DNA from: Flavobacterium aquatile LMG 4008 = ATCC 11947
Lineage (GTDB): Bacteria > Bacteroidota > Bacteroidia > Flavobacteriales > Flavobacteriaceae
Length of the DNA stretch: 64,000 nt
NCBI RefSeq assembly: GCF_000757385.1
Contig: NZ_JRHH01000005.1
Span: 186,001 to 250,000 of the forward strand
Direction: 5' to 3'
The number at the start of each line of letters is the position of its first letter. Position 1 is the stretch's first letter. Below are positions 1-64,000 of the stretch, piece after piece. A model generated the notes under the pieces. The model saw nothing but the letters and a program-made list of their open reading frames with translations, had not been told where the DNA came from and did not search any database. Both the position numbers and the translations under genes were made by a program.

Positions 1-1871
1 GAAGAGATAACAAAGTTCACAATGGCGAAGGATTCGATTATTATTCGGTATTCTCTCTTTGGGATACTTTTCGTGCGGCAAATCCACTTTATACTTTAAT
101 CGAAAAGAAACGTACTGCCGATTTTATAAATACGTTTCTAAAACAATACGAACAAGGCGGACGATTACCTGTTTGGGAATTAGCGTCCAATGAAACCGAT
201 TGTATGATTGGTTATCATTCGGTTTCGGTTATGGCAGATGCTATGGCAAAAGGAATTACTGGTTTCGATTACGAAAAAGCATTTGAAGCGGCCAAACATT
301 CGGCTATGTTAGATCATTTAGGATTGGATGCTTATAAAAAACAAGGTTTTATTTCGATGGACGACGAGCACGAAAGCGTTTCTAAAACGTTGGAATATGC
401 TTATGACGATTGGTGTATTGCCCAAATGGCCCAGATTTTAAATAAAACTGAAGACTTTAATTATTTCATGAAACGATCTCAAAGTTGGAAGAACATTTTC
501 GATTGGAATACCGGTTTTATGCGACCAAAGAAAAATGGCGGATGGGATAAACCATTTGACCCAAGAGAAATCAATAATAATTATACCGAAGGTAATTCGT
601 GGCAATATTCGTTTTTTGTGCCTCAAGATATTCCTGGAATGATTGATGCGTATGGTGGAAACGAAAAATTTGAAGCCAAACTTGATGAAATGTTCAACAG
701 TGAAAGCAAAACAACAGGAAGAGAACAAGCCGATGTAACTGGATTAATAGGGCAATATGCACATGGAAACGAACCAAGTCATCACATGGCGTATTTGTAC
801 AACTACATTGGAAAACCTGAGAAAACCGCCGAAAAAGTACATTACATTTTAAATAATTTTTACAAAAATTCACCAGATGGATTAATAGGAAACGAAGACT
901 GCGGACAAATGAGTGCGTGGTATGTTTTGAGTTCAATTGGTTTATATCAAGTGACTCCAGGACAAAAATATTTTAATACGGTTGAGCCAATTTTTAAAAA
1001 TAGTAGAATATTGTTAAATGAAAGTTCAATTAAAGTAATACCAAAATTTGAGAAAGGAGAATATTTTGTAGATTTTAATCTATTAAATCCAATTAAAGCT
1101 TTAGAACATAATGCTTTTGGTTATGATTACTTAATTGTACCTGTAATTCATGCAGAAAATAAATCTTTTAAAGATAAACTTACAATTTCATTAAGTAATA
1201 AAGATAATTTAGAGATGTATTATTATATAGAAGATTTGGCAGGTAATCGAACAGATCGTTTTCAAATGTATTTAAAACCTCTTACAATTTCTAATTCATC
1301 TAAAGTATTTGCTCTTACATTGCCTAAAAGATTAGTTGAGTCTAAACCAAATAGTTCTAGTCAAATGGTAAGTGCAACCTATTTCAAAAAACCAAACAAT
1401 TACACCATCAACATAAAATCTACTTACAATCCGCAATATCATGCTGGAGGAAAAGATGGTTTGTTAGACGGAATTAATGGATCCACGAACTGGAGAAAAG
1501 GCGATTGGCAAGGATATCAAAGTCAAGATTTTGAAGCCATTGTTGATTTGCAAAACCTAAAAGAAGTATCCAATTTTAGTGCAACGTTTCTACAAGACCA
1601 ACGTTCTTGGATATTAATGCCAACCAAAGTTGAATATTATAGTTCGACGGATAATATCAATTTCACATTAATAACTTCGGTTGCCAATGATGTTGATACC
1701 AGAAGAGACGAAAACATTATTAAAGATTTCAATTTCAAATCAGCAAAACCAATTAATGCAAGATACATAAAAGTGAAAGCTTACAATTTCGGCAGACTTC
1801 CAGAATGGCATATTGGCTATCATGACAAAGGCGAAGCATTTATTTTTATAGACGAAATAACAATAAAATAA
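1..1871 (+). CDS. GH92 family alpha-mannosidase-like glycosidase, C-terminal part (5' end outside window)
   Basis: The reading frame is already open at base 3 (SLWDTFRAANPLYTLI, then GGRLPVWELASNETDCM), so the start lies upstream of the window; the ATG at 204 is internal. GH92 motifs are clear: GNEPSHHMAYLYN, where the Glu is the expected catalytic acid of the family, and GNEDCGQMSAWYVLSS. GH92 enzymes are calcium-dependent exo-alpha-mannosidases acting on glycoprotein or yeast mannan. After the catalytic part there is no obvious copy of the usual GH92 C-terminal beta-sandwich motif; instead a chitobiase-C-like segment (PVIHAENKSFKDKL...) is followed by an F5/8-type carbohydrate-binding-like domain (DGINGSTNWRKGDWQGYQ). 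It is probably secreted or periplasmic, but the N-terminus is not visible. Family assignment is firm; linkage specificity cannot be read. Confidence 0.9.
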   Translation, partial: RDNKVHNGEGFDYYSVFSLWDTFRAANPLYTLIEKKRTADFINTFLKQYEQGGRLPVWELASNETDCMIGYHSVSVMADAMAKGITGFDYEKAFEAAKHSAMLDHLGLDAYKKQGFISMDDEHESVSKTLEYAYDDWCIAQMAQILNKTEDFNYFMKRSQSWKNIFDWNTGFMRPKKNGGWDKPFDPREINNNYTEGNSWQYSFFVPQDIPGMIDAYGGNEKFEAKLDEMFNSESKTTGREQADVTGLIGQYAHGNEPSHHMAYLYNYIGKPEKTAEKVHYILNNFYKNSPDGLIGNEDCGQMSAWYVLSSIGLYQVTPGQKYFNTVEPIFKNSRILLNESSIKVIPKFEKGEYFVDFNLLNPIKALEHNAFGYDYLIVPVIHAENKSFKDKLTISLSNKDNLEMYYYIEDLAGNRTDRFQMYLKPLTISNSSKVFALTLPKRLVESKPNSSSQMVSATYFKKPNNYTINIKSTYNPQYHAGGKDGLLDGINGSTNWRKGDWQGYQSQDFEAIVDLQNLKEVSNFSATFLQDQRSWILMPTKVEYYSSTDNINFTLITSVANDVDTRRDENIIKDFNFKSAKPINARYIKVKAYNFGRLPEWHIGYHDKGEAFIFIDEITIK

Positions 1872-1973
1872 ATTATTTAGATTTCTCAAATTTGTTTAAT
1901 CTGTGTTCAAATAAAATCCGCGAGAATCCGCGTTTTCACGAAGTGAATCCGTTTCATCCGCGTCTCAAAAATC
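1872..1973. repeat. Intergenic simple repeat with repeated tccgcg words
   Basis: The spacer between the GH92 gene and the nitrilase carries the word tccgcg three times (aaaatccgcg, gaatccgcg, catccgcg) plus an 'atctgtgtt' word that recurs at about 43603 upstream of rng. This looks like one of the short dispersed intergenic repeats of Flavobacteriaceae rather than a regulatory site. No hairpin with a T-run is obvious, so the GH92 gene has no clear terminator here. Confidence 0.5.
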
Positions 1974-2738
1974 ATGAAAATAGCCTTAATCCAAACCGAA
2001 TTATCATGGGAAAATCCCAATGAAAACAAAGCTTTACTTCAAGAAAAGATAAATGCTATTTCGCAATATGTCGATTTGATTGTTTTGCCCGAAATGTTTA
2101 CATCCGGATTTACAATGAATCCGAGAAATGTAGCACAAACCATGCAAGGCGATGCTATTTCTTGGCTAAAAGAAACTGCAAAAGATAAAAATTGTGCCAT
2201 CACAGGAAGTTTGGTAATCGAAGAAAATGGCAATTATTGCAATAGATTGGTTTTTGTTTTTCCTAATGGAGAAATTCAAACGTATGACAAACGACATCTG
2301 TTTACTTTAGCTGGAGAAGATAAAGTTTACACCGCTGGAAAAGATAAATTGATAGTCGATTATAAAGGATTCAAAATCTGTCCACTTATTTGCTACGATT
2401 TGCGTTTTCCTGTTTTTGCAAGAAATGTTGAAGATTATGATGTGTTGATTTATGTTGCCAATTGGCCAAAACCACGAGTAAATGCTTGGGATATTTTGCT
2501 AAAAGCACGTGCCGTAGAAAACATGAGCTACGTAATTGGTGTCAACAGAATAGGATTTGACGAAAATAATCACGAATATGTTGGTCATTCGCAAGCAGTT
2601 GATTTTCTTGGTAATTACATTCAAGAACCACAAGAAATAGAAGGTTTTTTCATAGTAGAATTAGATAAAAATGAACTAATAGAAACCAGAGAAAAACTAA
2701 ATTTTCTGACTGACAGAGATGAGTTTCAAATAAAATAA
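1974..2738 (+). CDS. Omega-amidase / nitrilase-superfamily amidohydrolase (YafV-like)
   Basis: A 254-residue carbon-nitrogen hydrolase with the full catalytic triad: Glu40 (VLPEMFTSGF), Lys106 (YDKRHLF) and Cys140 (LICYDLRFP). The signature words LPEMFTSGF, YDKRHLF, CYDLRFP and YVANWP closely match the YafV/Nit2 omega-amidase group, which hydrolyses 2-oxoglutaramate and 2-oxosuccinamate and so repairs the products of glutamine or asparagine transamination, or acts in methionine salvage. Length is normal for the family and there is no signal peptide, so it is cytoplasmic. It stands alone between the GH92 gene and a convergent lipoprotein gene. The exact substrate is inferred from family resemblance. 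Confidence 0.88.
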   Translation: MKIALIQTELSWENPNENKALLQEKINAISQYVDLIVLPEMFTSGFTMNPRNVAQTMQGDAISWLKETAKDKNCAITGSLVIEENGNYCNRLVFVFPNGEIQTYDKRHLFTLAGEDKVYTAGKDKLIVDYKGFKICPLICYDLRFPVFARNVEDYDVLIYVANWPKPRVNAWDILLKARAVENMSYVIGVNRIGFDENNHEYVGHSQAVDFLGNYIQEPQEIEGFFIVELDKNELIETREKLNFLTDRDEFQIK

Positions 2739-2777
2739 AACATTCGATACCTCGTAATTCGTAATTCGTACTTTTTA

Positions 2778-4385
2778 TTATTTCCCAACATTAAACGGTT
2801 GCTCGACATCCCAATTTTCATTGACTCGTACACCTTCTGGAAAGTAAATAACTTCTTCACTTTGCCGTTGGTCTAAATAACTTCCTGGTGTCCATAATCC
2901 GTCGTTATTGGTGTCGTAAATTGCTCTTATCGTAAAAACATTTGCTTCTAGTAGATTGAACTCAACTGTGTTTCCTTTAGAATTATCAGTTCTAATTTCA
3001 GATGCTAAGACTTTTCCGTCTTTGTCGGTAAGTTCAATAATTACAGGATAGCGTTTTACATTTTCAAGAATAACTCTTAAATTCCCATAATTTGAGGTAT
3101 TTCGTGTGTCAAGTCTATAATTTAATGTATCGTTTTGTTTATCATAGAAATCAGTTAAAGCTCCGGGTAAAAGCTGAATTGAATATTTTTCTAACGGTTG
3201 TTTTTCGAAATCAAATACTATTTGCTGATTAAAATCATCATAAGATGTTGTAAATGAAACTAATGTGGAATCTTTTCTAATGAGTTTTATTTTAGAATTA
3301 TCAATCTTTTCAATCGGAATTGTCGTATTAATTTTGAATTTTTCTCTAAAAGGTAAATTTCCACTCTTCTCAGCCGAAAAACTTAACGTGTCTTTTTTCT
3401 GATCTTTTAATTTTAAAACAAAACTTTGATTGAATTTATCTTTAGATACCGCAACAGTAATAGAATCATTTTTCATTGGTTTGAACCAAATTTGTAAGGA
3501 ATCTTTCTTTGGAAGTTTAGAAATTTTAAATGGAAGTACTTCCTCTCCTTTTTTTAATTCAAATTTTACGTCTTTAGGAATTCCTTCATAACCTATTACG
3601 GCTCTATTTCCTGATGCTAAGCTAGGTTTGAAAGCTTTAAATGCGATAATTTCTTTAAAAAGATTTATTTCAAAAATTGTATCGTTTGGCAAAGTAATAA
3701 AGTCTTTTTTGAACCCAATTTTATCTGTTTTTGGATCAAATTTATTGTTGTTATTTTTATCTTGAATAGCAACTAATCGGTATTTTCCTTGTTTTAAATT
3801 TTCTAATTTAACTAGTTTCAAACTGTCGAGAGAATTGGTAATGTATCTTGGAGTTTCTTTGTAAATTGTTGAATCTGTGTATTTTTCATTCACCTCATAC
3901 AACATAAATGATACAAAATTTGGAGATTTTTGCTCAATCGCATCTTTAAAAGTAGCACTCAAAGCCAGTGAATCAATATAAGTTCCAGTAGAAAAAACAT
4001 ATTTAAATTGTGGTAAAATATTACCTTCATTATTGTCTTGAATGCTTTGACCAAAATTTAAACTGTAAGTTGTATTTTTCTGCAATGTATCTTTAAATTT
4101 TACAATTATGAATTTACTCGCATTGTAAGGCAAAACTTCTGGAGCTTTTGACATTGGAGGCGAAACAATTAGCTGCTTTCCAACGTTTTTAAGTTTTACA
4201 TATTCGTCAAAATAAAGTTTTATTTCGGTTCCTTTAAAGTTTACTGTTCCGTTTTCGGGTGAACTAAATCGTAATTCTGGTGCCAAAGTATCTTTTGCTC
4301 CGCCAGTGATTGTGCCTCTTTTTGCACAGCCAATAGTAGCAATTGCCAGTAAAATAAGACAGTATTTTGAAAAACGCTTCAACAT
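2778..4385 (-). CDS. Ig-like (Big_5) domain lipoprotein
   Basis: 535 residues. The N-terminus is a lipoprotein signal peptide with lipobox TIG-Cys20. An SbsA-type Ig-like (Big_5) domain follows (LRFSSPENGTVNFKGTEIKL, LNFGQSIQDNNEGN), then several beta-rich segments without catalytic motifs. This architecture is a conserved cell-envelope lipoprotein of Bacteroidota, often with Asp-rich turns such as DKNNNNKFDPKTDKIG (residues about 205-222) and DTNNDGLWTPG near the C-terminus, which resemble calcium-binding or prealbumin-like loops. No function is established from sequence. It is convergent with the nitrilase gene and followed on the same strand by nothing obvious. Its 82-bp upstream gap separates it from comF. 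Confidence 0.75.
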   Translation of the reverse strand: MLKRFSKYCLILLAIATIGCAKRGTITGGAKDTLAPELRFSSPENGTVNFKGTEIKLYFDEYVKLKNVGKQLIVSPPMSKAPEVLPYNASKFIIVKFKDTLQKNTTYSLNFGQSIQDNNEGNILPQFKYVFSTGTYIDSLALSATFKDAIEQKSPNFVSFMLYEVNEKYTDSTIYKETPRYITNSLDSLKLVKLENLKQGKYRLVAIQDKNNNNKFDPKTDKIGFKKDFITLPNDTIFEINLFKEIIAFKAFKPSLASGNRAVIGYEGIPKDVKFELKKGEEVLPFKISKLPKKDSLQIWFKPMKNDSITVAVSKDKFNQSFVLKLKDQKKDTLSFSAEKSGNLPFREKFKINTTIPIEKIDNSKIKLIRKDSTLVSFTTSYDDFNQQIVFDFEKQPLEKYSIQLLPGALTDFYDKQNDTLNYRLDTRNTSNYGNLRVILENVKRYPVIIELTDKDGKVLASEIRTDNSKGNTVEFNLLEANVFTIRAIYDTNNDGLWTPGSYLDQRQSEEVIYFPEGVRVNENWDVEQPFNVGK

Positions 4386-4467
4386 TAATATAGATTTTAA
4401 CTACCGCAAAATAACAATTATATTTAGTGTAAACGAAATCTTTTTATTTATAATTAACTAAAAAACG

Positions 4468-5148
4468 TTACTGTGTCATTGCCATACAAACAATACTGAT
4501 TTTGGCACCAGGAATTTTTAGCAATTCTCTACTACAAGCCTCGAGTGTTGAGCCAGTTGTAATCACATCATCAATCAATAAAAAATTTTTGTTATGATGA
4601 TTTTCATCAAATTTTACTCCAAAAACACTCTCAATAACAGTACTTCTGCCAAGAATTGATTTTGTAGTTTGCGTTTTTGAATATACATTTCTAATTAAAA
4701 TAGAATCATTATATTTAACGTTTAAAGTTTGAGATAACGATTCTCCAAATGTAGTAACCTGGTTATAACCTCTTTCTTTTAATCGTTTTTCGTGAAGTGG
4801 AACTGGAATTATGAAATCTACGTTACTAATTTCAATACATTTTTTGAGTTCTTCTGCATACCAATATCCAATTGCTGATCCAATTTCTTGATGGCCTTTG
4901 TATTTTAATTTATGAATCATCTCTTGAACAATTCCTTTTTTGTGAAAATAGAAGAATGCTGAAGCAAATTCAATCGGAATTCGACCGTAAAACTTGCTGT
5001 AAGCCTCATTATTTTTTATCTTATAATGATTGGTAAGCGGAATTTCATGTCGGCATTCGGTACAAATTACATATTCATTTTTTAATAAAAACGAATTACA
5101 ACCTGCACAAGATTTTGGAAAAAATAAATTTAGTAGACTTTGAAACAT
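4468..5148 (-). CDS. comF: ComF family phosphoribosyltransferase-like protein
   Basis: An N-terminal zinc-ribbon (Cys-x2-Cys ... Cys-x2-Cys; PKSCAGC and ICTEC) is followed by a PRPP-binding motif (LLIDDVITTGST) typical of the type I phosphoribosyltransferase fold. ComF is needed for uptake or handling of transforming DNA in naturally competent bacteria, and acts in the cytoplasm near PriA; in other bacteria its role is unclear. I choose the ATG at 5148 (MFQSLLNLFFPKSCAGC) because it gives the usual N-terminus; an ATG 18 bases upstream is possible. 226 residues, normal length. It is divergent from glyS across a 230-bp spacer. Confidence 0.85.
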   Translation of the reverse strand: MFQSLLNLFFPKSCAGCNSFLLKNEYVICTECRHEIPLTNHYKIKNNEAYSKFYGRIPIEFASAFFYFHKKGIVQEMIHKLKYKGHQEIGSAIGYWYAEELKKCIEISNVDFIIPVPLHEKRLKERGYNQVTTFGESLSQTLNVKYNDSILIRNVYSKTQTTKSILGRSTVIESVFGVKFDENHHNKNFLLIDDVITTGSTLEACSRELLKIPGAKISIVCMAMTQ

Positions 5149-5366
5149 ATGTAGGGATTTCAACAAAATGGACTTATAAATCTATATTTTATTGGTACTA
5201 CAATTTTGTAGAATGTTTACGACAAAGATTCTTTTAACAAGCATAATACTCGATGAAGTGCTTGATTTTTATAAATTTATGATTTTTATAATTTTCAACT
5301 ATCGCTTTAATTGACATAAAACAAAAAAATGTTTCATTCAAAAAATGTTAATTGGCACAGTTTTTA
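5149..5366. other. comF-glyS divergent spacer with a small palindrome
   Basis: The spacer contains an inverted repeat CTACAA-tt-TTGTAG at 5198-5211. No open frame or RNA gene was recognised. The palindrome could be an operator for either divergent gene, but nothing supports a specific regulator. Confidence 0.3.
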
Positions 5367-5374
5367 TATTTTTG
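5367..5374 (+). promoter_or_regulatory. -7 box of glyS (TATTTTTG)
   Basis: An exact match to the Bacteroidota -7 consensus TAnnTTTG ends 7 bases before the glyS ATG at 5382, which predicts a leaderless or nearly leaderless mRNA. No clear TTTG -33 element at the usual 17-23 base spacing. Confidence 0.6.
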
Positions 5375-5381
5375 CATCATT

Positions 5382-6926
5382 ATGGCAAAACAAGAAGATA
5401 ATTTTAAGAATGTAATTTCGCATGCAAAAGAATACGGATTTATTTTTCCGTCTAGTGAAATTTACGATGGTTTAAGTGCGGTTTACGATTACGCACAAAA
5501 TGGAGTAGAATTAAAGAAAAACATTCGCGAATATTGGTGGAAATCAATGGTTCAGATGAACGACAATATTGTTGGGCTCGATGCCGCAATTTTAATGCAT
5601 CCAACAACTTGGAAAGCTTCGGGTCACGTTGATGCCTTTAATGACCCATTAATTGATAATAAAGATTCTAAAAAAAGATATAGAGCTGATGTTTTGGTAG
5701 AAGATTATGCCGAAAAATTGAATCTGAAAGCCAAAAAAGAAATTGAAAAAGCGAGTGTTCGTTTTGGAGATGCTTTCAATGAGCAAGAATTTATCACCAC
5801 CAACACTAGAGTTGTAGAATATTTAGCCAAAGAGAAAGAAATTAGAGAGCGTTTAGGTCGTTCTTTAGGAAATGGAGATTTGGCCGACGTGAAAGCGTTA
5901 ATTGAAGAATTAGAAATTGCCGATCCTGAAACTGGTTCTAGAAATTGGACCGATGTGAAGCAATTTAATCTAATGTTCGGAACAAAATTGGGTGCTTCTG
6001 CAGAAAGTGCGATGGATTTATACCTTCGTCCAGAAACGGCTCAAGGAATCTTTGTGAATTTCTTGAATGTTCAAAAATCGGGTAGGATGAAAATTCCGTT
6101 TGGAATTGCTCAAACTGGTAAAGCCTTTAGAAATGAGATTGTTGCACGACAGTTTATTTTCCGTATGCGTGAATTTGAACAAATGGAAATGCAATTTTTT
6201 GTAAAACCAGGTGATGAAATGAGATGGTACGAACATTGGAAAACCACTCGTTTAAACTGGCATTTATCACTTGGTTTAGGAAAAGAAAATTACCGTTTTC
6301 ATGATCATGATAAATTAGCTCATTATGCTAATGCTGCAGCAGATATCGAATTTAATTTTCCATTCGGATTTAAAGAATTGGAAGGAATTCACTCGCGAAC
6401 GGATTTCGATTTAAAAGCACACGAACAATTTTCTGGTAAAAAATTACAGTATTTTGATACCGATGAAAATAAAAATTATGTTCCATACGTAGTAGAAACA
6501 TCTGTTGGATTAGACCGAATGTTTTTAGCCGTTTTTGCTACTTCATTAAAAGAAGAAACGCTTGAAGATGGCTCTACACGAACAGTTTTAAGTTTACCAT
6601 CAGTTTTAGCTCCAACTAAAGCGGCAGTTTTACCATTAGTTAAAAAAGATGGATTGCCAGATGTTGCTCATAAAATAATTGAAGATTTAAAGTGGGATTT
6701 CAACGTTGCTTACGACGAAAAAGATGCTGTAGGAAGACGTTACCGTCGTCAAGATGCGCTTGGAACGCCATTTTGTATAACGGTTGACCATCAAACGCTA
6801 GAAGACGAAACAGTAACCATTCGTCATAGAGATACAATGAAACAAGATCGAGTGAAAATTTCTGAATTACGCTCAATCATCAACGAAGAAGTTTCAATGA
6901 GAAATTGGTTGATGAAAACAATCTAG
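5382..6926 (+). CDS. glyS: Glycyl-tRNA synthetase (class II, homodimeric)
   Basis: 514 residues. Class II aminoacyl-tRNA synthetase core with the GlyRS motif LRPETAQGIFVNFLNV, motif 2 around FRNEIVARQFIFRMREFEQMEMQ, motif 3 SVGLDRMFLAVF and a C-terminal anticodon-binding domain (VLPLVKKDG ... YRRQDALGTPFC). Charges tRNA-Gly in the cytoplasm. This is the eukaryote/archaea-like alpha2 type, usual in Bacteroidota; the symbol glyQS is also used. I choose ATG 5382 (MAKQEDNFKN) over an upstream in-frame codon at 5352, which would lie before the -7 box. Ends at a strong bidirectional terminator shared with the convergent beta-barrel gene. Confidence 0.96.
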   Translation: MAKQEDNFKNVISHAKEYGFIFPSSEIYDGLSAVYDYAQNGVELKKNIREYWWKSMVQMNDNIVGLDAAILMHPTTWKASGHVDAFNDPLIDNKDSKKRYRADVLVEDYAEKLNLKAKKEIEKASVRFGDAFNEQEFITTNTRVVEYLAKEKEIRERLGRSLGNGDLADVKALIEELEIADPETGSRNWTDVKQFNLMFGTKLGASAESAMDLYLRPETAQGIFVNFLNVQKSGRMKIPFGIAQTGKAFRNEIVARQFIFRMREFEQMEMQFFVKPGDEMRWYEHWKTTRLNWHLSLGLGKENYRFHDHDKLAHYANAAADIEFNFPFGFKELEGIHSRTDFDLKAHEQFSGKKLQYFDTDENKNYVPYVVETSVGLDRMFLAVFATSLKEETLEDGSTRTVLSLPSVLAPTKAAVLPLVKKDGLPDVAHKIIEDLKWDFNVAYDEKDAVGRRYRRQDALGTPFCITVDHQTLEDETVTIRHRDTMKQDRVKISELRSIINEEVSMRNWLMKTI

Positions 6927-6942
6927 TAGTTTTAAAACATAA

Positions 6943-6983
6943 AAAAATCCCATTTTGAAATAAGTCAAAATGGGATTTTCCTT
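6943..6983. terminator. Bidirectional terminator between glyS and the beta-barrel gene
   Basis: Perfect long hairpin AAAATCCCATTTTGA / TCAAAATGGGATTTT with a short loop and flanking A and T runs, so it can end transcription from both sides. Confidence 0.85.
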
Positions 6984-6994
6984 TTACAATTATA

Positions 6995-7534
6995 TTAAAA
7001 GCGGTATCCAACCGTTATTCCTGCTCTTCCTATTAATTCGTAATCTCTGTCGTCATATTGATTATTAAATAAATTTCGACCAACACCAGCATTTATTTCC
7101 AATAACAAACCTTTTTTAGTTACCCATTTTCCACCAAGACCTATTCCCAAAGCAAAATCGGTCAACGTTTTTTGTTCGTAATTATAATCTGAAGCAGTTT
7201 CTTCATAAATGAAATCATCAACGTTATTTAACATACCAAAAGCTTCTCCAAAAAATCCTGCGGCAGTTTTTTTGCCAAAATAATAACGGTAATAACCAGT
7301 TGCAGTATAATTGATATCCCAATTTTCATTGTCAAAAGGAACACCAAGTGAAATTCCTACAGCAGATTCTTCGTTTAAAATTCGTTCATAAGAAACATCA
7401 AAACTTCCTAAAATTAAATAAAGCGCGTTTACTTTAAGTTCATTTTTATTAACAATTGGAGTTGGTTCATTATTTTGACTAAATCCGTTTGTGCAAAATA
7501 AGGATACCACTAAAAGAGTAATTATTTTTTTCAT
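6995..7534 (-). CDS. Outer-membrane beta-barrel protein, DUF3575-like
   Basis: 179 residues from the ATG at 7534, which gives a clean Sec signal peptide (MKKIITLLVVSLFCTNGFSQ, cut after FSQ). An upstream in-frame ATG at 7636 would add a non-signal extension and overlap the ArsR gene, so it is rejected. The mature part resembles DUF3575: LKVNALYLILGSFDVSYERIL at the front, alternating hydrophobic strands, and a C-terminal strand ending in aromatic Phe (GITVGYRF), the outer-membrane beta-barrel signature. Function unknown. It lies 64 bp downstream of the ArsR gene on the same strand and may be co-transcribed with it. Confidence 0.75.
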   Translation of the reverse strand: MKKIITLLVVSLFCTNGFSQNNEPTPIVNKNELKVNALYLILGSFDVSYERILNEESAVGISLGVPFDNENWDINYTATGYYRYYFGKKTAAGFFGEAFGMLNNVDDFIYEETASDYNYEQKTLTDFALGIGLGGKWVTKKGLLLEINAGVGRNLFNNQYDDRDYELIGRAGITVGYRF

Positions 7535-7598
7535 TGTTTTTTTGGGTAAATCTAATTGTTTTTTTAGTTCTGAATATAATATTAACAACAAATTAAAT

Positions 7599-7916
7599 TT
7601 AATCTTCTTTAGGTAAATTAATTTCGGATAAAACAAAATCTTTTACTTTCTCCCAAGTTTTTATATTTAGCGAATAGTAGATGTTATTTCCTTTATTTTT
7701 TCCTTTAATAAGTTTCACTCTTTTCAGCTCAGATAAGTGTTTTGATACTGTAGATTGTGCCAAAGGCAATACTTCAATAATATCACCACATGCTGATGAT
7801 GGAGAATCCATTAAAAACTGGATAATTTTTAGCCTGGCTGGATTTCCTAACGCTTTCAAAATATCTGACATTTCATTGATTTTAAAGGAGAAACCAAATG
7901 TTTTTGTAATTCCCAT
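7599..7916 (-). CDS. ArsR-family winged-helix transcriptional regulator
   Basis: 105 residues with the ArsR HTH core: ALGNPARLKIIQFL, then LPLAQSTVSKHLSELKRVKLI (recognition helix) and a wing KGKNKGNNIYYSL. A single Cys (SACGDII) is present, but not the classic ELCVCDL metal-binding motif, so metal sensing is not supported. The start MGITKTFGF...MSDILKALGNP is typical of flavobacterial members of the family, so the longer start is preferred over the internal Met at 7871. It probably regulates itself and possibly the downstream beta-barrel gene. Opposite strand to the LytTR gene, separated from it by 670 bp. Confidence 0.85.
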   Translation of the reverse strand: MGITKTFGFSFKINEMSDILKALGNPARLKIIQFLMDSPSSACGDIIEVLPLAQSTVSKHLSELKRVKLIKGKNKGNNIYYSLNIKTWEKVKDFVLSEINLPKED

Positions 7917-8586
7917 ATCGCTATATATAATATTATTTTTTTATTATGCCATTCACTGTAAATCTGATGTATTTCTTTAAATCGTAAAGATAAATAGGTT
8001 GGTTTTGAATGAATTTAATTTTGAATACTTTTATAAAAAGTAATACGATTCAAATTTATAAAACATAATTTAAACAATGACTTAGTTTTGGCAAAAAAAT
8101 TTGATAAATTAAAAATACATAAAAACTCTTTAAAGTCCCATATTATCTAGTATATTGACAATTAATACTATTTTACATATCGAAATATTACCATATTTAT
8201 AATTATGCTATAAATGACTCTAAATTATGGCCTTTTTTTAAGCTTTTTCATATTTATTTTTCATAAAGTTCTATTACAATCCTGAATTTTTAAAATAAGA
8301 AAAATTTGAATTATCAAATAGAAAAAATTTCGCACTTTTAAGTAAGAAAAAACTTATATAAAAGTGTTTTTAATCGGCTATTTTTTCCGTTCAACTAAAA
8401 ATCATTCAAAACTATAGTAATCACCTTGTACTACTTTCAAAATAAAAAGCAAAACACTTAATTTAGTAACGTTTTAAAAGCATTATTTTCTAATGTTTTT
8501 TTTAAATAAATTAGCCCCAAGCTACTTTAAATTAACTGGAGATTTTTTTCTCAAAAACTGATGCTTTACCCCGAAAAGTAAGGCAA
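7917..8586. other. 670-bp gene-free AT-rich region with one terminator-like hairpin
   Basis: No convincing coding frame on either strand and no tRNA-like fold. The base composition is more AT-rich than the neighbours. The only strong structure is an imperfect 14-bp hairpin with an A6 loop at 8333-8366 (CACTTTTAAGTAAG against CTTATATAAAAGTG), followed by a short T-run. The space presumably carries the divergent promoters for the ArsR and LytTR genes; a TATCTTTA box reading towards arsR at 7985-7992 is a near match to TAnnTTTG. Confidence 0.5.
8333..8366. terminator. Orphan terminator-like hairpin in gene-free region
   Basis: Imperfect 14-bp stem (12 matching pairs) with a six-A loop, followed on the plus strand by TTTTT. 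No gene reads into it from the plus strand, so it could end a small RNA, or just be a chance structure in AT-rich DNA. Confidence 0.3.
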
Positions 8587-9591
8587 TTGAAGAATTTTAC
8601 GTTTGTAATTATCGATGACGACCATAAAAATAGGTTGAAGACTAAAGCTACGGCCGAAAGTTTTTCAAACCTACATTTTTTGGCTATGGCAGATAATTAT
8701 GATGACGGAATTGACATTGTTTTAGAACACAATCCCGATTTTATCTTCCTAGAAATAGATCCTTTAGAGAAAGAGTCCAATCTTTCATTGGGATTTATCA
8801 ATGAGCTTTATCGTTATCTATCTAAAGTTCCAAAGGTTATCGTAACTACTAAAAACGATGCTCTTTGCTTAAATGCCTTTAAATATGGCGTATTCGACTA
8901 TTTAATCAATCCAATTGAAACAAAAGAAGTACGCAAAACTATTTTTAGATTAGACAGGGAATTACAATCTAATGCTGCGATTCCTTCAAAACCACAGAAT
9001 TCAGTTCAAGTTTCTAATATTAATCCTGTAGAAACTGATAAAAATGATTTGGTTGAAGTAGTTTCGGATGAAATTATAGAAGATTCAATTCCAGAGGATC
9101 TAATTGAAAATGATTTAATTACAGATGAAAATTCAGATGATATCATCGAATCTGAAGAAGTAATTGCTGTAGTTGAAGATAAAAACACAGATGTTGATGA
9201 TAAAGCGGTTACGCTACTTCAAACCGAAAACACTAAGGAAAAACCACTTATTATTTGTGTAAAGTCCTATGGTGATTACCGTTACATCGAAGCAAAAGAC
9301 ATTTGTTACCTTCAAGCAGACAACAATTCTACCGACATTCACCTTAATACTGGCGAAATGATTACGGCATTCAAAACGTTAAAGCATTTTGAAGGATTGT
9401 TGACCTATCCGTTTGTTAGAATTCACAACAGTTACATCGTTAATATTGATTATGTATCTAGAATTCACACTGGTAACGCCGTTTGCCATATTAAAAATAC
9501 CACTACAAAACTTCCGTTTTCTAAATCTTACAAAGAAAACATCGATGCCATAATTGCTACAATTGCATCTGGAAATTACTTGGAAATATAA
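8587..9591 (+). CDS. LytTR-family regulator with degenerate receiver domain
   Basis: 334 residues from a TTG start; the frame has no ATG before it after the stop at 8533. Domains: receiver (1-125), a long acidic linker rich in Asp/Glu/Ser (about 140-215), and a C-terminal LytTR DNA-binding domain (about 222-330; VKSYGDYRYIEAKDICYLQADNNSTDIHL ... FVRIHNSYIVNIDYV). The receiver keeps the acidic pocket (IIDDDH, D10-D12) and Thr (VIVTTKND), but the phospho-acceptor position holds Glu56 (FIFLEIDP instead of FLDI) and the conserved Lys before Pro is Asn (DYLINPI). It therefore looks unable to be phosphorylated normally and may be fixed in an active-like form. No histidine kinase of the LytS type is adjacent. 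It lies upstream of the repeat-peptide gene and palindromes. Confidence 0.85.
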   Translation: MKNFTFVIIDDDHKNRLKTKATAESFSNLHFLAMADNYDDGIDIVLEHNPDFIFLEIDPLEKESNLSLGFINELYRYLSKVPKVIVTTKNDALCLNAFKYGVFDYLINPIETKEVRKTIFRLDRELQSNAAIPSKPQNSVQVSNINPVETDKNDLVEVVSDEIIEDSIPEDLIENDLITDENSDDIIESEEVIAVVEDKNTDVDDKAVTLLQTENTKEKPLIICVKSYGDYRYIEAKDICYLQADNNSTDIHLNTGEMITAFKTLKHFEGLLTYPFVRIHNSYIVNIDYVSRIHTGNAVCHIKNTTTKLPFSKSYKENIDAIIATIASGNYLEI

Positions 9592-9953
9592 TATAGGTGT
9601 TGATATAAATCAGTTCCTATAATCTTCTTTAAATTTGATTTAATCTATATTACATTTGTAATTTTGATTCAAAATTATAATTTAATTAATTGATTATCAA
9701 TTAATTAAATGTTTTATTTCCTTCTAAAAAGCATTCTAAAACCACTAGTTTTTTAAAAACCTCCATTCACCCAGATTTGGCATTCATTCACTATCAAACG
9801 ACGTCATTCTACATTATATAGGAGTAATGATAATAATGGAACTACACTAGCGTAGTACTTTTACGACATGAAAGCCCCAAACAATTGATGTTAAGTCAAT
9901 TGGCTTTAAATATAAAGTCTAACAAAAACATTAAAACATTAAAACTAGAAATC
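9592..9953 (+). promoter_or_regulatory. Palindrome-rich spacer upstream of repeat-peptide gene
   Basis: 362 bases with three inverted repeats: a perfect 14-bp arm palindrome with one central base at 9681-9709; an imperfect 16-bp palindrome ACTACactagcGTAGT at 9841-9856; and a 7-bp hairpin CAATTGA-(7)-TCAATTG at 9882-9902. Just after the second palindrome is TACTTTTA (9857-9864), one base from the -7 consensus TAnnTTTG, which would place the transcript start near 9870 and leave a leader of about 80 bases containing the hairpin. The same TACTTTTACG word precedes the miniprotein gene at 25795. The spacer probably carries the regulated promoter of the peptide gene. Confidence 0.5.
9681..9709. promoter_or_regulatory. 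29-bp near-perfect palindrome, candidate operator
   Basis: Arms TTTAATTAATTGAT and ATCAATTAATTAAA are exact reverse complements with a single T between them. It lies 90 bases after the LytTR gene and about 150 bases before the likely promoter of the repeat peptide. There is no T-run after it, so a terminator is unlikely; an operator for a dimeric regulator is the simplest reading. AT-rich composition makes chance less remote than for a mixed-base palindrome. Confidence 0.45.
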
Positions 9954-10193
9954 ATGAAAAAATCATTAGTAATATTCAGTTTATTCTCTTTGATGATGGT
10001 ATTAACATCTTTTACTGCTCCAACTGAAATTGGAGGAAGAAGTCAAGTTCCATCTTTCGAAATTGGAGGAAGAAGTCAAGTTCCATCATTTGAAATCGGA
10101 GGAAGAAGTCAAGTTCCATCATTTGAAATTGGAGGAAGAAGCCAAGTTCCATCATTTGAAATCGGAGGAAGAAGTCAAGTTCCTACCTTATAA
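9954..10193 (+). CDS. Secreted tandem-repeat peptide precursor (five 11-residue repeats)
   Basis: 79 residues. Residues 1-22 are a Sec signal peptide (MKKSLVIFSLFSLMMVLTSFTA); everything after Thr24 is five consecutive copies of an 11-residue unit EIGGRSQVPSF (units at 10026, 10059, 10092, 10125, 10158; the last ends in PTL). At DNA level the 33-bp units differ by only one to a few, mostly synonymous, bases, so the array is young or homogenised. The ATG at 9954 is chosen because it starts the signal peptide; an ATG at 9885 would add 23 unsuitable residues. I do not recognise the family. One Arg per unit gives regular protease sites, so it may be cut into 11-mers; a repeat adhesin or amyloid-like role is also possible. 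Its own terminator follows, then a TPR kinase. Confidence 0.8.
   Translation: MKKSLVIFSLFSLMMVLTSFTAPTEIGGRSQVPSFEIGGRSQVPSFEIGGRSQVPSFEIGGRSQVPSFEIGGRSQVPTL
10026..10190 (+). repeat. Five tandem 33-bp coding repeats
   Basis: Exact period 33 bp, in frame, inside the secreted peptide gene. Between units the only changes are at few positions (for example att/atc for Ile, agt/agc for Ser, tct/tca for Ser), plus the diverged final two codons of unit five. Confidence 0.95.
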
Positions 10194-10227
10194 GAAATAG
10201 TAAATTATTTACACTCATAAATAATAA

Positions 10228-10262
10228 AAGAACTGTCAAATTGTTGGCAGTTCTTTTTTTTT
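10228..10262 (+). terminator. Terminator of the repeat-peptide gene
   Basis: A 12-bp stem AAGAACTGTCAA / TTGGCAGTTCTT (one G-T pair) with a four-base loop and a long T-run. It isolates the peptide transcript from the kinase gene 30 bases downstream. Confidence 0.9.
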
Positions 10263-10291
10263 GTACTTTCGTTTTTTTAACCCCATAAAAA

Positions 10292-12337
10292 TTGAAATAT
10301 TTTACATTACTAATATTTTCATTAATCCTTTTTTCTTGTTCAAAAGAAAAGAAGAAAGTCACTATTAATAAAGGTCAAGATTCTGCAAAAATCTTTTTTA
10401 ATCGATACAAAAGTAATCAAGATAAAAATGTTTTAGGAAACGAGACTAATCTTGATAAATCGTTTAGTTTATTAAAAGATCAGAACAATGAATTATCTAC
10501 ACGAAATTTGCTATCAAATATTGTTGTTGAATTTTACACAAACAACAATGATGAAAAATTGAATAAGTCGTCAAGACTTTTACTTCAATTATCATTGGAT
10601 AGTAATGACTCCATAAATCTTGGTATGGCTTATAGATCAAGAGGAAATTATTACTTTAAAATTCAGAAGCTTGATAGTTCCTATTATTGCTATGTTCAAG
10701 CAGAAAAAATTTATGATAATTTGAAAGATGATAAAAATTATTCAAACATTTTAATGAATAAAGGTATTATTCAATATTCTATTGGTGATTATTTGGGTGC
10801 TGAATTATCATTAAACAAAGCAAATACTTTATTTAAGAAAGCAAATAATTACAATAAGATCTATGGATCACTTGATCAATTAGGTTTGGTCGCTACCGAA
10901 TTAAAGGAATATGATAAAGCATTTTTTTATTTTAATAAAGCTTTAGAAGCAATTAATAATTTACCTCTTGAAGAGGATAAAATATATTACACAACTATTT
11001 GTAAAAACAATATTGGATATTTATATCTTAAATCAAGAGAATATAAAAAAGCTGTCTATTACTTTGAGGAAGCATTGCAGAATAAGCTTATTAAAAATGA
11101 TGACCCTTTACTGTATTCTAATTTAATAGATAATTTAGCGTATTGTAGACTTAAATCTAATAGTTTAAAAAATCTACCAAATTTATTTTTTGAAGCTTTA
11201 AAGATTAGAGAAAATTTGGATGATTACACTGTGGTTGTTGGAAGTTATATCCACCTTTCTGAATATTATTTTTATAAGAATGATTTGAAAAATGCCATTT
11301 TATTTTCAAAAAAAGCGATTGAAATTTCTAAAAAATCGAAAATACCTTCAAATTTAGTTTTAGCTTTAAAACAAGCATCATTTATAGACAAAATTAATGC
11401 TTCTAAATATACTGAAGAATACATAAGGATTTCCGACAGTCTTCAAATTGTAGAAAGAAACTCCAAAGATCGATTTGCACGTATTCAATTAGAAACAGAT
11501 GAACTTCGTGAAGAGAATTTTAATTTATTAGAAAAGAATAGAAACATTCTCAACTACTTTTTTGGTACTGTACTCTTTATTGGCGTCCTGTTCTTTATTC
11601 GTACCCAACGTTCACGTGCTCGTGTATTGGCACTCAAGCAAGCCCAGCAACAAGCCAATGAAGAAATTTATAGGTTAATTATCTCGCACCAAAACCAACT
11701 AGAACTTGGTAAAGACTTAGAGAAAAAGCGATTGTCTAAAGAATTGCACGATGGTGTTTTGGGAAGATTATTTGGTTTAAGATTAAGTCTTGATGGGTTA
11801 AATAGTTTTGATGATGAACAAGCCAAGAAAGAACGATTGGAATATTTGAATGAACTTCAATTAATAGAACAAGACCTTCGCGAAATATCGCATGAATTAA
11901 ATAGAGAAACTTCGTTGCTTATCAACAACTTTGTAGCAATCATCAATAGCTTAATAGAGCAACAAGCCAAAGTAAATAATGCAAACATAAAAGTTATAAT
12001 CGAAGAAACTATTGATTGGGATAAAATTTCTAATATTATAAAAATCAATTTATATCGAATTCTTCAAGAAGCATTACAAAATATAAATAAACATGCTTTG
12101 GCTAAAAATGTATCAGTTCACTTTAGAAAAGATACTAAAGAAAATTTATTATTTAACATTGAAGATGACGGAAAAGGGTTTGATACTAACATCAAGAAAA
12201 ACAAAGGGATAGGAACCAAGAACATGGTTTCTAGAGTACATCAATGCAATGGGTCAATTGATATAAAATCGGAAATCGGTAAAGGTTCCAAAATAATTAT
12301 TATCTTTCCACTTGAAAATTCAAACTTTAAAGTATAA
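10292..12337 (+). CDS. TPR-sensor histidine kinase with lipoprotein-type signal (HisKA_3)
   Basis: 681 residues from a TTG start that gives a lipoprotein signal peptide (MKYFTLLIFSLILFSC, lipobox LFS-Cys16). Then tetratricopeptide-like repeats (about 60-390), one membrane segment (about 420-442, FFGTVLFIGVLFFI), a coiled-coil, a HisKA_3 dimerisation domain with phospho-acceptor His486 (KELHDGVLGRL) and a HATPase_c domain (N-box LQEALQNINKHA, DDGKGFD, KGIGTKNM). This is the NarX/DesK-like class that pairs with NarL-type regulators; the regulator gene starts 6 bases after its stop. The TPR region is outside the inner membrane and could bind peptide or protein. A TACTTTCG word at 10264-10271 is a possible -7 box. 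Co-location with the repeat-peptide gene suggests, but does not prove, that the peptide is its ligand or output. Confidence 0.9.
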   Translation: MKYFTLLIFSLILFSCSKEKKKVTINKGQDSAKIFFNRYKSNQDKNVLGNETNLDKSFSLLKDQNNELSTRNLLSNIVVEFYTNNNDEKLNKSSRLLLQLSLDSNDSINLGMAYRSRGNYYFKIQKLDSSYYCYVQAEKIYDNLKDDKNYSNILMNKGIIQYSIGDYLGAELSLNKANTLFKKANNYNKIYGSLDQLGLVATELKEYDKAFFYFNKALEAINNLPLEEDKIYYTTICKNNIGYLYLKSREYKKAVYYFEEALQNKLIKNDDPLLYSNLIDNLAYCRLKSNSLKNLPNLFFEALKIRENLDDYTVVVGSYIHLSEYYFYKNDLKNAILFSKKAIEISKKSKIPSNLVLALKQASFIDKINASKYTEEYIRISDSLQIVERNSKDRFARIQLETDELREENFNLLEKNRNILNYFFGTVLFIGVLFFIRTQRSRARVLALKQAQQQANEEIYRLIISHQNQLELGKDLEKKRLSKELHDGVLGRLFGLRLSLDGLNSFDDEQAKKERLEYLNELQLIEQDLREISHELNRETSLLINNFVAIINSLIEQQAKVNNANIKVIIEETIDWDKISNIIKINLYRILQEALQNINKHALAKNVSVHFRKDTKENLLFNIEDDGKGFDTNIKKNKGIGTKNMVSRVHQCNGSIDIKSEIGKGSKIIIIFPLENSNFKV

Positions 12338-12343
12338 CGTATT

Positions 12344-13018
12344 ATGTCCCAAAACATTAATATTTTAATTGTAGATGATCATCCTTTTATTATTATTGGC
12401 TACCAAAATGCCATCACAAGATTTCCTAATAAAAAGTATTCTTTTACAATTACAAAAGCCAGCGATTGCAAAACTGGTTATGAAGCCATAATGAATCCCG
12501 AAGGAACTGTTTTTGATATTGCCCTACTCGATATCAGTATGCCAGTTTATGAGGAAAAAAACATTCAAACTGGTGAAGACTTAGCCAAACTTCTCAAGCA
12601 AGTTTCTCCAGATTGTAAAACGGTGTTACTCACAATGCACTCAGAAGGTTTAAAAGTTCAAAAAGTTATTGAAGAAATTGATCCACTTGGATTAGTTATA
12701 AAAAATGACTTAACCTACGATAATATGATTTTGGCTTTGACTACAATTTTAAAAGGCGAGCAATATTATAGCGAATCGGTGATAAATTATCTCAACCAAA
12801 TGCAAAAAGAAAAAGTGTATGTTGATGTTTTTGATAAAAAAATTCTACACTATTTAAACAAAGGAATTATTGCAGACGATGTGGCACTTTACATTCCGCT
12901 TTCATCAGCCTCGGTAAGAACAAGAGTAGAAAATATGAAAGAGCTTATTGGTAAAAAAGGTTGCACCAACGAAGAATTAATTAAGGAAGCCAAAGAAAAT
13001 GGCATGATGTTAAAATAA
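12344..13018 (+). CDS. NarL/LuxR-like response regulator, partner of the TPR kinase
   Basis: 224 residues. Canonical receiver: D11-D12 acidic pair, phospho-acceptor Asp63 (IALLDISMP), Thr (VLLTMHSE) and Lys (LVIKND). The C-terminal part (about 155-224; FDKKILHYLNKGIIADDVALYI...SSASVRTRVENM) corresponds to a LuxR-type helix-turn-helix but is divergent from the standard LTxRE...SxxTVxxH pattern. It lies 6 bases behind the kinase gene, so the two form one transcription unit and a two-component pair. Unlike the LytTR protein upstream, its receiver is intact. Targets are unknown; the palindromic spacer at 9.6-9.9 kb is a candidate. Confidence 0.88.
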   Translation: MSQNINILIVDDHPFIIIGYQNAITRFPNKKYSFTITKASDCKTGYEAIMNPEGTVFDIALLDISMPVYEEKNIQTGEDLAKLLKQVSPDCKTVLLTMHSEGLKVQKVIEEIDPLGLVIKNDLTYDNMILALTTILKGEQYYSESVINYLNQMQKEKVYVDVFDKKILHYLNKGIIADDVALYIPLSSASVRTRVENMKELIGKKGCTNEELIKEAKENGMMLK

Positions 13019-13020
13019 AA

Positions 13021-13056
13021 AAAATCCTCTTGAATGATAAATTTAAGAGGATTTTT
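13021..13056. terminator. Bidirectional terminator between response regulator and thiL
   Basis: Stem AAAATCCTCTT / AAGAGGATTTT with a 13-base loop; A-run on one side and T-run on the other, serving both convergent genes. Confidence 0.8.
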
Positions 13057-13064
13057 TAGTTTTT

Positions 13065-14111
13065 CTATTCTTCCAAAGCATTCCATCCACGAGCTTTCAA
13101 CGGAATTTTAGTATTTGCTCGAGTTATCAAATGGGTTCCTTCGCTTTCGCCAACCATATGTCCGATTACGGTAAAATTTGGATTGGCTTTTATTTTGTCA
13201 AAATCTTCCATAGCGATCGTAAACAATAATTCGTAATCTTCACCACCATTGATTGCAACAGTTGTCGAATCGATATTGAATTCCTCACATACATTTATAA
13301 ACTGTGGATCAACTGGAATTTTCTCTTCATATAAATTACAACCCACTTTTGATTGTTTACAAGTATGAATAATTTCAGATGATAATCCGTCCGAAATATC
13401 AATCATTGAAGTTGGTTTTACTTCCAATTTCGACAACAATTCTTTAATATCATGACGCGCTTCTGGACGTAATTGTCTTTCTATCAAATAAGTATACGCA
13501 TCCAAATCGGGTTGGTTATTTGGGTTAACCTGAAACACTTGTTTTTCACGTTCCAAAACTTGCAATCCCATATATGCCGAACCCACATCGCCAGAAACAA
13601 CTAATAAATCTCCTTCTTTTGCGCCACTTCTATATACAATTTCGTCTTCGTTTGCTTCACCAATTGCGGTGATCGAAATTATCAAACCTTTTTGTGATGA
13701 AGTCGTGTCTCCGCCAATAACATCAACATTGTAAAATTTAGATGCTAGTGAAATTCCGTCAAATAATTCTTCCAATGCTTCCAACGGAAAACGATTAGAA
13801 ACTGCCACCGAAACCGTAATTTGAGTCGCTTTGGCATTCATTGCGCAAATATCAGAAATATTCACAACAACCGCTTTGTAACCCAAATGGCGTAATGGCA
13901 TGTAAGCCAAGTCAAAATGTACACCTTCAATCAATAAATCTGTTGAAATAACTACTTTTTTGTCTTTAAAATCTAAAACTGCGGCATCGTCACCAATACT
14001 CTTTAAAGTTGAAGCATTTTTAACGTCAAAATTTTTCGTCAAATGATCAATCAATCCAAATTCGCCCAATTGCGAAAGTGATGTTCGTTGCGGATTTTTA
14101 TCTTCTATCAT
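13065..14111 (-). CDS. thiL: Thiamine-monophosphate kinase
   Basis: 348 residues. Phosphorylates thiamine monophosphate to the diphosphate cofactor, the last step of thiamine pyrophosphate biosynthesis, in the cytoplasm. PurM/ThiL (AIRS-related) fold: SIGDDAAVLDF near residue 41 with metal-binding Asp residues, STDLLIEGVHFDL, GGDTTSS, and a C-terminal MIDISDGLSSEI and NGGEDYELLF. Length is normal. The start follows an exact -7 box by four bases with a TTTG -33 element 20 bases further upstream, so the mRNA is probably leaderless and there is no room for a TPP riboswitch. No other thiamine gene is adjacent. Confidence 0.95.
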   Translation of the reverse strand: MIEDKNPQRTSLSQLGEFGLIDHLTKNFDVKNASTLKSIGDDAAVLDFKDKKVVISTDLLIEGVHFDLAYMPLRHLGYKAVVVNISDICAMNAKATQITVSVAVSNRFPLEALEELFDGISLASKFYNVDVIGGDTTSSQKGLIISITAIGEANEDEIVYRSGAKEGDLLVVSGDVGSAYMGLQVLEREKQVFQVNPNNQPDLDAYTYLIERQLRPEARHDIKELLSKLEVKPTSMIDISDGLSSEIIHTCKQSKVGCNLYEEKIPVDPQFINVCEEFNIDSTTVAINGGEDYELLFTIAMEDFDKIKANPNFTVIGHMVGESEGTHLITRANTKIPLKARGWNALEE

Positions 14112-14115
14112 TTTG

Positions 14116-14147
14116 CAAAGGTACGAAGGATTTTTGTTTAAGGCAAA
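14116..14147 (-). promoter_or_regulatory. thiL promoter (TTTG-N20-TACCTTTG), leaderless
   Basis: -7 box TACCTTTG at 14116-14123 and -33 TTTG at 14144-14147, both read on the minus strand with a 20-base spacer. The box ends four bases before the ATG, so transcription should start at or within a base or two of the start codon. Confidence 0.7.
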
Positions 14148-14224
14148 GACAAGAATTCCTGAAGTTTTTTAATTAAATCAAATTTAAAATTTCCTACTGA
14201 CAAACTGTTGTCATAAACCGTATT

Positions 14225-14232
14225 TAAATTTG
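14225..14232 (+). promoter_or_regulatory. -7 box of the DinB-family gene (TAAATTTG)
   Basis: Exact TAnnTTTG match 25 bases before the ATG at 14258. Confidence 0.55.
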
Positions 14233-14257
14233 TAGTATAAACTTAAAAAACTATATT

Positions 14258-14740
14258 ATGAACACTACAGCAACAGCTCAAGTAATTAGCAAAGAGGATT
14301 TATTAAACCATTGGCAAGGTCACCGAAATTTAACGCGCCGAGTAATTGAAGCTTTTCCTGAAAAAGATTTTTTCGAATTTTCCATTGGCGGTATGCGACC
14401 TTTTTCTAAATTAGTAACAGAACTATTATCTATTGGCGCACCAGCTTTAAAAGCAATTGTAAACAGAGATGCAAAACCTTATTCAGAAGACATTGGTGAA
14501 TTAAAAACCAAAGCAGACTTTTTACAAAAATGGGATGAAGCGACAGTTGAAATTAATTCGTATTGGAATCAAATTTCTATTGAAGATTTTAGTGAAAACT
14601 TTAATCTTTTCGGACAATATGAATTTCCAATCATTCAGAATATTTTATATTTTGTTGATAATGAAATTCATCATAGAGGTCAAGGATATGTGTACTTGCG
14701 TGCTTTAGGAATTGAACCGCCATTTTTTTGGGAACGATAA
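14258..14740 (+). CDS. DinB-family putative metal-dependent enzyme
   Basis: 160 residues of the DinB/YfiT four-helix bundle fold. The likely metal-binding histidines are at the front (LLNHWQGHRNLTRRV) and near the end (NEIHHRGQGYVYLRALGIEPPFFWER), matching the family's spaced His triad. DinB-like proteins include thiol-dependent transferases and detoxification enzymes; the exact reaction is not predictable. No signal peptide, so cytoplasmic. An NTF2-like protein follows 37 bases later on the same strand, probably in one transcript. Confidence 0.82.
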   Translation: MNTTATAQVISKEDLLNHWQGHRNLTRRVIEAFPEKDFFEFSIGGMRPFSKLVTELLSIGAPALKAIVNRDAKPYSEDIGELKTKADFLQKWDEATVEINSYWNQISIEDFSENFNLFGQYEFPIIQNILYFVDNEIHHRGQGYVYLRALGIEPPFFWER

Positions 14741-14777
14741 AAATGTAACAATACAATTCTAATTGAAAGATCAGATT

Positions 14778-15146
14778 ATGACTAATAAACAGCAAATTGA
14801 ATTAGTAATGACAGCCTTTGTTAAAGCCGGAGATAACAGCGATATCAATCTTTTGGATGTTGTTTTGCACGAGGACTTTCGAGTAACTAGCAACCGATTT
14901 ATGGGAACTTCGGGCGTTACTGTTATTGATAAAAAACAGTATATCGCCAACGTTAGAAAAGGTGTTTTTGGTGGAATTCCTCGAAAAATGAAAATAGAAA
15001 GTATTAATTATTGTGAATCAATTGCCAATGTAACTCTTCGTTTAGAAAGTGCCGAAAATCATTTTGTTTCCTATAATTCTTTGTTTTTGGATTTTGATAA
15101 CAGATGGAAATTAATACATAATCTTGCTGTTGTTAATGCAAAATAA
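14778..15146 (+). CDS. NTF2-like small protein (lumazine-binding-like, SnoaL fold)
   Basis: 122 residues from the ATG at 14778 (MTNKQQIELVMTAFVKAGDNSD); a TTG five codons upstream is less likely. It fits the nuclear transport factor 2 fold: N-terminal helices, ...LHEDFRVTSNRFMG..., then strands ending in YNSLFLDFDNRWKLIHNLAVVNA. Members bind small hydrophobic ligands or act as enzymes or isomerases; no catalytic residues can be named here. Probably co-transcribed with the preceding DinB-family gene. A bidirectional terminator follows. Confidence 0.7.
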   Translation: MTNKQQIELVMTAFVKAGDNSDINLLDVVLHEDFRVTSNRFMGTSGVTVIDKKQYIANVRKGVFGGIPRKMKIESINYCESIANVTLRLESAENHFVSYNSLFLDFDNRWKLIHNLAVVNAK

Positions 15147-15154
15147 GTAAAGAT

Positions 15155-15190
15155 AAAATCCCGAAAACACTGTTTTGATTTCGGGATTTT
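15155..15190. terminator. Bidirectional terminator between NTF2-like gene and WYL regulator
   Basis: Perfect 12-bp stem AAAATCCCGAAA / TTTCGGGATTTT followed by T-rich sequence; it directly abuts the stop of the convergent WYL gene. Confidence 0.88.
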
Positions 15191-16156
15191 TTATTTTAAA
15201 AGATGTGTTTTGTAGTTTTCTAAAAGTTCCATTATTCGATCTTTTAAACGTTGCGGTTCTACGATGGTTGTGTAATCGGCAAACATCAATAGCCAACGTG
15301 AAAAACCTTCTTCTATGTCGCGACACAAAAAGGTCATTTCTATTTTTTCACCTATTGTTTTCTGTGAAATAAATCCGTGGTATTTCTTTTCATTTGCAAG
15401 GTATTTGGAGATTTTTTTATCTACCAAAATCACTACTCGTGTTGTTGGGCATTCGTTTTGTTTTTTCAGATACGTTTCCAAAGGAAGATGTTCTTTTGAG
15501 AAAGGAAATTCCGTTTTGGTTATACCTTGAATTCGGTCTGCTCTAAATTGACGGTAATCGTTGCGTAAATGACAAAACCCAAAAACATACCAATTATTAT
15601 TGTCATGAAAAATACCAACAGGTTCAATCGTCCTTTCTGAAGTTTCTTCAGCTTCAAATGCTTGATACTTTAATTTTACCTGTGTTTTGTCAGCAATGCT
15701 TTTAAAAAGAATCGTCATTGCATCGGGTACATTTTCATTGAATAAATTTCCTGATGGCGGCTGAATTAAAACCTTCGATTCGATACTAGAAACCCAATCT
15801 TTATCAGAACTTTTCATAACCGATTTCAACTTGAACATTGCCGATGCATAATGTTGTCCTAGTTCTTTATCGATGAATTTTTGCATTAATTTTTCGGCGG
15901 CAATAAAACTACTAGCTTCTTCACGAGTGAACATAACTGGCGGCAATCGGTAACCATCAACTAGCGAATAACCAATTCCAGCTTCGCCATAAACAGGAAC
16001 GCCAGAAGCTTCTAGCGAACGAATATCGCGGTAGATAGTTCGTAAACTAACTTCAAATCGATCGGCCAATTCCTGAGCTTTCACAATTTTTTTAGATTGC
16101 AATTGAATCAGAATAGCGATGATGCGATCAAAACGTTTTGGAGATTCGTCGAGCAT
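15191..16156 (-). CDS. YafY-type HTH-WYL transcriptional regulator
   Basis: 321 residues. N-terminal winged helix (RIIAILIQLQSKKIVKAQELADRFEVSLRTIYRDIRSLE...), then the YGEAGIGYSLVDGYRLPPVMFT linker usual in this family, a WYL domain (TIEPVGIFHDNNNWYVFGFCHLRNDYRQFRADRI) and a WCX-like C-terminal domain (FLCRDIEEGFSRWLLMF). WYL domains sense nucleic acid or nucleotide ligands in several studied regulators. Divergent from pfkB with an 89-bp spacer, so it could control itself or pfkB, although DNA-damage or metabolic targets elsewhere are equally possible. Confidence 0.9.
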   Translation of the reverse strand: MLDESPKRFDRIIAILIQLQSKKIVKAQELADRFEVSLRTIYRDIRSLEASGVPVYGEAGIGYSLVDGYRLPPVMFTREEASSFIAAEKLMQKFIDKELGQHYASAMFKLKSVMKSSDKDWVSSIESKVLIQPPSGNLFNENVPDAMTILFKSIADKTQVKLKYQAFEAEETSERTIEPVGIFHDNNNWYVFGFCHLRNDYRQFRADRIQGITKTEFPFSKEHLPLETYLKKQNECPTTRVVILVDKKISKYLANEKKYHGFISQKTIGEKIEMTFLCRDIEEGFSRWLLMFADYTTIVEPQRLKDRIMELLENYKTHLLK

Positions 16157-16171
16157 AAAAAGTCATTTGTT

Positions 16172-16179
16172 CAAAGATA
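16172..16179 (-). promoter_or_regulatory. -7 box of WYL regulator gene (TATCTTTG)
   Basis: Exact TAnnTTTG match on the minus strand, 15 bases before the ATG at 16156. Confidence 0.55.
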
Positions 16180-16245
16180 GTATTTTCTAACAAAAGGATA
16201 AAAACAATAAATTGTTGCATCTTTACAATAACAAATTTTTTCAGG

Positions 16246-17175
16246 ATGAAAGCACAACAGATTGTAACATTAACTATAAATCCTTCATTGGATAAATCAA
16301 CTCATTTTACCGGATTTATAGCCGAACAAAAAATTCGATGCGAAAAACCACGTTATGATGCTGGCGGTGGCGGAATAAATGTGTCGAAAGCTATTTCTAA
16401 ATTAGGCGGAAAATCTACTTGTGTTTGTACTTCTGGTGGTTCATCAGGCGAAATGCTGGAAGATTTAATTGCTAAAGAAAAATTAGATAGTATTGTAATA
16501 AAAACCAAAAATTGGACAAGAGAAAATTTTATAGCATTCGAAAATAAAACCAAAGCACAATACCGATTCGGATTTCCAGGAAATGAATTTTCAGAAGATG
16601 AAAAAGATAAAATTCTACAAACAATAAAAGAGTTAAAAACCGATTATTTAGTCATAAGCGGAAGTTTGAATGAAGGTGTTGCAACTGATTTTTATCAAAA
16701 AATAGCAAAAATCGCGAAAGATTCAAGTATCAAAGTAATTGTTGACACTTCTGGCGAAGCATTGAAAAAAGTTTTAGAAACTGGCGTTTATTTAATCAAA
16801 CCCAACATTGGTGAATTAGCAAAATTAATTGGCGTTGGACATTTAGAATTACCTGAAGTAGAAAAAGCTGCAAAAAAACTAATTGACAATAAAAGTGCCG
16901 AAATTGTAGTAGTTTCACTTGGAGCTGACGGCGCAATTTTAGTTACAAAAAAGGAGACCCATTTAGTAAAAGCACCCAAAGTAGAAAAGAAAAGTACCGT
17001 TGGCGCAGGCGACAGCATGGTTGGCGGAATGGTTTGGGCATTATCACAAAACAAAACTTTAAAAGAAGTAATACAAATAGGAGTTTGTTGCGGAACTGCT
17101 GCCACAATGAATGAAGGAACACAACTTTTTAAAGCGGAAGATGTGGTGAAGTTGCTGGAAGAAATCGAAAAGTAA
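16246..17175 (+). CDS. pfkB: 6-phosphofructokinase II / PfkB-family hexose-phosphate kinase
   Basis: 309 residues, a PfkB-fold carbohydrate kinase. Words shared with E. coli PfkB include NPSLD, YDAGGGGINVSKAI, RENFIAFE, VISGSLNEGV, VDTSGEAL, KPNIGELA and the catalytic STVGAGDSMVGG with base Asp256; the match is much closer to PfkB than to ribokinase. It phosphorylates fructose-6-phosphate (or possibly tagatose-6-phosphate or fructose-1-phosphate) with ATP in glycolysis. Cytoplasmic; single gene, divergent from the WYL regulator. A weak hairpin follows the stop. Confidence 0.88.
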   Translation: MKAQQIVTLTINPSLDKSTHFTGFIAEQKIRCEKPRYDAGGGGINVSKAISKLGGKSTCVCTSGGSSGEMLEDLIAKEKLDSIVIKTKNWTRENFIAFENKTKAQYRFGFPGNEFSEDEKDKILQTIKELKTDYLVISGSLNEGVATDFYQKIAKIAKDSSIKVIVDTSGEALKKVLETGVYLIKPNIGELAKLIGVGHLELPEVEKAAKKLIDNKSAEIVVVSLGADGAILVTKKETHLVKAPKVEKKSTVGAGDSMVGGMVWALSQNKTLKEVIQIGVCCGTAATMNEGTQLFKAEDVVKLLEEIEK

Positions 17176-17205
17176 ACCCGAAAATATTCGTTTTTGGGTT
17201 TAGTC
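17174..17205 (+). terminator. Probable weak terminator after pfkB
   Basis: Stem AAACCCGAAAA / TTTTTGGGTTT with one G-T pair and a six-base loop overlapping the stop codon; the following T-run is poor. Confidence 0.4.
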
Positions 17206-17292
17206 TATATTTTCAAATTTCGAATTTTGTGCCTCGAACATAATAGTCGCATTCTCTTTTTGCCTTTTCATTGTATATATCATCTAAATATG

Positions 17293-17300
17293 TATTTTTG
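17293..17300 (+). promoter_or_regulatory. -7 box of the M48 protease gene (TATTTTTG)
   Basis: Exact TAnnTTTG match, 39 bases before the ATG; TTG at 17271-17273 is a partial -33 element at a 19-base spacing. Confidence 0.55.
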
Positions 17301-17339
17301 TTTTAGTTTGAAACATCTACAAATCAAGTTTTTATTTAA

Positions 17340-18629
17340 ATGAAAAATAGATTTCTTTTTACAGTTATTTTTTTCGTATCTGTTTTTTTTGCAAATGCAC
17401 AATCAGAATTTAAACCAATAGATACTTCATCTTCTGCATTGTGCCGTGTAAATCTTGCTGAAGAATACAAAGGAAAATTTACTTTAATCAATAAAAATAT
17501 TGTATCATCTACTTCGGCTCAAAAGTCAATTATTAAAGGGATTTATAATGAAATACAAGAAAGTTTCTTTGATAAAATCAATCAAAATAATTTTATTTGT
17601 GAAGACAATTTATATACTTATCTAAACGGACTGCTTCAAGAAGTTTTAGTTAAAAACAGCATTAAAGAAAATTACCGAATACTTTTATCAAAGGATGGTG
17701 ATGCAAACGCCTACAATACAGGAGATGGAACTGTTGTTATTCATTACGGATTATTTTTAACACTTGAAAATGAAGACGAATTAGTTTTTGTTATCGCGCA
17801 TGAAATTGGCCATCAATTCTTAAACCATGTTAAAAGCGAGATTGAAAGTTTCGCAAAACTTTCGACTTCTGAACAAGTGATAAATAAAACAAAGGAAATC
17901 CGAAGCAAGAAATATGGTAAGGCAACAATGGCTGGAGATTTCTTGAAAAACATTCAATATCAGAATTATGCCAAGCGTAGAAAAAAAGAATTTGCTGCCG
18001 ATTCAATAGCAGTAGCTTTTTATAGAAAGACACTTCGTAATCCAAAAGCAGGTGTGACTATTTTAGAAAAACTCGACTCGTCTGATTCAGAAAAAGATTC
18101 CCTAACATTTGACGATTATAAATTAATTTTGAATAAAAATGATTTTAAAGTTAGAAAATCCTGGTTTGAAGTAGAAGAAAGTCTTTTTAAAAAATATGAC
18201 AACGAGAAACGCATTATAGTTGATTCTTTAAAAACGCATCCCGATTGCATAAGCAGAATAAATATGATTCGAAAATATGCTGGTAGTAATTTTACTGAAA
18301 AAACAACCATTTCTAAAGATTTTTTAAGCATTAAGCAAGCAAGCACATACCAAAATCTTATTAATTTATACGATCAAGAATTTTATGGAATTTCATTTTA
18401 TGAAGCACTCAAACTGTATAAAAAAGACGCCGAAAATGTTGTTCTTAAAAACATTATTTATGTAAATCTCTCTAAAATTCTTGAAGCAAAAACGGCTTAT
18501 ATAATTAATCGTTACGTTCCTAAAGTCGATAATAAGAAAAACTCTGAAAGTTTAAATCGATTTATTACATTTATAAATAACTTAAAAACATCCGATCTAC
18601 AATTAATCATAAACAATTTTAAATCTTAG
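17340..18629 (+). CDS. Secreted M48-family metalloprotease
   Basis: 429 residues with a signal peptide (MKNRFLFTVIFFVSVFFANAQ). Zinc motif HEIGH: His154, catalytic Glu155 and His158 in VFVIAHEIGHQFLNH, with the third ligand probably Glu or Asp in KEFAADSIAV, the M48/Ste24 pattern. There is no clear multi-span membrane domain, so it resembles the soluble BepA/LoiP-like periplasmic members that work on outer-membrane proteins. The C-terminal 170 residues have no recognised domain. The next gene starts 2 bases after its stop, so the two form an operon and may act together in the envelope. Confidence 0.82.
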   Translation: MKNRFLFTVIFFVSVFFANAQSEFKPIDTSSSALCRVNLAEEYKGKFTLINKNIVSSTSAQKSIIKGIYNEIQESFFDKINQNNFICEDNLYTYLNGLLQEVLVKNSIKENYRILLSKDGDANAYNTGDGTVVIHYGLFLTLENEDELVFVIAHEIGHQFLNHVKSEIESFAKLSTSEQVINKTKEIRSKKYGKATMAGDFLKNIQYQNYAKRRKKEFAADSIAVAFYRKTLRNPKAGVTILEKLDSSDSEKDSLTFDDYKLILNKNDFKVRKSWFEVEESLFKKYDNEKRIIVDSLKTHPDCISRINMIRKYAGSNFTEKTTISKDFLSIKQASTYQNLINLYDQEFYGISFYEALKLYKKDAENVVLKNIIYVNLSKILEAKTAYIINRYVPKVDNKKNSESLNRFITFINNLKTSDLQLIINNFKS

Positions 18630-18631
18630 AA

Positions 18632-20158
18632 ATGAAAATTAAATTCCTTATTCTTTTTTGTGTTTTTTGCTTTGTAGGAAACGCTCAGATTACAAATCTC
18701 AACAAATTGTCTTCAGGAAGATTGTATGCTTCAGAGGATATAAAGGATGCAGATAATAATATTAAAGGATATTTTTTATTATTTGAAAACGATAAAGTGG
18801 CAAAAGAAACGTATCAGTTGGAATATGTCATTTTAGATGAGAATCTTACTAAAGTAACTAGCGGCATTCTAACAGAAATGAAATTTGAGTCTTTTTTAGT
18901 TGATGCAAAAAAGATTGATGTTGCATTGTGGTTAGATAAAACGAAGTTGCTTATTGAGTTTGTTGATGATTTTGGAGAAGTTAAAGCTTATCGCAGATAC
19001 CGAATTTTGGATGTTGCCACAAATAAATTAAGCGAACCTTTTATTTTTAATAAAAATGCTATTCAAAAAAATCCGGCTTTCGACAGAAAAATGTCTAATT
19101 ATAAAGAAAATGAATCAGATTTCATGTCTTTTTATGAAGGAGTTGGATTAATTGTACATTCAAAATTTACTGATAAAAAAGAAAAAGTTACCGAAAAGTT
19201 TTTGGCTCATTATGATAGTGACTTCAAACAAGTTTGGAAATTTATCTATGAAGATATAGAAAACACTGAAAGTAAAAGGTTTAAGAATTTAGAATACCTT
19301 AAGTCAGACAAGGATGTAATTGTAATGTTCAATCATTGTGGTAAAAAAAATGGAACTTATGTCAATGACTTTACAAGCCTGTTCATTGATGCCCAGACTG
19401 GAAAACTAATTAAAGAGTTCAATTTTCCGCTAACGGATAAATATGCCTATAAAGTTGTAGATTGTAAAATAACTGAAGATAAGATTTATTTGCTTGGAAA
19501 TTATTCTGCAAAATCTGAATATGGAAACACCAATGACACAAATAATTTAGGGTTATTCAAATTTGTATTCGACAAAAAAACAGCAAAGCAAGATGTGAAC
19601 AAATATTTAAGTTGGAAAGAAATTAGTGCAAAGTTGGATGTCAATGAAAAAGGATATATTAAAAAAGAGGGTTATCTTTTTATTCATAATATGCTTTTAT
19701 TAGAAGATGATAAAATTGTTGTTGTTGCTGAAACATTTATTCAATCTCCAATTACAACAAATAACATGTACTTTTTTGAGCTTACGCCAAAATTTACTAT
19801 CAATCAAGTATTTGAAGTTACTAAATTTAGAAATAAATTCCCAAATTCACTTGCTCATTCTAACGATATCAAGAAGTACGGATTATTTGATTTTAAAAAT
19901 TATCAAAAGCTCAGTGATGATGAATATCTCTTCTATTTGAGTGATAATGAAAAAAAATCCAAAAACAGGAAAAAAAGTTTGCTCTATGGAATTGTTTCTT
20001 ATTCAGATGGTCAATTTAAAAGACAAACACTCGATTTAAAAACGGAAACTAGCAGTATTTATACGATGAATGCAAAAAAAGGATACTTAGTACTGATTGA
20101 GGATTTTGATGAAAAAAATAAACCAACAGAAATTAGACTCGAAAAAATTAATTATTAA
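18632..20158 (+). CDS. Secreted protein of unknown function, operon partner of M48 protease
   Basis: 508 residues with a signal peptide (MKIKFLILFCVFCFVGNAQ) ending in a typical AQ cleavage site. The mature protein has no motif I recognise; it is rich in Lys/Asp/Asn and alternates short beta-like segments (YRRYRILDVATNKL, KVVDCKITEDKIYLLGNY, KIVVVAETFIQSP), reminiscent of a beta-propeller-like or repeated-strand fold, but this is weak. The 2-base gap from the M48 gene implies translation coupling and a shared envelope job. Ends at a strong bidirectional terminator. Confidence 0.7.
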   Translation: MKIKFLILFCVFCFVGNAQITNLNKLSSGRLYASEDIKDADNNIKGYFLLFENDKVAKETYQLEYVILDENLTKVTSGILTEMKFESFLVDAKKIDVALWLDKTKLLIEFVDDFGEVKAYRRYRILDVATNKLSEPFIFNKNAIQKNPAFDRKMSNYKENESDFMSFYEGVGLIVHSKFTDKKEKVTEKFLAHYDSDFKQVWKFIYEDIENTESKRFKNLEYLKSDKDVIVMFNHCGKKNGTYVNDFTSLFIDAQTGKLIKEFNFPLTDKYAYKVVDCKITEDKIYLLGNYSAKSEYGNTNDTNNLGLFKFVFDKKTAKQDVNKYLSWKEISAKLDVNEKGYIKKEGYLFIHNMLLLEDDKIVVVAETFIQSPITTNNMYFFELTPKFTINQVFEVTKFRNKFPNSLAHSNDIKKYGLFDFKNYQKLSDDEYLFYLSDNEKKSKNRKKSLLYGIVSYSDGQFKRQTLDLKTETSSIYTMNAKKGYLVLIEDFDEKNKPTEIRLEKINY

Positions 20159-20171
20159 AAGGATATAATTA

Positions 20172-20206
20172 AAAAAGCCCAATAACTTTAGTCATTGGGC
20201 TTTTTC
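20172..20206. terminator. Bidirectional terminator between M48 operon and lepA
   Basis: Perfect 12-bp stem AAAAAGCCCAAT / ATTGGGCTTTTT with a ten-base loop. Confidence 0.88.
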
Positions 20207-20234
20207 TATTGTCTATTTTTTATTCTAAAAAAAA

Positions 20235-22031
20235 TTAATCATTCAATTTTAATACCGCCATAAACGCTTCTTGCGGAATTTCAACATTTCCTACCAATCG
20301 CATTCTCTTTTTACCTTTTTTCTGTTTTTCAAGTAATTTTCTTTTTCTAGAAATATCACCGCCATAACATTTGGCAGTAACGTCTTTTCTTAATGCCTTT
20401 ATTGTCTCTCGAGCAATGATCTTTGCTCCAATTGCCGCCTGAATAGGAATATCAAATTGCTGTCTCGGAATCAATTCGCGTAATTTCTCACACATTTTCT
20501 TACCAATATTATAGGCATTACTTTCATGAATTAAAGCCGAAAGAGCATCAACCGATTGTGCATTTAACAACACATCAAGTTTAACTAATTTCGATTCTTT
20601 CATGCCAATTGGTGTATAATCAAATGAAGCGTAACCTTTAGAAACCGTTTTTAAGCGATCATAAAAATCGAATACAATTTCTGCCAAAGGCATATCAAAA
20701 TTCAATTCCACTCTTTCAGTTGTCAAATACGTTTGATTGGTAATTACACCACGTTTTTCGATACACAAACTCATTACATTTCCAACATAATCGGCTTTTG
20801 TAATAATTGTTGCTTTTATAAATGGTTCTTCAACTCGATCTAAACGTGAAGGTTCTGGTAAGTCTGATGGATTGTTTACAACAAAAGCCGTTTCAGGTTC
20901 TTTTTTAGTATATGCCAAATACGAAACGTTGGGAACAGTTGTAATTACAGTCATATCGTATTCGCGTTCCAGTCGTTCTTGAATAATTTCCAAGTGCAAC
21001 ATTCCTAAAAATCCGCATCGGAAACCAAATCCTAAAGCGGCAGAACTTTCTGGAGTAAACACTAATGATGCGTCGTTCAATTGTAATTTCTCCATCGAAG
21101 CACGCAAATCTTCATAATCTTCGGTATCCACAGGATAAATTCCGGCGAAAACCATTGGTTTTACATCCTCAAATCCTGTAATCATATTGGTTGTTGGCGT
21201 TTTTGCATCCGTTAAGGTATCACCAACTTTTACTTCCTTCGCTTCTTTAATTCCAGATATTAAATATCCAACATCGCCAGTAGAAATAACGTTTTTCGGA
21301 ACCTGATTTAATTTTAAAGTTCCTACTTCATCAGCAAAATATTCATTTCCGGTTGCCATGAATTTAATCTTCTGACCTTTTTTAATCTCACCATTTTTTA
21401 CACGGAAAATTACTTCAATGCCACGAAACGGATTGTAATGTGAATCAAAAATCAATGCCTGTAATGGTTCGTCTTTGTTTCCTTTTGGAGCAGGAATTTT
21501 TTCAATAATTGCAGCCAAAATATTTTCTACACCAAATCCAGTTTTACCCGATGCGTGAATGATATCTTCTAGTTTACAACCTAATAAATCAATAATGTCA
21601 TCGCTAACTTCTTCTGGATTGGCACTTGGTAAATCTACTTTATTCAAAACCGGAATAATTTCCAAGTCGTTTTCAAGAGCCAAATATAAATTAGAAATTG
21701 TTTGAGCCTGAATACTTTGTGCCGCATCAACAATCAATAGCGCACCTTCGCATGCAGCAATTGAACGAGAAACTTCGTAACTAAAATCTACGTGTCCTGG
21801 TGTGTCAATTAAATTCAAAATGTATTGCTCGCCTTTATAAGTGTATTCCATTTGAATGGCGTGACTTTTTATGGTAATTCCGCGTTCGCGCTCCAAGTCC
21901 ATGTTGTCAAGCAATTGCGCTTTTTCTTCACGAGCTGTAACGGTTTGTGTGGCGCCAAGAAGTCTGTCGGCAAGCGTACTTTTTCCGTGGTCAATATGTG
22001 CAATAATGCAAAAATTTCTAATATTTTTCAT
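20235..22031 (-). CDS. lepA: Elongation factor 4 (LepA), translational GTPase
   Basis: 598 residues, the standard LepA length. GTPase motifs: G1 [10 protein letters not shown]2/G3 RGITIK and DTPGH, G4 NKVD. Followed by beta-barrel, EF-G-like domains and the LepA-specific C-terminal domain ([37 protein letters not shown] ... KKGKKRMR). EF4 binds ribosomes and assists initiation or ribosome assembly and back-translocation under stress. Monocistronic by position. Its predicted promoter lies about 145 bases upstream, so the folded repeat at 22054-22149 is within its leader. Confidence 0.97.
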
Positions 22032-22053
22032 CTTCGTTTTCTGTCAATTTTTT

Positions 22054-22149
22054 GGGCGTTTCCGCTGAAAAAGCGGTCGGGCTTTCCGCTACAATCTTTT
22101 ACTTTTTAAAGAAAAAAGTAAAAGGATTTCCACTTCAATCCCTAACGCA
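22054..22149. repeat. Folded intergenic repeat within the lepA leader
   Basis: About 96 bases starting at tgggcgtttccgct with two hairpins: CCGCT-gaaaa-AGCGG at 22062-22076 and a perfect 12-bp stem CTTTTACTTTTT / AAAAAGTAAAAG at 22096-22124, followed by atttccacttcaatcccta. From memory, similar gggcgtt...cggtcgggcttt...cacttcaatccctaacg elements are scattered in many Bacteroidota genomes, so I call it a dispersed structured repeat. Single copy in this window. Confidence 0.6.
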
Positions 22150-22176
22150 ATATTCCAATAATAAGGAATTAATCTG

Positions 22177-22184
22177 CAAATATA
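22177..22184 (-). promoter_or_regulatory. -7 box of lepA (TATATTTG)
   Basis: Exact TAnnTTTG match on the minus strand, upstream of the folded repeat; it implies a 5' leader of roughly 140 bases that carries the repeat. Confidence 0.5.
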
Positions 22185-22248
22185 AAGCAAAGTTTTGATT
22201 TATAGGTCTGAAACTTGAATCCTTAAACTTGAAACCAACAAAATTTTG

Positions 22249-22256
22249 TATTTTTG
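22249..22256 (+). promoter_or_regulatory. -7 box of dusB (TATTTTTG)
   Basis: Exact TAnnTTTG match, 16 bases before the ATG at 22273, which also argues against the upstream TTG start at 22246. Confidence 0.6.
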
Positions 22257-22272
22257 CAAAAAATTTATCACA

Positions 22273-23265
22273 ATGCCCAAAATAGGCAACATCATATTAC
22301 CCGATTTCCCACTATTACTTGCACCGATGGAAGACGTAAGCGATCCGCCATTTCGTAGATTGTGTAAACTTCATGGTGCCGACTTAATGTATTCCGAATT
22401 TATTTCTTCTGAAGGATTGATTCGTGATGCTGTAAAGAGCAAAATGAAATTGGATATTTTTGATTATGAACGACCAGTCGGAATCCAAATATTTGGAGGC
22501 GATGAAGAAGCTATGGAAATGTCGTCAAGAATTGTTGACGCCGTTCAGCCCGATTTGGTGGATATTAATTTTGGTTGTCCAGTGAAAAAGGTTGTTTGCA
22601 AAGGCGCAGGTGCAGGAGTTTTGAAAGATGTTGATTTGATGGTGCGTTTAACAAAAGCAGTTATTAAAGGAACTAGTCTTCCGGTAACAGTAAAAACGCG
22701 TTTAGGTTGGGATGAAAGTTCTATAAATATTGATGAAGTTGCAGAACGTTTACAAGATATTGGTGTGCAAGCTTTAACGGTTCATGCAAGAACGCGTGCG
22801 CAAATGTACAAAGGTCATTCCGACTGGAGTCATATCGAACGTGTGAAAAATAATCCTAGAATTACGATGCCAATCTTTGGAAATGGTGATATCGATTCTC
22901 CAGAAAAAGCTTTGGAATATAAAAATAAATTTGGTCTTGACGGAATGATGATTGGTCGTGCTGCGATTGGTTATCCGTGGATTTTTAATGAAATCAAACA
23001 TTATTTTGCAACAGGTGAACATTTGGCTAAACCAACAATAGCCGATAGAGTTGAAGCCGCAAGAAATCACTTAACGTGGTCAATGGATTGGAAAGGTGAA
23101 CGCCTCGGAATTGTAGAAATGCGTCGTCATTACACGAATTATTTCAAAGGAATTGCAAATTTCAAAGAATACCGATTAAAATTAGTAACCATCGAAGATC
23201 CAGAAATTTTGTTCAAAGCTTTAGATGAAATTCAAGAAATCTATTCTGATTATCAAGTTTTTTAA
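22273..23265 (+). CDS. dusB: tRNA-dihydrouridine synthase B
   Basis: 330 residues. FMN-dependent reductase that converts uridines in the tRNA D-loop to dihydrouridine using NADPH. TIM-barrel motifs: LAPMEDVSDPPFRRLCKLHGADLMYSE at the N-terminus, DINFGCPVKKV with the catalytic Cys, KTRLGWD, VHARTR, and GNGDI / GMMIGRAAIGYPW phosphate-binding loops. Length and motifs are typical of the DusB group. The ATG at 22273 (MPKIGN) follows the -7 box. Its last 4 bases overlap the end of the convergent permease gene. Confidence 0.94.
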   Translation: MPKIGNIILPDFPLLLAPMEDVSDPPFRRLCKLHGADLMYSEFISSEGLIRDAVKSKMKLDIFDYERPVGIQIFGGDEEAMEMSSRIVDAVQPDLVDINFGCPVKKVVCKGAGAGVLKDVDLMVRLTKAVIKGTSLPVTVKTRLGWDESSINIDEVAERLQDIGVQALTVHARTRAQMYKGHSDWSHIERVKNNPRITMPIFGNGDIDSPEKALEYKNKFGLDGMMIGRAAIGYPWIFNEIKHYFATGEHLAKPTIADRVEAARNHLTWSMDWKGERLGIVEMRRHYTNYFKGIANFKEYRLKLVTIEDPEILFKALDEIQEIYSDYQVF

Positions 23266-24461
23266 TCCAACAATTTTTTACTTACACGACTACTTGCAAT
23301 CAAACTTGCAATAAATCCCAGTGTTACAATTGTTCCAAAAACGATAAGTACATTTTGAATCGAAAAAACGACAGGATATGCTAAACTTTCGGTAATCATA
23401 ATCAATTGAAATTGCTGTTGAATTATAACAACAATAATTCCTAAAACTAGTCCGATAATTCCACCAAAAACACTCAATAAAGTTCCTTGAAGTAAGAATA
23501 TTTTTCTCAAATCTTTTACTTCGGTTCCTAAATTATAAAGCGTTTTTAAATTGGCTTTTTTATCTAAAATCATCATAATCAACGCGCCAATTAAGTTGAA
23601 AAGCGCTATGATAATTACCAAAGTAAAGATGAGGTAAACCGCAATATTTTCTGTGTTTAACATTTTATATAAAGTAGCATTTAGTTCAGCGCGATTCTTA
23701 ACTTCTACTTTGTTGTTAAATATTTTTGCTATTTGTGATCGAATAGCATCTTCATCAGAATTGGGTTTTGTTTTAAATTCAATTCCCGAAATTTGATTGG
23801 GTTTATATTCTAATAATTCCTGCGTTAATCCTAAATCGGCAAACACATATTTCGAATCTAACTCTTCATTAATAGCATAAATTCCAACCGGAATTATAAC
23901 CGATTTATTAAAAGCTTCATCCGGATTTTCGATATTCCCTTTTCCAGGTTTTGGTACAAAAACTTCCAACTGATTATTAAAATCAAATAATCCTAACGAT
24001 AATTTCTGTGAAATTCCATATCCAACAACAACCTGAACCGTTTTTGGTTTAAACCATGTACCATTAAAAAGTTTTTCAGAAGCTTTATTAACATGAATAA
24101 AATTAGAATCAACGCCTTTTATATAGGTAACTTGTTGTTTTTCGTTAAAAGAAAAAAGTACACGCTCTTCAATTATTTTACTAAAACTAACAATGCCATC
24201 AATATTTTTGAGCTCTTTTTCTTGACTGGCAGAAATTTCAAACGATTTCCCAGTTTTAGGATTCGCCTTAAAATCGGGATCAAAATCATTCGAAAATGAT
24301 AAGCTAAAAACACGCAATCCACTAAAAACCGACAACACTATAAACAAAGCCATTGCTCCAACGATAATTCCACCCGAAGCAATTCGAGTAATAATATTGA
24401 TAGCATTATTCTTGCTCTTACTAAAAATGTAGCGTTTGGCTATATAAAGCGGAAAATTCAC
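23262..24461 (-). CDS. LolC/LolE-like FtsX-family ABC transporter permease
   Basis: 399 residues. Four membrane segments in the MacB/FtsX layout: one at residues about 25-50 (ASGGIIVGAMALFIVLSVFSGL), a large periplasmic domain, then three near the C-terminus (AVYLIFTLVIIIALFNLIGALIMMILD; LLSVFGGIIGLVLGIIVVII; VLIVFGTIVTLGFIASLIASS). The start NFPLYIAKRYIFSKSKNNAINIITRIA is typical of LolC/E homologues, which extract lipoproteins from the inner membrane. It lacks its own ATPase here (a LolD partner must be elsewhere). It begins 1 base after the rbfA stop, so both share the leaderless rbfA promoter. Substrate is inferred. Confidence 0.82.
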   Translation of the reverse strand: MNFPLYIAKRYIFSKSKNNAINIITRIASGGIIVGAMALFIVLSVFSGLRVFSLSFSNDFDPDFKANPKTGKSFEISASQEKELKNIDGIVSFSKIIEERVLFSFNEKQQVTYIKGVDSNFIHVNKASEKLFNGTWFKPKTVQVVVGYGISQKLSLGLFDFNNQLEVFVPKPGKGNIENPDEAFNKSVIIPVGIYAINEELDSKYVFADLGLTQELLEYKPNQISGIEFKTKPNSDEDAIRSQIAKIFNNKVEVKNRAELNATLYKMLNTENIAVYLIFTLVIIIALFNLIGALIMMILDKKANLKTLYNLGTEVKDLRKIFLLQGTLLSVFGGIIGLVLGIIVVIIQQQFQLIMITESLAYPVVFSIQNVLIVFGTIVTLGFIASLIASSRVSKKLLD

Positions 24462-24462
24462 T

Positions 24463-24855
24463 TTACGATTTTTTGCGTTTTTCTAAAAGATCACGATTTT
24501 CAATTGGATTTTCCTTGGCAGAAAGCGCATTATCAATTTTCTCGATATAATCTAACGAGTCATCAATATAAAAAGAAAGATTCGGTACTTTTCTCAATTG
24601 CAATTTCACACGTTGCGATAAATCATGCTTAATCAAAGGCATGTTAGATTTTACGGCAGCCAAAATTTCGGCAGCTCTATCTTGAGGAAAAACACTCAAA
24701 TATACTCTTGCAACGCCTAAATCTGTAGTAACAATAACCTTAGAAACCGAAATTATCAAATTTGTAAGTCCGTTTTTTCTCACTTCACCTTGAAGAATAT
24801 CTACCAAATCATTTTGTAGAACGCTTCCTATTTTTTTCTGTCTATTTGTTTCCAT
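24463..24855 (-). CDS. rbfA: Ribosome-binding factor A
   Basis: 130 residues from the ATG at 24855 (METNRQKKIGSVLQNDLVDIL). KH-like fold; RQKKIGSVLQ, ISVSKVIVTTDLGVARVYLSVFP and LRKVPNLSFYIDDSLDYIEKID are characteristic. It binds the 30S subunit and helps mature the 5' end of 16S rRNA, including cold adaptation. An extra in-frame Met 30 bases upstream is excluded because it precedes the -7 box. Co-transcribed with the permease gene, which begins one base after it. Confidence 0.93.
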   Translation of the reverse strand: METNRQKKIGSVLQNDLVDILQGEVRKNGLTNLIISVSKVIVTTDLGVARVYLSVFPQDRAAEILAAVKSNMPLIKHDLSQRVKLQLRKVPNLSFYIDDSLDYIEKIDNALSAKENPIENRDLLEKRKKS

Positions 24856-24859
24856 TCGG

Positions 24860-24888
24860 CAAAAATACGATTTTTTTAAAGCCACAAA
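24860..24888 (-). promoter_or_regulatory. rbfA promoter (TTTG-N17-TATTTTTG), leaderless
   Basis: -7 box TATTTTTG at 24860-24867 and -33 TTTG at 24885-24888 on the minus strand, spacer exactly 17 bases. The box ends four bases before the rbfA ATG. The -33 element lies inside the CACAAAG-type intergenic repeat, so the repeat appears to supply part of the promoter. Confidence 0.65.
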
Positions 24889-25033
24889 GACTCAAAGTCA
24901 CAAAGATTAAATTTTTTAAGGTTTATAAGCTGGCAATTATTGGTGTAATTAATTTTTTTGGATACATTTTCCCTTTTGATTTTAAATACTTATTTTTACC
25001 AAACCTTAGAGACTTTGCGTCTTTGTGGCAAAA
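24880..25033. repeat. CACAAAG/CTTTGTG inverted intergenic repeat
   Basis: GCCACAAAG and CAAAG words at 24881-24905 are mirrored by CTTTGCG and CTTTGTGGC at 25012-25030, so the whole spacer is a loose inverted repeat with an AT-rich centre. A second member with different words but the same theme occupies 48675-48820. Confidence 0.6.
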
Positions 25034-25036
25034 AAT

Positions 25037-25447
25037 ATGAGAAAAATAGAACACATCGGTATAGCAGTAAAAAGTCTAGAAACATCCAATTTATTATTCG
25101 AAAAATTATTTGGCGCGCCAGCCTATAAACAAGAAGAAGTAGTTAGTGAAGGCGTAAAAACCTCTTTCTTTATGAACGGACCAAACAAAATCGAACTTCT
25201 TGAGGCAACCAATTCAGAAAGTCCAATTGCTAAATTTCTAGAAAAAAAAGGAGAAGGAATTCACCACATAGCATTTGATGTAAAAGACATTCTGTCAGAA
25301 ATGAAACGACTACAAGACGAAGGATTTACATTATTAAATGAAGTTCCTAAAAAAGGTGCCGATAATAAATTAGTAGCATTTTTACATCCAAAAACTACCA
25401 ATGGAGTATTAATAGAGTTGTGTCAAGAAATAGGAGAACAAGTTTGA
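25037..25447 (+). CDS. mce: Methylmalonyl-CoA epimerase
   Basis: 136 residues; vicinal-oxygen-chelate (glyoxalase) fold. HIGIAVKSLETSNLLFEKLFG with the first metal-ligand His, GPNKIELLEAT with Glu, GEGIHHIAFDVKDI with His, and ending in VLIELCQ with the last Glu. It interconverts (R)- and (S)-methylmalonyl-CoA in propionyl-CoA metabolism. Cytoplasmic. The ATG at 25037 (MRKIEHIGIAV) fits the family; an earlier ATG 12 bases upstream would add MAKN. It is followed by a tRNA gene and is not in an operon with other propionate genes. Confidence 0.92.
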   Translation: MRKIEHIGIAVKSLETSNLLFEKLFGAPAYKQEEVVSEGVKTSFFMNGPNKIELLEATNSESPIAKFLEKKGEGIHHIAFDVKDILSEMKRLQDEGFTLLNEVPKKGADNKLVAFLHPKTTNGVLIELCQEIGEQV

Positions 25448-25515
25448 TTTAGAGAATATTAGAAATAATATCTAAATCCAACTGTAAAATACTTGCAATA
25501 AATTAAAAATAGTAG

Positions 25516-25523
25516 TAATATTG
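25516..25523 (+). promoter_or_regulatory. Near-consensus -7 box upstream of tRNA (TAATATTG)
   Basis: One mismatch to TAnnTTTG, 13 bases before the tRNA 5' end, as expected for a tRNA promoter. Confidence 0.4.
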
Positions 25524-25536
25524 CAACCTCATAATT

Positions 25537-25610
25537 GGTCCTATAGCTCATTCGGTTAGAGCAACTGACTCATAATCAGTAGGTGCTTGGTTCGATTCCA
25601 AGTGGGACCA
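25537..25610 (+). tRNA. tRNA with CAT anticodon (Met elongator or Ile2)
   Basis: 74 bases folding as a cloverleaf: acceptor GGTCCTA / TGGGACC, D-arm AGCTC...GAGC, anticodon stem ACTGA/TCAGT with loop CTCATAA (anticodon CAT at 25571-25573), T-arm CTTGG-TTCGATT-CCAAG, discriminator A. The 3' CCA is not encoded (ACA follows). CAT anticodons occur in initiator Met, elongator Met and Ile2 tRNAs; the first pair G-C excludes the bacterial initiator type. Elongator Met and Ile2 cannot be separated by eye. Confidence 0.93.
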
Positions 25611-25618
25611 CATTTTTA

Positions 25619-25650
25619 AAAAAAAGACTTCAATTTTGAAGTCTTTTTTT
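25619..25650 (+). terminator. Terminator after tRNA
   Basis: Stem AAAAAGACTTCAA / TTGAAGTCTTTTT with a two-base centre and a T-run. Confidence 0.85.
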
Positions 25651-25794
25651 ATTTGTAAAAACCAAGAGTCTAAATATTACGTTAATATTAATCATTAACT
25701 CGTTTAAGTTAACAAATTGTCGTTAAACGGCTTTATAGCAAAATTATACGACAAATTATTTTGATAAAGATTTTTTTTTTTTACTTTTACGCCC

Positions 25795-25998
25795 ATGAGT
25801 GTTGTCCCAAGTCAGAATATTAGAATTATAGTTGGTTTTTTATCCTGCAATGTAATGTTTGCAGCACCAAATCCTCCGCCACCAATTCCGCCTCCACCAG
25901 GAACGCCAATTGATGGAGGTATCTATATATTGATCATTATTTCATTCTTTTTTGGAATGTATATTATAAATAAAAAAACAAAAAAAGCTTCAAGATAA
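25795..25998 (+). CDS. PID-CTERM-like miniprotein (proline run, GG, membrane anchor, basic tail)
   Basis: 67 residues: an N-terminal hydrophobic signal (RIIVGFLSCNVMFAAP), a proline stretch (NPPPPIPPPPGT), the motif PIDGG, a membrane segment (IYILIIISFFFGMYII) and a basic tail (NKKTKKASR). This tripartite PIDGG-TM-basic end is a common C-terminal tag on Bacteroidota surface proteins (PID-CTERM) and parallels GlyGly-CTERM sorting signals. Here there is almost no protein before the tag. The tail codons form the left arm of the terminator. TACTTTTACG lies 4-13 bases before the ATG, similar to the repeat-peptide promoter. Function unknown. Confidence 0.65.
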   Translation: MSVVPSQNIRIIVGFLSCNVMFAAPNPPPPIPPPPGTPIDGGIYILIIISFFFGMYIINKKTKKASR

Positions 25999-26012
25999 TT
26001 GAAGCTTTTTTA
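25982..26012. terminator. Bidirectional terminator overlapping the miniprotein stop
   Basis: Stem AAAAAGCTTCAA / TTGAAGCTTTTT with a five-base loop; its left arm encodes the last residues (KASR and stop) of the miniprotein and it also serves ribE on the other strand. Confidence 0.85.
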
Positions 26013-26029
26013 TTGATATGTTTTTCATC

Positions 26030-26620
26030 TTATTGTTTCATAAGATGTAATTTAGAAACATACTTTCCAATAACATCAAATTCCAGATTTATTTTTGTGC
26101 CTACTTTAAAGTTTTTAAAATTAGTGTGCTCATATGTATAAGGAATTATAGCAACACTAAATTCATTGGTTTTCGAATTAACAACAGTTAAACTAACGCC
26201 ATTAACAGTTATAGAGCCTTTTTCTATTGTAAGATTATTCAAGTCTTTATTGTATTCAAAAGTAAAGTACCAACTTCCGTTTGCTTCATAAATAGACTTA
26301 CAAACACCAGTTTGATCCACATGTCCTTGAACAATGTGACCGTCCAATCGATCGCCAAGTTTCATCGCTCTTTCAAGATTTACAACTTCATCCAATTTCC
26401 ATTCGCCAAGATTTGTTTTGTCGATAGTTTCTTTAATTGCAGTAACGGTATAATTGTCATTTTCAATAGCGACAACAGTTAAACAAACGCCGTTATGAGC
26501 AACGCTTTGGTCAATTTTCAACTCGTTTGTAATAGAAGAGTTTATGGTAATATGAAGGTTTTCGCCTTCTTTTTTTAAGTCTTTAATTATTCCTAGGGTT
26601 TCTATAATTCCTGTAAACAT
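26030..26620 (-). CDS. ribE: Riboflavin synthase alpha subunit
   Basis: 196 residues from the ATG at 26620 (MFTGIIETLG, the invariant start of the family). Two tandem lumazine-binding domains with the repeated words FTGIIE, VAHNGVCLTVV and, in the second half, GHIVQGHVDQTG and ITVNGVSLTVV. It dismutates two 6,7-dimethyl-8-ribityllumazine molecules to riboflavin. Also called ribC in some naming schemes. Longer starts up to 26818 would run through the divergent pdxA gene and lack homology, so they are rejected. The 61-base spacer to pdxA has no room for an FMN riboswitch. Confidence 0.95.
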   Translation of the reverse strand: MFTGIIETLGIIKDLKKEGENLHITINSSITNELKIDQSVAHNGVCLTVVAIENDNYTVTAIKETIDKTNLGEWKLDEVVNLERAMKLGDRLDGHIVQGHVDQTGVCKSIYEANGSWYFTFEYNKDLNNLTIEKGSITVNGVSLTVVNSKTNEFSVAIIPYTYEHTNFKNFKVGTKINLEFDVIGKYVSKLHLMKQ

Positions 26621-26637
26621 TTGTCGTTTTATTTTAC

Positions 26638-26645
26638 TAAATTTG
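26638..26645 (+). promoter_or_regulatory. -7 box of pdxA (TAAATTTG)
   Basis: Exact TAnnTTTG match, 36 bases before the ATG at 26682; a TTTG lies 14 bases upstream, slightly closer than the usual -33 spacing. Confidence 0.55.
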
Positions 26646-26681
26646 CACTTCAAAATTAGCAATAAATAAGAAGAAATCGCC

Positions 26682-27743
26682 ATGAAAAAAGCAGAAAATA
26701 TTATCGTTGGAATTTCAATTGGAGATTTAAATGGTATTGGAAGCGAAGTTATCCTTAAAACATTTGAAGATGCTCGAATGTTGGAGCTTTGTACTCCAGT
26801 GATTTTTGCTAATGTCAAAATTTTATCTTTTATTAAAAAAAATTTGAACTCAGAAGTTGCTCTTCACGGAATTGATAAATTGGAGCAATTAGTAAAAGGA
26901 AAAATTAATGTTTTAAATGTTTGGCGTGAAGGCGTAGATATCAATTACGGTCAAAACGACGAAAATGTTGGTAAATATGCTATAAAATCATTTGTTGCTG
27001 CAACGACTGCATTAAAGGATGGATTGGTTGATGTTTTAGTAACAGCACCAATCAATAAATACAATATTCAATCAGAAGATTTTAAATTTCCGGGACATAC
27101 CGATTATTTAGACCAAGAACTTGAAGGAAATGCCTTGATGTTAATGGTTCAAGATAATTTAAGAGTAGGTTTAATCACCGATCATATTCCGGTTAACGAA
27201 GTTGCAAAACATTTGACCGAGAAATTAATAATTCAAAAAATCGAAACTATTAATACTACATTAAAACAAGATTTTAGTATCAACAAACCCAAAATTGCAG
27301 TTTTATCATTAAATCCGCATGCCGGAGATAACGGAGTAATTGGTAAAGAAGATGACGAAATTTTAAAACCTACCATAAAAAAAATATTTGAAAAAGGAAT
27401 TTTAGCATTTGGCCCGTATTCTGCCGATGGATTTTTCGGAAGCGCACAATATGAAAAGTTTGATGCCGTGATTGCAACCTATCACGATCAAGGATTAATT
27501 CCGTTTAAAACATTGTCTTTTGGTAATGGCGTGAACTATACTGCTGGTTTAAATAAGATTAGAACATCGCCAGATCATGGAACTGCCTATGAAATTGCAG
27601 GAAAAGGCTTAGCCGATTTCACCTCATTCAAAGAAGCAGTTTATCTTGCAATTGACATCTATCACTCTAGAAATGAGTATTTAGACATCTCAAAAAACCC
27701 TCTAAAAGTTAAAGAAAAACAATTAGAAACAAAAAAAGGTTAA
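26682..27743 (+). CDS. pdxA: 4-hydroxythreonine-4-phosphate dehydrogenase
   Basis: 353 residues. NAD-dependent oxidation of 4-phosphohydroxythreonine in the DXP-dependent pyridoxal phosphate pathway. Motifs: GISIGDLNGIGSEV, TAPINKYN, FPGHTDYL with metal-binding His, LNPHAGD, YHDQGLIPFK and the end GTAYEIAGKG. All zinc-ligand histidines are visible. Normal length. The pathway uses 1-deoxyxylulose-5-phosphate made by Dxs (gene at 55.1 kb). Divergent from ribE. Confidence 0.95.
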   Translation: MKKAENIIVGISIGDLNGIGSEVILKTFEDARMLELCTPVIFANVKILSFIKKNLNSEVALHGIDKLEQLVKGKINVLNVWREGVDINYGQNDENVGKYAIKSFVAATTALKDGLVDVLVTAPINKYNIQSEDFKFPGHTDYLDQELEGNALMLMVQDNLRVGLITDHIPVNEVAKHLTEKLIIQKIETINTTLKQDFSINKPKIAVLSLNPHAGDNGVIGKEDDEILKPTIKKIFEKGILAFGPYSADGFFGSAQYEKFDAVIATYHDQGLIPFKTLSFGNGVNYTAGLNKIRTSPDHGTAYEIAGKGLADFTSFKEAVYLAIDIYHSRNEYLDISKNPLKVKEKQLETKKG

Positions 27744-27750
27744 TAACGCT

Positions 27751-27779
27751 TTTGGTTTTACAATAAATTTATATCTTTG
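27751..27779 (+). promoter_or_regulatory. Full consensus promoter of DUF177-rpmF (TTTG-N17-TATCTTTG)
   Basis: -33 TTTG at 27751-27754 and -7 TATCTTTG at 27772-27779 with a 17-base spacer: the textbook Bacteroidota sigma-A promoter. About 40 bases of leader follow. Confidence 0.8.
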
Positions 27780-27820
27780 CACTCCCAAAGCCGAATCTTC
27801 GGATTGGACAAATTGATGAA

Positions 27821-28366
27821 ATGATGAAAGTTACAAATGAATTTTTAATTCCGTTTATAGGGTTAAAGTTAGGAAAGCATCAATTTGAGTTTCAAATAAA
27901 AAAAGCGTTCTTTGATAGCTTTGATTATCACGAATATGAAGATTGTGATATTAAAGTAAACATAGTTTTAGATAAAAAAAGCACCATGCTGGAGCTTTCT
28001 TTCAAACACAACGGAACCATTCATGTTCCATGTGATTTAACTAACGAAATGTTTGATTTACCAATAAAAGGTAAAATTAAATTGGTGGTTAATTTTGGAG
28101 AAGAGTTTAATAATGATAACGAAGAGTTATTAATATTGCCACATGGAGAACATCAAATAGATGTTTCACAATACATTTATGAAATGATTGTGCTTTCGGT
28201 TCCGTTAAAAAGAGTTCATCCAGGCATAAAAGATGGTACTTTACAGACAGAAACATTAGATAAATTATCAAAATTATCAATAAAAGAACAAAAAAAAGAG
28301 AGTAAAAAAGAAGAAGATATTGACCCACGTTGGGACAAGTTAAAACAACTATTAACGGATAAATAA
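27821..28366 (+). CDS. DUF177 / YceD-family protein (23S rRNA accumulation)
   Basis: 181 residues. YceD-family: acidic N-terminal half, a central HVPCDLTNEMFDLPIKGKIKLVVNFGEE region and the C-terminal word DPRWDKLKQLLTDK typical of Bacteroidota members. YceD homologues are needed for normal 23S rRNA levels and nearly always sit directly before rpmF, as here (9-base gap). Two adjacent ATG codons (27821, 27824) are possible starts. Only one Cys (PCDL) remains of a putative zinc site. Cytoplasmic. Confidence 0.85.
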   Translation: MMKVTNEFLIPFIGLKLGKHQFEFQIKKAFFDSFDYHEYEDCDIKVNIVLDKKSTMLELSFKHNGTIHVPCDLTNEMFDLPIKGKIKLVVNFGEEFNNDNEELLILPHGEHQIDVSQYIYEMIVLSVPLKRVHPGIKDGTLQTETLDKLSKLSIKEQKKESKKEEDIDPRWDKLKQLLTDK

Positions 28367-28375
28367 TATAGTAAA

Positions 28376-28570
28376 ATGGCACATCCTAAAAGAAAAATCT
28401 CGAAAACAAGAAGAGATAAGAGAAGAACTCATTACAAAGCAACTGCTGCTACAATTGCAACTTGTCCAATTACAGGAGAAGCTCATTTATACCACAGAGC
28501 TTACTGGCATGAAGGTAAAATGTATTACAGAGGTCAAGTAGTTATTGATAAATCAGTAGCTGCCGCTTAA
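28376..28570 (+). CDS. rpmF: 50S ribosomal protein L32
   Basis: 64 residues: [21 protein letters not shown] at the start and [15 protein letters not shown] in the middle, as in Bacteroidota L32. The zinc-binding cysteines are reduced to one (a C-minus-like form). Second gene of the DUF177-rpmF operon and followed by its own terminator. Confidence 0.96.
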
Positions 28571-28591
28571 TATATATTTAAATTTACATTT

Positions 28592-28620
28592 AAACTCTCA
28601 CTCAGTGAGAGTTTTTTGTT
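28592..28620 (+). terminator. Terminator after rpmF
   Basis: Perfect 11-bp stem AAACTCTCACT / AGTGAGAGTTT around a single C, then a T-run; separates rpmF from fabH. Confidence 0.88.
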
Positions 28621-28710
28621 TTTTGTAAATTTTAAATTATAACTAAATATTTTTTTGTAAATTCCACCTCTTTTAAATTCACTTTTTTTAAGAGATTATA
28701 AAATAGTAAT

Positions 28711-29709
28711 ATGAGTACAATTACAGCCGCAATTACCGCAGTCGGTGGTTATGTTCCCGATTTTGTTCTTTCAAATCAGGTTCTAGAAACTTTGGTTGAC
28801 ACCAATGACGAATGGATAACTACGCGAACCGGTATCAAAGAAAGACGGTTACTAAAAGAATCTGGGAAAGGAACTTCTTATTTAGCCATAAAAGCTGCCC
28901 AAGATTTACTTAAAAGAGGCAACATTGATCCAGCCGAAATCGATTTGGTAATTATGGCAACAGCAACTCCCGATATGCCAGTGGCAACAACTGGAGTTTA
29001 TGTCGCAACCCAAATTGGAGCTGTGAATGCATTTGCATACGATCTATCTGCTGCTTGTTCTAGTTTTCTTTACGGAATGTCCGCAGCTGCAGCTTACATA
29101 CAAACAGGTAGATATAAAAAGGTTCTTTTAATTGGTGCCGATAAAATGTCATCAATAATAGATTATACCGATAGAGCAACTTGTATTATCTTTGGTGATG
29201 GTGCTGGAGCCGCTTTATTTGAACCAAATTTCGAAGGTCTTGGTTTGCAAGACGAGTTTTTACGTTCAGATGGTATTGGTAGAGAATATCTAAAAATTGA
29301 TGCTGGCGGTTCTATTTTACCAGCTTCGAAAGAAACTGTAGAAAATAGTCAACATTTTGTTTTTCAAGATGGTAAAACTGTTTTTAAATATGCTGTATCA
29401 GGAATGGCAGATGTTAGCGAAAAAATAATGCAACGTAACAATTTAACCAAAGACAATGTAGATTGGTTAATTGCACATCAAGCAAATAAAAGAATTATTG
29501 ATGCAACCGCTTCAAGAATGAATCTTGATGAAGAAAAAGTATTGGTAAACATTCAAAAATACGGAAATACAACCTCAGGAACATTACCTTTGCTACTGAG
29601 TGATTTCGAAAACAAATTCAAAAAAGGAGATAACCTAATTTTTGCTGCTTTTGGTGGCGGATTTACTTGGGGTTCAATCTATCTTAAATGGGCATACAAC
29701 AAACAATAA
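28711..29709 (+). CDS. fabH: 3-oxoacyl-ACP synthase III (KAS III)
   Basis: 332 residues. Condenses an acyl-CoA primer with malonyl-ACP to start fatty acid synthesis. Catalytic triad visible: Cys116 (LSAACSSFLYG), His256 (LIAHQANKRI) and Asn286 (YGNTTSGT). N-terminal GYVPD and TNDEWITTRTGIKERR are typical. First gene of a fabH-accB-accC cluster; the usual neighbour plsX is absent here. In Bacteroidota the enzyme often accepts branched primers, which cannot be judged by eye. Confidence 0.96.
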   Translation: MSTITAAITAVGGYVPDFVLSNQVLETLVDTNDEWITTRTGIKERRLLKESGKGTSYLAIKAAQDLLKRGNIDPAEIDLVIMATATPDMPVATTGVYVATQIGAVNAFAYDLSAACSSFLYGMSAAAAYIQTGRYKKVLLIGADKMSSIIDYTDRATCIIFGDGAGAALFEPNFEGLGLQDEFLRSDGIGREYLKIDAGGSILPASKETVENSQHFVFQDGKTVFKYAVSGMADVSEKIMQRNNLTKDNVDWLIAHQANKRIIDATASRMNLDEEKVLVNIQKYGNTTSGTLPLLLSDFENKFKKGDNLIFAAFGGGFTWGSIYLKWAYNKQ

Positions 29710-29731
29710 ACTATAACTAAAACAAATAATT

Positions 29732-30205
29732 ATGGATTTAAAAGAAATTCAAAACCTAATCAAATTTGTATCTAATTCAGGAGTTGCAGAAGTAAAGTTA
29801 GAAACTGGCGATATTAAAATCACTATCAGAACAACTTTAGAAGGAAACTCTCCGGATATCACTTATGTGCAACAAGCTCCAATGCAACAAACAATGCAAC
29901 AAGCAGCTCCTGTTGCTCCAGCAGCACAAGCTCCAGTTGCTCCAGCAGTTGATGAAAATGCAAAATACATAACAATCAAATCTCCAATGATTGGTACTTT
30001 CTATAGAAAACCAGCTCCAGACAAACCATCATTTGTAGAAGTGGGAACATCAATTGGTAAAGGTGATGTACTTTGCGTAGTTGAAGCAATGAAATTATTC
30101 AACGAAATTGAAGCTGAAATTTCAGGTAAAATTGTAAAAATTCTTGTTGACGATATGTCTCCTGTTGAATTTGACCAACCTTTATTCTTAGTAGATCCAT
30201 CATAA
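29732..30205 (+). CDS. accB: Biotin carboxyl carrier protein of acetyl-CoA carboxylase
   Basis: 157 residues. N-terminal dimerisation helix (IQNLIKFVSNSGVAEVKLE), a Pro/Ala/Gln-rich flexible linker (about 50-72) and a biotinyl domain with the thumb and the biotinylated Lys121 (VVEAMKLFNEIEAE). Carries CO2 as carboxybiotin for malonyl-CoA synthesis. Starts 22 bases after fabH, and accC follows after a repeat-containing spacer. Confidence 0.96.
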   Translation: MDLKEIQNLIKFVSNSGVAEVKLETGDIKITIRTTLEGNSPDITYVQQAPMQQTMQQAAPVAPAAQAPVAPAVDENAKYITIKSPMIGTFYRKPAPDKPSFVEVGTSIGKGDVLCVVEAMKLFNEIEAEISGKIVKILVDDMSPVEFDQPLFLVDPS

Positions 30206-30298
30206 TTTTAAATTCCAATATTTTAAATTCTAAATCCCAAGTTTATTTCTTAGGAATTGGAATTTGGGATTTGTTTTTTGAATTTTAAAAAAAATAAG
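30206..30298. repeat. accB-accC spacer with aaattccaat/aaatccca repeat words
   Basis: Words attccaat (30212-30219) and aaatcccaa (30232-30240) reappear as reverse complements attggaat (30256-30263) and ttgggattt (30264-30272). The same kind of aaattcc/aaatttc words occurs in frame inside dxs at about 56494-56530. A dispersed simple repeat rather than a regulator; it breaks the accB-accC operon without a T-run terminator. Confidence 0.55.
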
Positions 30299-31648
30299 AT
30301 GTTTAAAAAAATATTAATTGCCAACAGAGGCGAAATTGCTCTTAGAGTAATTAGAACCTGCAGAGAAATGGGCATAAAGACAGTAGCTGTTTATTCTACT
30401 GCCGATGCCGAAAGTTTGCATGTTAAATTTGCAGACGAAGCCGTTTGCATCGGTCCGCCACCAAGTAATTTATCTTACTTAAAAATGTCAAATATTATTG
30501 CCGCTGCCGAAATCACTAACGCAGATGCAATTCACCCAGGATATGGTTTCTTGTCTGAAAATGCTAAATTTTCAAAAATTTGTCAAGAACACGGAATAAA
30601 ATTTATTGGTGCTTCACCAGAAATGATTGATAGAATGGGAGATAAAGCTTCGGCTAAATCAACTATGATTGAAGCTGGAGTTCCATGTGTACCTGGTTCA
30701 GTTGGGATTTTAGAATCGTATGAACAAGCCGAAAAATTAGCCGAAGAATTTGGTTATCCAGTAATGCTTAAAGCAACTGCTGGTGGAGGTGGAAAAGGTA
30801 TGCGTGCCGTTTGGAAACATGAAGAATTACTAAAAGCTTGGGAAAGTGCACGTCAAGAATCGGCTGCAGCTTTTGGAAATGACGGAATGTATCTAGAGAA
30901 ATTAATCGAAGAACCACGTCATATCGAAATCCAAATTGTTGGAGATTCTTACGGAAAAGCATGTCACCTTTCAGAAAGAGATTGCTCTGTTCAAAGACGT
31001 CACCAAAAATTAACCGAAGAAACGCCATCACCATTCATGACCGATGAATTGCGTGAAAAAATGGGACAAGCAGCTGTAAAAGCAGCAGAATATATTCAAT
31101 ATGAAGGTGCTGGAACTGTAGAATTCTTGGTTGATAAACATAGAAATTTCTACTTCATGGAAATGAATACTCGTATCCAAGTAGAACACCCAATTACAGA
31201 ACAAGTTGTAGATTACGATTTAATTCGTGAGCAAATTCTAGTTGCTGCTGGAGTGCCAATTTCTGGAAAAAATTACTATCCAAATCTGCACGCAATAGAA
31301 TGCCGTATCAACGCCGAAGATCCATACAATGATTTCCGTCCTTCACCAGGAAAAATCACTGTGCTTCACGCGCCAGGCGGACATGGAGTGCGTCTAGATA
31401 CACACGTTTACGCAGGTTACACGATTCCGCCAAATTACGACTCAATGATTGCCAAGTTAATTACAACGGCGCAAACAAGAGAAGAAGCAATTAGCAAAAT
31501 GAAACGCGCACTAGACGAGTTTTATATAGAAGGAATAAAAACCACAATACCATTCCATAGACAATTAATGGACGAACCCGATTATGTTGCCGGAAATTAC
31601 ACCACAAAATTCATGGAGTCATTCAAAATGAAAGACATCGAAGAATAA
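30299..31648 (+). CDS. accC: Acetyl-CoA carboxylase, biotin carboxylase subunit
   Basis: 449 residues from the ATG at 30299 ([19 protein letters not shown]). ATP-grasp enzyme that carboxylates biotin on AccB. Motifs: [25 protein letters not shown] (ATP loop), [31 protein letters not shown] with catalytic Arg, and [12 protein letters not shown]. Length normal. Likely co-transcribed with fabH and accB through the repeat-bearing spacer. A weak terminator follows, then a repeat element. Confidence 0.96.
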
Positions 31649-31654
31649 AAACAG

Positions 31655-31686
31655 AAACCATTCGTTAATTCGGATGGTTTTTTTTG
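31655..31686 (+). terminator. Terminator after accC
   Basis: 10-bp stem AAACCATTCG / CGGATGGTTT with one G-T pair, six-base loop and a T8 run. Confidence 0.75.
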
Positions 31687-32035
31687 GAGCTATTTCCAGC
31701 TATCCATTGCAATCTTGCTCAACAACCACCATTTTTCTATGACAAAAAAGGAGCTTCTTTGGTCGCTCTTTTTTGTCAAGAAAAATTGGCGCTTCTTTTC
31801 ACAAGGATTTCCATTGCTATCTGGGCTAGGGCAATAGTTTTATAGGAAGTTTTGATTAAATTTTCACTTTTGTTTTCTAATTCTAAAATTAAGAAAGAGC
31901 TTTGTTGAAATTCTGATTTTACAAAAGACAAAACCAATCTAGCCCTGATAGTAGTGGCATCTCGTCTTTTGGGACGAGATAGAACGGATAGCAGGAATAG
32001 GGAAGCCAAAAAGAACCAAGCCATTCGCTCCTAAA
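31686..32035 (+). repeat. Inverted-repeat element, copy 1 (short cargo)
   Basis: A 350-bp element with nested arms. Outer arms: GCTATTTCCAGCTATCC (31690-) against GGATAGCAGGAATAGGG (31986-). Inner arms: TATCTGGGCTAG (31818-31829) against CTAGCCCTGATA (31939-31950), the match extending a further ten bases outward. A local hairpin GACAAAAAAGGAGC / GCTCTTTTTTGTC is at 31741-31777 and a variable hairpin ATCTCGTC / GACGAGAT at 31959-31980. Cargo between the inner arms is about 110 bp with no gene. Copy 2 at 45655-46296 shares both ends. No transposase. It fills most of the 480-bp gap between accC and rpmA. Confidence 0.8.
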
Positions 32036-32042
32036 TAATTTA

Positions 32043-32069
32043 ATGAGATTGCTTCGTGCCTCGCAATGA
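32043..32069 (-). repeat. 27-bp dispersed repeat, minus orientation
   Basis: Exact reverse complement, 27 of 27 bases, of 45596-45622 (core GCGAGGCACGAAGCAATC). It follows element copy 1, while the other copy precedes element copy 2. Short repeats of this GTCATTGCGAG type are known from many bacterial genomes. Confidence 0.85.
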
Positions 32070-32078
32070 TTAAAAACA

Positions 32079-32110
32079 AAAAAACCGTTCATCACTGAAC
32101 GGTTTTTTTT
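32079..32110 (-). terminator. Terminator of rplU-rpmA
   Basis: Perfect 13-bp stem AAAAAACCGTTCA / TGAACGGTTTTTT with a four-base loop, placed just after the rpmA stop. Confidence 0.88.
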
Positions 32111-32130
32111 AAATCTAAACTAAATTTAGA

Positions 32131-32391
32131 TTATGCTTCAAAAGGAATAATAGAAACAAACGACTTATCGCCAGCTTTTTTCTGAAATTTCACTACTCCA
32201 TCAACTCTTGCATGTAAAGTGTGATCTTTACTAATGTAAACGTTTTCTCCTGGATTGTGTTTTGAACCTCTTTGTCTTACGATAATGTTTCCAGCAATTG
32301 CAGCTTGACCACCATATATCTTAACGCCTAAACGTTTAGAATGTGATTCTCTACCATTCTTCGAACTACCGACACCTTTCTTGTGAGCCAT
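32131..32391 (-). CDS. rpmA: 50S ribosomal protein L27
   Basis: 86 residues: [24 protein letters not shown] and the glycine-rich [22 protein letters not shown] typical of L27. Sits near the peptidyl transferase centre. The N-terminus has no cleavable extension like that of Firmicutes. Second gene of the rplU-rpmA operon, 31 bases after rplU. Confidence 0.97.
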
Positions 32392-32422
32392 GATGTTTGG
32401 GTTTTATAAGTTAATACTAAAA

Positions 32423-33100
32423 TTAAACAGCTTTTCCACCGTTTAACTCATCTTGTAATTTTTTTAATTCATCCATTTTACCATCAGCAGCAAGTTGTGC
32501 TTGTTGCGCCCAAGTAGTTGGATCTAAATGTTGTACTTTGTTAGTTGATGCGTCTAAAATTTCTTTTACAGAATCAGCAGATGCTTTTGCTAATTTAGCA
32601 AATGTATCAATTCCAGCAGCAACTAATGCTTCAGCAGCTTTTGGACCAATCCCTTCAATAATTACTAGATCATCACCTTTTTTAGATGCTTTTGGAGCTT
32701 TTGGAGCTTTTTCTTCAACTGCTTCTACAAGTTTCTCAGCTTTTGGAGCTGCTTCTTTTTTTGGAGCTGGAGTAGCTTTTTTCCCACCAGTAGCACTAAT
32801 TCCTTCAATAAGAATTTGTGTTAAATACTGACGGTGACCGTTTCTCTTTTTGTAACCTTTTCTTCTTTTCTTTTTGAAAACGATTACTTTATCACCTTTT
32901 AAGTGTTGTAACACTTTTGCTTCTACTGAAGCACCTTCTATAGCTGGGGCGCCTAAAGTGATTGATCCATTGTCATCTAAAAGAAGAACTTTGTCAAAAG
33001 AAACTTTTGAACCTTCTTCGTTTGTCAAACGGTGAACATAAACCTTTAAGTCTTTGCTTACTTTAAATTGTTGCCCTGCTATCTCTACGATTGCGTACAT
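32423..33100 (-). CDS. rplU: 50S ribosomal protein L21 with C-terminal helix-hairpin-helix extension
   Basis: 225 residues from the ATG at 33100 (MYAIVEIAGQQFKV), about twice the usual 103. Residues 1-103 are the complete L21 fold with KKRRKGYKKRNGHRQYLTQI; then an Ala/Lys/Pro/Glu-rich linker (about 110-148) and a helix-hairpin-helix domain (LVIIEGIGPKAAEALVAAGIDTFAKLAKAS). Such extensions are seen in many Flavobacteriia and probably touch rRNA on the 50S surface; their role is unknown. Starts upstream of 33100 would lie beyond the -7 box and are rejected. Confidence 0.93.
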   Translation of the reverse strand: MYAIVEIAGQQFKVSKDLKVYVHRLTNEEGSKVSFDKVLLLDDNGSITLGAPAIEGASVEAKVLQHLKGDKVIVFKKKRRKGYKKRNGHRQYLTQILIEGISATGGKKATPAPKKEAAPKAEKLVEAVEEKAPKAPKASKKGDDLVIIEGIGPKAAEALVAAGIDTFAKLAKASADSVKEILDASTNKVQHLDPTTWAQQAQLAADGKMDELKKLQDELNGGKAV

Positions 33101-33132
33101 AACAAATTGTTTAGTTAATTTTTTTAAGGTTG

Positions 33133-33162
33133 CAAATATACAAATTAATATTTCTCTTGCAA
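33133..33162 (-). promoter_or_regulatory. rplU promoter (TTG-N19-TATATTTG)
   Basis: Exact -7 box TATATTTG at 33133-33140 on the minus strand; a TTG -33 element lies 19 bases upstream (in gcgTTGcaag). The leader is about 30 bases and shows no L21-type autoregulatory structure by eye. Confidence 0.65.
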
Positions 33163-33256
33163 CGCATTTTTGAAAAAGTTTTTCATTAAAAATCAATGGG
33201 TTATACTTGATTGTGATATAGTGTTAATTACTTTTCCTAAAACCGATAAAAAAATC

Positions 33257-33264
33257 TATTTTTG
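33257..33264 (+). promoter_or_regulatory. -7 box of the M16 protease pair (TATTTTTG)
   Basis: Exact TAnnTTTG match 60 bases before the ATG at 33325. Confidence 0.5.
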
Positions 33265-33324
33265 TGTAACAATTATGGAAATTCCATACTTATAACTCTA
33301 TCAACTAAAAATTTATAGTTTTTT

Positions 33325-34656
33325 ATGAAAAAATCTTTAATCGCTTTAAGTTTATTGCTTATGCTTGGAGGAACAGCTCATGCCCAGAAGGTCGCTTTTG
33401 AGGAATATGATTTAGCTAATGGAATGCATGTTATCTTGCATAATGATCCATCTGCGCCAGTAGTTATTACATCCGTAATGTATCACGTTGGGGCCAAAGA
33501 CGAAAATCCTGAAAGAACAGGTTTTGCTCACTTTTTTGAACATTTATTGTTTGAAGGAACTCAAAATATTAAAAGAGGAGAATGGTTTAAAATTGTTACA
33601 GGAAATGGTGGAACTAACAACGCCAACACTTCTGACGATAGAACATACTATTTTGAAGTTTTCCCATCTAACAATTTAGAATTAGGTTTATGGATGGAAT
33701 CAGAAAGATTGATGCATCCAGTTATTAACCAAATTGGTGTTGATACTCAAAACGAAGTGGTAAAAGAAGAAAAACGTTTAAGAGTTGACAATTCGCCTTA
33801 TGGTAACTTAATTGGTCAAGTTAAGAAAAACATGTTTGTAAAGCATCCATATCGTTGGGCAACAATTGGTTCTATGGAACATCTTGATGCTGCAACATTA
33901 GAAGAATTTCAAGCTTTCAATAAAAAATTCTACGCTCCAAATAACGCAGTTTTAGTAATTGCAGGTCAAATGGATATTGCGAAAACTAAAGAATGGGTTC
34001 AAAAATACTTCGGGCCAATTCCAAGAGGTCAAGAAATTAAAAGAGAGAAATTTGTTGAAGATCCAATTACAACGCAAATTAATGCGACTTACGAAGATCC
34101 AAACATTCAAAAACCAATGATTGTTGCTTCTTACAGAACACCATCAATGAAAACTCGTGATGCTAGAGTTTTAGATATGATTTCTACTATTTTATCTGAC
34201 GGAAAAAGTTCAAGATTGTACAAGAAAATTGTTGATGATAAGAAAATGGCATTACAAATTGGTGCTTTTAGTTTCAATCAAGAAGATTACGGAATGTACA
34301 TTCTTTACGGAATGCCTCAAGGAGAAAACACTGCAAAAGACGTTTTAAGAGAAATGGATGAAGAAATTGTTAAACTTCAAACCGAGTTAATATCTGAAAA
34401 TGATTTGCAAAAATTAAAAAACAAATACGATAATACTTACGTTAACAGCAATTCATCTGTAGAAGGTGTTGCAGAAAATTTAGCTTCGTTCTATCTATTA
34501 TATGGTGATGTAAATTTAATTAACACGGAAATTGAAATGTACCGTTCAATCACTCGTGAAGAAATTAGAGATATTGCTAAGAAATATTTAAATCCAAATC
34601 AACGATTGATTTTAGATTACGTTCCTGCAAAAGATAAAGCTGAAAATAAACAATAA
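33325..34656 (+). CDS. Secreted M16-family zinc peptidase, catalytic subunit
   Basis: 443 residues with a signal peptide (MKKSLIALSLLLMLGGTAHAQ). Carries the inverted zinc motif HxxEH: His69-Phe-Phe-Glu72-His73 in GFAHFFEHLLFEGT, and the downstream Glu in NEVVKEEKRLR, so it should be active. M16B peptidases act as heterodimers clamping unfolded peptides. The second gene, 6 bases later, encodes a partner without HxxEH but with the R/Y motif, so the pair forms a periplasmic M16 protease. Substrates unknown; possibly signal or toxic peptides. Confidence 0.92.
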   Translation: MKKSLIALSLLLMLGGTAHAQKVAFEEYDLANGMHVILHNDPSAPVVITSVMYHVGAKDENPERTGFAHFFEHLLFEGTQNIKRGEWFKIVTGNGGTNNANTSDDRTYYFEVFPSNNLELGLWMESERLMHPVINQIGVDTQNEVVKEEKRLRVDNSPYGNLIGQVKKNMFVKHPYRWATIGSMEHLDAATLEEFQAFNKKFYAPNNAVLVIAGQMDIAKTKEWVQKYFGPIPRGQEIKREKFVEDPITTQINATYEDPNIQKPMIVASYRTPSMKTRDARVLDMISTILSDGKSSRLYKKIVDDKKMALQIGAFSFNQEDYGMYILYGMPQGENTAKDVLREMDEEIVKLQTELISENDLQKLKNKYDNTYVNSNSSVEGVAENLASFYLLYGDVNLINTEIEMYRSITREEIRDIAKKYLNPNQRLILDYVPAKDKAENKQ

Positions 34657-34662
34657 GACATC

Positions 34663-36717
34663 ATGAGAAAATCACTAATTATATTATCAAGCTTGTTTTT
34701 AACTATCACTATGCAAGCACAAGACAGACCACAACCAAAACCAGGACCAGCGCCGGTTATCAATATTAAAAAACCAGTTTCATTTGTATTACCAAACGGA
34801 CTAAAAGTATTAGTTGTAGAAGATCACAAATTGCCAAGAGTTTCTTTCAGTTTATCTATCGATAACGCACCATACGCAGAAGGAAACAAAAAAGGTGTTG
34901 ACGATTTAACAAGTAGCTTAATTGGAAACGGATCTCAAAAAATTGCAAAAGATGCATTTAATGAAGAAGTTGACTTTTTAGGTGCTGATATTAATTTCAG
35001 TTCAAATGGAGCTTTTGCTAGCGGATTATCTAAATATTCGAAAAGAATTTTGGAGTTAATGGCTGATGGAGCTTTAAATCCAAACTTTACTCAAGCAGAA
35101 TTTGATAAAGAAAAAGAAAAATTAATTGAAGGTTTAAAAACACAAGAAAAAAGCGTTCCTGCTGTTGCTGGACGTGTAGAAAACGTTCTTGTTTATGGTA
35201 AAAGTCATCCAGCTGGAGAATATTTAGCAGAAGAAACTATCAATAATGTAACACTTGCCGATGTAAAAAATAACTACACAACGTATTTTCTTCCTGAGAA
35301 AGCATATTTAGTTATTATTGGTGATGTAAAATACAAAGACACTAAAAAATTAGTAGAAAAATTATTTGGAACTTGGGTAAAAGGAAAAGCGCCACAACAA
35401 ACTTATTCTGACCCAAGTAATGTTCAATACACACAAATCAATTTCGTGGACATGCCAAATGCAGTTCAATCTGAAATATCTTTGGTGAATACAGTAAAAC
35501 TGAAATTATCAGATCCAGATTTCTTTCCAGTAATTGTAGCAAATCAAGTTCTTGGTGGTGATTTTAATAGTTACCTAAACATGAATTTACGTGAAGCTCA
35601 TGGTTGGACATATGGTGCACGTTCAAGTGTAGGGTCAAATAGATTTATGGCAAGTAAATTTAAAGCCAATTCTCAAGTAAGAAATTCAGTTACCGACAGT
35701 GCTGTTGTTGAGTTTATGAAAGAAATTAAAAGAATTAGAACCGAAAAAGTATCTGATGAAACTTTAAATAACGTAAAAGCTGGTTATATTGGACGATTTG
35801 TTATGCAAGTTGAAAAACCTCAAACTGTTGCTCGTTATGCATTGAATATTGAAACAGAAGGTTTACCATCAGATTTCTACGAAAATTATATCAAAAACAT
35901 CCAAGCAGTTACTGCTGATGACGTAATGAGAGTAATGAATAAATATGTTCTTGAAAATAATTTAAGAATTATTGTTACTGGTAAAGGAAGCGAAGTTATT
36001 CCTGCTTTGGAAAAATTGAAAATTCCGATGTTTTATTTCGATAAATTCGGAAATCCTACAGAGAAACCTAAAATGAAAAAGCCTACTCCAGCTGGAGTTT
36101 CTGTAAAAACAGTTATGGATAGTTACATCAAAGCTATTGGCGGAGATAAAGCCGTTGCTACTGTAAAAACTATAGTTGTTATTGGTTCGGGTTCAATTCC
36201 GCAAGCGCCAGCTCCATTAAAATTAACATCTAAAAGAGATGCAAAAGGAAGAACTTCTTCTGTAATGGAAATGGAAGGAATGGGCGAATTATCTAAACAA
36301 GTAATTGGTGATAAAGCAGGTTATACAACATCTCAAGGTCAAAGAAAAGAAATGTCTGCTGATGAGTACACTGAGAAAAAAGCTACTGCAACTACTTTTG
36401 AAGAATTACTACTTGCTAAAAAAGCGGATGTAACTATTGATGGAATTGAAGAAATGAATGGTGTTGAAGCTTATGTTATCAAAAACGGAAAAACTACATT
36501 ATATTATGATGTAAAAACTGGTTTAAAAGTTGCCGATGCTAAAATTGTAGAACGAGGCGAAAATAAAATGACTATTACAACAATGTTTAATGATTACAAA
36601 GAAGTTAAAGGTGTGAAAGTTCCATATAATTTAATTGTAAACCAAGGTTTTGAACTAGACATTAAAATGAGTGAAGTAAAAATCAACGAAGGTGTTACTG
36701 ATGCTGACTTTCAATAA
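34663..36717 (+). CDS. Secreted M16-family non-catalytic subunit with LolA-like C-terminal domain
   Basis: 684 residues, signal peptide MRKSLIILSSLFLTITMQAQ. Two M16-like halves; the zinc motif is replaced (GVDDLTSSLIGNG), while the substrate-binding R/Y region AHGWTYGARSSVGS is kept, marking the non-catalytic subunit. Residues about 480-684 (VMDSYIKAIGGDKAV ... GVKVPYNLIVNQG) add a beta-rich domain resembling outer-membrane lipoprotein-sorting (LolA-like) proteins. That fusion suggests membrane or lipoprotein engagement. Six bases downstream of the catalytic subunit; strong terminator follows. Confidence 0.87.
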   Translation: MRKSLIILSSLFLTITMQAQDRPQPKPGPAPVINIKKPVSFVLPNGLKVLVVEDHKLPRVSFSLSIDNAPYAEGNKKGVDDLTSSLIGNGSQKIAKDAFNEEVDFLGADINFSSNGAFASGLSKYSKRILELMADGALNPNFTQAEFDKEKEKLIEGLKTQEKSVPAVAGRVENVLVYGKSHPAGEYLAEETINNVTLADVKNNYTTYFLPEKAYLVIIGDVKYKDTKKLVEKLFGTWVKGKAPQQTYSDPSNVQYTQINFVDMPNAVQSEISLVNTVKLKLSDPDFFPVIVANQVLGGDFNSYLNMNLREAHGWTYGARSSVGSNRFMASKFKANSQVRNSVTDSAVVEFMKEIKRIRTEKVSDETLNNVKAGYIGRFVMQVEKPQTVARYALNIETEGLPSDFYENYIKNIQAVTADDVMRVMNKYVLENNLRIIVTGKGSEVIPALEKLKIPMFYFDKFGNPTEKPKMKKPTPAGVSVKTVMDSYIKAIGGDKAVATVKTIVVIGSGSIPQAPAPLKLTSKRDAKGRTSSVMEMEGMGELSKQVIGDKAGYTTSQGQRKEMSADEYTEKKATATTFEELLLAKKADVTIDGIEEMNGVEAYVIKNGKTTLYYDVKTGLKVADAKIVERGENKMTITTMFNDYKEVKGVKVPYNLIVNQGFELDIKMSEVKINEGVTDADFQ

Positions 36718-36738
36718 TTAGAAAGAAAAACTAAATAA

Positions 36739-36776
36739 AAAAAGACCGTTTCATGTTATGTGAAACGGTCTTTTTG
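36739..36776 (+). terminator. Terminator of the M16 operon
   Basis: Perfect 15-bp stem AAAAAGACCGTTTCA / TGAAACGGTCTTTTT with a seven-base loop; probably bidirectional with the convergent lipoprotein gene. Confidence 0.9.
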
Positions 36777-36790
36777 GTTTAATTTACATA

Positions 36791-37234
36791 TTAGTTTATT
36801 TTATTATATTTATAACCTACTACAGCATCTGTTCCACAAAATTCATTTGAATTCACTTTGGTTTCAAGTGTAGTTTCGTTTAATAAAGAAATTTCTACAA
36901 ATTCGCTATAATTTGGCTCAGTTGGAAAGTTTCGGGTATAATTTAATGTTAATACATTATCATAAGATACATTGTAAGTTCCATGATGATTTACACTTCC
37001 TACAATTTGACTAAAAGTGTTATTAGTGTTAAAAGTTATTTCATTAATATTATCAATAAGATGAAAATTATCAGTTGGTGGTTGTGCGTCTATATCAAAA
37101 GTTGTATAATAACCCATTATTTTCCAGGAACCAATTAAGTTTTCTGGTGTATCAACAATATTTGAGCTTTCATCATTTGATGAACAGCCCAAAACAGCTA
37201 TTAAGCTTGTTAGCATTAAAAATATTTTTCTCAT
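36791..37234 (-). CDS. Lipocalin-like lipoprotein
   Basis: 147 residues. Lipoprotein signal with lipobox VLG-Cys17, then an acidic/serine tether (SSNDESSN). The body fits the lipocalin-like family of Bacteroidota: ENLIGSWKIMGYY, then strands INEITFNTNNTFSQIV, GTYNVSYDNVLTLNY, EFVEISLLNETTLETKV. The acidic tether right after the Cys resembles the flavobacterial lipoprotein surface-export signal, so it may be surface exposed. Ligand unknown. Single gene. Confidence 0.72.
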   Translation of the reverse strand: MRKIFLMLTSLIAVLGCSSNDESSNIVDTPENLIGSWKIMGYYTTFDIDAQPPTDNFHLIDNINEITFNTNNTFSQIVGSVNHHGTYNVSYDNVLTLNYTRNFPTEPNYSEFVEISLLNETTLETKVNSNEFCGTDAVVGYKYNKIN

Positions 37235-37296
37235 ACATAATAAATTAAAGGATAATATGTTGCAATGATAAATAAATTATTATTCGGAATTACATT

Positions 37297-37314
37297 TGTA
37301 GAAATCATTCTACA
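37297..37314. promoter_or_regulatory. Small palindrome upstream of lipoprotein gene
   Basis: Inverted repeat TGTAGAA-atca-TTCTACA, 63 bases before the lipoprotein start. No T-run follows. Candidate operator only. Confidence 0.3.
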
Positions 37315-37364
37315 GCAACATAGATTAATTCTTACTTTTTTTAAAGAATTTTAAAAACTATACA

Positions 37365-38231
37365 TTATTTCTTACTCGAAAGATAAACGCCAATTAAAAT
37401 AATAAAAGCTCCAATGAACTGAATAGGAGTTAACATTTCATTATCTAATAATCCCCAAAAGAAAGCCACAACCGGGATTAAATAAGTAACCGATGTTGCA
37501 AAAACTGGTGAGGACATTTGAATTAATTTAAAGAAAATAATATTCGCAATTCCGGTTCCAACAACGCCCAGAATTACAATGTAAATCATCGAATTTTGAA
37601 CTTCGGCATTTGCTACAACATTCATAAAATCGGTTGAAAGTAACACAATCAAAGCTGGAATTAGCATCACAACGAAATTCCCTGTAGAAATACTCAACGG
37701 CTTTACATCGGATAAATATTTTTTGAGCAAATTCACATTTGTAGCATAACAAATAGACGCAATTAAAACCAAAATAGTGTACCAATAATTCTGATTTGGA
37801 TGATTTAATGCTCCATTGATTATTAACAATAAAGTTCCAATTAACCCAATGATTACGCCAATAATTTGCGAACGCTTGAAAGTTAAACCAAAGGCAAATC
37901 CGCCAATAATTAAGGTATTTAATGGTGTAAGTGAGTTTAGAATAGAACTCACCGAACTGCTTATTTGTGTTTGCGCTACCGCAAATAAAAATGCTGGTAT
38001 AAACGTGCCAAAAAGTGAGGTTAAAGCAATGTATTTCCATTGGTATTGCTTAATTTGAGTTAAGCTTTTAAATCCGATGATCAGTAAAAATAAAGCGGAA
38101 AATATAATTCTTAACGAACCCAGTTGCATTGGTGATAAACCAACCAATCCTTTCTTTATTAAGATAAAAGAACTTCCCCAAATTAATGCCAAAATGGTGA
38201 GTAGAAACCATTTTAATGTTGCTGTTTGCAT
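37365..38231 (-). CDS. EamA-family (DMT superfamily) transporter
   Basis: 288 residues with ten predicted membrane helices in two EamA halves (LLTILALIWGSSFILIKKGL ... and WYTILVLIASICYATNVNLLKKYL ...). The WGSSFILIKKG start and the second-half Pro/Gly-rich helices are typical. DMT proteins export amino acids, purines or other small metabolites; the substrate cannot be told. Single gene, convergent with nothing, divergent from the HMA lipoprotein gene. Confidence 0.9.
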   Translation of the reverse strand: MQTATLKWFLLTILALIWGSSFILIKKGLVGLSPMQLGSLRIIFSALFLLIIGFKSLTQIKQYQWKYIALTSLFGTFIPAFLFAVAQTQISSSVSSILNSLTPLNTLIIGGFAFGLTFKRSQIIGVIIGLIGTLLLIINGALNHPNQNYWYTILVLIASICYATNVNLLKKYLSDVKPLSISTGNFVVMLIPALIVLLSTDFMNVVANAEVQNSMIYIVILGVVGTGIANIIFFKLIQMSSPVFATSVTYLIPVVAFFWGLLDNEMLTPIQFIGAFIILIGVYLSSKK

Positions 38232-38269
38232 AAGTTTTATTTAGTACAAATTTGACATAATTTTATGAA

Positions 38270-38297
38270 TTGACATAGTATATTTATTGTAATTTTG
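38270..38297 (+). promoter_or_regulatory. Promoter of the HMA lipoprotein gene (TTG-N17-TAATTTTG)
   Basis: -7 box TAATTTTG at 38290-38297 and TTG at 38270-38272 with a 17-base spacer; ATG 55 bases downstream. Confidence 0.6.
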
Positions 38298-38352
38298 TCC
38301 TTGCAGAATTATTTGTAAATTTTCGAACTCAAATTTTTAAAATATATAATTT

Positions 38353-38721
38353 ATGAAATTTTTAAAATCAATTGCCGTTTTAGCTTTATCATCAATATTA
38401 TTCATTGGATGCAAAGATGCTTCAACTAAAACTGAAGAAGTAAAAGGAAAGAAAGAAATTGTTGCAGCAGTAAAACCAGAAACAGCTTCGTTTAAAATTG
38501 AAGGAATGACTTGTGCCATGGGTTGTGCTAAAACAATTGAAGAAAAATTAGCCGATATGGATGGCGTTCAAAGTGCAAAAGTAGATTTTGAAACAAAAAT
38601 GGCAACCGTGAATTTTGATTTAGACAAATTAAAATCAGAAGATTTAGTAAAAGCCACAGAATCTTGTGCAGACGGAAAAACGTATAAAGTTACCGAGGTG
38701 AAACTTGGAAATAAAGCTTAA
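38353..38721 (+). CDS. Heavy-metal-associated (HMA) domain lipoprotein with CxxxC motif
   Basis: 122 residues: lipoprotein signal with lipobox FIG-Cys20, a Lys/Glu-rich linker, then an HMA ferredoxin-like domain (ASFKIEGMTCAMGCAKTIEEKLADMDGVQSAKVDFETKMATVNFD). The metal loop has Cys-Ala-Met-Gly-Cys (three residues between cysteines) rather than the usual CxxC. This GMTCAMGCAKTIE type is recurrent in Flavobacteriaceae. It probably binds Cu or a similar soft metal on the envelope. A further Cys (ATESCADG) lies near the C-terminus. Convergent with the fasciclin gene across a terminator. Confidence 0.85.
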   Translation: MKFLKSIAVLALSSILFIGCKDASTKTEEVKGKKEIVAAVKPETASFKIEGMTCAMGCAKTIEEKLADMDGVQSAKVDFETKMATVNFDLDKLKSEDLVKATESCADGKTYKVTEVKLGNKA

Positions 38722-38752
38722 TCATTTTTTTTAAAAAGGTTAATTCATAAAA

Positions 38753-38787
38753 AAAAACCGCTACAAGATAATTGTAGCGGTTTTTTC
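38753..38787. terminator. Bidirectional terminator between HMA and fasciclin genes
   Basis: Stem AAAACCGCTACAA / TTGTAGCGGTTTT with a short loop, A-run and T-run at the two sides. Confidence 0.88.
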
Positions 38788-38802
38788 ATTTTGAATTAAT
38801 AA

Positions 38803-39390
38803 TTATTTAGGCATTACAACCGTGTCAATTGCGTGAATTACACCGTTTGAAGCCGCGACATCTGCAATAGCAACTGTAGAAGTTGATCCGTTAGCGTCTG
38901 TTAAAACTACGTTTCCGTCTTTCAAGCTTAAATCAATTTTTCCGCCTTGAACAGTAGTAACTGTATATTTTCCGTTTCCTTTTGTGATTGCGTCTGTAAC
39001 TGCAGCAGCATCAAATTTTCCTGCAACGACATGATACGTAAGTAAACCTTTTAATTTTTCTAAATTTTCTGGTTTTAATAATCCGTCAACTGTTCCAGCT
39101 GGTAATTTTTCGAATGCTGCATTGGTCGGCGCAAATACTGTAAACGGACCTTCACCACTTAAAGTTTCTGCAAGTCCAGCGGCTTTCACTGCTGCTACCA
39201 ATGTTGTAAAATTTGGATTTCCTACGGCAACATCTACAATTGTAGTTGAAGCAACTGTTTCAGTAGAATCTACAGTGACTGCTGTTGAGTCGGCAATTAC
39301 TTCTTCAGATTCTTTTTTCTTACCATCACCACATGAAACTGCTATTAAAGCAATCATCGAAAGTGCACTAATTTTTTTTACTAAATTCAT
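38803..39390 (-). CDS. Fasciclin (FAS1) domain lipoprotein
   Basis: 195 residues: lipoprotein signal with lipobox AVS-Cys20, a Ser/Thr/Glu/Val linker (about 30-52), then one complete FAS1 domain: H1 motif GPFTVFAPTNAAFEKLP, YHVVAG (YH motif), and H2 motif SNGVIHAIDTVVMP. FAS1 domains mediate cell-surface adhesion. The start is preceded by a strong consensus promoter. Single gene. Confidence 0.93.
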   Translation of the reverse strand: MNLVKKISALSMIALIAVSCGDGKKKESEEVIADSTAVTVDSTETVASTTIVDVAVGNPNFTTLVAAVKAAGLAETLSGEGPFTVFAPTNAAFEKLPAGTVDGLLKPENLEKLKGLLTYHVVAGKFDAAAVTDAITKGNGKYTVTTVQGGKIDLSLKDGNVVLTDANGSTSTVAIADVAASNGVIHAIDTVVMPK

Positions 39391-39424
39391 AACTATTGTT
39401 TTTTAAATTTTTATAAAGATACTT

Positions 39425-39456
39425 CAAACTTAGTCTTGTTTAACTTTTTTAACAAA
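39425..39456 (-). promoter_or_regulatory. Promoter of the fasciclin gene (TTTG-N20-TAAGTTTG)
   Basis: -7 box TAAGTTTG at 39425-39432 on the minus strand with a TTTG -33 element 20 bases upstream; leader of about 35 bases. Confidence 0.65.
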
Positions 39457-39516
39457 TAATTAAACAAAGTTTGACGATTTATAAACAATTGAAAATAAGA
39501 CAATAGTAGTTATGAA

Positions 39517-40089
39517 TTACTTCCACTTTAGCGATTCCATCAAGGTTTGCATGTCGTTTTTAATGTAATCTGCGGCAGGCATTATGGAGTCAAAATTAGG
39601 TTTTGCGTAGAAATAAACCGATCCCGTTACAAAGTGTTTGATGCTATCAGTTGCATAAAATTGGTTGTTGGTAGCAGCATTTCCACCTACTTGATAGAAC
39701 ATTCCGTACACTTTTTGGTCGGTGTTTATAAAGGGTTGTTCGAGAATATCATCGGCTTTAATAACGTGTTCGTAAGTTAGTTTTTGCGCATCTTTTAGTA
39801 ATTTCTCAATATCTCCATTTACTGTTTTATAAGTTAAATAAATGGTAGCCTTCATTTTAGGATAAGTTATCGTAAAACCACAATCGGTTTTCTCAGTAAT
39901 TACAGCATCCGAATTGATATTGAACGTAAACGGACAATGATTTTCGAATGCGGCATATTTGGCAATTTTATAATCCAATCGCAATTGGCTCGTTGGTTTT
40001 GGTAAAACTTCGTCTTTGCAACTTGTAAAAAGCAATAGGCTTAAAACTAATGTTATTCCAATTATATATTTAAAATTTTTAAGCATCAA
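39517..40089 (-). CDS. gldD: Gliding-motility lipoprotein GldD
   Basis: 190 residues; lipoprotein signal with lipobox TS-Cys, then PKPTSQLRLDYKIAKYAAFENHCPFTFNIN, the GldD signature. GldD is one of the lipoproteins required for gliding and chitin use in Flavobacterium, within the type IX secretion/motility system. It overlaps the end of gldE by 11 bases, so the two are translationally coupled. Two ATG codons (40089, 40086) are adjacent. Last gene of mutY-ssb-gldE-gldD. Confidence 0.92.
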   Translation of the reverse strand: MMLKNFKYIIGITLVLSLLLFTSCKDEVLPKPTSQLRLDYKIAKYAAFENHCPFTFNINSDAVITEKTDCGFTITYPKMKATIYLTYKTVNGDIEKLLKDAQKLTYEHVIKADDILEQPFINTDQKVYGMFYQVGGNAATNNQFYATDSIKHFVTGSVYFYAKPNFDSIMPAADYIKNDMQTLMESLKWK

Positions 40090-41377
40090 TGGTTACTTTT
40101 ATTTGTTTAACTCTTTTTTTATCAACTACTTCAATGGTAAAAAGACAATTTTCAAAATTAATTTTTTGCCCTTTTTTAGGAAAATTACCTAATATTTCTA
40201 AAATAAATCCGGCCAATGTTTCGGCTTCTCCTTTTCTTATTTCAAATAAATTTTCGTCAACATCAATAATTCGATAAAAATCTTTCAAATTAATTTTACC
40301 TTCAAAAAGGAAATTTTTATCATCGATTTGAGAATAATTAATGTTTTCATCGTCAAATTCATCACTAATATCACCAACAATTTCTTCAATTACATCTTCA
40401 AGCGATACAATTCCAGATGTTCCGCCATATTCGTCAACTACAATGGCTAAGTGACTTTTCATGCTTTGAAAATCTTTCAACAAATCGTCCAACTTTTTAT
40501 TTTCTGGAACAAAAAACGGTTCGCGAAGCAATGTTTTCCAATCAAATTCTTTTTTGTTTATATGCGGAATCAAATCTTTAATAAACAAAACGCCTTCTAT
40601 ATGATCTATATTGTCTCTGTAAACTGGAATTCGTGAATATTCTTTAGCAACAATCTTAGGATAAATTTCTGCAAAAGTTTCTTCGATGTCTAAAGCAAAT
40701 AAATCTATCCTCGGACTCATAACTTGCTTCGTATCGGTGCTTCCAAATGATACAATGCCTTCTAATAGTTTTTGTTCTTCTTGAGTGGTATCTTCAGAGG
40801 AAGTTAATTCTAACGCTTGCGATAGTTGATCTACAGAAAAGTTGGTTTTTTGTTTGCCTAATTTCTCCTGAATATAATTGGTGCAAGCACGCATTGGCAA
40901 ACTTATCGGCGAAAGCAATTTATCTAAAACAGATAATGGATAGGTTATTAAAAGCGCAAATTTTATATTGTTTCTACTGGCATATACTTTAGGTAAAACT
41001 TCTCCAAAAAGTAAAAGTAAAAAAGTAACGAGAATTACTTCGACAATAAATTTTATAAGTGTAGATTGAATTACAGAGAAAACACTATTTAAAGAATAGG
41101 AAAAAAGGATAACAACGCCAATATTTATGAAATTATTGGCCACTAATATGGTAGCCAATAATTTTTTAGGTTTTGCTAGTAATTCATTTATTATGTTTGC
41201 TTTTGAGGAATTTTTCGAGTTTAATTCATCTAAATCGGATTGACTTAAGGAGAAAAGTGCGACTTCTGAGCCAGATATCATGGCCGAAAAAAAGAGCAAA
41301 ACTATAATTCCAATAATGCCAAAAAGCAAGTTGGTGTCAATTGTAGCTAATAATTGAAAACTGGGCTCTGGGTCCAA
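40079..41377 (-). CDS. gldE: Gliding-motility-associated membrane protein GldE (CNNM/CorC-like)
   Basis: 432 residues: an N-terminal DUF21/CNNM membrane domain with hydrophobic segments (LLFGIIGIIVLLFFSAMISGSEVALFS, KLLATILVANNFINIGVVILFS), two CBS domains (MSPRIDLFALDIEETFAEIYPKIVAKEYSRIPVYR ... HLAIVVDEYGGTSGIVSLEDVIEEIVGDI) and a transporter-associated C-terminal domain (LAGFILEILGNFPKKG). GldE resembles magnesium/cobalt efflux regulators and supports GldD function. Position between ssb and gldD is the conserved flavobacterial order. Confidence 0.92.
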   Translation of the reverse strand: MDPEPSFQLLATIDTNLLFGIIGIIVLLFFSAMISGSEVALFSLSQSDLDELNSKNSSKANIINELLAKPKKLLATILVANNFINIGVVILFSYSLNSVFSVIQSTLIKFIVEVILVTFLLLLFGEVLPKVYASRNNIKFALLITYPLSVLDKLLSPISLPMRACTNYIQEKLGKQKTNFSVDQLSQALELTSSEDTTQEEQKLLEGIVSFGSTDTKQVMSPRIDLFALDIEETFAEIYPKIVAKEYSRIPVYRDNIDHIEGVLFIKDLIPHINKKEFDWKTLLREPFFVPENKKLDDLLKDFQSMKSHLAIVVDEYGGTSGIVSLEDVIEEIVGDISDEFDDENINYSQIDDKNFLFEGKINLKDFYRIIDVDENLFEIRKGEAETLAGFILEILGNFPKKGQKINFENCLFTIEVVDKKRVKQIKVTIDA

Positions 41378-41392
41378 ATTTTATTTTATTTG

Positions 41393-41824
41393 TTAAACAT
41401 AATCATTTTCGATTCCCGAATTTGATCCGTCAAAGTTAGGGTTTTTTGAATCAGAACCAGAAATTTGTTTGTTTCCTTCAGTATCTTTTTTAACATTTAG
41501 AAAAGTAAATTCAGTAACTTGAATTTCTGTTGTGTATTTTGTAGTTCCGTCTTCGGCTTGCCATTGACGTGATTTTATTCTACCTTCAACATAAATTTTA
41601 TCGCCTTTTGTTAAGTATTTTTCACAAATTTCGGCAGCTTTATTTCGCACAACAAGATTATGCCACTCTGTAGAAGTGATTTTCTCATTGGTACTTTTGT
41701 TGATGTAAATTTCATTTGTAGCTAGTGGAAATCTACCAATACAATTTCCGCCTTCAAAATAGTGCATTTTAATATCATCACCTAGATGACCAATTAGCAT
41801 AACTTTATTCAATGTTCCGTTCAT
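41393..41824 (-). CDS. ssb: Single-stranded DNA-binding protein without the usual acidic tip
   Basis: 143 residues. OB fold typical of SSB: NKVMLIGHLGDDIKMHYFEGGN, ITSTEWHNLVVRNKAAEICEKYLTKGDKIYVEGRIKSRQWQAEDG. Covers single-stranded DNA in replication and repair. The C-terminus reads GSNSGIENDYV and lacks the DDDIPF-type tip that recruits partner proteins, so this may be a paralogue rather than the main replicative SSB. Sits between mutY and gldE in one probable operon. Confidence 0.9.
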   Translation of the reverse strand: MNGTLNKVMLIGHLGDDIKMHYFEGGNCIGRFPLATNEIYINKSTNEKITSTEWHNLVVRNKAAEICEKYLTKGDKIYVEGRIKSRQWQAEDGTTKYTTEIQVTEFTFLNVKKDTEGNKQISGSDSKNPNFDGSNSGIENDYV

Positions 41825-41845
41825 GATTTAGCAATTTGTGAAATT

Positions 41846-41853
41846 CAAAATTA
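41846..41853 (-). promoter_or_regulatory. -7 box upstream of ssb (TAATTTTG)
   Basis: Exact TAnnTTTG match on the minus strand, 21 bases before the ssb ATG; it lies in the 33-base gap and overlaps the end of mutY only slightly beyond its stop, so ssb-gldE-gldD may have their own promoter. Confidence 0.45.
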
Positions 41854-41857
41854 CGAA

Positions 41858-42895
41858 TTAAATAGAATACTTTTCAATAAAATTGTAAATTACTACTGGA
41901 AAAGGATAATTTTTTAATGCGTCTAATTGTGTTTCGCCTGTAATTTCAAGTATTACATCGACTTTGTAAAAATTTATATGTAATTTCTGATGTGATAATT
42001 TATGGATAATTTGTACTTCATTATATTTTGACACCGATTCGATACTCAAATTTGAGTATTTTTCTTCAATTTTACTAACGATTAGGTCAAAATCTAGTTC
42101 TTCGTCACTTTCAATAACTGGAAATTCATATAAATTATGCCAAATGCCTTTTTCAATTCGCTTTTTAATAATGGTATTGTTATAATTGTCTAAAAAGATT
42201 AAATAGTTAAAAAACCGATTAGTGACTTTGGTTTTCTTCAATTTAACAGGAAGTTCGTTCACTTTTTTCTTTTGTAAAGCGGCGCAACTCGAGTTGAAAA
42301 TACAAATTTCGCAATTCGGATTTTTAGGAACACATTGCAATGCTCCAAACTCCATTATCGCTTGATTAAATAGTGCAGGATTGTTTTTTGGAATCAATTC
42401 TTTCGCCAAAGTAGAAAATTCTTTTTTGGCTGTAGCCGATGCAATATCGGTTTCAACATTAAAATATCTCGACAAAACTCTAAAAACATTTCCATCAACT
42501 ACTGGAACAACTTCGTTAAAAGCGAATGAAGCAATTGCGGCTGCGGTATATTCGCCAACACCTTTTAATTTCAATAAATCGGAATAGTTATTTGGAAAAT
42601 TTCCGCCGAGTTCAAATGCAATAATTTGAGCCGTTTTGTGCATGTTTCTTGCACGAGAATAATAACCTAATCCTTGCCATAATTTTAAAACTTGTTCTTC
42701 ATCGGCTTTCGCCAAATCAAAAACAGTAGGAAAAGCTTCCATAAAAGCATGAAAATAAGGCATTCCTTGAGCAACACGCGTTTGTTGAAGCATGATTTCT
42801 GATAGCCAAATTGGATATGGGTTGGTCGTATTTCGCCAAGGCAAATCGCGTTTATTTTGTAAATACCAATGCAATAATGAGTTAGAAAAATCCAT
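41858..42895 (-). CDS. mutY: A/G-specific adenine DNA glycosylase MutY
   Basis: 345 residues. Removes adenine opposite 8-oxoguanine. HhH-GPD core: DLPWRNTTNPYPIWLSEIMLQQTRV with catalytic Glu, LKGVGEYTAAAIASFAF hairpin, VPVVDGNVFRVL with catalytic Asp; [4Fe-4S] cluster ligands C-x6-C-x2-C-x5-C in QCVPKNPNCEICIFNSSC. The C-terminal NUDIX-like domain that recognises oxoG is present. First gene of the mutY-ssb-gldE-gldD group; divergent from hup. Confidence 0.95.
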   Translation of the reverse strand: MDFSNSLLHWYLQNKRDLPWRNTTNPYPIWLSEIMLQQTRVAQGMPYFHAFMEAFPTVFDLAKADEEQVLKLWQGLGYYSRARNMHKTAQIIAFELGGNFPNNYSDLLKLKGVGEYTAAAIASFAFNEVVPVVDGNVFRVLSRYFNVETDIASATAKKEFSTLAKELIPKNNPALFNQAIMEFGALQCVPKNPNCEICIFNSSCAALQKKKVNELPVKLKKTKVTNRFFNYLIFLDNYNNTIIKKRIEKGIWHNLYEFPVIESDEELDFDLIVSKIEEKYSNLSIESVSKYNEVQIIHKLSHQKLHINFYKVDVILEITGETQLDALKNYPFPVVIYNFIEKYSI

Positions 42896-42912
42896 AAATA
42901 ATTTTAGGTTAG

Positions 42913-42920
42913 CAAAAGTA
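42913..42920 (-). promoter_or_regulatory. -7 box of mutY (TACTTTTG)
   Basis: Exact TAnnTTTG match on the minus strand, 17 bases before the ATG. Confidence 0.55.
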
Positions 42921-42978
42921 AATCTTTATGTGATTAAATTTTAATCAATTATCCTTGAAATATTGTTTTTTTAATTCC

Positions 42979-42986
42979 TATATTTG
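42979..42986 (+). promoter_or_regulatory. -7 box of hup (TATATTTG)
   Basis: Exact TAnnTTTG match 42 bases before the HU ATG; TTG at 42955-42957 is a partial -33 at a 21-base spacing. Confidence 0.6.
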
Positions 42987-43028
42987 CACTCTCAAAAAAA
43001 TACACATAATTAATAAATACGAAAGAAA

Positions 43029-43322
43029 ATGACGAAAGCAGATATCGTAGCAAAAATTTCAGAAAAATTAGGTCTTGAAAAAGGAGATGTTCAATCAACA
43101 GTTGAAGCATTAATGGAAGAAGTAAAAACTTCATTAGAAAATGGAGATAATGTTTACTTAAGAGGTTTTGGTAGTTTTATCATCAAGACAAGAGCTGAAA
43201 AAACAGGTAGAAACATTTCGAAAAATACAACAATTAAAATTCCAGCTCACAATATTCCAGCATTTAAACCTGCAAAAGTATTTGTTGAAGGAGTAAAAAC
43301 TAAAACTGAAGTAGCAGTTTAA
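43029..43322 (+). CDS. hup: DNA-binding protein HU
   Basis: 97 residues: MTKADIVAKISEKLGLEKGDVQSTVEALM, then NVYLRGFGSFIIKTRAEKTGRNI and NIPAFKPAKVFVEGV, the HU/IHF arms and core. A small basic nucleoid protein that bends DNA. The next gene is a 30-residue basic protein 33 bases downstream, probably in the same transcript. Confidence 0.96.
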   Translation: MTKADIVAKISEKLGLEKGDVQSTVEALMEEVKTSLENGDNVYLRGFGSFIIKTRAEKTGRNISKNTTIKIPAHNIPAFKPAKVFVEGVKTKTEVAV

Positions 43323-43355
43323 AAAATAATTTATTAATCACAAAATAATCAACCT

Positions 43356-43448
43356 ATGCCAAGCGGTAAAAAAAGAAAAAGACATAAGGTAGCCACTCAC
43401 AAACGTAAGAAAAGAGCGAGAGCTAACCGTCACAAAAAGAAAAAGTAG
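43356..43448 (+). CDS. 30-residue highly basic protein (possible small ribosomal protein)
   Basis: Too short for most gene finders: MPSGKKRKRHKVATHKRKKR... to KKKK, with 20 Lys/Arg/His of 30 residues. It recurs, as I recall, between HU and RNase G in Flavobacteriia. Extreme basicity, a HK-x-RKKR core reminiscent of COX24/AURKAIP1-type mini ribosomal proteins, and immediate position before rng suggest a ribosome component, but I do not recognise a named family with certainty. Its stop codon lies in the left arm of a terminator. Confidence 0.75.
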   Translation: MPSGKKRKRHKVATHKRKKRARANRHKKKK

Positions 43449-43466
43449 TTTTAAACTACTTTTTTC
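43438..43466 (+). terminator. Terminator of hup and the small basic gene
   Basis: Stem AAAAGTAGTTT / AAACTACTTTT around one T at 43441-43463 plus a T-run; it overlaps the stop of the small gene. Confidence 0.85.
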
Positions 43467-43716
43467 TTTTTAAACGTTCATTGAAATTGAAAGTAGATAG
43501 CAGTTTTCAGAATTCAGATAGCAGTATTAAACTATTTTCTGCGGCCTAAAAACTAAAATCTAATTTCTTCGGGTTACTAAACCTGTAAAAAATGTTTAAT
43601 CCATCTGTGTTAAAGTTGGAAGTTGGAAGTTTAAAGTTGGAAGTTTGACTCAATTGTCAAACTGAAATCTGAAATCTGAAATCTGAAACCTTGAAACATG
43701 GATAAAAATTTACAAC
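43464..43716. repeat. Spacer before rng with simple direct repeats
   Basis: Direct repeats aaagttggaagt (three times, 43611-43646) and gaaatct (four times in a row, 43663-43686) occupy the region before rng, together with an inverted gtttgac/gtcaaac pair. This is dispersed-repeat DNA; no -7 box of the exact type is obvious, so the rng promoter is not located. Confidence 0.6.
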
Positions 43717-45261
43717 ATGAATAAAGAACTTATCATCCGAAAGGATGAGAATGCTGTAGATTTTGCCTTATTAAAAGATGGAAAACTAATTGAATTACAC
43801 AAAGAAGAAGAAAAAGTAAACAAGTTTCTAGTAGGTGATATTTTTATCGCCAAAATTAGAAAACCTGTTGCCGGACTTAACGCTGCCTTTGTAAATGTTG
43901 GCTTCGAGAAAGATGCCTTTTTACATTATCATGATTTAGGTCCACAACTAGCTTCTTATTTGAAATTCATTAAACTTGTAAGCGCAGGTAAAATAAAAGA
44001 TTTCTCCCTAAAAAACTTTCAGTTTGAAAAAGAAATTGATAAAGATGGTGCCATTTCAGATATTCTGAGCGCCAATCAATCAATTTTAGTGCAAGTGGTT
44101 AAGGAACCAATCTCTACTAAAGGTCCAAGAATAAGCTCTGAGCTTTCTTTTGCCGGTAGATTTTTAGTTCTTGTCCCTTTTTCGGATCGCGTTTCTGTTT
44201 CTCAAAAAATAGAAGACAAAGCCGAAAAAGACCGATTGAAAAAATTGGTACAAGCAGTCAAACCAAAAGGATTTGGTGTTATTGTGAGAACAGTAGCAGA
44301 AGGCAAAAAAACAGCCGAACTAGAAAAAGATTTGCAAAACCTCAATGATAGATGGCTTGCAATGTGTAAAAAATTACCAACTGCTCATCATCCGTCCAAA
44401 GTATTAGGCGAACTTAACAAAGTTTCCTCAATGCTTAGAGACATATTTAACGATACTTTCACCGGTATTCAAGTAGATGATGAAGAGTTGTTTCAAGAAA
44501 CGAAGGACTATATAGCCGAGATAGCACCTTCAAAACAAAATATGGTGAAGCTTTATCAACATAAAGACACTCCCATTTTTGAGAAATACAATATAGAACG
44601 TCAAATAAAAACCTCATTCGGACGAACAGTTTCCATGAGTAAAGGTGCTTATTTGATTATAGAACATACAGAAGCTTTACACGTTATAGACGTAAACAGC
44701 GGAAACCGTTCTAACAAAGCTACTAATCAGGAAGATACAGCTCTTGAAGTAAACATGATTGCCGCCGCAGAAATTGCACGTCAGTTACGTCTTCGCGACA
44801 TGGGTGGAATCATTGTTATCGATTTTATCGACATGCAAAACCCTGATAATCGCCAAGTTCTATTCAATTTCTTACGAGATGAAATGAGTGACGATAAAGC
44901 AAAACACAAGATCTTACCGCCAAGTAAGTTTGGACTAGTTCAAATAACACGACAACGCGTAAGACCAGAAGTAAATATTGAAACAAGAGAAGAAAATCCT
45001 AACAATTTGGCAAGCGATATAGACGCGCCAATCCAAATTATCGACAAGATTACCTTTGCTCTTGAAAAAATCATGAAAGACCACAAGAAAGTAAAACTTA
45101 ACGTTCATCCTTTCGTGGCAGCATACCTTAAAAAAGGTTTTCCATCAATACGTTCAAAGTGGTTCTTTGAGCATAAAAAATGGGTGAAAATTATACCTCG
45201 TGACGCTTACACGTACCTTGAATATCATTTTTATGATAAACAAGGAAAAGAAATTAAATAA
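43717..45261 (+). CDS. rng: Ribonuclease E/G family endoribonuclease (RNase G)
   Basis: 514 residues, RNase G size. N-terminal S1-like domain (LVGDIFIAKIRKPVAGLNAAFVNVGFEKDAFLH), catalytic RNase E/G core with the magnesium-binding region LHVIDVNSGN and GGIIVIDFIDM, and LVQITRQRVRP. It cleaves single-stranded AU-rich RNA in 5S/16S rRNA maturation and mRNA decay. It follows hup and the small basic gene, the usual flavobacterial order. Its last 21 codons are part of a 145-bp unit that is repeated twice more directly downstream. Confidence 0.94.
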   Translation: MNKELIIRKDENAVDFALLKDGKLIELHKEEEKVNKFLVGDIFIAKIRKPVAGLNAAFVNVGFEKDAFLHYHDLGPQLASYLKFIKLVSAGKIKDFSLKNFQFEKEIDKDGAISDILSANQSILVQVVKEPISTKGPRISSELSFAGRFLVLVPFSDRVSVSQKIEDKAEKDRLKKLVQAVKPKGFGVIVRTVAEGKKTAELEKDLQNLNDRWLAMCKKLPTAHHPSKVLGELNKVSSMLRDIFNDTFTGIQVDDEELFQETKDYIAEIAPSKQNMVKLYQHKDTPIFEKYNIERQIKTSFGRTVSMSKGAYLIIEHTEALHVIDVNSGNRSNKATNQEDTALEVNMIAAAEIARQLRLRDMGGIIVIDFIDMQNPDNRQVLFNFLRDEMSDDKAKHKILPPSKFGLVQITRQRVRPEVNIETREENPNNLASDIDAPIQIIDKITFALEKIMKDHKKVKLNVHPFVAAYLKKGFPSIRSKWFFEHKKWVKIIPRDAYTYLEYHFYDKQGKEIK

Positions 45262-45265
45262 AAAC

Positions 45266-45301
45266 AAACCGTTATTCTTAATTGAGTAGCGGTTTTTTTT
45301 A
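45266..45301 (+). terminator. rng terminator, copy 1
   Basis: Stem AAACCGTTA / TAGCGGTTT with one G-T pair and T8; first of three in tandem. Confidence 0.8.
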
Positions 45302-45410
45302 TACCTGAAGTCCACTGGACTTCCTCCTCTTAATATCAAATCTCGTGACGCTTACACGTACCTTGAATATCATTTTTATGATAAACAAGGAAAAGAAATT
45401 AAATAAAAAC

Positions 45411-45446
45411 AAACCGTTATTCTTAATTGAGTAACGGTTTTTTTTA
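45411..45446 (+). terminator. rng terminator, copy 2
   Basis: Same hairpin 145 bp later, here with a fully paired stem AAACCGTTA / TAACGGTTT. Confidence 0.8.
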
Positions 45447-45555
45447 TACCTGAAGTCCACTGGACTTTCTCCTCTTAATATCAAATCTCGTGACGCTTAC
45501 ACGTACCTTGAATATCATTTTTATGACAAACAAGGAAAAGAAATTAAATAAAAAC

Positions 45556-45590
45556 AAACCGCCTTTCGTGAGATAGGCGGTTTTTTTGTG
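45556..45590 (+). terminator. rng terminator, copy 3 (distinct sequence)
   Basis: Stem AAACCGCCT / AGGCGGTTT and T7. Being different from the other two while sharing the flank, it is probably the original rng terminator that preceded the duplications. Confidence 0.8.
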
Positions 45591-45595
45591 TCTTG

Positions 45596-45622
45596 TCATT
45601 GCGAGGCACGAAGCAATCTCAT
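45596..45622 (+). repeat. 27-bp dispersed repeat, plus orientation
   Basis: Exact reverse complement of 32043-32069, located just before element copy 2. Confidence 0.85.
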
Positions 45623-45654
45623 CTTAGATTTACTCTGAATTTTTCCGATTTTTT

Positions 45655-46296
45655 GAAGCTATTTCCAGCTTTTCACTACAATCTTGCTCAATAAACACCA
45701 TTTTTCTATGCCAAAAATAAGCTTCTTTGGTGGCTCATTTTTGTCATGAAAAATTGGTATTTCTTTTCACAAGGATTTCCGTTGCAAACAAAGTTCACTG
45801 AACTCAAATGAAAATTAACAAATAGTGAAGTAATCTGGGCTAGGGCATTTGTCTTTTAAAGGACTTCTATATAATTTATTATAATCTTGTTATTTTATAA
45901 AGATATAAAAACCAAAAACTCTTGTTATGAGTACTTTTTGTTTTGTTATAACTACTTTATGTACTGTTATAAATACTTTTTGTACTGTTATAAGTACTTT
46001 ATGTCTTGTTATTAATACTTTATGTACTGTTATAAGTACTTTGTATGTTGAGATTACTACTTTGTCTATTGTAATTGCTATTTTTGTAGTATTAAATATG
46101 GTTTTTGATAGATTTTATTGTAAGTAGTTATTTAGACTGAAGTCGCTTTTTATACTATATTTCACAAAAGATCATTACTATCTAGCCCTGATTGTAGAGG
46201 AAATAAAAAATGCTTCCATTTGTATGGAAGCATTTTTTATTGTAACGAAAAGCAGGAATAAGGAAACCAAGAAAGCGCAAACCATTCGCTCCTAAT
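45655..46296 (+). repeat. Inverted-repeat element, copy 2 (long cargo)
   Basis: Same ends as copy 1: GAAGCTATTTCCAGC at the left, and ...AGCAGGAATAAGGAAACCAA ... CCATTCGCTCCTAA at the right. Inner arms ATCTGGGCTAGGGCA (45833-) and CTAGCCCTGAT (46182-) are kept. Differences: a ~43-bp insertion before the left inner arm, a cargo of about 335 bp between the inner arms (with a repeat-rich 66-residue frame), and another variable hairpin (15-bp stem AAAAAATGCTTCCAT / ATGGAAGCATTTTTT at 46205-46238) at the place where copy 1 has ATCTCGTC. The right end overlaps the pbpC stop codon. Confidence 0.8.
45927..46127 (+). CDS. Heptapeptide-repeat hydrophobic ORF inside element cargo (uncertain)
   Basis: 66 residues made of seven-residue units of the pattern [STN]-T-[LF]-C-x-V-I repeated about seven times (STFCFVI, TTLCTVI, NTFCTVI, STLCLVI ...), reflecting a degenerate 21-bp DNA repeat (word gttataagtacttta...) at 45925-46090. 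Ends in a hydrophobic stretch and FDRFYCK. It starts with ATG. The frame is conserved through the repeats because the period is a multiple of three, so coding is not proven. If made, it would be a membrane-seeking peptide. I do not recognise it. Confidence 0.3.
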   Translation: MSTFCFVITTLCTVINTFCTVISTLCLVINTLCTVISTLYVEITTLSIVIAIFVVLNMVFDRFYCK

Positions 46297-48667
46297 CTCT
46301 CACAAACTCCACTTTTCTATTAATTTCATTTCCAAATTCATCTACAACCGTGATGTAATGAGAACCGGTGTTGGCTTCAATTTGCATTTCGTGAAACGTT
46401 TGGGTTTCGCCTTTGTAAACGTTGTCAACATACCAAAAAAGTTTGGCTTCTTTATTGGAATGCGCCACTTTTAGAATTACTGGTTGTACTTTACTTTGAA
46501 AGTTTTTGGTGAGGTATATTTTACTATTCGTTTTAGGATAAATAAAATCCATCGACGCTTGTTGCGTTTGTTGACAATCGGCTCTAAATGGTGGCAATGG
46601 CATGTAATCTATGTGCTGACTTTTGTAATACCATTCCATAACTGGCGGCAAAACAAACCATTTTTTGGCAACAATATTATCTACATTTTCACAACTGCTG
46701 TTTACTCTGTATTGTTGTGAAGCATCCAAATGCACCAATTTATGATACGGACAAATACTGGTTTTTTTACCATTTTTAGGAATTAACTGATTGGTTTTCG
46801 GGCAATCATCTTGTGCTAAATGACCACTTTTAGTACAAACATCGGCATATTCTAAATCATTCAATGGCGGACTGAAGAATGCTTTTCGTGGCAATAAATT
46901 AAAAACATCAAACAGAATTGGAGCCGCACTATCAACACCTGTCAATTGTGGTCTTCCCTCACCAGAAGCATTGCCAACCCAAACGCCAACGACGTATCTC
47001 GAATTGGTTCCAATTGCCCAAGCATCACGATTTCCAAAACTGGTTCCTGTTTTCCATGCGATGTCTAAAGATGAATCATAGAATCGCCAAGCTTCATCGC
47101 CTTCTGGTCGGTTGACTTCTTTCATAGCGTTGTAAGTCAGGTAAATCGATCCTGCGCCAAGTATGGGTTTTTGATTGGTTTCATCGCCATAATCTTGTTC
47201 AAATCCGTTCAAGTAATTCAATTCGGCAAATTCATTATTTCTATATTTTCCTTTTGTTTTATTGAAATAATTTACAGTTGAAGAAAGATTAGCATACGTT
47301 CGACACAAATCCCAAAGGTTACTTTCGGCACCACCAAGAATTAAAGATAATCCATAATGATCTGGTCTTTTATTGATGTTTTTCAATTGGAATTTTTGAA
47401 GTAATTCATAAAAATTATTCACGCCGTGTTCTTGCAACATCAAAACCGCTGGAATATTCAACGAACGAGACAAAGCTCTTTGTGCTGGAACTGCGCCGTC
47501 AAAAGTCAAATTAAAATTTTGTGGTGCATAACCCGAAATTTGTGTAGGAATATCAGCAACCAAAGTGTTTGGAAGAAGTTCTCCCGAATCTAACATCGAT
47601 GCATAAAGCAAGGGTTTCAAAATACTTCCTGTGCTTCTCGGAGCCGAAATAATATCAACATCTTTATCGTGATCTTTGTCTGTTGGAGCATTTCCAACAT
47701 AACTAATTACGTTACGATTTTGAATGTCAATTACCATAATCGCCAAGTTGTGCACTTCGTTTTGCTTGTATTGATTGTAGTAATAAGCAGCAATTTGATT
47801 CACACGATTTTGTAACGAAATATCAACGGTAGTTTTGATGCGTTTTCCTTCATCAGATTTGGCAACTCGTTGTAATAAATGTGGTGCAATTTGCGGAACG
47901 TTATAAGGTTTTTGAGGCAAAGGTTCTTCAATTGACAACTGATAAGTCATTTTATCAATAACTTTTTCATTGTATAGTTTCAACAAAAGCGTATTACGTT
48001 TTTTAAGTAATTTTTGTTGATTTTTACCCGGATAAATCAAACTTGGAGCATTAGGTAAAACTGCTAAAGTAGCCGTTTCTGCCCAAGATAATTGATGCGA
48101 TTGCACACCAAAATAACGCCAAGAAGCCATTTCGAGTCCAACTACATTTCCGCCGTAAGGTGCATGTGCTGCGTATAATTCTAAAATTTTTTCTTTAGAA
48201 TTACGAAACTCTAATCTGGTGGCGAGAATGATTTCGATTACTTTTTCAAAATAGGTACGTTTTTTATTTTTTCGAGATAAACGAATGACTTGTTGCGTCA
48301 AGGTACTTCCACCACGAACTACTTTTCCTGCGCTTCGATTTTGTTGAATAGCTTTTACCATCGCCACAGGATTAAATCCCCAATGGTAATTGAAATGCTC
48401 GTCCTCAAAATACGTTATACATTTCTTGAATTTATCTGGAATGCTATCCTTGGCAGGAAAACGCCATTGTCCATCGCGTGCAATTTTGGCTGCTAAAAGT
48501 TCGCCATCGTTACTTTCAATTACTGTGGAATAAGGTTCTTCAAAAAGTGTTCTAGGCAAAGAAAAATAGTAAACGACAAGAAGAATAAATGCAATTGCAG
48601 ATTTCTTTTTGTTGGTTTTTATATATTTTAAAATGCGTTGAAGAAACGCTTGGATTTTTTGTTTCAT
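46292..48667 (-). CDS. pbpC: Penicillin-binding protein 1C (transglycosylase/transpeptidase)
   Basis: 791 residues from the ATG at 48667. One membrane anchor (SAIAFILLVVYYFSL), GT51 glycosyltransferase with ITYFEDEHFNYHWGFNP and GGSTLTQQ, transpeptidase with SxxK in PRSTGSILKPL, SxN in RALSRSLNIPA and KTG in AWKTGTSFGNRDAW, and a C-terminal BiPBP_C domain. Polymerises peptidoglycan in the periplasm. The neighbour is a giant alpha-2-macroglobulin lipoprotein: the pbpC-A2M pair is the classical bacterial defence arrangement, in which the PBP repairs wall where A2M traps invading proteases. The 15 codons upstream of 48667 are not used because they enter the dispersed repeat. Confidence 0.94.
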   Translation of the reverse strand: MKQKIQAFLQRILKYIKTNKKKSAIAFILLVVYYFSLPRTLFEEPYSTVIESNDGELLAAKIARDGQWRFPAKDSIPDKFKKCITYFEDEHFNYHWGFNPVAMVKAIQQNRSAGKVVRGGSTLTQQVIRLSRKNKKRTYFEKVIEIILATRLEFRNSKEKILELYAAHAPYGGNVVGLEMASWRYFGVQSHQLSWAETATLAVLPNAPSLIYPGKNQQKLLKKRNTLLLKLYNEKVIDKMTYQLSIEEPLPQKPYNVPQIAPHLLQRVAKSDEGKRIKTTVDISLQNRVNQIAAYYYNQYKQNEVHNLAIMVIDIQNRNVISYVGNAPTDKDHDKDVDIISAPRSTGSILKPLLYASMLDSGELLPNTLVADIPTQISGYAPQNFNLTFDGAVPAQRALSRSLNIPAVLMLQEHGVNNFYELLQKFQLKNINKRPDHYGLSLILGGAESNLWDLCRTYANLSSTVNYFNKTKGKYRNNEFAELNYLNGFEQDYGDETNQKPILGAGSIYLTYNAMKEVNRPEGDEAWRFYDSSLDIAWKTGTSFGNRDAWAIGTNSRYVVGVWVGNASGEGRPQLTGVDSAAPILFDVFNLLPRKAFFSPPLNDLEYADVCTKSGHLAQDDCPKTNQLIPKNGKKTSICPYHKLVHLDASQQYRVNSSCENVDNIVAKKWFVLPPVMEWYYKSQHIDYMPLPPFRADCQQTQQASMDFIYPKTNSKIYLTKNFQSKVQPVILKVAHSNKEAKLFWYVDNVYKGETQTFHEMQIEANTGSHYITVVDEFGNEINRKVEFVRD

Positions 48668-48674
48668 TTTTTGT

Positions 48675-48820
48675 TTTACCGCAAAGGCACAAAGTTTTTT
48701 CGCAAGGTTCACTAAGATTAGTTGATTAACCGTAAAGTTGATTTTTTTTACACTTGATTCTCAAGCCTATTGAAATAAACTTTGCGAACCTTGCGCTTTC
48801 TTGGCGCCTTTGCGGTTAAT
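48675..48820. repeat. Long inverted CGCAAAGG/CCTTTGCG repeat between pbpC and the A2M gene
   Basis: ACCGCAAAGGC and CGCAAGGTTC at 48676-48713 are mirrored by GAACCTTGCG and GCCTTTGCGGT at 48787-48817. It separates the A2M and pbpC genes and belongs to the same theme as 24880-25033 (CAAAG/CTTTG words). No T-run, so not a terminator. Confidence 0.7.
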
Positions 48821-48823
48821 AAT

Positions 48824-51800
48824 TTACTTCACTACTTCAACCCACTGACCTTTAGTTCGAGCCAAGAATTCATTGTCATACATGGCTTCACATTGCAATC
48901 CAGGCAAATAATATTTACCTAAATACGAAGCGTTTAATAAGATTTTGAACGTTCTTGTTTCGCCACCACGAAGACTGAAATAGTAATTGGCTCTATCATC
49001 ACGGATGTCAATATAATCAGCAACATTGGAAGTTGATTCACCAAATTCAGTATAACGTGTATTTACAATTTCGAATCCTGAAGGTAGAATTTGCGAAAGC
49101 GCAATGTTATCAACTCGTTCATTTTTACGATTGGTTAGCGTAACTTCTGCAATGAATTCGGTTCCTTGAGCGATTTTGGTTACTGAAATTGCTTTGCCTT
49201 TTCGGTCTTTGAAAACTACATTGGCAGTCAAGTTGTTTTGAACCACATTTTCTTTTCCAACAGGAAGAATTCCGCTATTCAAGACACGAACGAATATCGT
49301 ATTGTTTTTATTGTTCTTTATAGTAACCGAATTTTTACCAGATACTAAAGCAAGATTTCTTTGAGCAATAGTTTTATTGGTATTAATTACAACTGATTTT
49401 CCACCATTAGTATATTGAACAGAAACGCCTTTGCTACCATTACTTTGAGCAAATTTTGACATTGCGTATAATCCATAAGCGGTTGTTTGTGTGCTCATCC
49501 ATTGGTTGCTTGAAAGATTTTTTGCCAATTTAGTTGCCATTGCAAAAGCTTTTTGTTTTTGACCTAATAAAACTAAAGTTTCTAAAGCCATCGCACGATT
49601 TCTTTCGTTTGAACCATAATAATAGTAATAACCATCTTCGTTTTGTTCGTCAATCATTGATTTGCTCAATAAGGCCAAACCTGCCGAATTTTGTTTGATA
49701 ATAGCATAAGTTGCAGCCAAACGCAATTTACTTTCATTAGAAATCCCAACCGTTTCACGAAGTCTATTCATCGACGCTAAATCAGCTGAACCTGCAATAG
49801 CTAAGGTGTAAAGACGATACGCTTGTGCAAAATCGTTACCATATTGTTTTTCAAAACGCCATTGTTTTGCCATTTTCTTTTGATAGGAAATCCATTTATT
49901 TTTGAAAGAAATTGGTAAAACATATCCTTTTTTCTCAGCCTCAATCAAGAAATGTCCTGCGTAAGAAGTTCCCCAATCGTCTGCTTCAGCATTGCCTGGC
50001 CAATAAGCAAATCCGCCATTTGCAACTTGGAAATTTCCTAATTTTTGGATTCCTGCGGTTACATTTTTCTGAATTCTTTGTTTGTAAGTGGCGTCTAAAT
50101 CCATTACATCATTCAAATACAATTGTGGGAAAACAGAAGATGTAGTTTGTTCAACACAACCGTGAGGATATTGAATCAAATAATCCAATCTTCGGCTAAA
50201 ATCAACTGTTGGAACTGATGAAACTTCCATTTTAGATTTGTTGCTTCCGGTTACACCAAATAAATCCCAAGAGATTTTTTTAGAGCTGTTTGGTTCGATA
50301 ATTATATCAGTGTAAGTTGTTGTTACAGGATTTGGATTCATCACATCAATTTCTACATCATAAGTAGATTTCTCTTTTCCTGATGTGGCGATGATTTGCA
50401 CTTTTCCAATTCCGGTTATATTTCCAACACTTAAATTGAAATACGCCATTTTTTCGTCTGGTTCTGTGAATTTTACAATTTGACTTGCTTTTCCAAGAAC
50501 TCTAACAGCATTATTAGTTTTAATTTGAAGTGTTACATTTTTAATATTTTTCTCAGTTGCAAAAAGCGTTACCGGAATTGTAACATTTTCTGAAGGAGAA
50601 ATTTTTCGTGGCAACGAAGCCAAAACCATCAACGGACTTTTTACTTGAGTTGCTTTTTCAGCCATTCCGTAAGCGCTATTTTCTTTATTGGCAGCCACAA
50701 CCATAGTACGAACCGAACCAATGTATTTTGGAAGTTTAATTTGATGCGTTTTGGAATCACCTTTTCCTAATTCAAATGGTCCGAAATACATTACGACTGG
50801 TTTGAAACGATTGGCTTTTTTAGCTTTTCCGCCACCTAAATCGGCATCACCACCAATAGCGAAAACCTGATTAACTTTTCCGCCATACGCACCAATTACA
50901 TCATCATAAATATCCCAAGTTCTAACGCCTAATGCTTCTCGAGTATAGAAATTATCCCAAGCATTTGGAGTTTTGAAACGCGTTAAATCCAACAAACCTT
51001 CATCAACTACAGCAATTGTATAAGTCATCGCTTTGCCTTGTTTTTCAGATACTTTTACATTCACTGTTTGCTCGGGACGAAGTACATCTGGCATCGAAAT
51101 TTGTGGTTCTAAAACCGTATTTTTATCGACAACTTCTATTGGAACAATTCCGTACATTCTTATTGGCGAATCATTTTTAGTAGAAGCATGTGGTTGTAAT
51201 AAAGTCACATTGATGTAAACATTTGGTGCCATTTCACCAGTAATTGGTAATTCGACAGAAGTTTCACCTTTTTTGGTTTTTGCCCAAAGCGTTTTTACTA
51301 CTTTAGTTCCGTTTTCTACAGAAATTAAAGCTCTTCCGCCTTCACTTGATGGGAAAAATATTTTAGCAGTTTCACCAACAGCATATTTCTCTTTATCAGT
51401 TGAAAAACGTAACATTGTCGCGGCTTTTCCATCTTCATTTTTAGAACGTGCTGACCAATATGGCGAATCGATGTAAACTCTTGTTCCTGTGGCGTGACCA
51501 TCATTTGGATCGGAAACACGAACTAAATAATTACCCCAATCGTTTTCTGGAACGACAAATGAAACACTTGCTTTTCCTGAATAATCCGTTGAAACTCTAA
51601 AGTTTTTGTAAGCAATTGTTGAGGTTGACGAACTATAATTCGACAAATTATCATTTGAAGCATCCCACCACCAACGTGATTCTAACTTGTAAACACGAAC
51701 ATCCAAATTTTGAACTGACTTTGGTTTTCCATTTTCCGAAACTGCAACAATATCAAAACGGTTGGTTTTTCCTGTTTCTAATAAACCATATTTGTTAGGT

Positions 51801-54517
51801 TGTGGAGCTTTTACACCAATATAAGTTTGGTATGGAGAATACGTAGTTGAAGCCACATCGGTTGAAACATCTCCACCTTGTTCGTAAACTTTTGTTATGA
51901 AAGCTGCTTTCAACATTCCTGGTGCTTGACCTTGCAATGTTGGTTTTATCGGAATGGATGCACGACCATTTCCATCAACTTTTCCTGAGAAAATATTGAT
52001 TTCTTCAGTTGAAAAACTTCTTGTTGGATCATCAAAAACGTATTTGTCAAATCCTTTGAACGTTGTAACTTGTTGGGAGAATTTAGCTTGAACTTCGGTT
52101 TTTAAATCTTTTGCCACAGCACCATGAAGCCATAAAACTTGAATATTATTGACGTTGTTTTTGCTTGTAGAAAGCACGGCATCATTGAAACTATTTTTGA
52201 TTTTTAAACGATTAGGTTTGATAGTTTCAATTTTCAAACTTTTGTAAAAACGAGCGCCACCAACACTTACAACGGCTTCCCAATTTCCTGTTGGCGCACT
52301 TGATTGCGTTGGAACAATAAATTTATAATGACTTAAAGCTGTTCCTTTTTGAACCGATTGATAAACCGTTTTTCCACTTGGATCGTTTACTCTAATTTTT
52401 ATCGGATGATTTTCTGGCAATTTATTGGCATTATCGTTTAATATAAAAGACAAAAACAATGTATCGCCTGGACGCCAAACGCCACGCTCACCATATAAAT
52501 ATCCTTTCAAACCTTTTTGCAAAGTTTCGCCTGAAACATCAAAATCACTTATAGATAAAGACAATTCGTCGTCTAACTTCACGTAAGTGCTTTGGTCACC
52601 TTTGGTAACAATTGCGAAATAAGCAATTTTTTCTAATTGAAATGAAGCCATTCCATCACCATCAGTACTTGAATCGGCAATTTTTTGTTGTTGGTAATTG
52701 TATAAAGTAACCGTTGCACCTGAAACTGGATCAGTAGAAACGATATCGCTAACTGCAATAACTACAGATTTATCAGTTCCTCGTTTTGCAATTACACCTA
52801 AATCAGTTGCTAAAATATTGGTTCCAATGGTTGTGTTGTTGTAATAATAATAGTCGGTGCATGGATCAAGACTTTCTCTATAATCATAATCTTCTTCGTA
52901 GTAATAATAGTCGTAATTGTTGCCACTATAATTTACGTCGTCTTCATTTTCTTCTTCTGAATCATCGTTTTCTTCTTCGTTACTTGAAGTTTCATTTCCG
53001 CATTTGTAAAGCGAATATTTCTTTTTGAATGAAAATTCTACACGATAAATCGCACCTGGTTCTGGAGTTACAATTTTGGAAATATCTAAGGCATAGGTAT
53101 TCCATTTTGTATAATCGAGAAGATTATTTTGTTTTAATTCGATGGTTTTTTTGGCGACCGATTGTCCTACTTGTTTTAGATTTCGTGTTCCGTTAAGTTC
53201 ATTATTTTGCAAGAATTGCATGATGTTGTTTTTGTAAATTTTATACACTTTTACATCAACAGCATTCAGATTGGCAGCTTGAAAATTGATTTTTAAATTG
53301 TTTGAACTTGGTAAAATCGTTCCGCTTTTTAGTAATCGTACGGCTGGTTTTATTTGTTCAAATTGTAATTTTTCGGAATAATTTTGCTTCATTTTGTAGC
53401 CGTATTCGTTTTCAATTCCTTGAAAAACTTCGACTAATTTTGTTCCGGCAAACGATTGAATATTGGATTCTTCTTCAACAACTTCAACTACTGGTGCGAC
53501 ATAAGCTGCAACTGAATCTACAGCAACCGCAGCAGTATCAACAGCAACAGATGTTGAGTCAACGGCAGCTGCTACACTTTCGGTTATAGTTTCAGTTGAA
53601 TTTCCTTTGTCAACTTCTGAATTTTTGGCTTCATTACTAAAGAATACTTTCAAAACGTTGCCCATTGTGGCAAATTTCAAATTATTAGTATTTTCAATTG
53701 CGATTAATCCTTTAAAATCTTGATCTCTTTTTAATGGATCGGAGAAATTGATAAGTAAAGATTGGTTGTTTTCGTCACCAATTTTAATATCTAAAACTTT
53801 GAATTGATTTTTACCTGGAATTGGATATTTCACTTCGCCTTCTTGTTCAATATCAGCATCATTGCCATCCCAAGCAATGGTGATTTCGCTGTCGTCATCG
53901 AAACGTTTTATTTTGTCAATTGTGAATTTGAATTCAGTTGAAGTACTTGTAGCTTTGTCGAAAATTATCTTTAAATCATCGCCATTTTGAGTTGCTTTTA
54001 ACAATTTTTGAGCGTCTTCAAATGACAAATTATCTGCTGTCTTTATAGTTCCATTCAAATAATAGGTGTCTGGATCATACGATTGCAAGTCTAAAGTGTT
54101 GACAATAAAATCTTGCTTGATTGTTTTAATCGAAAACTTAAAATCCTCCAATTCTTTAGGAGTCTTATCATTGATTTGCGAAAGGTGAAGTGTAATTTGA
54201 TACAAAGTATTTTGTTCCAATTTGTCTTTTGGAATAAAAGCAATGGTATTATTAGAAAGTGCCACGACTTTTCCTGAAACACTTGGAGAAATATCGAACA
54301 AATCTTCGTCTAATTCTTGGTTGGGTTTCCAATCACTTTTATTGAATGCCAATTGCACGCGAATATCGGAACTGACCGATACAAAACCAGAAGAAAAACT
54401 CGATATATAATCCTTGTATAACGAGAAGTCGGAATCAAAATCGGCAGCCGATTTTTTAGAACAAGAATGCAATACAAAGATTGCAAGAAACAAACCGATT
54501 AACTTGCTGGTTTTCAT
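48824..54517 (-). CDS. Bacterial alpha-2-macroglobulin family lipoprotein with thioester
   Basis: 1897 residues. Lipoprotein signal with lipobox HS-Cys19. Macroglobulin domains through the first 1100 residues, then A2M family region with TMAVVDEGLLDLTRF-like motif and the thioester site GCVEQ with Cys1454 (PHGCVEQTTSSVFPQLYL), followed by the thioester-domain helices (GGFAYWPGNAEADDWGT) and a receptor-binding-like C-terminus. It traps proteases covalently in the periplasm or at the surface. Unusual parts: a Val/Ala/Asp-rich linker (about 310-355) and an acidic Glu/Asp/Tyr-rich loop (about 505-560, EEENDDSEEENEDD, then YDYYYYEEDYDY). Paired with pbpC downstream. Promoter unclear; TACTTTTA at 54617-54624 (minus) is a candidate. 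Confidence 0.93.
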   Translation of the reverse strand: MKTSKLIGLFLAIFVLHSCSKKSAADFDSDFSLYKDYISSFSSGFVSVSSDIRVQLAFNKSDWKPNQELDEDLFDISPSVSGKVVALSNNTIAFIPKDKLEQNTLYQITLHLSQINDKTPKELEDFKFSIKTIKQDFIVNTLDLQSYDPDTYYLNGTIKTADNLSFEDAQKLLKATQNGDDLKIIFDKATSTSTEFKFTIDKIKRFDDDSEITIAWDGNDADIEQEGEVKYPIPGKNQFKVLDIKIGDENNQSLLINFSDPLKRDQDFKGLIAIENTNNLKFATMGNVLKVFFSNEAKNSEVDKGNSTETITESVAAAVDSTSVAVDTAAVAVDSVAAYVAPVVEVVEEESNIQSFAGTKLVEVFQGIENEYGYKMKQNYSEKLQFEQIKPAVRLLKSGTILPSSNNLKINFQAANLNAVDVKVYKIYKNNIMQFLQNNELNGTRNLKQVGQSVAKKTIELKQNNLLDYTKWNTYALDISKIVTPEPGAIYRVEFSFKKKYSLYKCGNETSSNEEENDDSEEENEDDVNYSGNNYDYYYYEEDYDYRESLDPCTDYYYYNNTTIGTNILATDLGVIAKRGTDKSVVIAVSDIVSTDPVSGATVTLYNYQQQKIADSSTDGDGMASFQLEKIAYFAIVTKGDQSTYVKLDDELSLSISDFDVSGETLQKGLKGYLYGERGVWRPGDTLFLSFILNDNANKLPENHPIKIRVNDPSGKTVYQSVQKGTALSHYKFIVPTQSSAPTGNWEAVVSVGGARFYKSLKIETIKPNRLKIKNSFNDAVLSTSKNNVNNIQVLWLHGAVAKDLKTEVQAKFSQQVTTFKGFDKYVFDDPTRSFSTEEINIFSGKVDGNGRASIPIKPTLQGQAPGMLKAAFITKVYEQGGDVSTDVASTTYSPYQTYIGVKAPQPNKYGLLETGKTNRFDIVAVSENGKPKSVQNLDVRVYKLESRWWWDASNDNLSNYSSSTSTIAYKNFRVSTDYSGKASVSFVVPENDWGNYLVRVSDPNDGHATGTRVYIDSPYWSARSKNEDGKAATMLRFSTDKEKYAVGETAKIFFPSSEGGRALISVENGTKVVKTLWAKTKKGETSVELPITGEMAPNVYINVTLLQPHASTKNDSPIRMYGIVPIEVVDKNTVLEPQISMPDVLRPEQTVNVKVSEKQGKAMTYTIAVVDEGLLDLTRFKTPNAWDNFYTREALGVRTWDIYDDVIGAYGGKVNQVFAIGGDADLGGGKAKKANRFKPVVMYFGPFELGKGDSKTHQIKLPKYIGSVRTMVVAANKENSAYGMAEKATQVKSPLMVLASLPRKISPSENVTIPVTLFATEKNIKNVTLQIKTNNAVRVLGKASQIVKFTEPDEKMAYFNLSVGNITGIGKVQIIATSGKEKSTYDVEIDVMNPNPVTTTYTDIIIEPNSSKKISWDLFGVTGSNKSKMEVSSVPTVDFSRRLDYLIQYPHGCVEQTTSSVFPQLYLNDVMDLDATYKQRIQKNVTAGIQKLGNFQVANGGFAYWPGNAEADDWGTSYAGHFLIEAEKKGYVLPISFKNKWISYQKKMAKQWRFEKQYGNDFAQAYRLYTLAIAGSADLASMNRLRETVGISNESKLRLAATYAIIKQNSAGLALLSKSMIDEQNEDGYYYYYGSNERNRAMALETLVLLGQKQKAFAMATKLAKNLSSNQWMSTQTTAYGLYAMSKFAQSNGSKGVSVQYTNGGKSVVINTNKTIAQRNLALVSGKNSVTIKNNKNNTIFVRVLNSGILPVGKENVVQNNLTANVVFKDRKGKAISVTKIAQGTEFIAEVTLTNRKNERVDNIALSQILPSGFEIVNTRYTEFGESTSNVADYIDIRDDRANYYFSLRGGETRTFKILLNASYLGKYYLPGLQCEAMYDNEFLARTKGQWVEVVK

Positions 54518-54668
54518 AAAGTAATGGAATTATTGATTAGAACTTTTTGTCTTGAAAAGATGCTTTTTCACACTTTCAATTAATGCTATAACAGAAATAA
54601 ATTTTAAATATTGTAGTAAAAGTAAAATAAATTTTTGGACTATTTTTCTTGTAAAAAAACTAATGCTG

Positions 54669-55112
54669 CTACTTTCTTTTTTCGGCAAAAAAACGTTTCA
54701 TTAATTCGCCACATTCTTGAGCCATAATGCCTTGGTTTACTTGAGTTTTTGGATGTAGTTTAGTTCCTAAAGTTAGAAATCCGCGTTGTTCATCACGAGC
54801 ACCAAAAACAATTTTAGAAATCTGACTCCAATATAAAGCACCGGCGCACATTTGACACGGTTCGATCGTAACATATAAAGTACAATCTTTCAAGTATTTT
54901 CCGCCAAGGAAATTGGCAGCGGCAGTTATCGATTGCATTTCGGCGTGCGCTGTTACATCGTTTAATAATTCAGTAAGATTATGACTTCTAGCAATGACTT
55001 TGTTGTCAATTACAATGATGGCACCAACTGGAATTTCACCTTTTTCAAAAGCAGTTTCGGCTTCTTGCAAAGCTTTTTTCATAAAGTATTCGTCGGTGAA
55101 AATGTTTTCCAT
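54669..55112 (-). CDS. tadA: tRNA-specific adenosine deaminase
   Basis: 147 residues from the ATG at 55112 (MENIFTDEYFMKKAL). Zinc deaminase: HAE (VTAHAEMQSI) with ligand His and catalytic Glu, and PCxxC (IEPCQMCAGALYWS). FGARDEQRG is TadA-type. Makes inosine at the wobble base of tRNA-Arg(ACG); could alternatively be guanine deaminase-like. The upstream Met (55142) is excluded by the -7 box. Divergent from dxs, both apparently leaderless. Confidence 0.9.
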   Translation of the reverse strand: MENIFTDEYFMKKALQEAETAFEKGEIPVGAIIVIDNKVIARSHNLTELLNDVTAHAEMQSITAAANFLGGKYLKDCTLYVTIEPCQMCAGALYWSQISKIVFGARDEQRGFLTLGTKLHPKTQVNQGIMAQECGELMKRFFAEKRK

Positions 55113-55116
55113 AGAA

Positions 55117-55124
55117 CAAAAATA
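55117..55124 (-). promoter_or_regulatory. -7 box of tadA (TATTTTTG), leaderless
   Basis: Exact TAnnTTTG match on the minus strand ending four bases before the ATG at 55112. No clear -33 TTTG. Confidence 0.65.
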
Positions 55125-55137
55125 GGAATTCAATTCG

Positions 55138-55145
55138 TACATTTG
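55138..55145 (+). promoter_or_regulatory. -7 box of dxs (TACATTTG), leaderless
   Basis: Exact TAnnTTTG match ending four bases before the dxs ATG at 55150. It faces away from the tadA box 13 bases to its left, so two divergent core promoters share 37 bases between the start codons. Confidence 0.65.
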
Positions 55146-55149
55146 CTAC

Positions 55150-56931
55150 ATGTCAGAAAATTTACTTCAAAACATCAATAATCCATCCGATTTAAAAAAA
55201 TTGGGAACATCGCAATTGCCTCAATTGGCTAAAGAGTTGCGTGATTTTATTATTGATGTGGTTTCTGTAAAAGAAGGTCATCTTGGCGCAAGTCTTGGTG
55301 TGATTGAACTGACAATTGCTTTGCATTATGTTTTTGACACGCCAAATGATTTGCTAGTTTGGGATGTTGGTCATCAAGCTTATGGTCATAAAATTCTAAC
55401 TGAAAGAAAAGAAAATTTTCATACCAATCGTCAACTTGGCGGTATTTCTGGATTTCCAAAACGTAGTGAAAGTATTTATGATACTTTTGGTGTTGGACAT
55501 TCTTCAACCTCTATTTCTGCCGCTTTGGGAATGGCGATTGCGTCTCAATTGAAAGGCGAAAATAAACATCATATTGCGGTAATTGGCGATGCTTCAATTG
55601 CAAGCGGAATGGCTTTTGAAGGATTAAATCACGCTGGAGTTACTGATGCCAATTTGTTGGTAATTTTGAATGATAATGCTATCGGAATTGATCCAAGTGT
55701 TGGTGCTTTGAAAAATTATTTGACATCGGTTAAAGAAGGGAAAAATCCGAAGCAGAATAATATGATTAAATCGTTGAATTTTGATTATTCTGGACCGATT
55801 GACGGACATGATTTTAAAGCTTTGATTTCAGAATTAGAGCGACTGAAAAAAGTAAAAGGACCAAAATTTCTTCACATAATTACTACCAAAGGTAAAGGTT
55901 TACAACAAGCTGAAGAAGACCAAGTGAAATATCACGCACCTGGAAAATTTGATAAAAATACAGGTGAAATTCATCCAAAATCGGAAGAAAATTTACCTCC
56001 AAAATTTCAAGATGTTTTTGGATTGACTTTAGTCGAATTGGCTACAAATAATCCGAAAATTATCGGAATTACTCCTGCAATGCCTAGTGGAAGTTCATTA
56101 AAATTTATGATGGATGCTTTTCCCGAAAGAGCTTTTGATGTTGGAATTGCCGAACAACATGCAGTAACTCTTGCAGCCGGAATGGCAACGCAAGGAATGG
56201 TGGTTTTTTGCAATATCTATTCTACTTTTTTGCAACGTGCTTATGACCAAGTGATTCATGATGTGGCTTTGCAGAATTTACCCGTGATATTTTGCTTGGA
56301 TAGAGCAGGATTAGTTGGTGAAGATGGCGCAACGCATCATGGAGTTTTTGATTTGGCATATTTACGATGCATTCCAAACATGATAATTTATGCTCCAAAA
56401 GACGAAATTGATTTGCGAAACATTTTATTTACAGCTTCTTTAGGATTAAATCATCCGATTGCAATTCGTTATCCTAGAGGAAGAGGAAAATATTCAAATT
56501 CCAAATTTCAAATTTCAAATTCCAAATTTGAGAGAATTGAAATGGGGAAGGCTCATTTGCTGAAAAGTGGTACTAAAATAGCCGTTTTATCAACTGGATT
56601 TATTGGTAATAATGTGAGTTTTGCCTTGGATAAAATTTCAAATACTGATGCAATTGCTCACTATGATTTTGGATTTGTAAAACCATTAGATGAAAATTTG
56701 TTGCATGAAATATTCAATTCATTTGAATCCATAATTACTATTGAAGATGGTGTAATCAAAGGCGGATTTGGTTCTGCAATTATTGAATTTGCATCTGAAA
56801 ATAATTATAAAAACAGCATAAAAACGCTCGGAATTCCGGATAATTTTATCGAACATGGAACGGTAGAAGAGTTGCAACAAATGTGCAAAATTGACGTTAA
56901 AAGTTTAGAAAAGCTTTTTTCTACTATTTGA
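55150..56931 (+). CDS. dxs: 1-deoxy-D-xylulose-5-phosphate synthase with in-frame repeat insertion
   Basis: 593 residues. Thiamine-diphosphate enzyme making DXP for isoprenoids and pyridoxal phosphate. TPP motif GDASIASGMAFEGLNHAG...NDN, LGVIELTIALHYVFD, VGHQAYGHKI, AEQHAVTLAAGMA, and GATHHGVFD. Near residue 447-462, after the conserved YPRGRG, a low-complexity stretch KYSNSKFQISNSKFERIE is encoded by repeats of attccaaatttcaa words, i.e. dispersed-repeat DNA accepted in frame. The surrounding sequence is normal. Predicted to be leaderless; no TPP riboswitch fits in the 37-base divergent spacer. Confidence 0.94.
   Translation: MSENLLQNINNPSDLKKLGTSQLPQLAKELRDFIIDVVSVKEGHLGASLGVIELTIALHYVFDTPNDLLVWDVGHQAYGHKILTERKENFHTNRQLGGISGFPKRSESIYDTFGVGHSSTSISAALGMAIASQLKGENKHHIAVIGDASIASGMAFEGLNHAGVTDANLLVILNDNAIGIDPSVGALKNYLTSVKEGKNPKQNNMIKSLNFDYSGPIDGHDFKALISELERLKKVKGPKFLHIITTKGKGLQQAEEDQVKYHAPGKFDKNTGEIHPKSEENLPPKFQDVFGLTLVELATNNPKIIGITPAMPSGSSLKFMMDAFPERAFDVGIAEQHAVTLAAGMATQGMVVFCNIYSTFLQRAYDQVIHDVALQNLPVIFCLDRAGLVGEDGATHHGVFDLAYLRCIPNMIIYAPKDEIDLRNILFTASLGLNHPIAIRYPRGRGKYSNSKFQISNSKFERIEMGKAHLLKSGTKIAVLSTGFIGNNVSFALDKISNTDAIAHYDFGFVKPLDENLLHEIFNSFESIITIEDGVIKGGFGSAIIEFASENNYKNSIKTLGIPDNFIEHGTVEELQQMCKIDVKSLEKLFSTI
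56494..56534 (+). repeat. Simple aaattccaaatttc repeat inside dxs
   Basis: Two to three copies of ttccaaatttcaaatttc-type words placed in frame in dxs. The same words appear in the accB-accC spacer, so this is coding acquisition of a dispersed simple repeat. Confidence 0.7.
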
Positions 56932-56967
56932 TTTTACGACTTTTGCGCAACTTTAACTTTTTATACC

Positions 56968-57918
56968 ATGAGATTCTTCCTCAAATCTTCTGTAATTTTA
57001 TTTTTATTAGTCACACAAATATCTTTTTCGCAAGAAATTCAAACCAAGTTACCCGATACTATTTCGAATTGGGAAGGCAAAAACACTATTGGATTTGACA
57101 TTAGCCAGATTGCATTTATGAATTGGAATGCTGGTGGGAATAGTTCAGTTTCAGGCTTGTTGAAAGGCAATTTTATCAGAAAATATTCTACTGATAAAAT
57201 GAAATGGGTTAATGAACTTATTGTACGATATGGCGTTAATAAACAAGACGGCGTTGAGTTACGAAAAACAGATGATGCTTTTCAGTTTAACTCAACTTTT
57301 GGTTATAGAAAAGACACGATTTCTAATTGGTATCATTCGGCAAAATTTAATTTTAACACCCAATTTACCAACGGATATGCGTATCCAAATACCGACAAAG
57401 CAATTTCCAAACCATTTGCACCAGCATACATTTTTACAGGTATTGGAGCAGAATATTCTAATAAAGAAAAGAAAATCAACGTTTATTTGTCGCCATTAAC
57501 TCAGAAAACTACTTTGGTTCTCGATCAACGGTTGGCGAATGAAGGTGCGTTTGGAGTTCAGAAAGCAGAATATGATTTGGATGGAAATCTAATTAAAGAA
57601 GGCAAGAAGTCAAGAACAGAACTCGGAGTTTTGGTGACAGGTCATCATAAAAAAGAAGTTTGGAAAAACATCAATCTTGAAAACAGATTGAGTTTGTATT
57701 CTGATTATATCAATAATTTTGGAAATGTTGATGTTGATTGGCAAATACAATTGGATTTGGTTGTTAATGAATATGTTAGAGCTAATATTGGAGCACATTT
57801 AATATATGATGACGATATTAAAGCTAAAGAAGAAGTTGCTGGAGAACAAATAACATTAGGTCCAAAACTTCAATTAAAACAAGTTTTAGGAATTGGATTG
57901 GTTTACAATTTTAAATAA
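56968..57918 (+). CDS. DUF3078 outer-membrane beta-barrel-like protein
   Basis: 316 residues, signal peptide MRFFLKSSVILFLLVTQISFSQ. The mature part shows the DUF3078 pattern: WEGKNTIGFDISQIAFMNWNAGGNSSVSGLLKGNFIRKY and alternating strands to LGIGLVYNFK, whose final Phe-Lys end suggests an outer-membrane barrel. Restricted mainly to Bacteroidota; function unknown. 36 bases after dxs on the same strand, and followed by a strong terminator. Confidence 0.85.
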   Translation: MRFFLKSSVILFLLVTQISFSQEIQTKLPDTISNWEGKNTIGFDISQIAFMNWNAGGNSSVSGLLKGNFIRKYSTDKMKWVNELIVRYGVNKQDGVELRKTDDAFQFNSTFGYRKDTISNWYHSAKFNFNTQFTNGYAYPNTDKAISKPFAPAYIFTGIGAEYSNKEKKINVYLSPLTQKTTLVLDQRLANEGAFGVQKAEYDLDGNLIKEGKKSRTELGVLVTGHHKKEVWKNINLENRLSLYSDYINNFGNVDVDWQIQLDLVVNEYVRANIGAHLIYDDDIKAKEEVAGEQITLGPKLQLKQVLGIGLVYNFK

Positions 57919-57952
57919 AAAAGCTCCGAAATATTTCGGAGCTTTTTAGTTT
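57918..57952. terminator. Bidirectional terminator between DUF3078 and RND genes
   Basis: Perfect 15-bp palindrome AAAAAGCTCCGAAAT / ATTTCGGAGCTTTTT. Confidence 0.9.
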
Positions 57953-57966
57953 AATCAATAATTATT

Positions 57967-60900
57967 TTATTCTTCGATAGCAAGTTTTCTTGATTCTCTT
58001 CTATCTCTTAATTTATATTTTACTCGTTTTACCAAGTAGAACATAACTGGAACCATTACTAAAGTTAGCACAGTTGCATAAGTCAATCCGAAGATGATTG
58101 TCCAGGCTAATGGACCCCAAAATATTACGTTATCTCCACCAATAAATAAGTGCGGATTTAAATCGGTAATTAATCCGAAGAAGTCAAAGTTTAATCCGAT
58201 TGCTAATGGAATTAATCCAAGAACGGCAGTTAAAGCAGTTAATAATACCGGACGTAAACGTGATTTTCCAGATTCGATAATTACTTCTTTTATTTCTTCT
58301 AACGATAAATCATCGTGACTTTGCAGTTTATTATCGGCTACTTTTTTGTCTAATAAAAGTACGAAGAAGTCCATTAATACGATTCCGTTTTTCACCACAA
58401 TTCCGGCGAGAGAAATAATTCCCATCATCGTCATTAGGATTACGAAATCCATTCCGGCGATAACATATCCGTAGAAAACACCGCTAAAACTTAATATTAC
58501 GGTGAACAAAATCACCATTGTTTTAGAAACTGAGTTAAATTGTAAAACGATAATAATTGTAATTCCTGCCAAGGCTAAGAATAATGCATACATCAAGAAA
58601 CTTTGGTTTTTACCTTGTTCTTCTTGAACTCCAGAGAACGAATAAGTAACTGTTTTTGGCAATTCGTATCCTTTTAATTCGGTTTGAATTTGTTTTGTAA
58701 TTTCATCACCATTAAAACCAGTCAATACATTAGAATAAACCGTCATAATTCTTTTTTGGTTTTTTCTTTTGATTTGATTGTAAGTTGTCGTTTTCTCTGT
58801 TTGTGAAACAGCAGAAATCGGCACTTGCATCATTTGACCATTGTTCTGATTTCTAAATGTTATGGATTGATTGAACAATACATTTTCATTTTTACGTTGG
58901 TCATCTTGCATACGCATTGTGATGTTATAGTCATCGTCACCTTCTTTATAGGTAGAAATTTCTTGACCATAAACCGAACGACGTAAATTGAATCCTAATT
59001 GACCAGTAGAAACACCCAAACTTCCGGCGCTTACTCTATCTACTTTTACTTCAAGTTCTGGACTTTCTTTGTTTACATCAACACTTAATCTTTCAATTCC
59101 AGGGATATTTTTGGCATTGATGAAAGCGATCATTTTATCGGCTTCTTTCAACATTACATCATAATCAATACCAGTTAACTGAATACTAATTGGATAACCT
59201 GCTGGCGGACCATTTGAATCTTTTTCAACCGTAACCGTTGCTCCAGCAATTCCTTTTACTTTGGCACGAATTTCTTCTAAAACATCGGCTGTATTTACTC
59301 CTTTTCTAAATTTGAATTCAGAGAAATTGACCGTAACCTTTCCTTTGTAAGGAGTTTCAGAAGCTGAACCTGCGTCAACATTTGGATTTCCTGCACCAAC
59401 ACCAACTTGAGAAACAATAGATTCTGCTAAGTAGTTTTCTTTTTCACTTCCGTCAACATATTTGCTTAAAATTCCAATTACTTGTTTTTCTACAAATAAC
59501 GTAGCTTTGTTAGTTTTAGAAATATCTGTTCCTTGAGGATATTCAATATAAGCGATAACTTGATTTGGAATATTATCAGGGAAAAACAATACTTTTCTTG
59601 GGAAAATTCCAAGTAAGATAAAAGAGAAAAATAACAATCCAATAATTCCTACTAAGGCAAACCATGCTCTTTTTCCGGTTAAGATTTTGGCTAAGAAATT
59701 CTTGTATTTGTTTTCCATTTTTGGGAAGAAACTGTACTGAAAATCTTGTGTCCATTGGTATAATTTTAATTTATACAGCCACATTAATCCTAAAGAAATT
59801 AAAGCTAGGTGACCAATTGCTCTCGATAATTTAGAATCATAAATATTTCCGATAAGAACAAAAATTACCGCAATTACTGTAAAAATAATTGAATATAATT
59901 TGGCCGATCTTTTAGATACATTTTTATCAGAAGTATCCATTGAACCACCAGTCATGGCTGCATTTACAACCATTGCAACGAATAATGAAGCAGTCAATGT
60001 TACAGTTAATGTAATTGGGAAATATTTCATGAATTTACCCATTGTTCCTGGCCATAAAAGAAACGGTAAAAATGCCATTAACGTAGTCGCTGTTGATGAT
60101 ATTACAGGCCAAGCAATTTCTCCAATTCCAATTTTAGAAGCGGTAATTCTGTCCATTCCTTTTTGCATGTTGGCAAATACGTTGTCGACAACCACAATTC
60201 CGTCATCAACAAGCATACCTAATCCCATTACTAATCCGAATAGAACCATCGTGTTCAAGGTTAAGCCGAAGGCAGAAAGAATACTAAACGCCATCAACAT
60301 TGATAATGGTATTGCTGCTCCAACAAATAGTGAATTTCTTAATCCCATGGTAAACATTAACACAATCATTACTAGTACAATACCAAAAATGATGTGGTTA
60401 GAAAGTTCGTCTACTTGGTGTTCTACTCTTGATGATTGGTCGTTAGTTAACTGCAATTCAAGATTTGAAGGCAAATAGGATGATTTAGCTTTTTCTAATT
60501 TTTCTTTCACTTGTTCAATGGCAGAAATCATGTTTTGATTAGAACGTTTTTTAACGTTAAGCATCACCACTTCCTTGCCAGATTCACGAGCGTAGGTTGT
60601 TTTTTCTTTTTCTTTAAAGCTAACAACAGCAATGTCTTTTAAGTAAACCGTTCCGCCGTAAGATTTTACAATTACATTTTCTAGTTCTTTTGGATCTTTT
60701 ATTTCACCAACAATTCTGATGTTGTTTCTTGAGCCTTGAGAAATTAGATTTCCGCCCGAAAGCGTCATGTTTTCATACTTCACAGCATTTTGAATTTCAT
60801 CAAATGAAACTTGTGCTGCAGTCATTTTGAAAATATCGACTGCAATTTCTACCTCTTTATCATCAACACCTAAAATGTCTACTTTTTTAACTTCTGGGAT

Positions 60901-61437
60901 TTCTTCAATATCATCTTGAAGCAATTCGCCGTATTTTTTAAGTTGTTGCGTTGTATAATTTCCTTTTAAGTTGATATTCAAAATAGGCACTTCTTCCGAA
61001 ATGTTTAATTCAAATACATTAGGTTCTACTTTACTTCCATTGTCTAGATTTGGCCAATCGGTATCGGCTTTTACTACATCAACTTTGTCTTTGATTTTAG
61101 TTTTAGCTTCTTCAATTCCTACTTTATCGCCAAATTCAACGATGATCATTCCGTAATCTTGAAACGAACTAGAAGTAATTTTATCGATACCAGAAATGTT
61201 CTTAAACTCTTTTTCTAAAGGTTTAACGATTAATTTTTCAACATCTTCGGCTGAGTTTCCTGGGAAAACAGACGAGATGTAAACTTTATTTTCGATAATT
61301 TCTGGAAAATCTTCACGCGGCATTGTTATGTAGGCAATTACACCGGTTATAACAATTAACAAGGTCAAGATATAAACAGTAACACGATTGTCTACTGCCC
61401 AACTTGATATTCCGAATTCTTTATTTTGATGACTCAT
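57967..61437 (-). CDS. RND-family efflux transporter, inner-membrane pump
   Basis: 1156 residues, about 100 longer than AcrB, mostly in an internal insertion with extra membrane segments around residues 510-560 (KLYSIIFTVIAVIFVLIGNIYDS, HLALISLGLMWLYKLK). Typical RND start (WAVDNRVTVYILTLLIVITGVIAYITMPREDFPE) and TM4 proton-relay pair Asp411-Asp412 in GMLVDDGIVVVDN. Pumps hydrophobic or metal substrates out with a proton gradient. Last gene of the TolC-MFP-RND operon. Drug versus metal specificity is not visible. Confidence 0.93.
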   Translation of the reverse strand: MSHQNKEFGISSWAVDNRVTVYILTLLIVITGVIAYITMPREDFPEIIENKVYISSVFPGNSAEDVEKLIVKPLEKEFKNISGIDKITSSSFQDYGMIIVEFGDKVGIEEAKTKIKDKVDVVKADTDWPNLDNGSKVEPNVFELNISEEVPILNINLKGNYTTQQLKKYGELLQDDIEEIPEVKKVDILGVDDKEVEIAVDIFKMTAAQVSFDEIQNAVKYENMTLSGGNLISQGSRNNIRIVGEIKDPKELENVIVKSYGGTVYLKDIAVVSFKEKEKTTYARESGKEVVMLNVKKRSNQNMISAIEQVKEKLEKAKSSYLPSNLELQLTNDQSSRVEHQVDELSNHIIFGIVLVMIVLMFTMGLRNSLFVGAAIPLSMLMAFSILSAFGLTLNTMVLFGLVMGLGMLVDDGIVVVDNVFANMQKGMDRITASKIGIGEIAWPVISSTATTLMAFLPFLLWPGTMGKFMKYFPITLTVTLTASLFVAMVVNAAMTGGSMDTSDKNVSKRSAKLYSIIFTVIAVIFVLIGNIYDSKLSRAIGHLALISLGLMWLYKLKLYQWTQDFQYSFFPKMENKYKNFLAKILTGKRAWFALVGIIGLLFFSFILLGIFPRKVLFFPDNIPNQVIAYIEYPQGTDISKTNKATLFVEKQVIGILSKYVDGSEKENYLAESIVSQVGVGAGNPNVDAGSASETPYKGKVTVNFSEFKFRKGVNTADVLEEIRAKVKGIAGATVTVEKDSNGPPAGYPISIQLTGIDYDVMLKEADKMIAFINAKNIPGIERLSVDVNKESPELEVKVDRVSAGSLGVSTGQLGFNLRRSVYGQEISTYKEGDDDYNITMRMQDDQRKNENVLFNQSITFRNQNNGQMMQVPISAVSQTEKTTTYNQIKRKNQKRIMTVYSNVLTGFNGDEITKQIQTELKGYELPKTVTYSFSGVQEEQGKNQSFLMYALFLALAGITIIIVLQFNSVSKTMVILFTVILSFSGVFYGYVIAGMDFVILMTMMGIISLAGIVVKNGIVLMDFFVLLLDKKVADNKLQSHDDLSLEEIKEVIIESGKSRLRPVLLTALTAVLGLIPLAIGLNFDFFGLITDLNPHLFIGGDNVIFWGPLAWTIIFGLTYATVLTLVMVPVMFYLVKRVKYKLRDRRESRKLAIEE

Positions 61438-61498
61438 ATAAATTTTAGATTTTAGATTTTAGATATTAAATTTGATATTTAAAATCTAATATTTGATA
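61438..61498. repeat. RND-MFP spacer with tttagat repeats
   Basis: Repeated words attttagat (three times, 61441-61463) and inverted aaatctaa copies. Simple dispersed-repeat DNA inside the operon; no terminator hairpin with T-run is apparent. Confidence 0.5.
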
Positions 61499-62638
61499 TT
61501 AAAAGTTCAATTTCATTCCGTCAGAAATAGTGTTTACACCTTCTGTTACAATTACATCATTAGAAGATAATCCGCTTAAAATTTCGGTTACGTTATCTGA
61601 TGATTGTCCTACTTTAACTAGTACTTTTTTAGCAGTTCCAGTTTTTCCGTTGATGTTTATCGCAGTAAATACAAATTTGTCTCCTTTTCCATCTTCTTGA
61701 ACTACATTGGTAGGAACAACAATTGCATTTTTAGTAGTATAATCGATAATTTTAAGTTTGGCTACTTGATTAGGACGTAATAAATTATCCGGATTTGGAA
61801 CTCCAACTTCAATACCAAAACTTCTATTGTTAGGATTGATGAAATTTCCAACCTGACGTACTTTTCCTTTGTATGTTTTATTTAGAGAAGTTAAGAAAAC
61901 ATCTACTTCAGTTCCTACTTTTAATTTTCCAATATAAGTTTCTGGAACCGATGTTGAAACATACATATTTCCTAAGTTTACTATTCGCATTAAACCTTGT
62001 TGACTAGCAGCAACTACTTGACCTCTTTCTACAAATACTTCGTCAATTGTTCCAGAAAATGGCGCTCTAATAACAGTTTTAGACAATTGTGCTTTGGCTT
62101 GAGCAACCGATTTTTGCAAACTAATCATCTGTGTTTGAGCTTGTAAATATTGAATTTCTGATCCAATTTTTTGATTCCAAAGATTTTTCTGTCTTTCGAA
62201 TGTTGTTTTTGCTAATTGATATTGTGTTTCTAAATTAGCTACTTGTTGGCTAGAACCACCATCATCTACACGACCAAGAATTTGACCTTTAGAAACTTTT
62301 TGTCCCGCTTTTACATTCAGTGAAACTAATGTTCCAGGCATTTCTGGTTGAATTAAGATGTTTTCTTTAGTGTCAACACTTCCTTGAATTTCAAGATAAT
62401 GATTGAAAGTAGTGTCTTTTACAGCGATAACAGAAACTAATGCTTCGTCAACTTTTACATCTAATGTTGCTAAAGCTTCATCAATTTTTGCTAAATCTGC
62501 TTGGATTAGAGCTTTCTTAGCTTGAAGTTCTTTTACATTCTTAGCGTTTATTAAATCATCTATACTTGCTGTATTTTCTTTCTTAGAACATGAAAATAAT
62601 GTCAGCGATAAAACGGTTATTAAAAGTATTTTTCTCAT
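61499..62638 (-). CDS. RND periplasmic adaptor (membrane fusion protein), lipoprotein
   Basis: 379 residues, lipoprotein signal with lipobox LFS-Cys17. Barrel-sandwich hybrid and coiled-coil: GTLVSLNVKAGQKVSKGQILGRVDDGGSSQQVANLETQYQLAKTTFERQKNLWNQKIGSEIQYLQAQ ... KTVIRAPFSGTIDEVFVERGQVVAASQ, then the beta-barrel and C-terminal domains. Links the RND pump to the TolC channel. Middle gene of the operon (24 bases after the TolC gene, 61 before the pump). Confidence 0.93.
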   Translation of the reverse strand: MRKILLITVLSLTLFSCSKKENTASIDDLINAKNVKELQAKKALIQADLAKIDEALATLDVKVDEALVSVIAVKDTTFNHYLEIQGSVDTKENILIQPEMPGTLVSLNVKAGQKVSKGQILGRVDDGGSSQQVANLETQYQLAKTTFERQKNLWNQKIGSEIQYLQAQTQMISLQKSVAQAKAQLSKTVIRAPFSGTIDEVFVERGQVVAASQQGLMRIVNLGNMYVSTSVPETYIGKLKVGTEVDVFLTSLNKTYKGKVRQVGNFINPNNRSFGIEVGVPNPDNLLRPNQVAKLKIIDYTTKNAIVVPTNVVQEDGKGDKFVFTAININGKTGTAKKVLVKVGQSSDNVTEILSGLSSNDVIVTEGVNTISDGMKLNF

Positions 62639-62661
62639 CTTATTTTGGATTATTCTGTTTG

Positions 62662-64000
62662 TTATTGGTTACCTATTATTTTTTCTAATGCTGCTTTTTT
62701 ATTGATTACATCAACCATAGCTTGCAAATAATTTTGTTGTGATGTATAAAGTTGTCGTTGCGCTTCAGTAAAATCAAAGCTGCTAGAAAGTCCTTCTTTA
62801 AATTTTATTTGTTGTTTGTTTTCGATGCGTTCTGCCAATCCCAAACTTTCTTTAGAACTATTATATTGCTCAATGCTGTATTCATAATCGCTTTTAGCAT
62901 TTTGATACGCAAGTTTTAATTTTTGTTCTGTTTCTGTTAAATCAGTTTTAGCTTTTTCTAAAGCAATTTGAGCTTGTTGTGTCCTTGCACTTCTTGCAAA
63001 ACTGCTAAAAATTGGAACGTTTAAAGTAATTCCCAAATTAGAATAATTAAAGTATTTTTGGTCTGAGTTGAAGAATGTGAATTTATCTCCAAAAGAATTA
63101 TAACCAAAATTAACTCCAGCTGATAATGAAGGTAATGCTTTGCTTTTTTCAAGCTTCATCTCAAGATTACGTTGTTCTACAAAATTTTGAGTAATAACAT
63201 AATTGATGTTGCTTGTTGCATTAAAATCGGTGCTTTTAAGAGCTAAATCTAGATTTTTCTGAGTTAAATCGTCCAATTTATCGGTCAATGTTAATTCGTC
63301 TTCAATTTCAATTCCTAAATTTACTTTCAACATTTTTAGACTAATGTCTTTAAGTCTTGTAACATAATTTAAATTATTATTTACAGAGGCTAGAGTAATT
63401 TTTAGTTGCTCAACATTTTCTTCTTCGATAAGTCCGTTTTTAAATGTTTGGTCAGTATCAAACAAAGTTTTCTCTAAAACGGTTTTATTTTTTTGAAGAA
63501 TTTGAACGCTTTCATCAGCCAATAAAACACTTCCGTATGCATTGATAATCATCTCTCTAACATCAATATCGGTTTTCTTTTTGCTATTTTCATAAAATTG
63601 AAGATAGGTTTTAGAAGCTTGTAACGCCACAATATAAGAACCATCAAATAACAATTGAGTTAAAGATAAATTTCCTGTAGCATTGTGTTTTGTTCCAAAA
63701 GCTACTTCTTGAAAAGTTCCTGGTGTTCCTCCAAAAATTTCAGCTGGAATTAATGATTTTTGAATTTCAAAGTTGTTTTGATAACTAATCGATCCATTAA
63801 TTTGAGGCAATCCAGAAGCTGTAGTTTCCCACTTTTTCTTTTTAGCCATTTCTATATCTCGATTTGCATTGATTGCCGATCGATTATTGGTTGTAGCATG
63901 CGTTATAGCTTGATCTAGGCTAAACGTGTAGCTTTTTTTCTCTTCTTGTGCTTGCATGATTGATGCAAAAAGAAGTAAGGTTAGTATTATTTTGTTTTTC
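62662..64000 (-). CDS. TolC-family outer-membrane efflux protein (5' end outside window)
   Basis: Frame open to the window edge: before the Met at 63957 the frame reads KNKIILTLLLFASIMQAQ, i.e. the true signal peptide, with its start codon just beyond 64000. The body is a typical OEP: SLDQAITHATTNNRSAINANRDIEMAKKK, repeat-like helices, SLPQ-like INGSIS, SLTQLLFDG, and the second half with TQQAQIALEKAKTDLTETEQKLKLAYQNAKSDYEYSIEQYNSS. Forms the outer-membrane channel for the adjacent MFP and RND pump. First gene of the operon seen here. Confidence 0.92.
   Translation of the reverse strand, partial: KNKIILTLLLFASIMQAQEEKKSYTFSLDQAITHATTNNRSAINANRDIEMAKKKKWETTASGLPQINGSISYQNNFEIQKSLIPAEIFGGTPGTFQEVAFGTKHNATGNLSLTQLLFDGSYIVALQASKTYLQFYENSKKKTDIDVREMIINAYGSVLLADESVQILQKNKTVLEKTLFDTDQTFKNGLIEEENVEQLKITLASVNNNLNYVTRLKDISLKMLKVNLGIEIEDELTLTDKLDDLTQKNLDLALKSTDFNATSNINYVITQNFVEQRNLEMKLEKSKALPSLSAGVNFGYNSFGDKFTFFNSDQKYFNYSNLGITLNVPIFSSFARSARTQQAQIALEKAKTDLTETEQKLKLAYQNAKSDYEYSIEQYNSSKESLGLAERIENKQQIKFKEGLSSSFDFTEAQRQLYTSQQNYLQAMVDVINKKAALEKIIGNQ

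Follow-up and report, generated by a model that had tools for sequence, protein, structure and literature searches.

A gene of short tandem repeats in Flavobacterium aquatile LMG 4008 is predicted to encode a multi-copy, pheromone-like precursor which probably supplies a short secreted signalling peptide to its receptor, the TPR sensor histidine kinase encoded directly downstream. The gene lies in a stretch of 64,000 nucleotides of contig NZ_JRHH01000005.1, referred to here as the window. A multi-core precursor read by an adjacent kinase with an extracytoplasmic TPR domain was the main idea of the original prediction made for this DNA, and it gained support from synteny, from conservation confined to the cores, and from co-variation of the cores with the TPR sensor and not with the kinase part; operator-like repeats and a terminator were also found. 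Because of this co-variation, peptide and kinase are considered very likely to be paired, while release in the form of short peptides is likely and signalling between cells is somewhat favoured.

The repeat gene and its neighbours

The ORF at 9954-10193 (forward strand), recognised by ORF reading and a tandem-repeat scan, encodes a precursor of 79 amino acids which consists of MKKSLVIFSLFSLMMVLTSFTAPT followed by four copies of EIGGRSQVPSF and one of EIGGRSQVPTL; the repeats and the Sec-type leader were as originally predicted. At the DNA level, TRF reported a 33-bp unit in 4.8 copies with 93% matches (score 283, the second-highest in the window). Elsewhere in the window the tandem-repeat scan revealed a 145-bp repeat at 45197-45561 (2.5 copies, 98%) and, near it, a 21-bp repeat array at 45923-46063. 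The conserved leader, MKKSLVIFSLFSLMMVLTSFTAP (9954-10022, forward strand), was read as a signal peptide, and its residues T18-S19-F20 were invariant in an alignment of 18 rows; throughout, secretion signals, lipoboxes and membrane segments were assigned by visual inspection or with a rough hydropathy rule. The precursor had a single match in its own genome at E<=10, and no match of weight, nor any to a RiPP family, in Pfam (best E 0.11) or NCBIfam (best E 0.028), and no family reached its gathering threshold in an Rfam scan of positions 8500-13100. A search of phage records with the repeat region gave one weak match, to a hypothetical protein of Shewanella phage 1/44 (KJ018213, 37266-37427), a phage present as two records.

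The order of genes on the forward strand, namely LytTR regulator, peptide, TPR kinase and NarL-like regulator, agreed with that first proposed. The LytTR-type regulator (8587-9591; Pfam LytTR, 1e-16, with Response_reg just below its cut-off) has a degenerate receiver with Glu at the phospho-acceptor position (FLEID). Among 106 homologues this position was occupied by E (82), N (15), G (3), D (3), H (2) or C (1), a pseudo-receiver with a residue other than Asp thus being present in 103 of them. Conservation of the LytTR neighbour, to which the original prediction attached weight, held in part: a receiver was common (in the available DNA of 49 of the 61 peptide loci described below) but was not always adjacent, lying about 4 kb away in some. 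The NarL-like partner response regulator (12344-13018, forward strand) has the phospho-Asp, which was kept in 123/123 homologues; it is NarL-like over its length (Response_reg, with MctR/NarL/RcsB-type models below their cut-offs) and no separate HTH family was reported by the Pfam scan.

LytTR proteins bind direct repeats with a spacing of about 21 bp. An operator-like block was identified on the forward strand at 9764-9820, where three direct repeats (CATTCAC, CATTCAC and CATTCTAC) start at 9764, 9785 and 9805, about 21 bp apart, and its anchor motif (<=3 mismatches), lying between -133 and -172 relative to the ATG, was present in 60 of the 61 loci. In its own genome the central motif of the operator had one exact match, and four more with 3 mismatches compared to eight in a reversed-pattern control. 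Spaced repeats were also seen upstream of more distant peptides in the genus set (18/37), and in none of the family set (0/28). A Bacteroidetes-type promoter pattern (TTTG ... TAnnTTTG) was found upstream of 0/61 peptide genes. The strong terminator that had been predicted after the peptide gene was borne out, an intrinsic terminator being located between the peptide and kinase genes at 10227-10260 (forward strand; a terminator-like hairpin at 10227-10256 plus a T run), and such a hairpin was present in the peptide-kinase gap of 56/56 loci compared to a mean of 1.8 of 56 after block-shuffling.

The window genes scanned on either side (204-15143) belong to ordinary housekeeping or metabolic families, the 10 flanking families being GH92, nitrilase-type, Big_5, phosphoribosyltransferase, class II tRNA synthetase, DUF3575, ArsR, AIRS/ThiL-type, DinB and lumazine-binding. 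This bears on the suggestion that the product is a secreted, bacteriocin-like antimicrobial peptide that induces its own gene by way of the neighbouring kinase, in the manner of two-component-regulated bacteriocins. Exported small repeats, an adjoining sensor kinase and rapid diversification would suit such a peptide, but no immunity, export or maturation family was present among the 10 flanking genes, no RiPP-type maturation enzyme was found among the window genes scanned, the precursor matches no RiPP family as stated above, and the cores (9-16 residues as delimited by script) are small and polar, all of which makes an antimicrobial role very unlikely.

Cores and spacers of the peptide family

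In a species-level collection 15 relatives were identified, most with a nearly identical leader and with repeats that were mostly different. Peptide sequence alone (E<=0.001) matched 78 of the 398 genomes searched across the genus, its own genome among them, at one place per genome save for one genome with two, and most of them have a repeat of their own. The 61 loci, each with a distinct peptide, are the window and the best 60 of the 78 non-own places in the genus. Cores among the relatives include IGGRSSQGE, IGGRKDVDTGN, TGGNKTIGE, IGGNRPVGE, SGGKKPVVGE and IGGNGGNETRK. Copy number (by exact 5-mer) was 3 to 6 in 54/56 genes, and so varies, a point raised by the original prediction. At L014:6001-6483 a single precursor has two unit types, EIDPPTAPGQTAPVEQIIP and IGGQSAPRS, possibly giving two signals per gene. 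When 299 family genomes were searched with a peptide profile, the matches were to the own genome, to one other of the genus and, weakly and in the leader only, to one outside the genus; peptide sequence alone therefore misses the wider system, for which the kinase is needed as query.

The limits of the cores were placed by a script counting from the stop codon, and the division into core and spacer leans on that rule. The last copy was shorter than the repeat period in 46/56 genes (the window included), and thus ended at the stop codon without a spacer, while it equalled the shortest period in 6/56 and was longer in 4/56. Spacers between copies ranged from 0 to 11 residues and in many genes varied in both length and sequence; a spacer of 20 residues in L073 contains a degenerate copy. 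With one vote per gene, the first spacer residue was F, Y, L or I in 36/51, the residue preceding the core was E in 30/52 and the core began with I in 40/52. For the window the script returned a core of 10 residues, IGGRSQVP(S/T)(F/L), with E as spacer; a core of IGGRSQVPS/T with the spacer FE is favoured here, by analogy with L047 (IGGRSQDPS/T) and given the mostly hydrophobic first spacer residue. Boundaries drawn in this way from the relatives would place four copies of IGGRSQVPS at 10029-10055, 10062-10088, 10095-10121 and 10128-10154, and a fifth, IGGRSQVPT, at 10161-10187, all on the forward strand.

Cleavage at Arg, as first proposed, is not supported, since 16 of 56 ten-residue cores have no Arg; at the unit boundaries the core is usually preceded by Glu and followed by a residue that is hydrophobic in most genes. 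The proposed 11-mer phase is likewise not supported, and cutting before hydrophobic residues would fit the spacers.

When copies were compared within genes, 5074 comparisons of core codons gave 1255 silent differences and 222 that change the amino acid (pN/pS 0.06), and 495 comparisons in spacers of equal length gave 71 silent differences and 93 that change the amino acid (pN/pS 0.37), the comparisons not being independent in either case. With a pS of 0.32 between core copies and the low pN/pS, the copies are not simply fresh slippage products and the core amino acids are held alike. This argues against a repeat protein of the surface, adhesive or amyloid-like kind whose units were made uniform by slippage and which has the kinase next to it by chance, for which the 33-bp tandem repeats with their 93% matches and the glycine in the units could otherwise be cited.

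Probable pairing of the peptide with the kinase

The kinase gene (10292-12337, forward strand, TTG start) encodes a TPR sensor histidine kinase with matches to TPR_12 (3e-17), HisKA_3 and HATPase_c and an N-terminus that is lipobox-like by reading. The TPR sensor domain (residues 27-365; 10370-11386) is taken as periplasmic on account of its position between the N-terminal signal and a membrane segment, read at about residues 422-436 (11555-11599), and the HisKA_3/HATPase_c module follows at 11699-12316, with VraS and DesK as PDB relatives (all forward strand). An AlphaFold model (mean pLDDT 85, pTM 0.59, 55 sequences) has helical TPR hairpins at residues 27-365 and a long helix at 370-503 which runs through the membrane segment. 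The closest structure to the TPR fold was the eukaryotic LGN (Z 29.8), followed by NprR (26.6), RapI (25.9), Rap with CSF (24.9) and NprR with NprX (24.8), and RapI and RapF were also matched by sequence profile; as TPR folds are widely alike, the likeness to NprR and Rap backs peptide binding in general, not kinship.

The kinase was found directly downstream of the peptide gene, on the same strand, in 56 of the 61 peptide loci (gap 62-252 nt, median 97), and the remaining five peptide genes lie at a contig edge, with 0 to 305 nt of sequence after them. Homologues lacking the kinase, which the original prediction had named as evidence against itself, were therefore not encountered away from contig edges, and synteny in 56/56 loci where the contig continues is not what a structural protein beside a chance neighbour would lead one to expect. 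The peptide loci gave another 36 kinase rows, among which a peptide was present only beside that of L084, which is the peptide-linked kinase itself. Tandem paralogous kinases occurred without the peptide, some with other secreted proteins upstream. At L047, L091, L093 and L100 a second TPR kinase is preceded by a different secreted protein of ~120 aa, perhaps another type of ligand.

The converse was assessed at 69 kinase loci, of which 40 were from the genus, mainly from peptide-negative genomes (hand-picked, better-ranked peptide-negative loci first, then lower-ranked and paralogous ones), and 29 were from the family, 28 of them one per other genus; the 69 count one locus twice (genome G059, L168 and L179). 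A small secreted ORF (<=140 aa) ended <=450 nt upstream of the kinase homologue in 64/69, compared to 6/69 on the opposite strand and 178/1380 random same-strand windows. No such ORF was present at four of the 69 (L139, L173, L175 and L193), and the fifth counted without one, L147, has a repeat precursor of 154 residues; at L195 the script scored an overlapping ORF in the wrong frame, and a repeat precursor of 130 residues is present there. Many of the upstream ORFs are distant versions of the peptide: some have arrays, for example LVGTQSTGGNKKVD, and others two copies or just a single unit at the C-terminus. The homologues with a single unit (e.g. L145, L169) also speak against the surface or amyloid-like repeat protein. 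Unrelated tandem arrays were found in other genera at L195, L203 and L207. Units of the CxxC type were seen in three genera (L187, CDTCHNERDDR; L194, CNDCERGDMDR; L207, CDDCAHDSDDRE repeated), for which disulfide or metal-bound forms are possible. A class-wide kinase search (E<=1e-50, with the best few candidates per genome scored) identified 7 of 247 genomes, own included, all of the same family.

In its own genome the kinase profile matched 13 stretches, read as 11 genes, and three kinases, namely those of the window, C5:592k and C2:423k, are immediately preceded by a small secreted ORF of this style. At C5:592k (L213/L215) a lipoprotein-like ORF ends in DGDTLPGEPIPPKGKD and is preceded by a LytTR-like ORF, and at C2:423k (L216) a small lipoprotein-like ORF directly upstream of a TPR kinase ends in LPSDTGGQNGQLPPPPPNPRP; these two pairs are probably parallel channels. 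A fourth candidate, L218, was rejected, the 48-residue ORF upstream of it being judged spurious.

Mean identity among the kinases was 38% in the sensor part and 62% in the kinase part. Co-variation was analysed without L058, L062, L064 and L104, which have a short or broken kinase sequence, using cores of ten residues anchored at xGG; tests with ThiL were possible for 38 of the 56 loci, a further 14 having no usable ThiL. Core distance was correlated with sensor distance (rho 0.29), and remained so after kinase, ThiL and regulator distances were removed (rho 0.25, p 0.0005, n=38). The correlations of core with kinase (0.09) and with ThiL (0.16) were weak alone and gone once the sensor was accounted for, and there was no correlation with the leader of the same ORF (-0.002). 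With n=52 loci, core against sensor given kinase gave rho 0.22 (Hamming 0.27; p 0.0005), with p about 0.015 on permuting only within leader classes. Permutation within kinase clusters gave rho 0.36 (p 0.0046, or p 0.033 after dropping 4 near-identical loci), although in these close-kinase clusters the core tracked kinase identity (0.324) about as well as it did the sensor (0.362). Overall, the co-variation is modest in size (rho 0.2-0.3).

In sliding windows the signal fell in the TPR region, with a peak at residues 142-181 and none at the membrane segment; weak values were obtained at a few kinase windows, and some kinase sites were also associated. Site by site, association was stronger at sensor than at kinase positions (p 3e-5). 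Preselected canonical positions of the TPR groove were weakly enriched against other sensor sites (p 0.022 or 0.062), with p 0.13 or 0.19 against other helix-A sites.

Among pairs with a kinase identity of >=0.85 (34 genomes), sensor identity was 0.78 where the cores were alike at >=5 of 7 residues (n=14), 0.58 at 3-4 of 7 (n=6) and 0.46 at <=2 of 7 (n=42). L100 and L093 share 95% of the kinase and 39% of the sensor and have unlike cores, while L097 and L098 (kinase 100%, sensor 75%) differ by one core residue in all four copies, and L055 and L050 have a core in common with 54% identity in the sensor and just 55% in the kinase. For the window, the nearest sensor is that of L047 (0.64, core IGGRSQDP; kinase 0.55) and the nearest kinase that of L056 (0.78; sensor 0.38, core unlike). 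Eight pairs were profiled at the DNA level, and in 5/5 pairs with unlike cores an identity trough extended from the core array to about +1500 (0.42-0.66, compared to 0.66-0.91 in front of the gene and 0.66-0.96 past about +1600), while pairs with like cores had a shallower dip or none. As judged from these comparisons, the core and the predicted periplasmic TPR domain change together, and neither the leader nor the kinase changes with them.

A purely structural or amyloid protein, which the original prediction had offered as an alternative, leaves unexplained why the core should co-vary with the sensor when it shows no such link to the leader of its own ORF, and with the evidence above it is scarcely credible. 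The evidence for pairing would fit equally well with a small protein that acts as a private regulator of the kinase, periplasmic and uncleaved or membrane-tethered, which is multivalent, stays with the cell and reports on export or the state of the envelope, not on neighbours; many leaders outside the genus are lipobox-like (LFSC, by reading) and could provide a tether to the membrane. However, spacers of variable length between near-invariant cores and cassettes private to a lineage are expected of released signals, and there is no obvious reason for a tethered regulator to change repeatedly with its receptor, so that a retained regulator is regarded as possible but unlikely, and a released peptide signal is preferred.

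Known peptide systems and the proposed signalling route

For ComQXPA of Bacillus (ComX pheromone, ComP kinase, ComA regulator), a variable sensor part is described beside a conserved cytoplasmic part, together with pherotype groups (PMC4008528). On the same description, the likeness lies in the order on one strand of a pre-peptide gene, a membrane kinase gene and a LuxR/NarL-type regulator gene, with peptide and sensor variable here too, and the core/sensor variation resembles the ComX-ComP pattern (PMC4008528). The differences are that no isoprenyl transferase (ComQ) gene lies beside the peptide gene here, the neighbours being LytTR and kinase with none in the 10 flanking genes, that ComP senses by a multi-helix membrane domain and not by a TPR domain outside the cytoplasm, and that the present system has a Sec-type leader and multi-copy cores in a Gram-negative member of the Bacteroidota.

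With RRNPP systems (Rap-Phr, NprR-NprX, PlcR-PapR) the locus shares a small exported propeptide gene adjoining a TPR ligand-binding domain, and the TPR superhelix resembles those of NprR and Rap (Z 24-27). In RapF the peptide occupies the channel of the TPR domain, and the terminal carboxylate has to be free (PMC3601957); RRNPP systems are described for Firmicutes (PMC10075063). Their receptors are intracellular and bind imported peptide, whereas here the TPR domain is taken as periplasmic and is fused to a histidine kinase; HisKA_3/HATPase_c follows the TPR domain with a membrane-like segment between, in place of an intracellular regulator or phosphatase.

In agr of staphylococci, a hypervariable cassette of peptide and kinase sensor lies between conserved parts, the LytTR regulator is the phosphorylated partner, and the peptide is a cyclic thiolactone made by AgrB. 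A variable peptide/sensor cassette and a LytTR regulator are thus shared with agr, but the LytTR receiver here has no phospho-Asp, and no AgrB-type processing membrane protein was present among the direct neighbours or the 10 flanking genes of the window. Precursors of the yeast alpha-factor type carry several identical short signals and spacers in one secreted protein, as here, but with eukaryotic processing enzymes and a GPCR receptor. The system is judged to work like a peptide-pheromone two-component system of the ComX-ComP type with a Rap/NprR-like binding domain, and by its defining parts it belongs to neither family.

In the proposed route, the Sec-exported propeptide would be the carrier of five short signals, most likely the 9-mer IGGRSQVPS/T, and the FE spacers would be cut after export to give short peptides with a free C-terminus. 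In the periplasm the released peptides may then be taken up by the TPR superhelix of the neighbouring histidine kinase, and the kinase would in turn control the NarL-like regulator. The LytTR protein, lacking the phospho-Asp, probably drives the peptide gene via the dedicated direct-repeat operator, and the terminator would set the peptide transcript apart from the receptor gene. As lineages differ in their core/TPR cassettes, the signal would be private to a pherotype.

Peptide signalling and pherotype cassettes are well known in Gram-positive bacteria (Firmicutes). No description of such cassettes, or of a peptide/TPR-kinase system, in Bacteroidota was found in a search of published, openly available papers. 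The Flavobacteriaceae may well have their own undescribed class of pherotype system, a suggestion put forward with some reserve, in which propeptides of one to seven cores, exported by Sec or carried on lipoproteins, are read outside the cytoplasm by TPR kinases. The core and the receptor domain would be swapped jointly, as one cassette set between a conserved leader and a conserved kinase, and a genome could hold several channels (three candidate pairs in this one). The candidate ligand-receptor pair was seen at >100 loci, and the predicted peptide can be read from the gene, so that synthetic 9-mers could be tried directly. If the reading is true, dozens of natural core/TPR pairs would be candidate orthogonal sensors, and a function would be suggested for a large group of TPR sensor kinases without known ligands.
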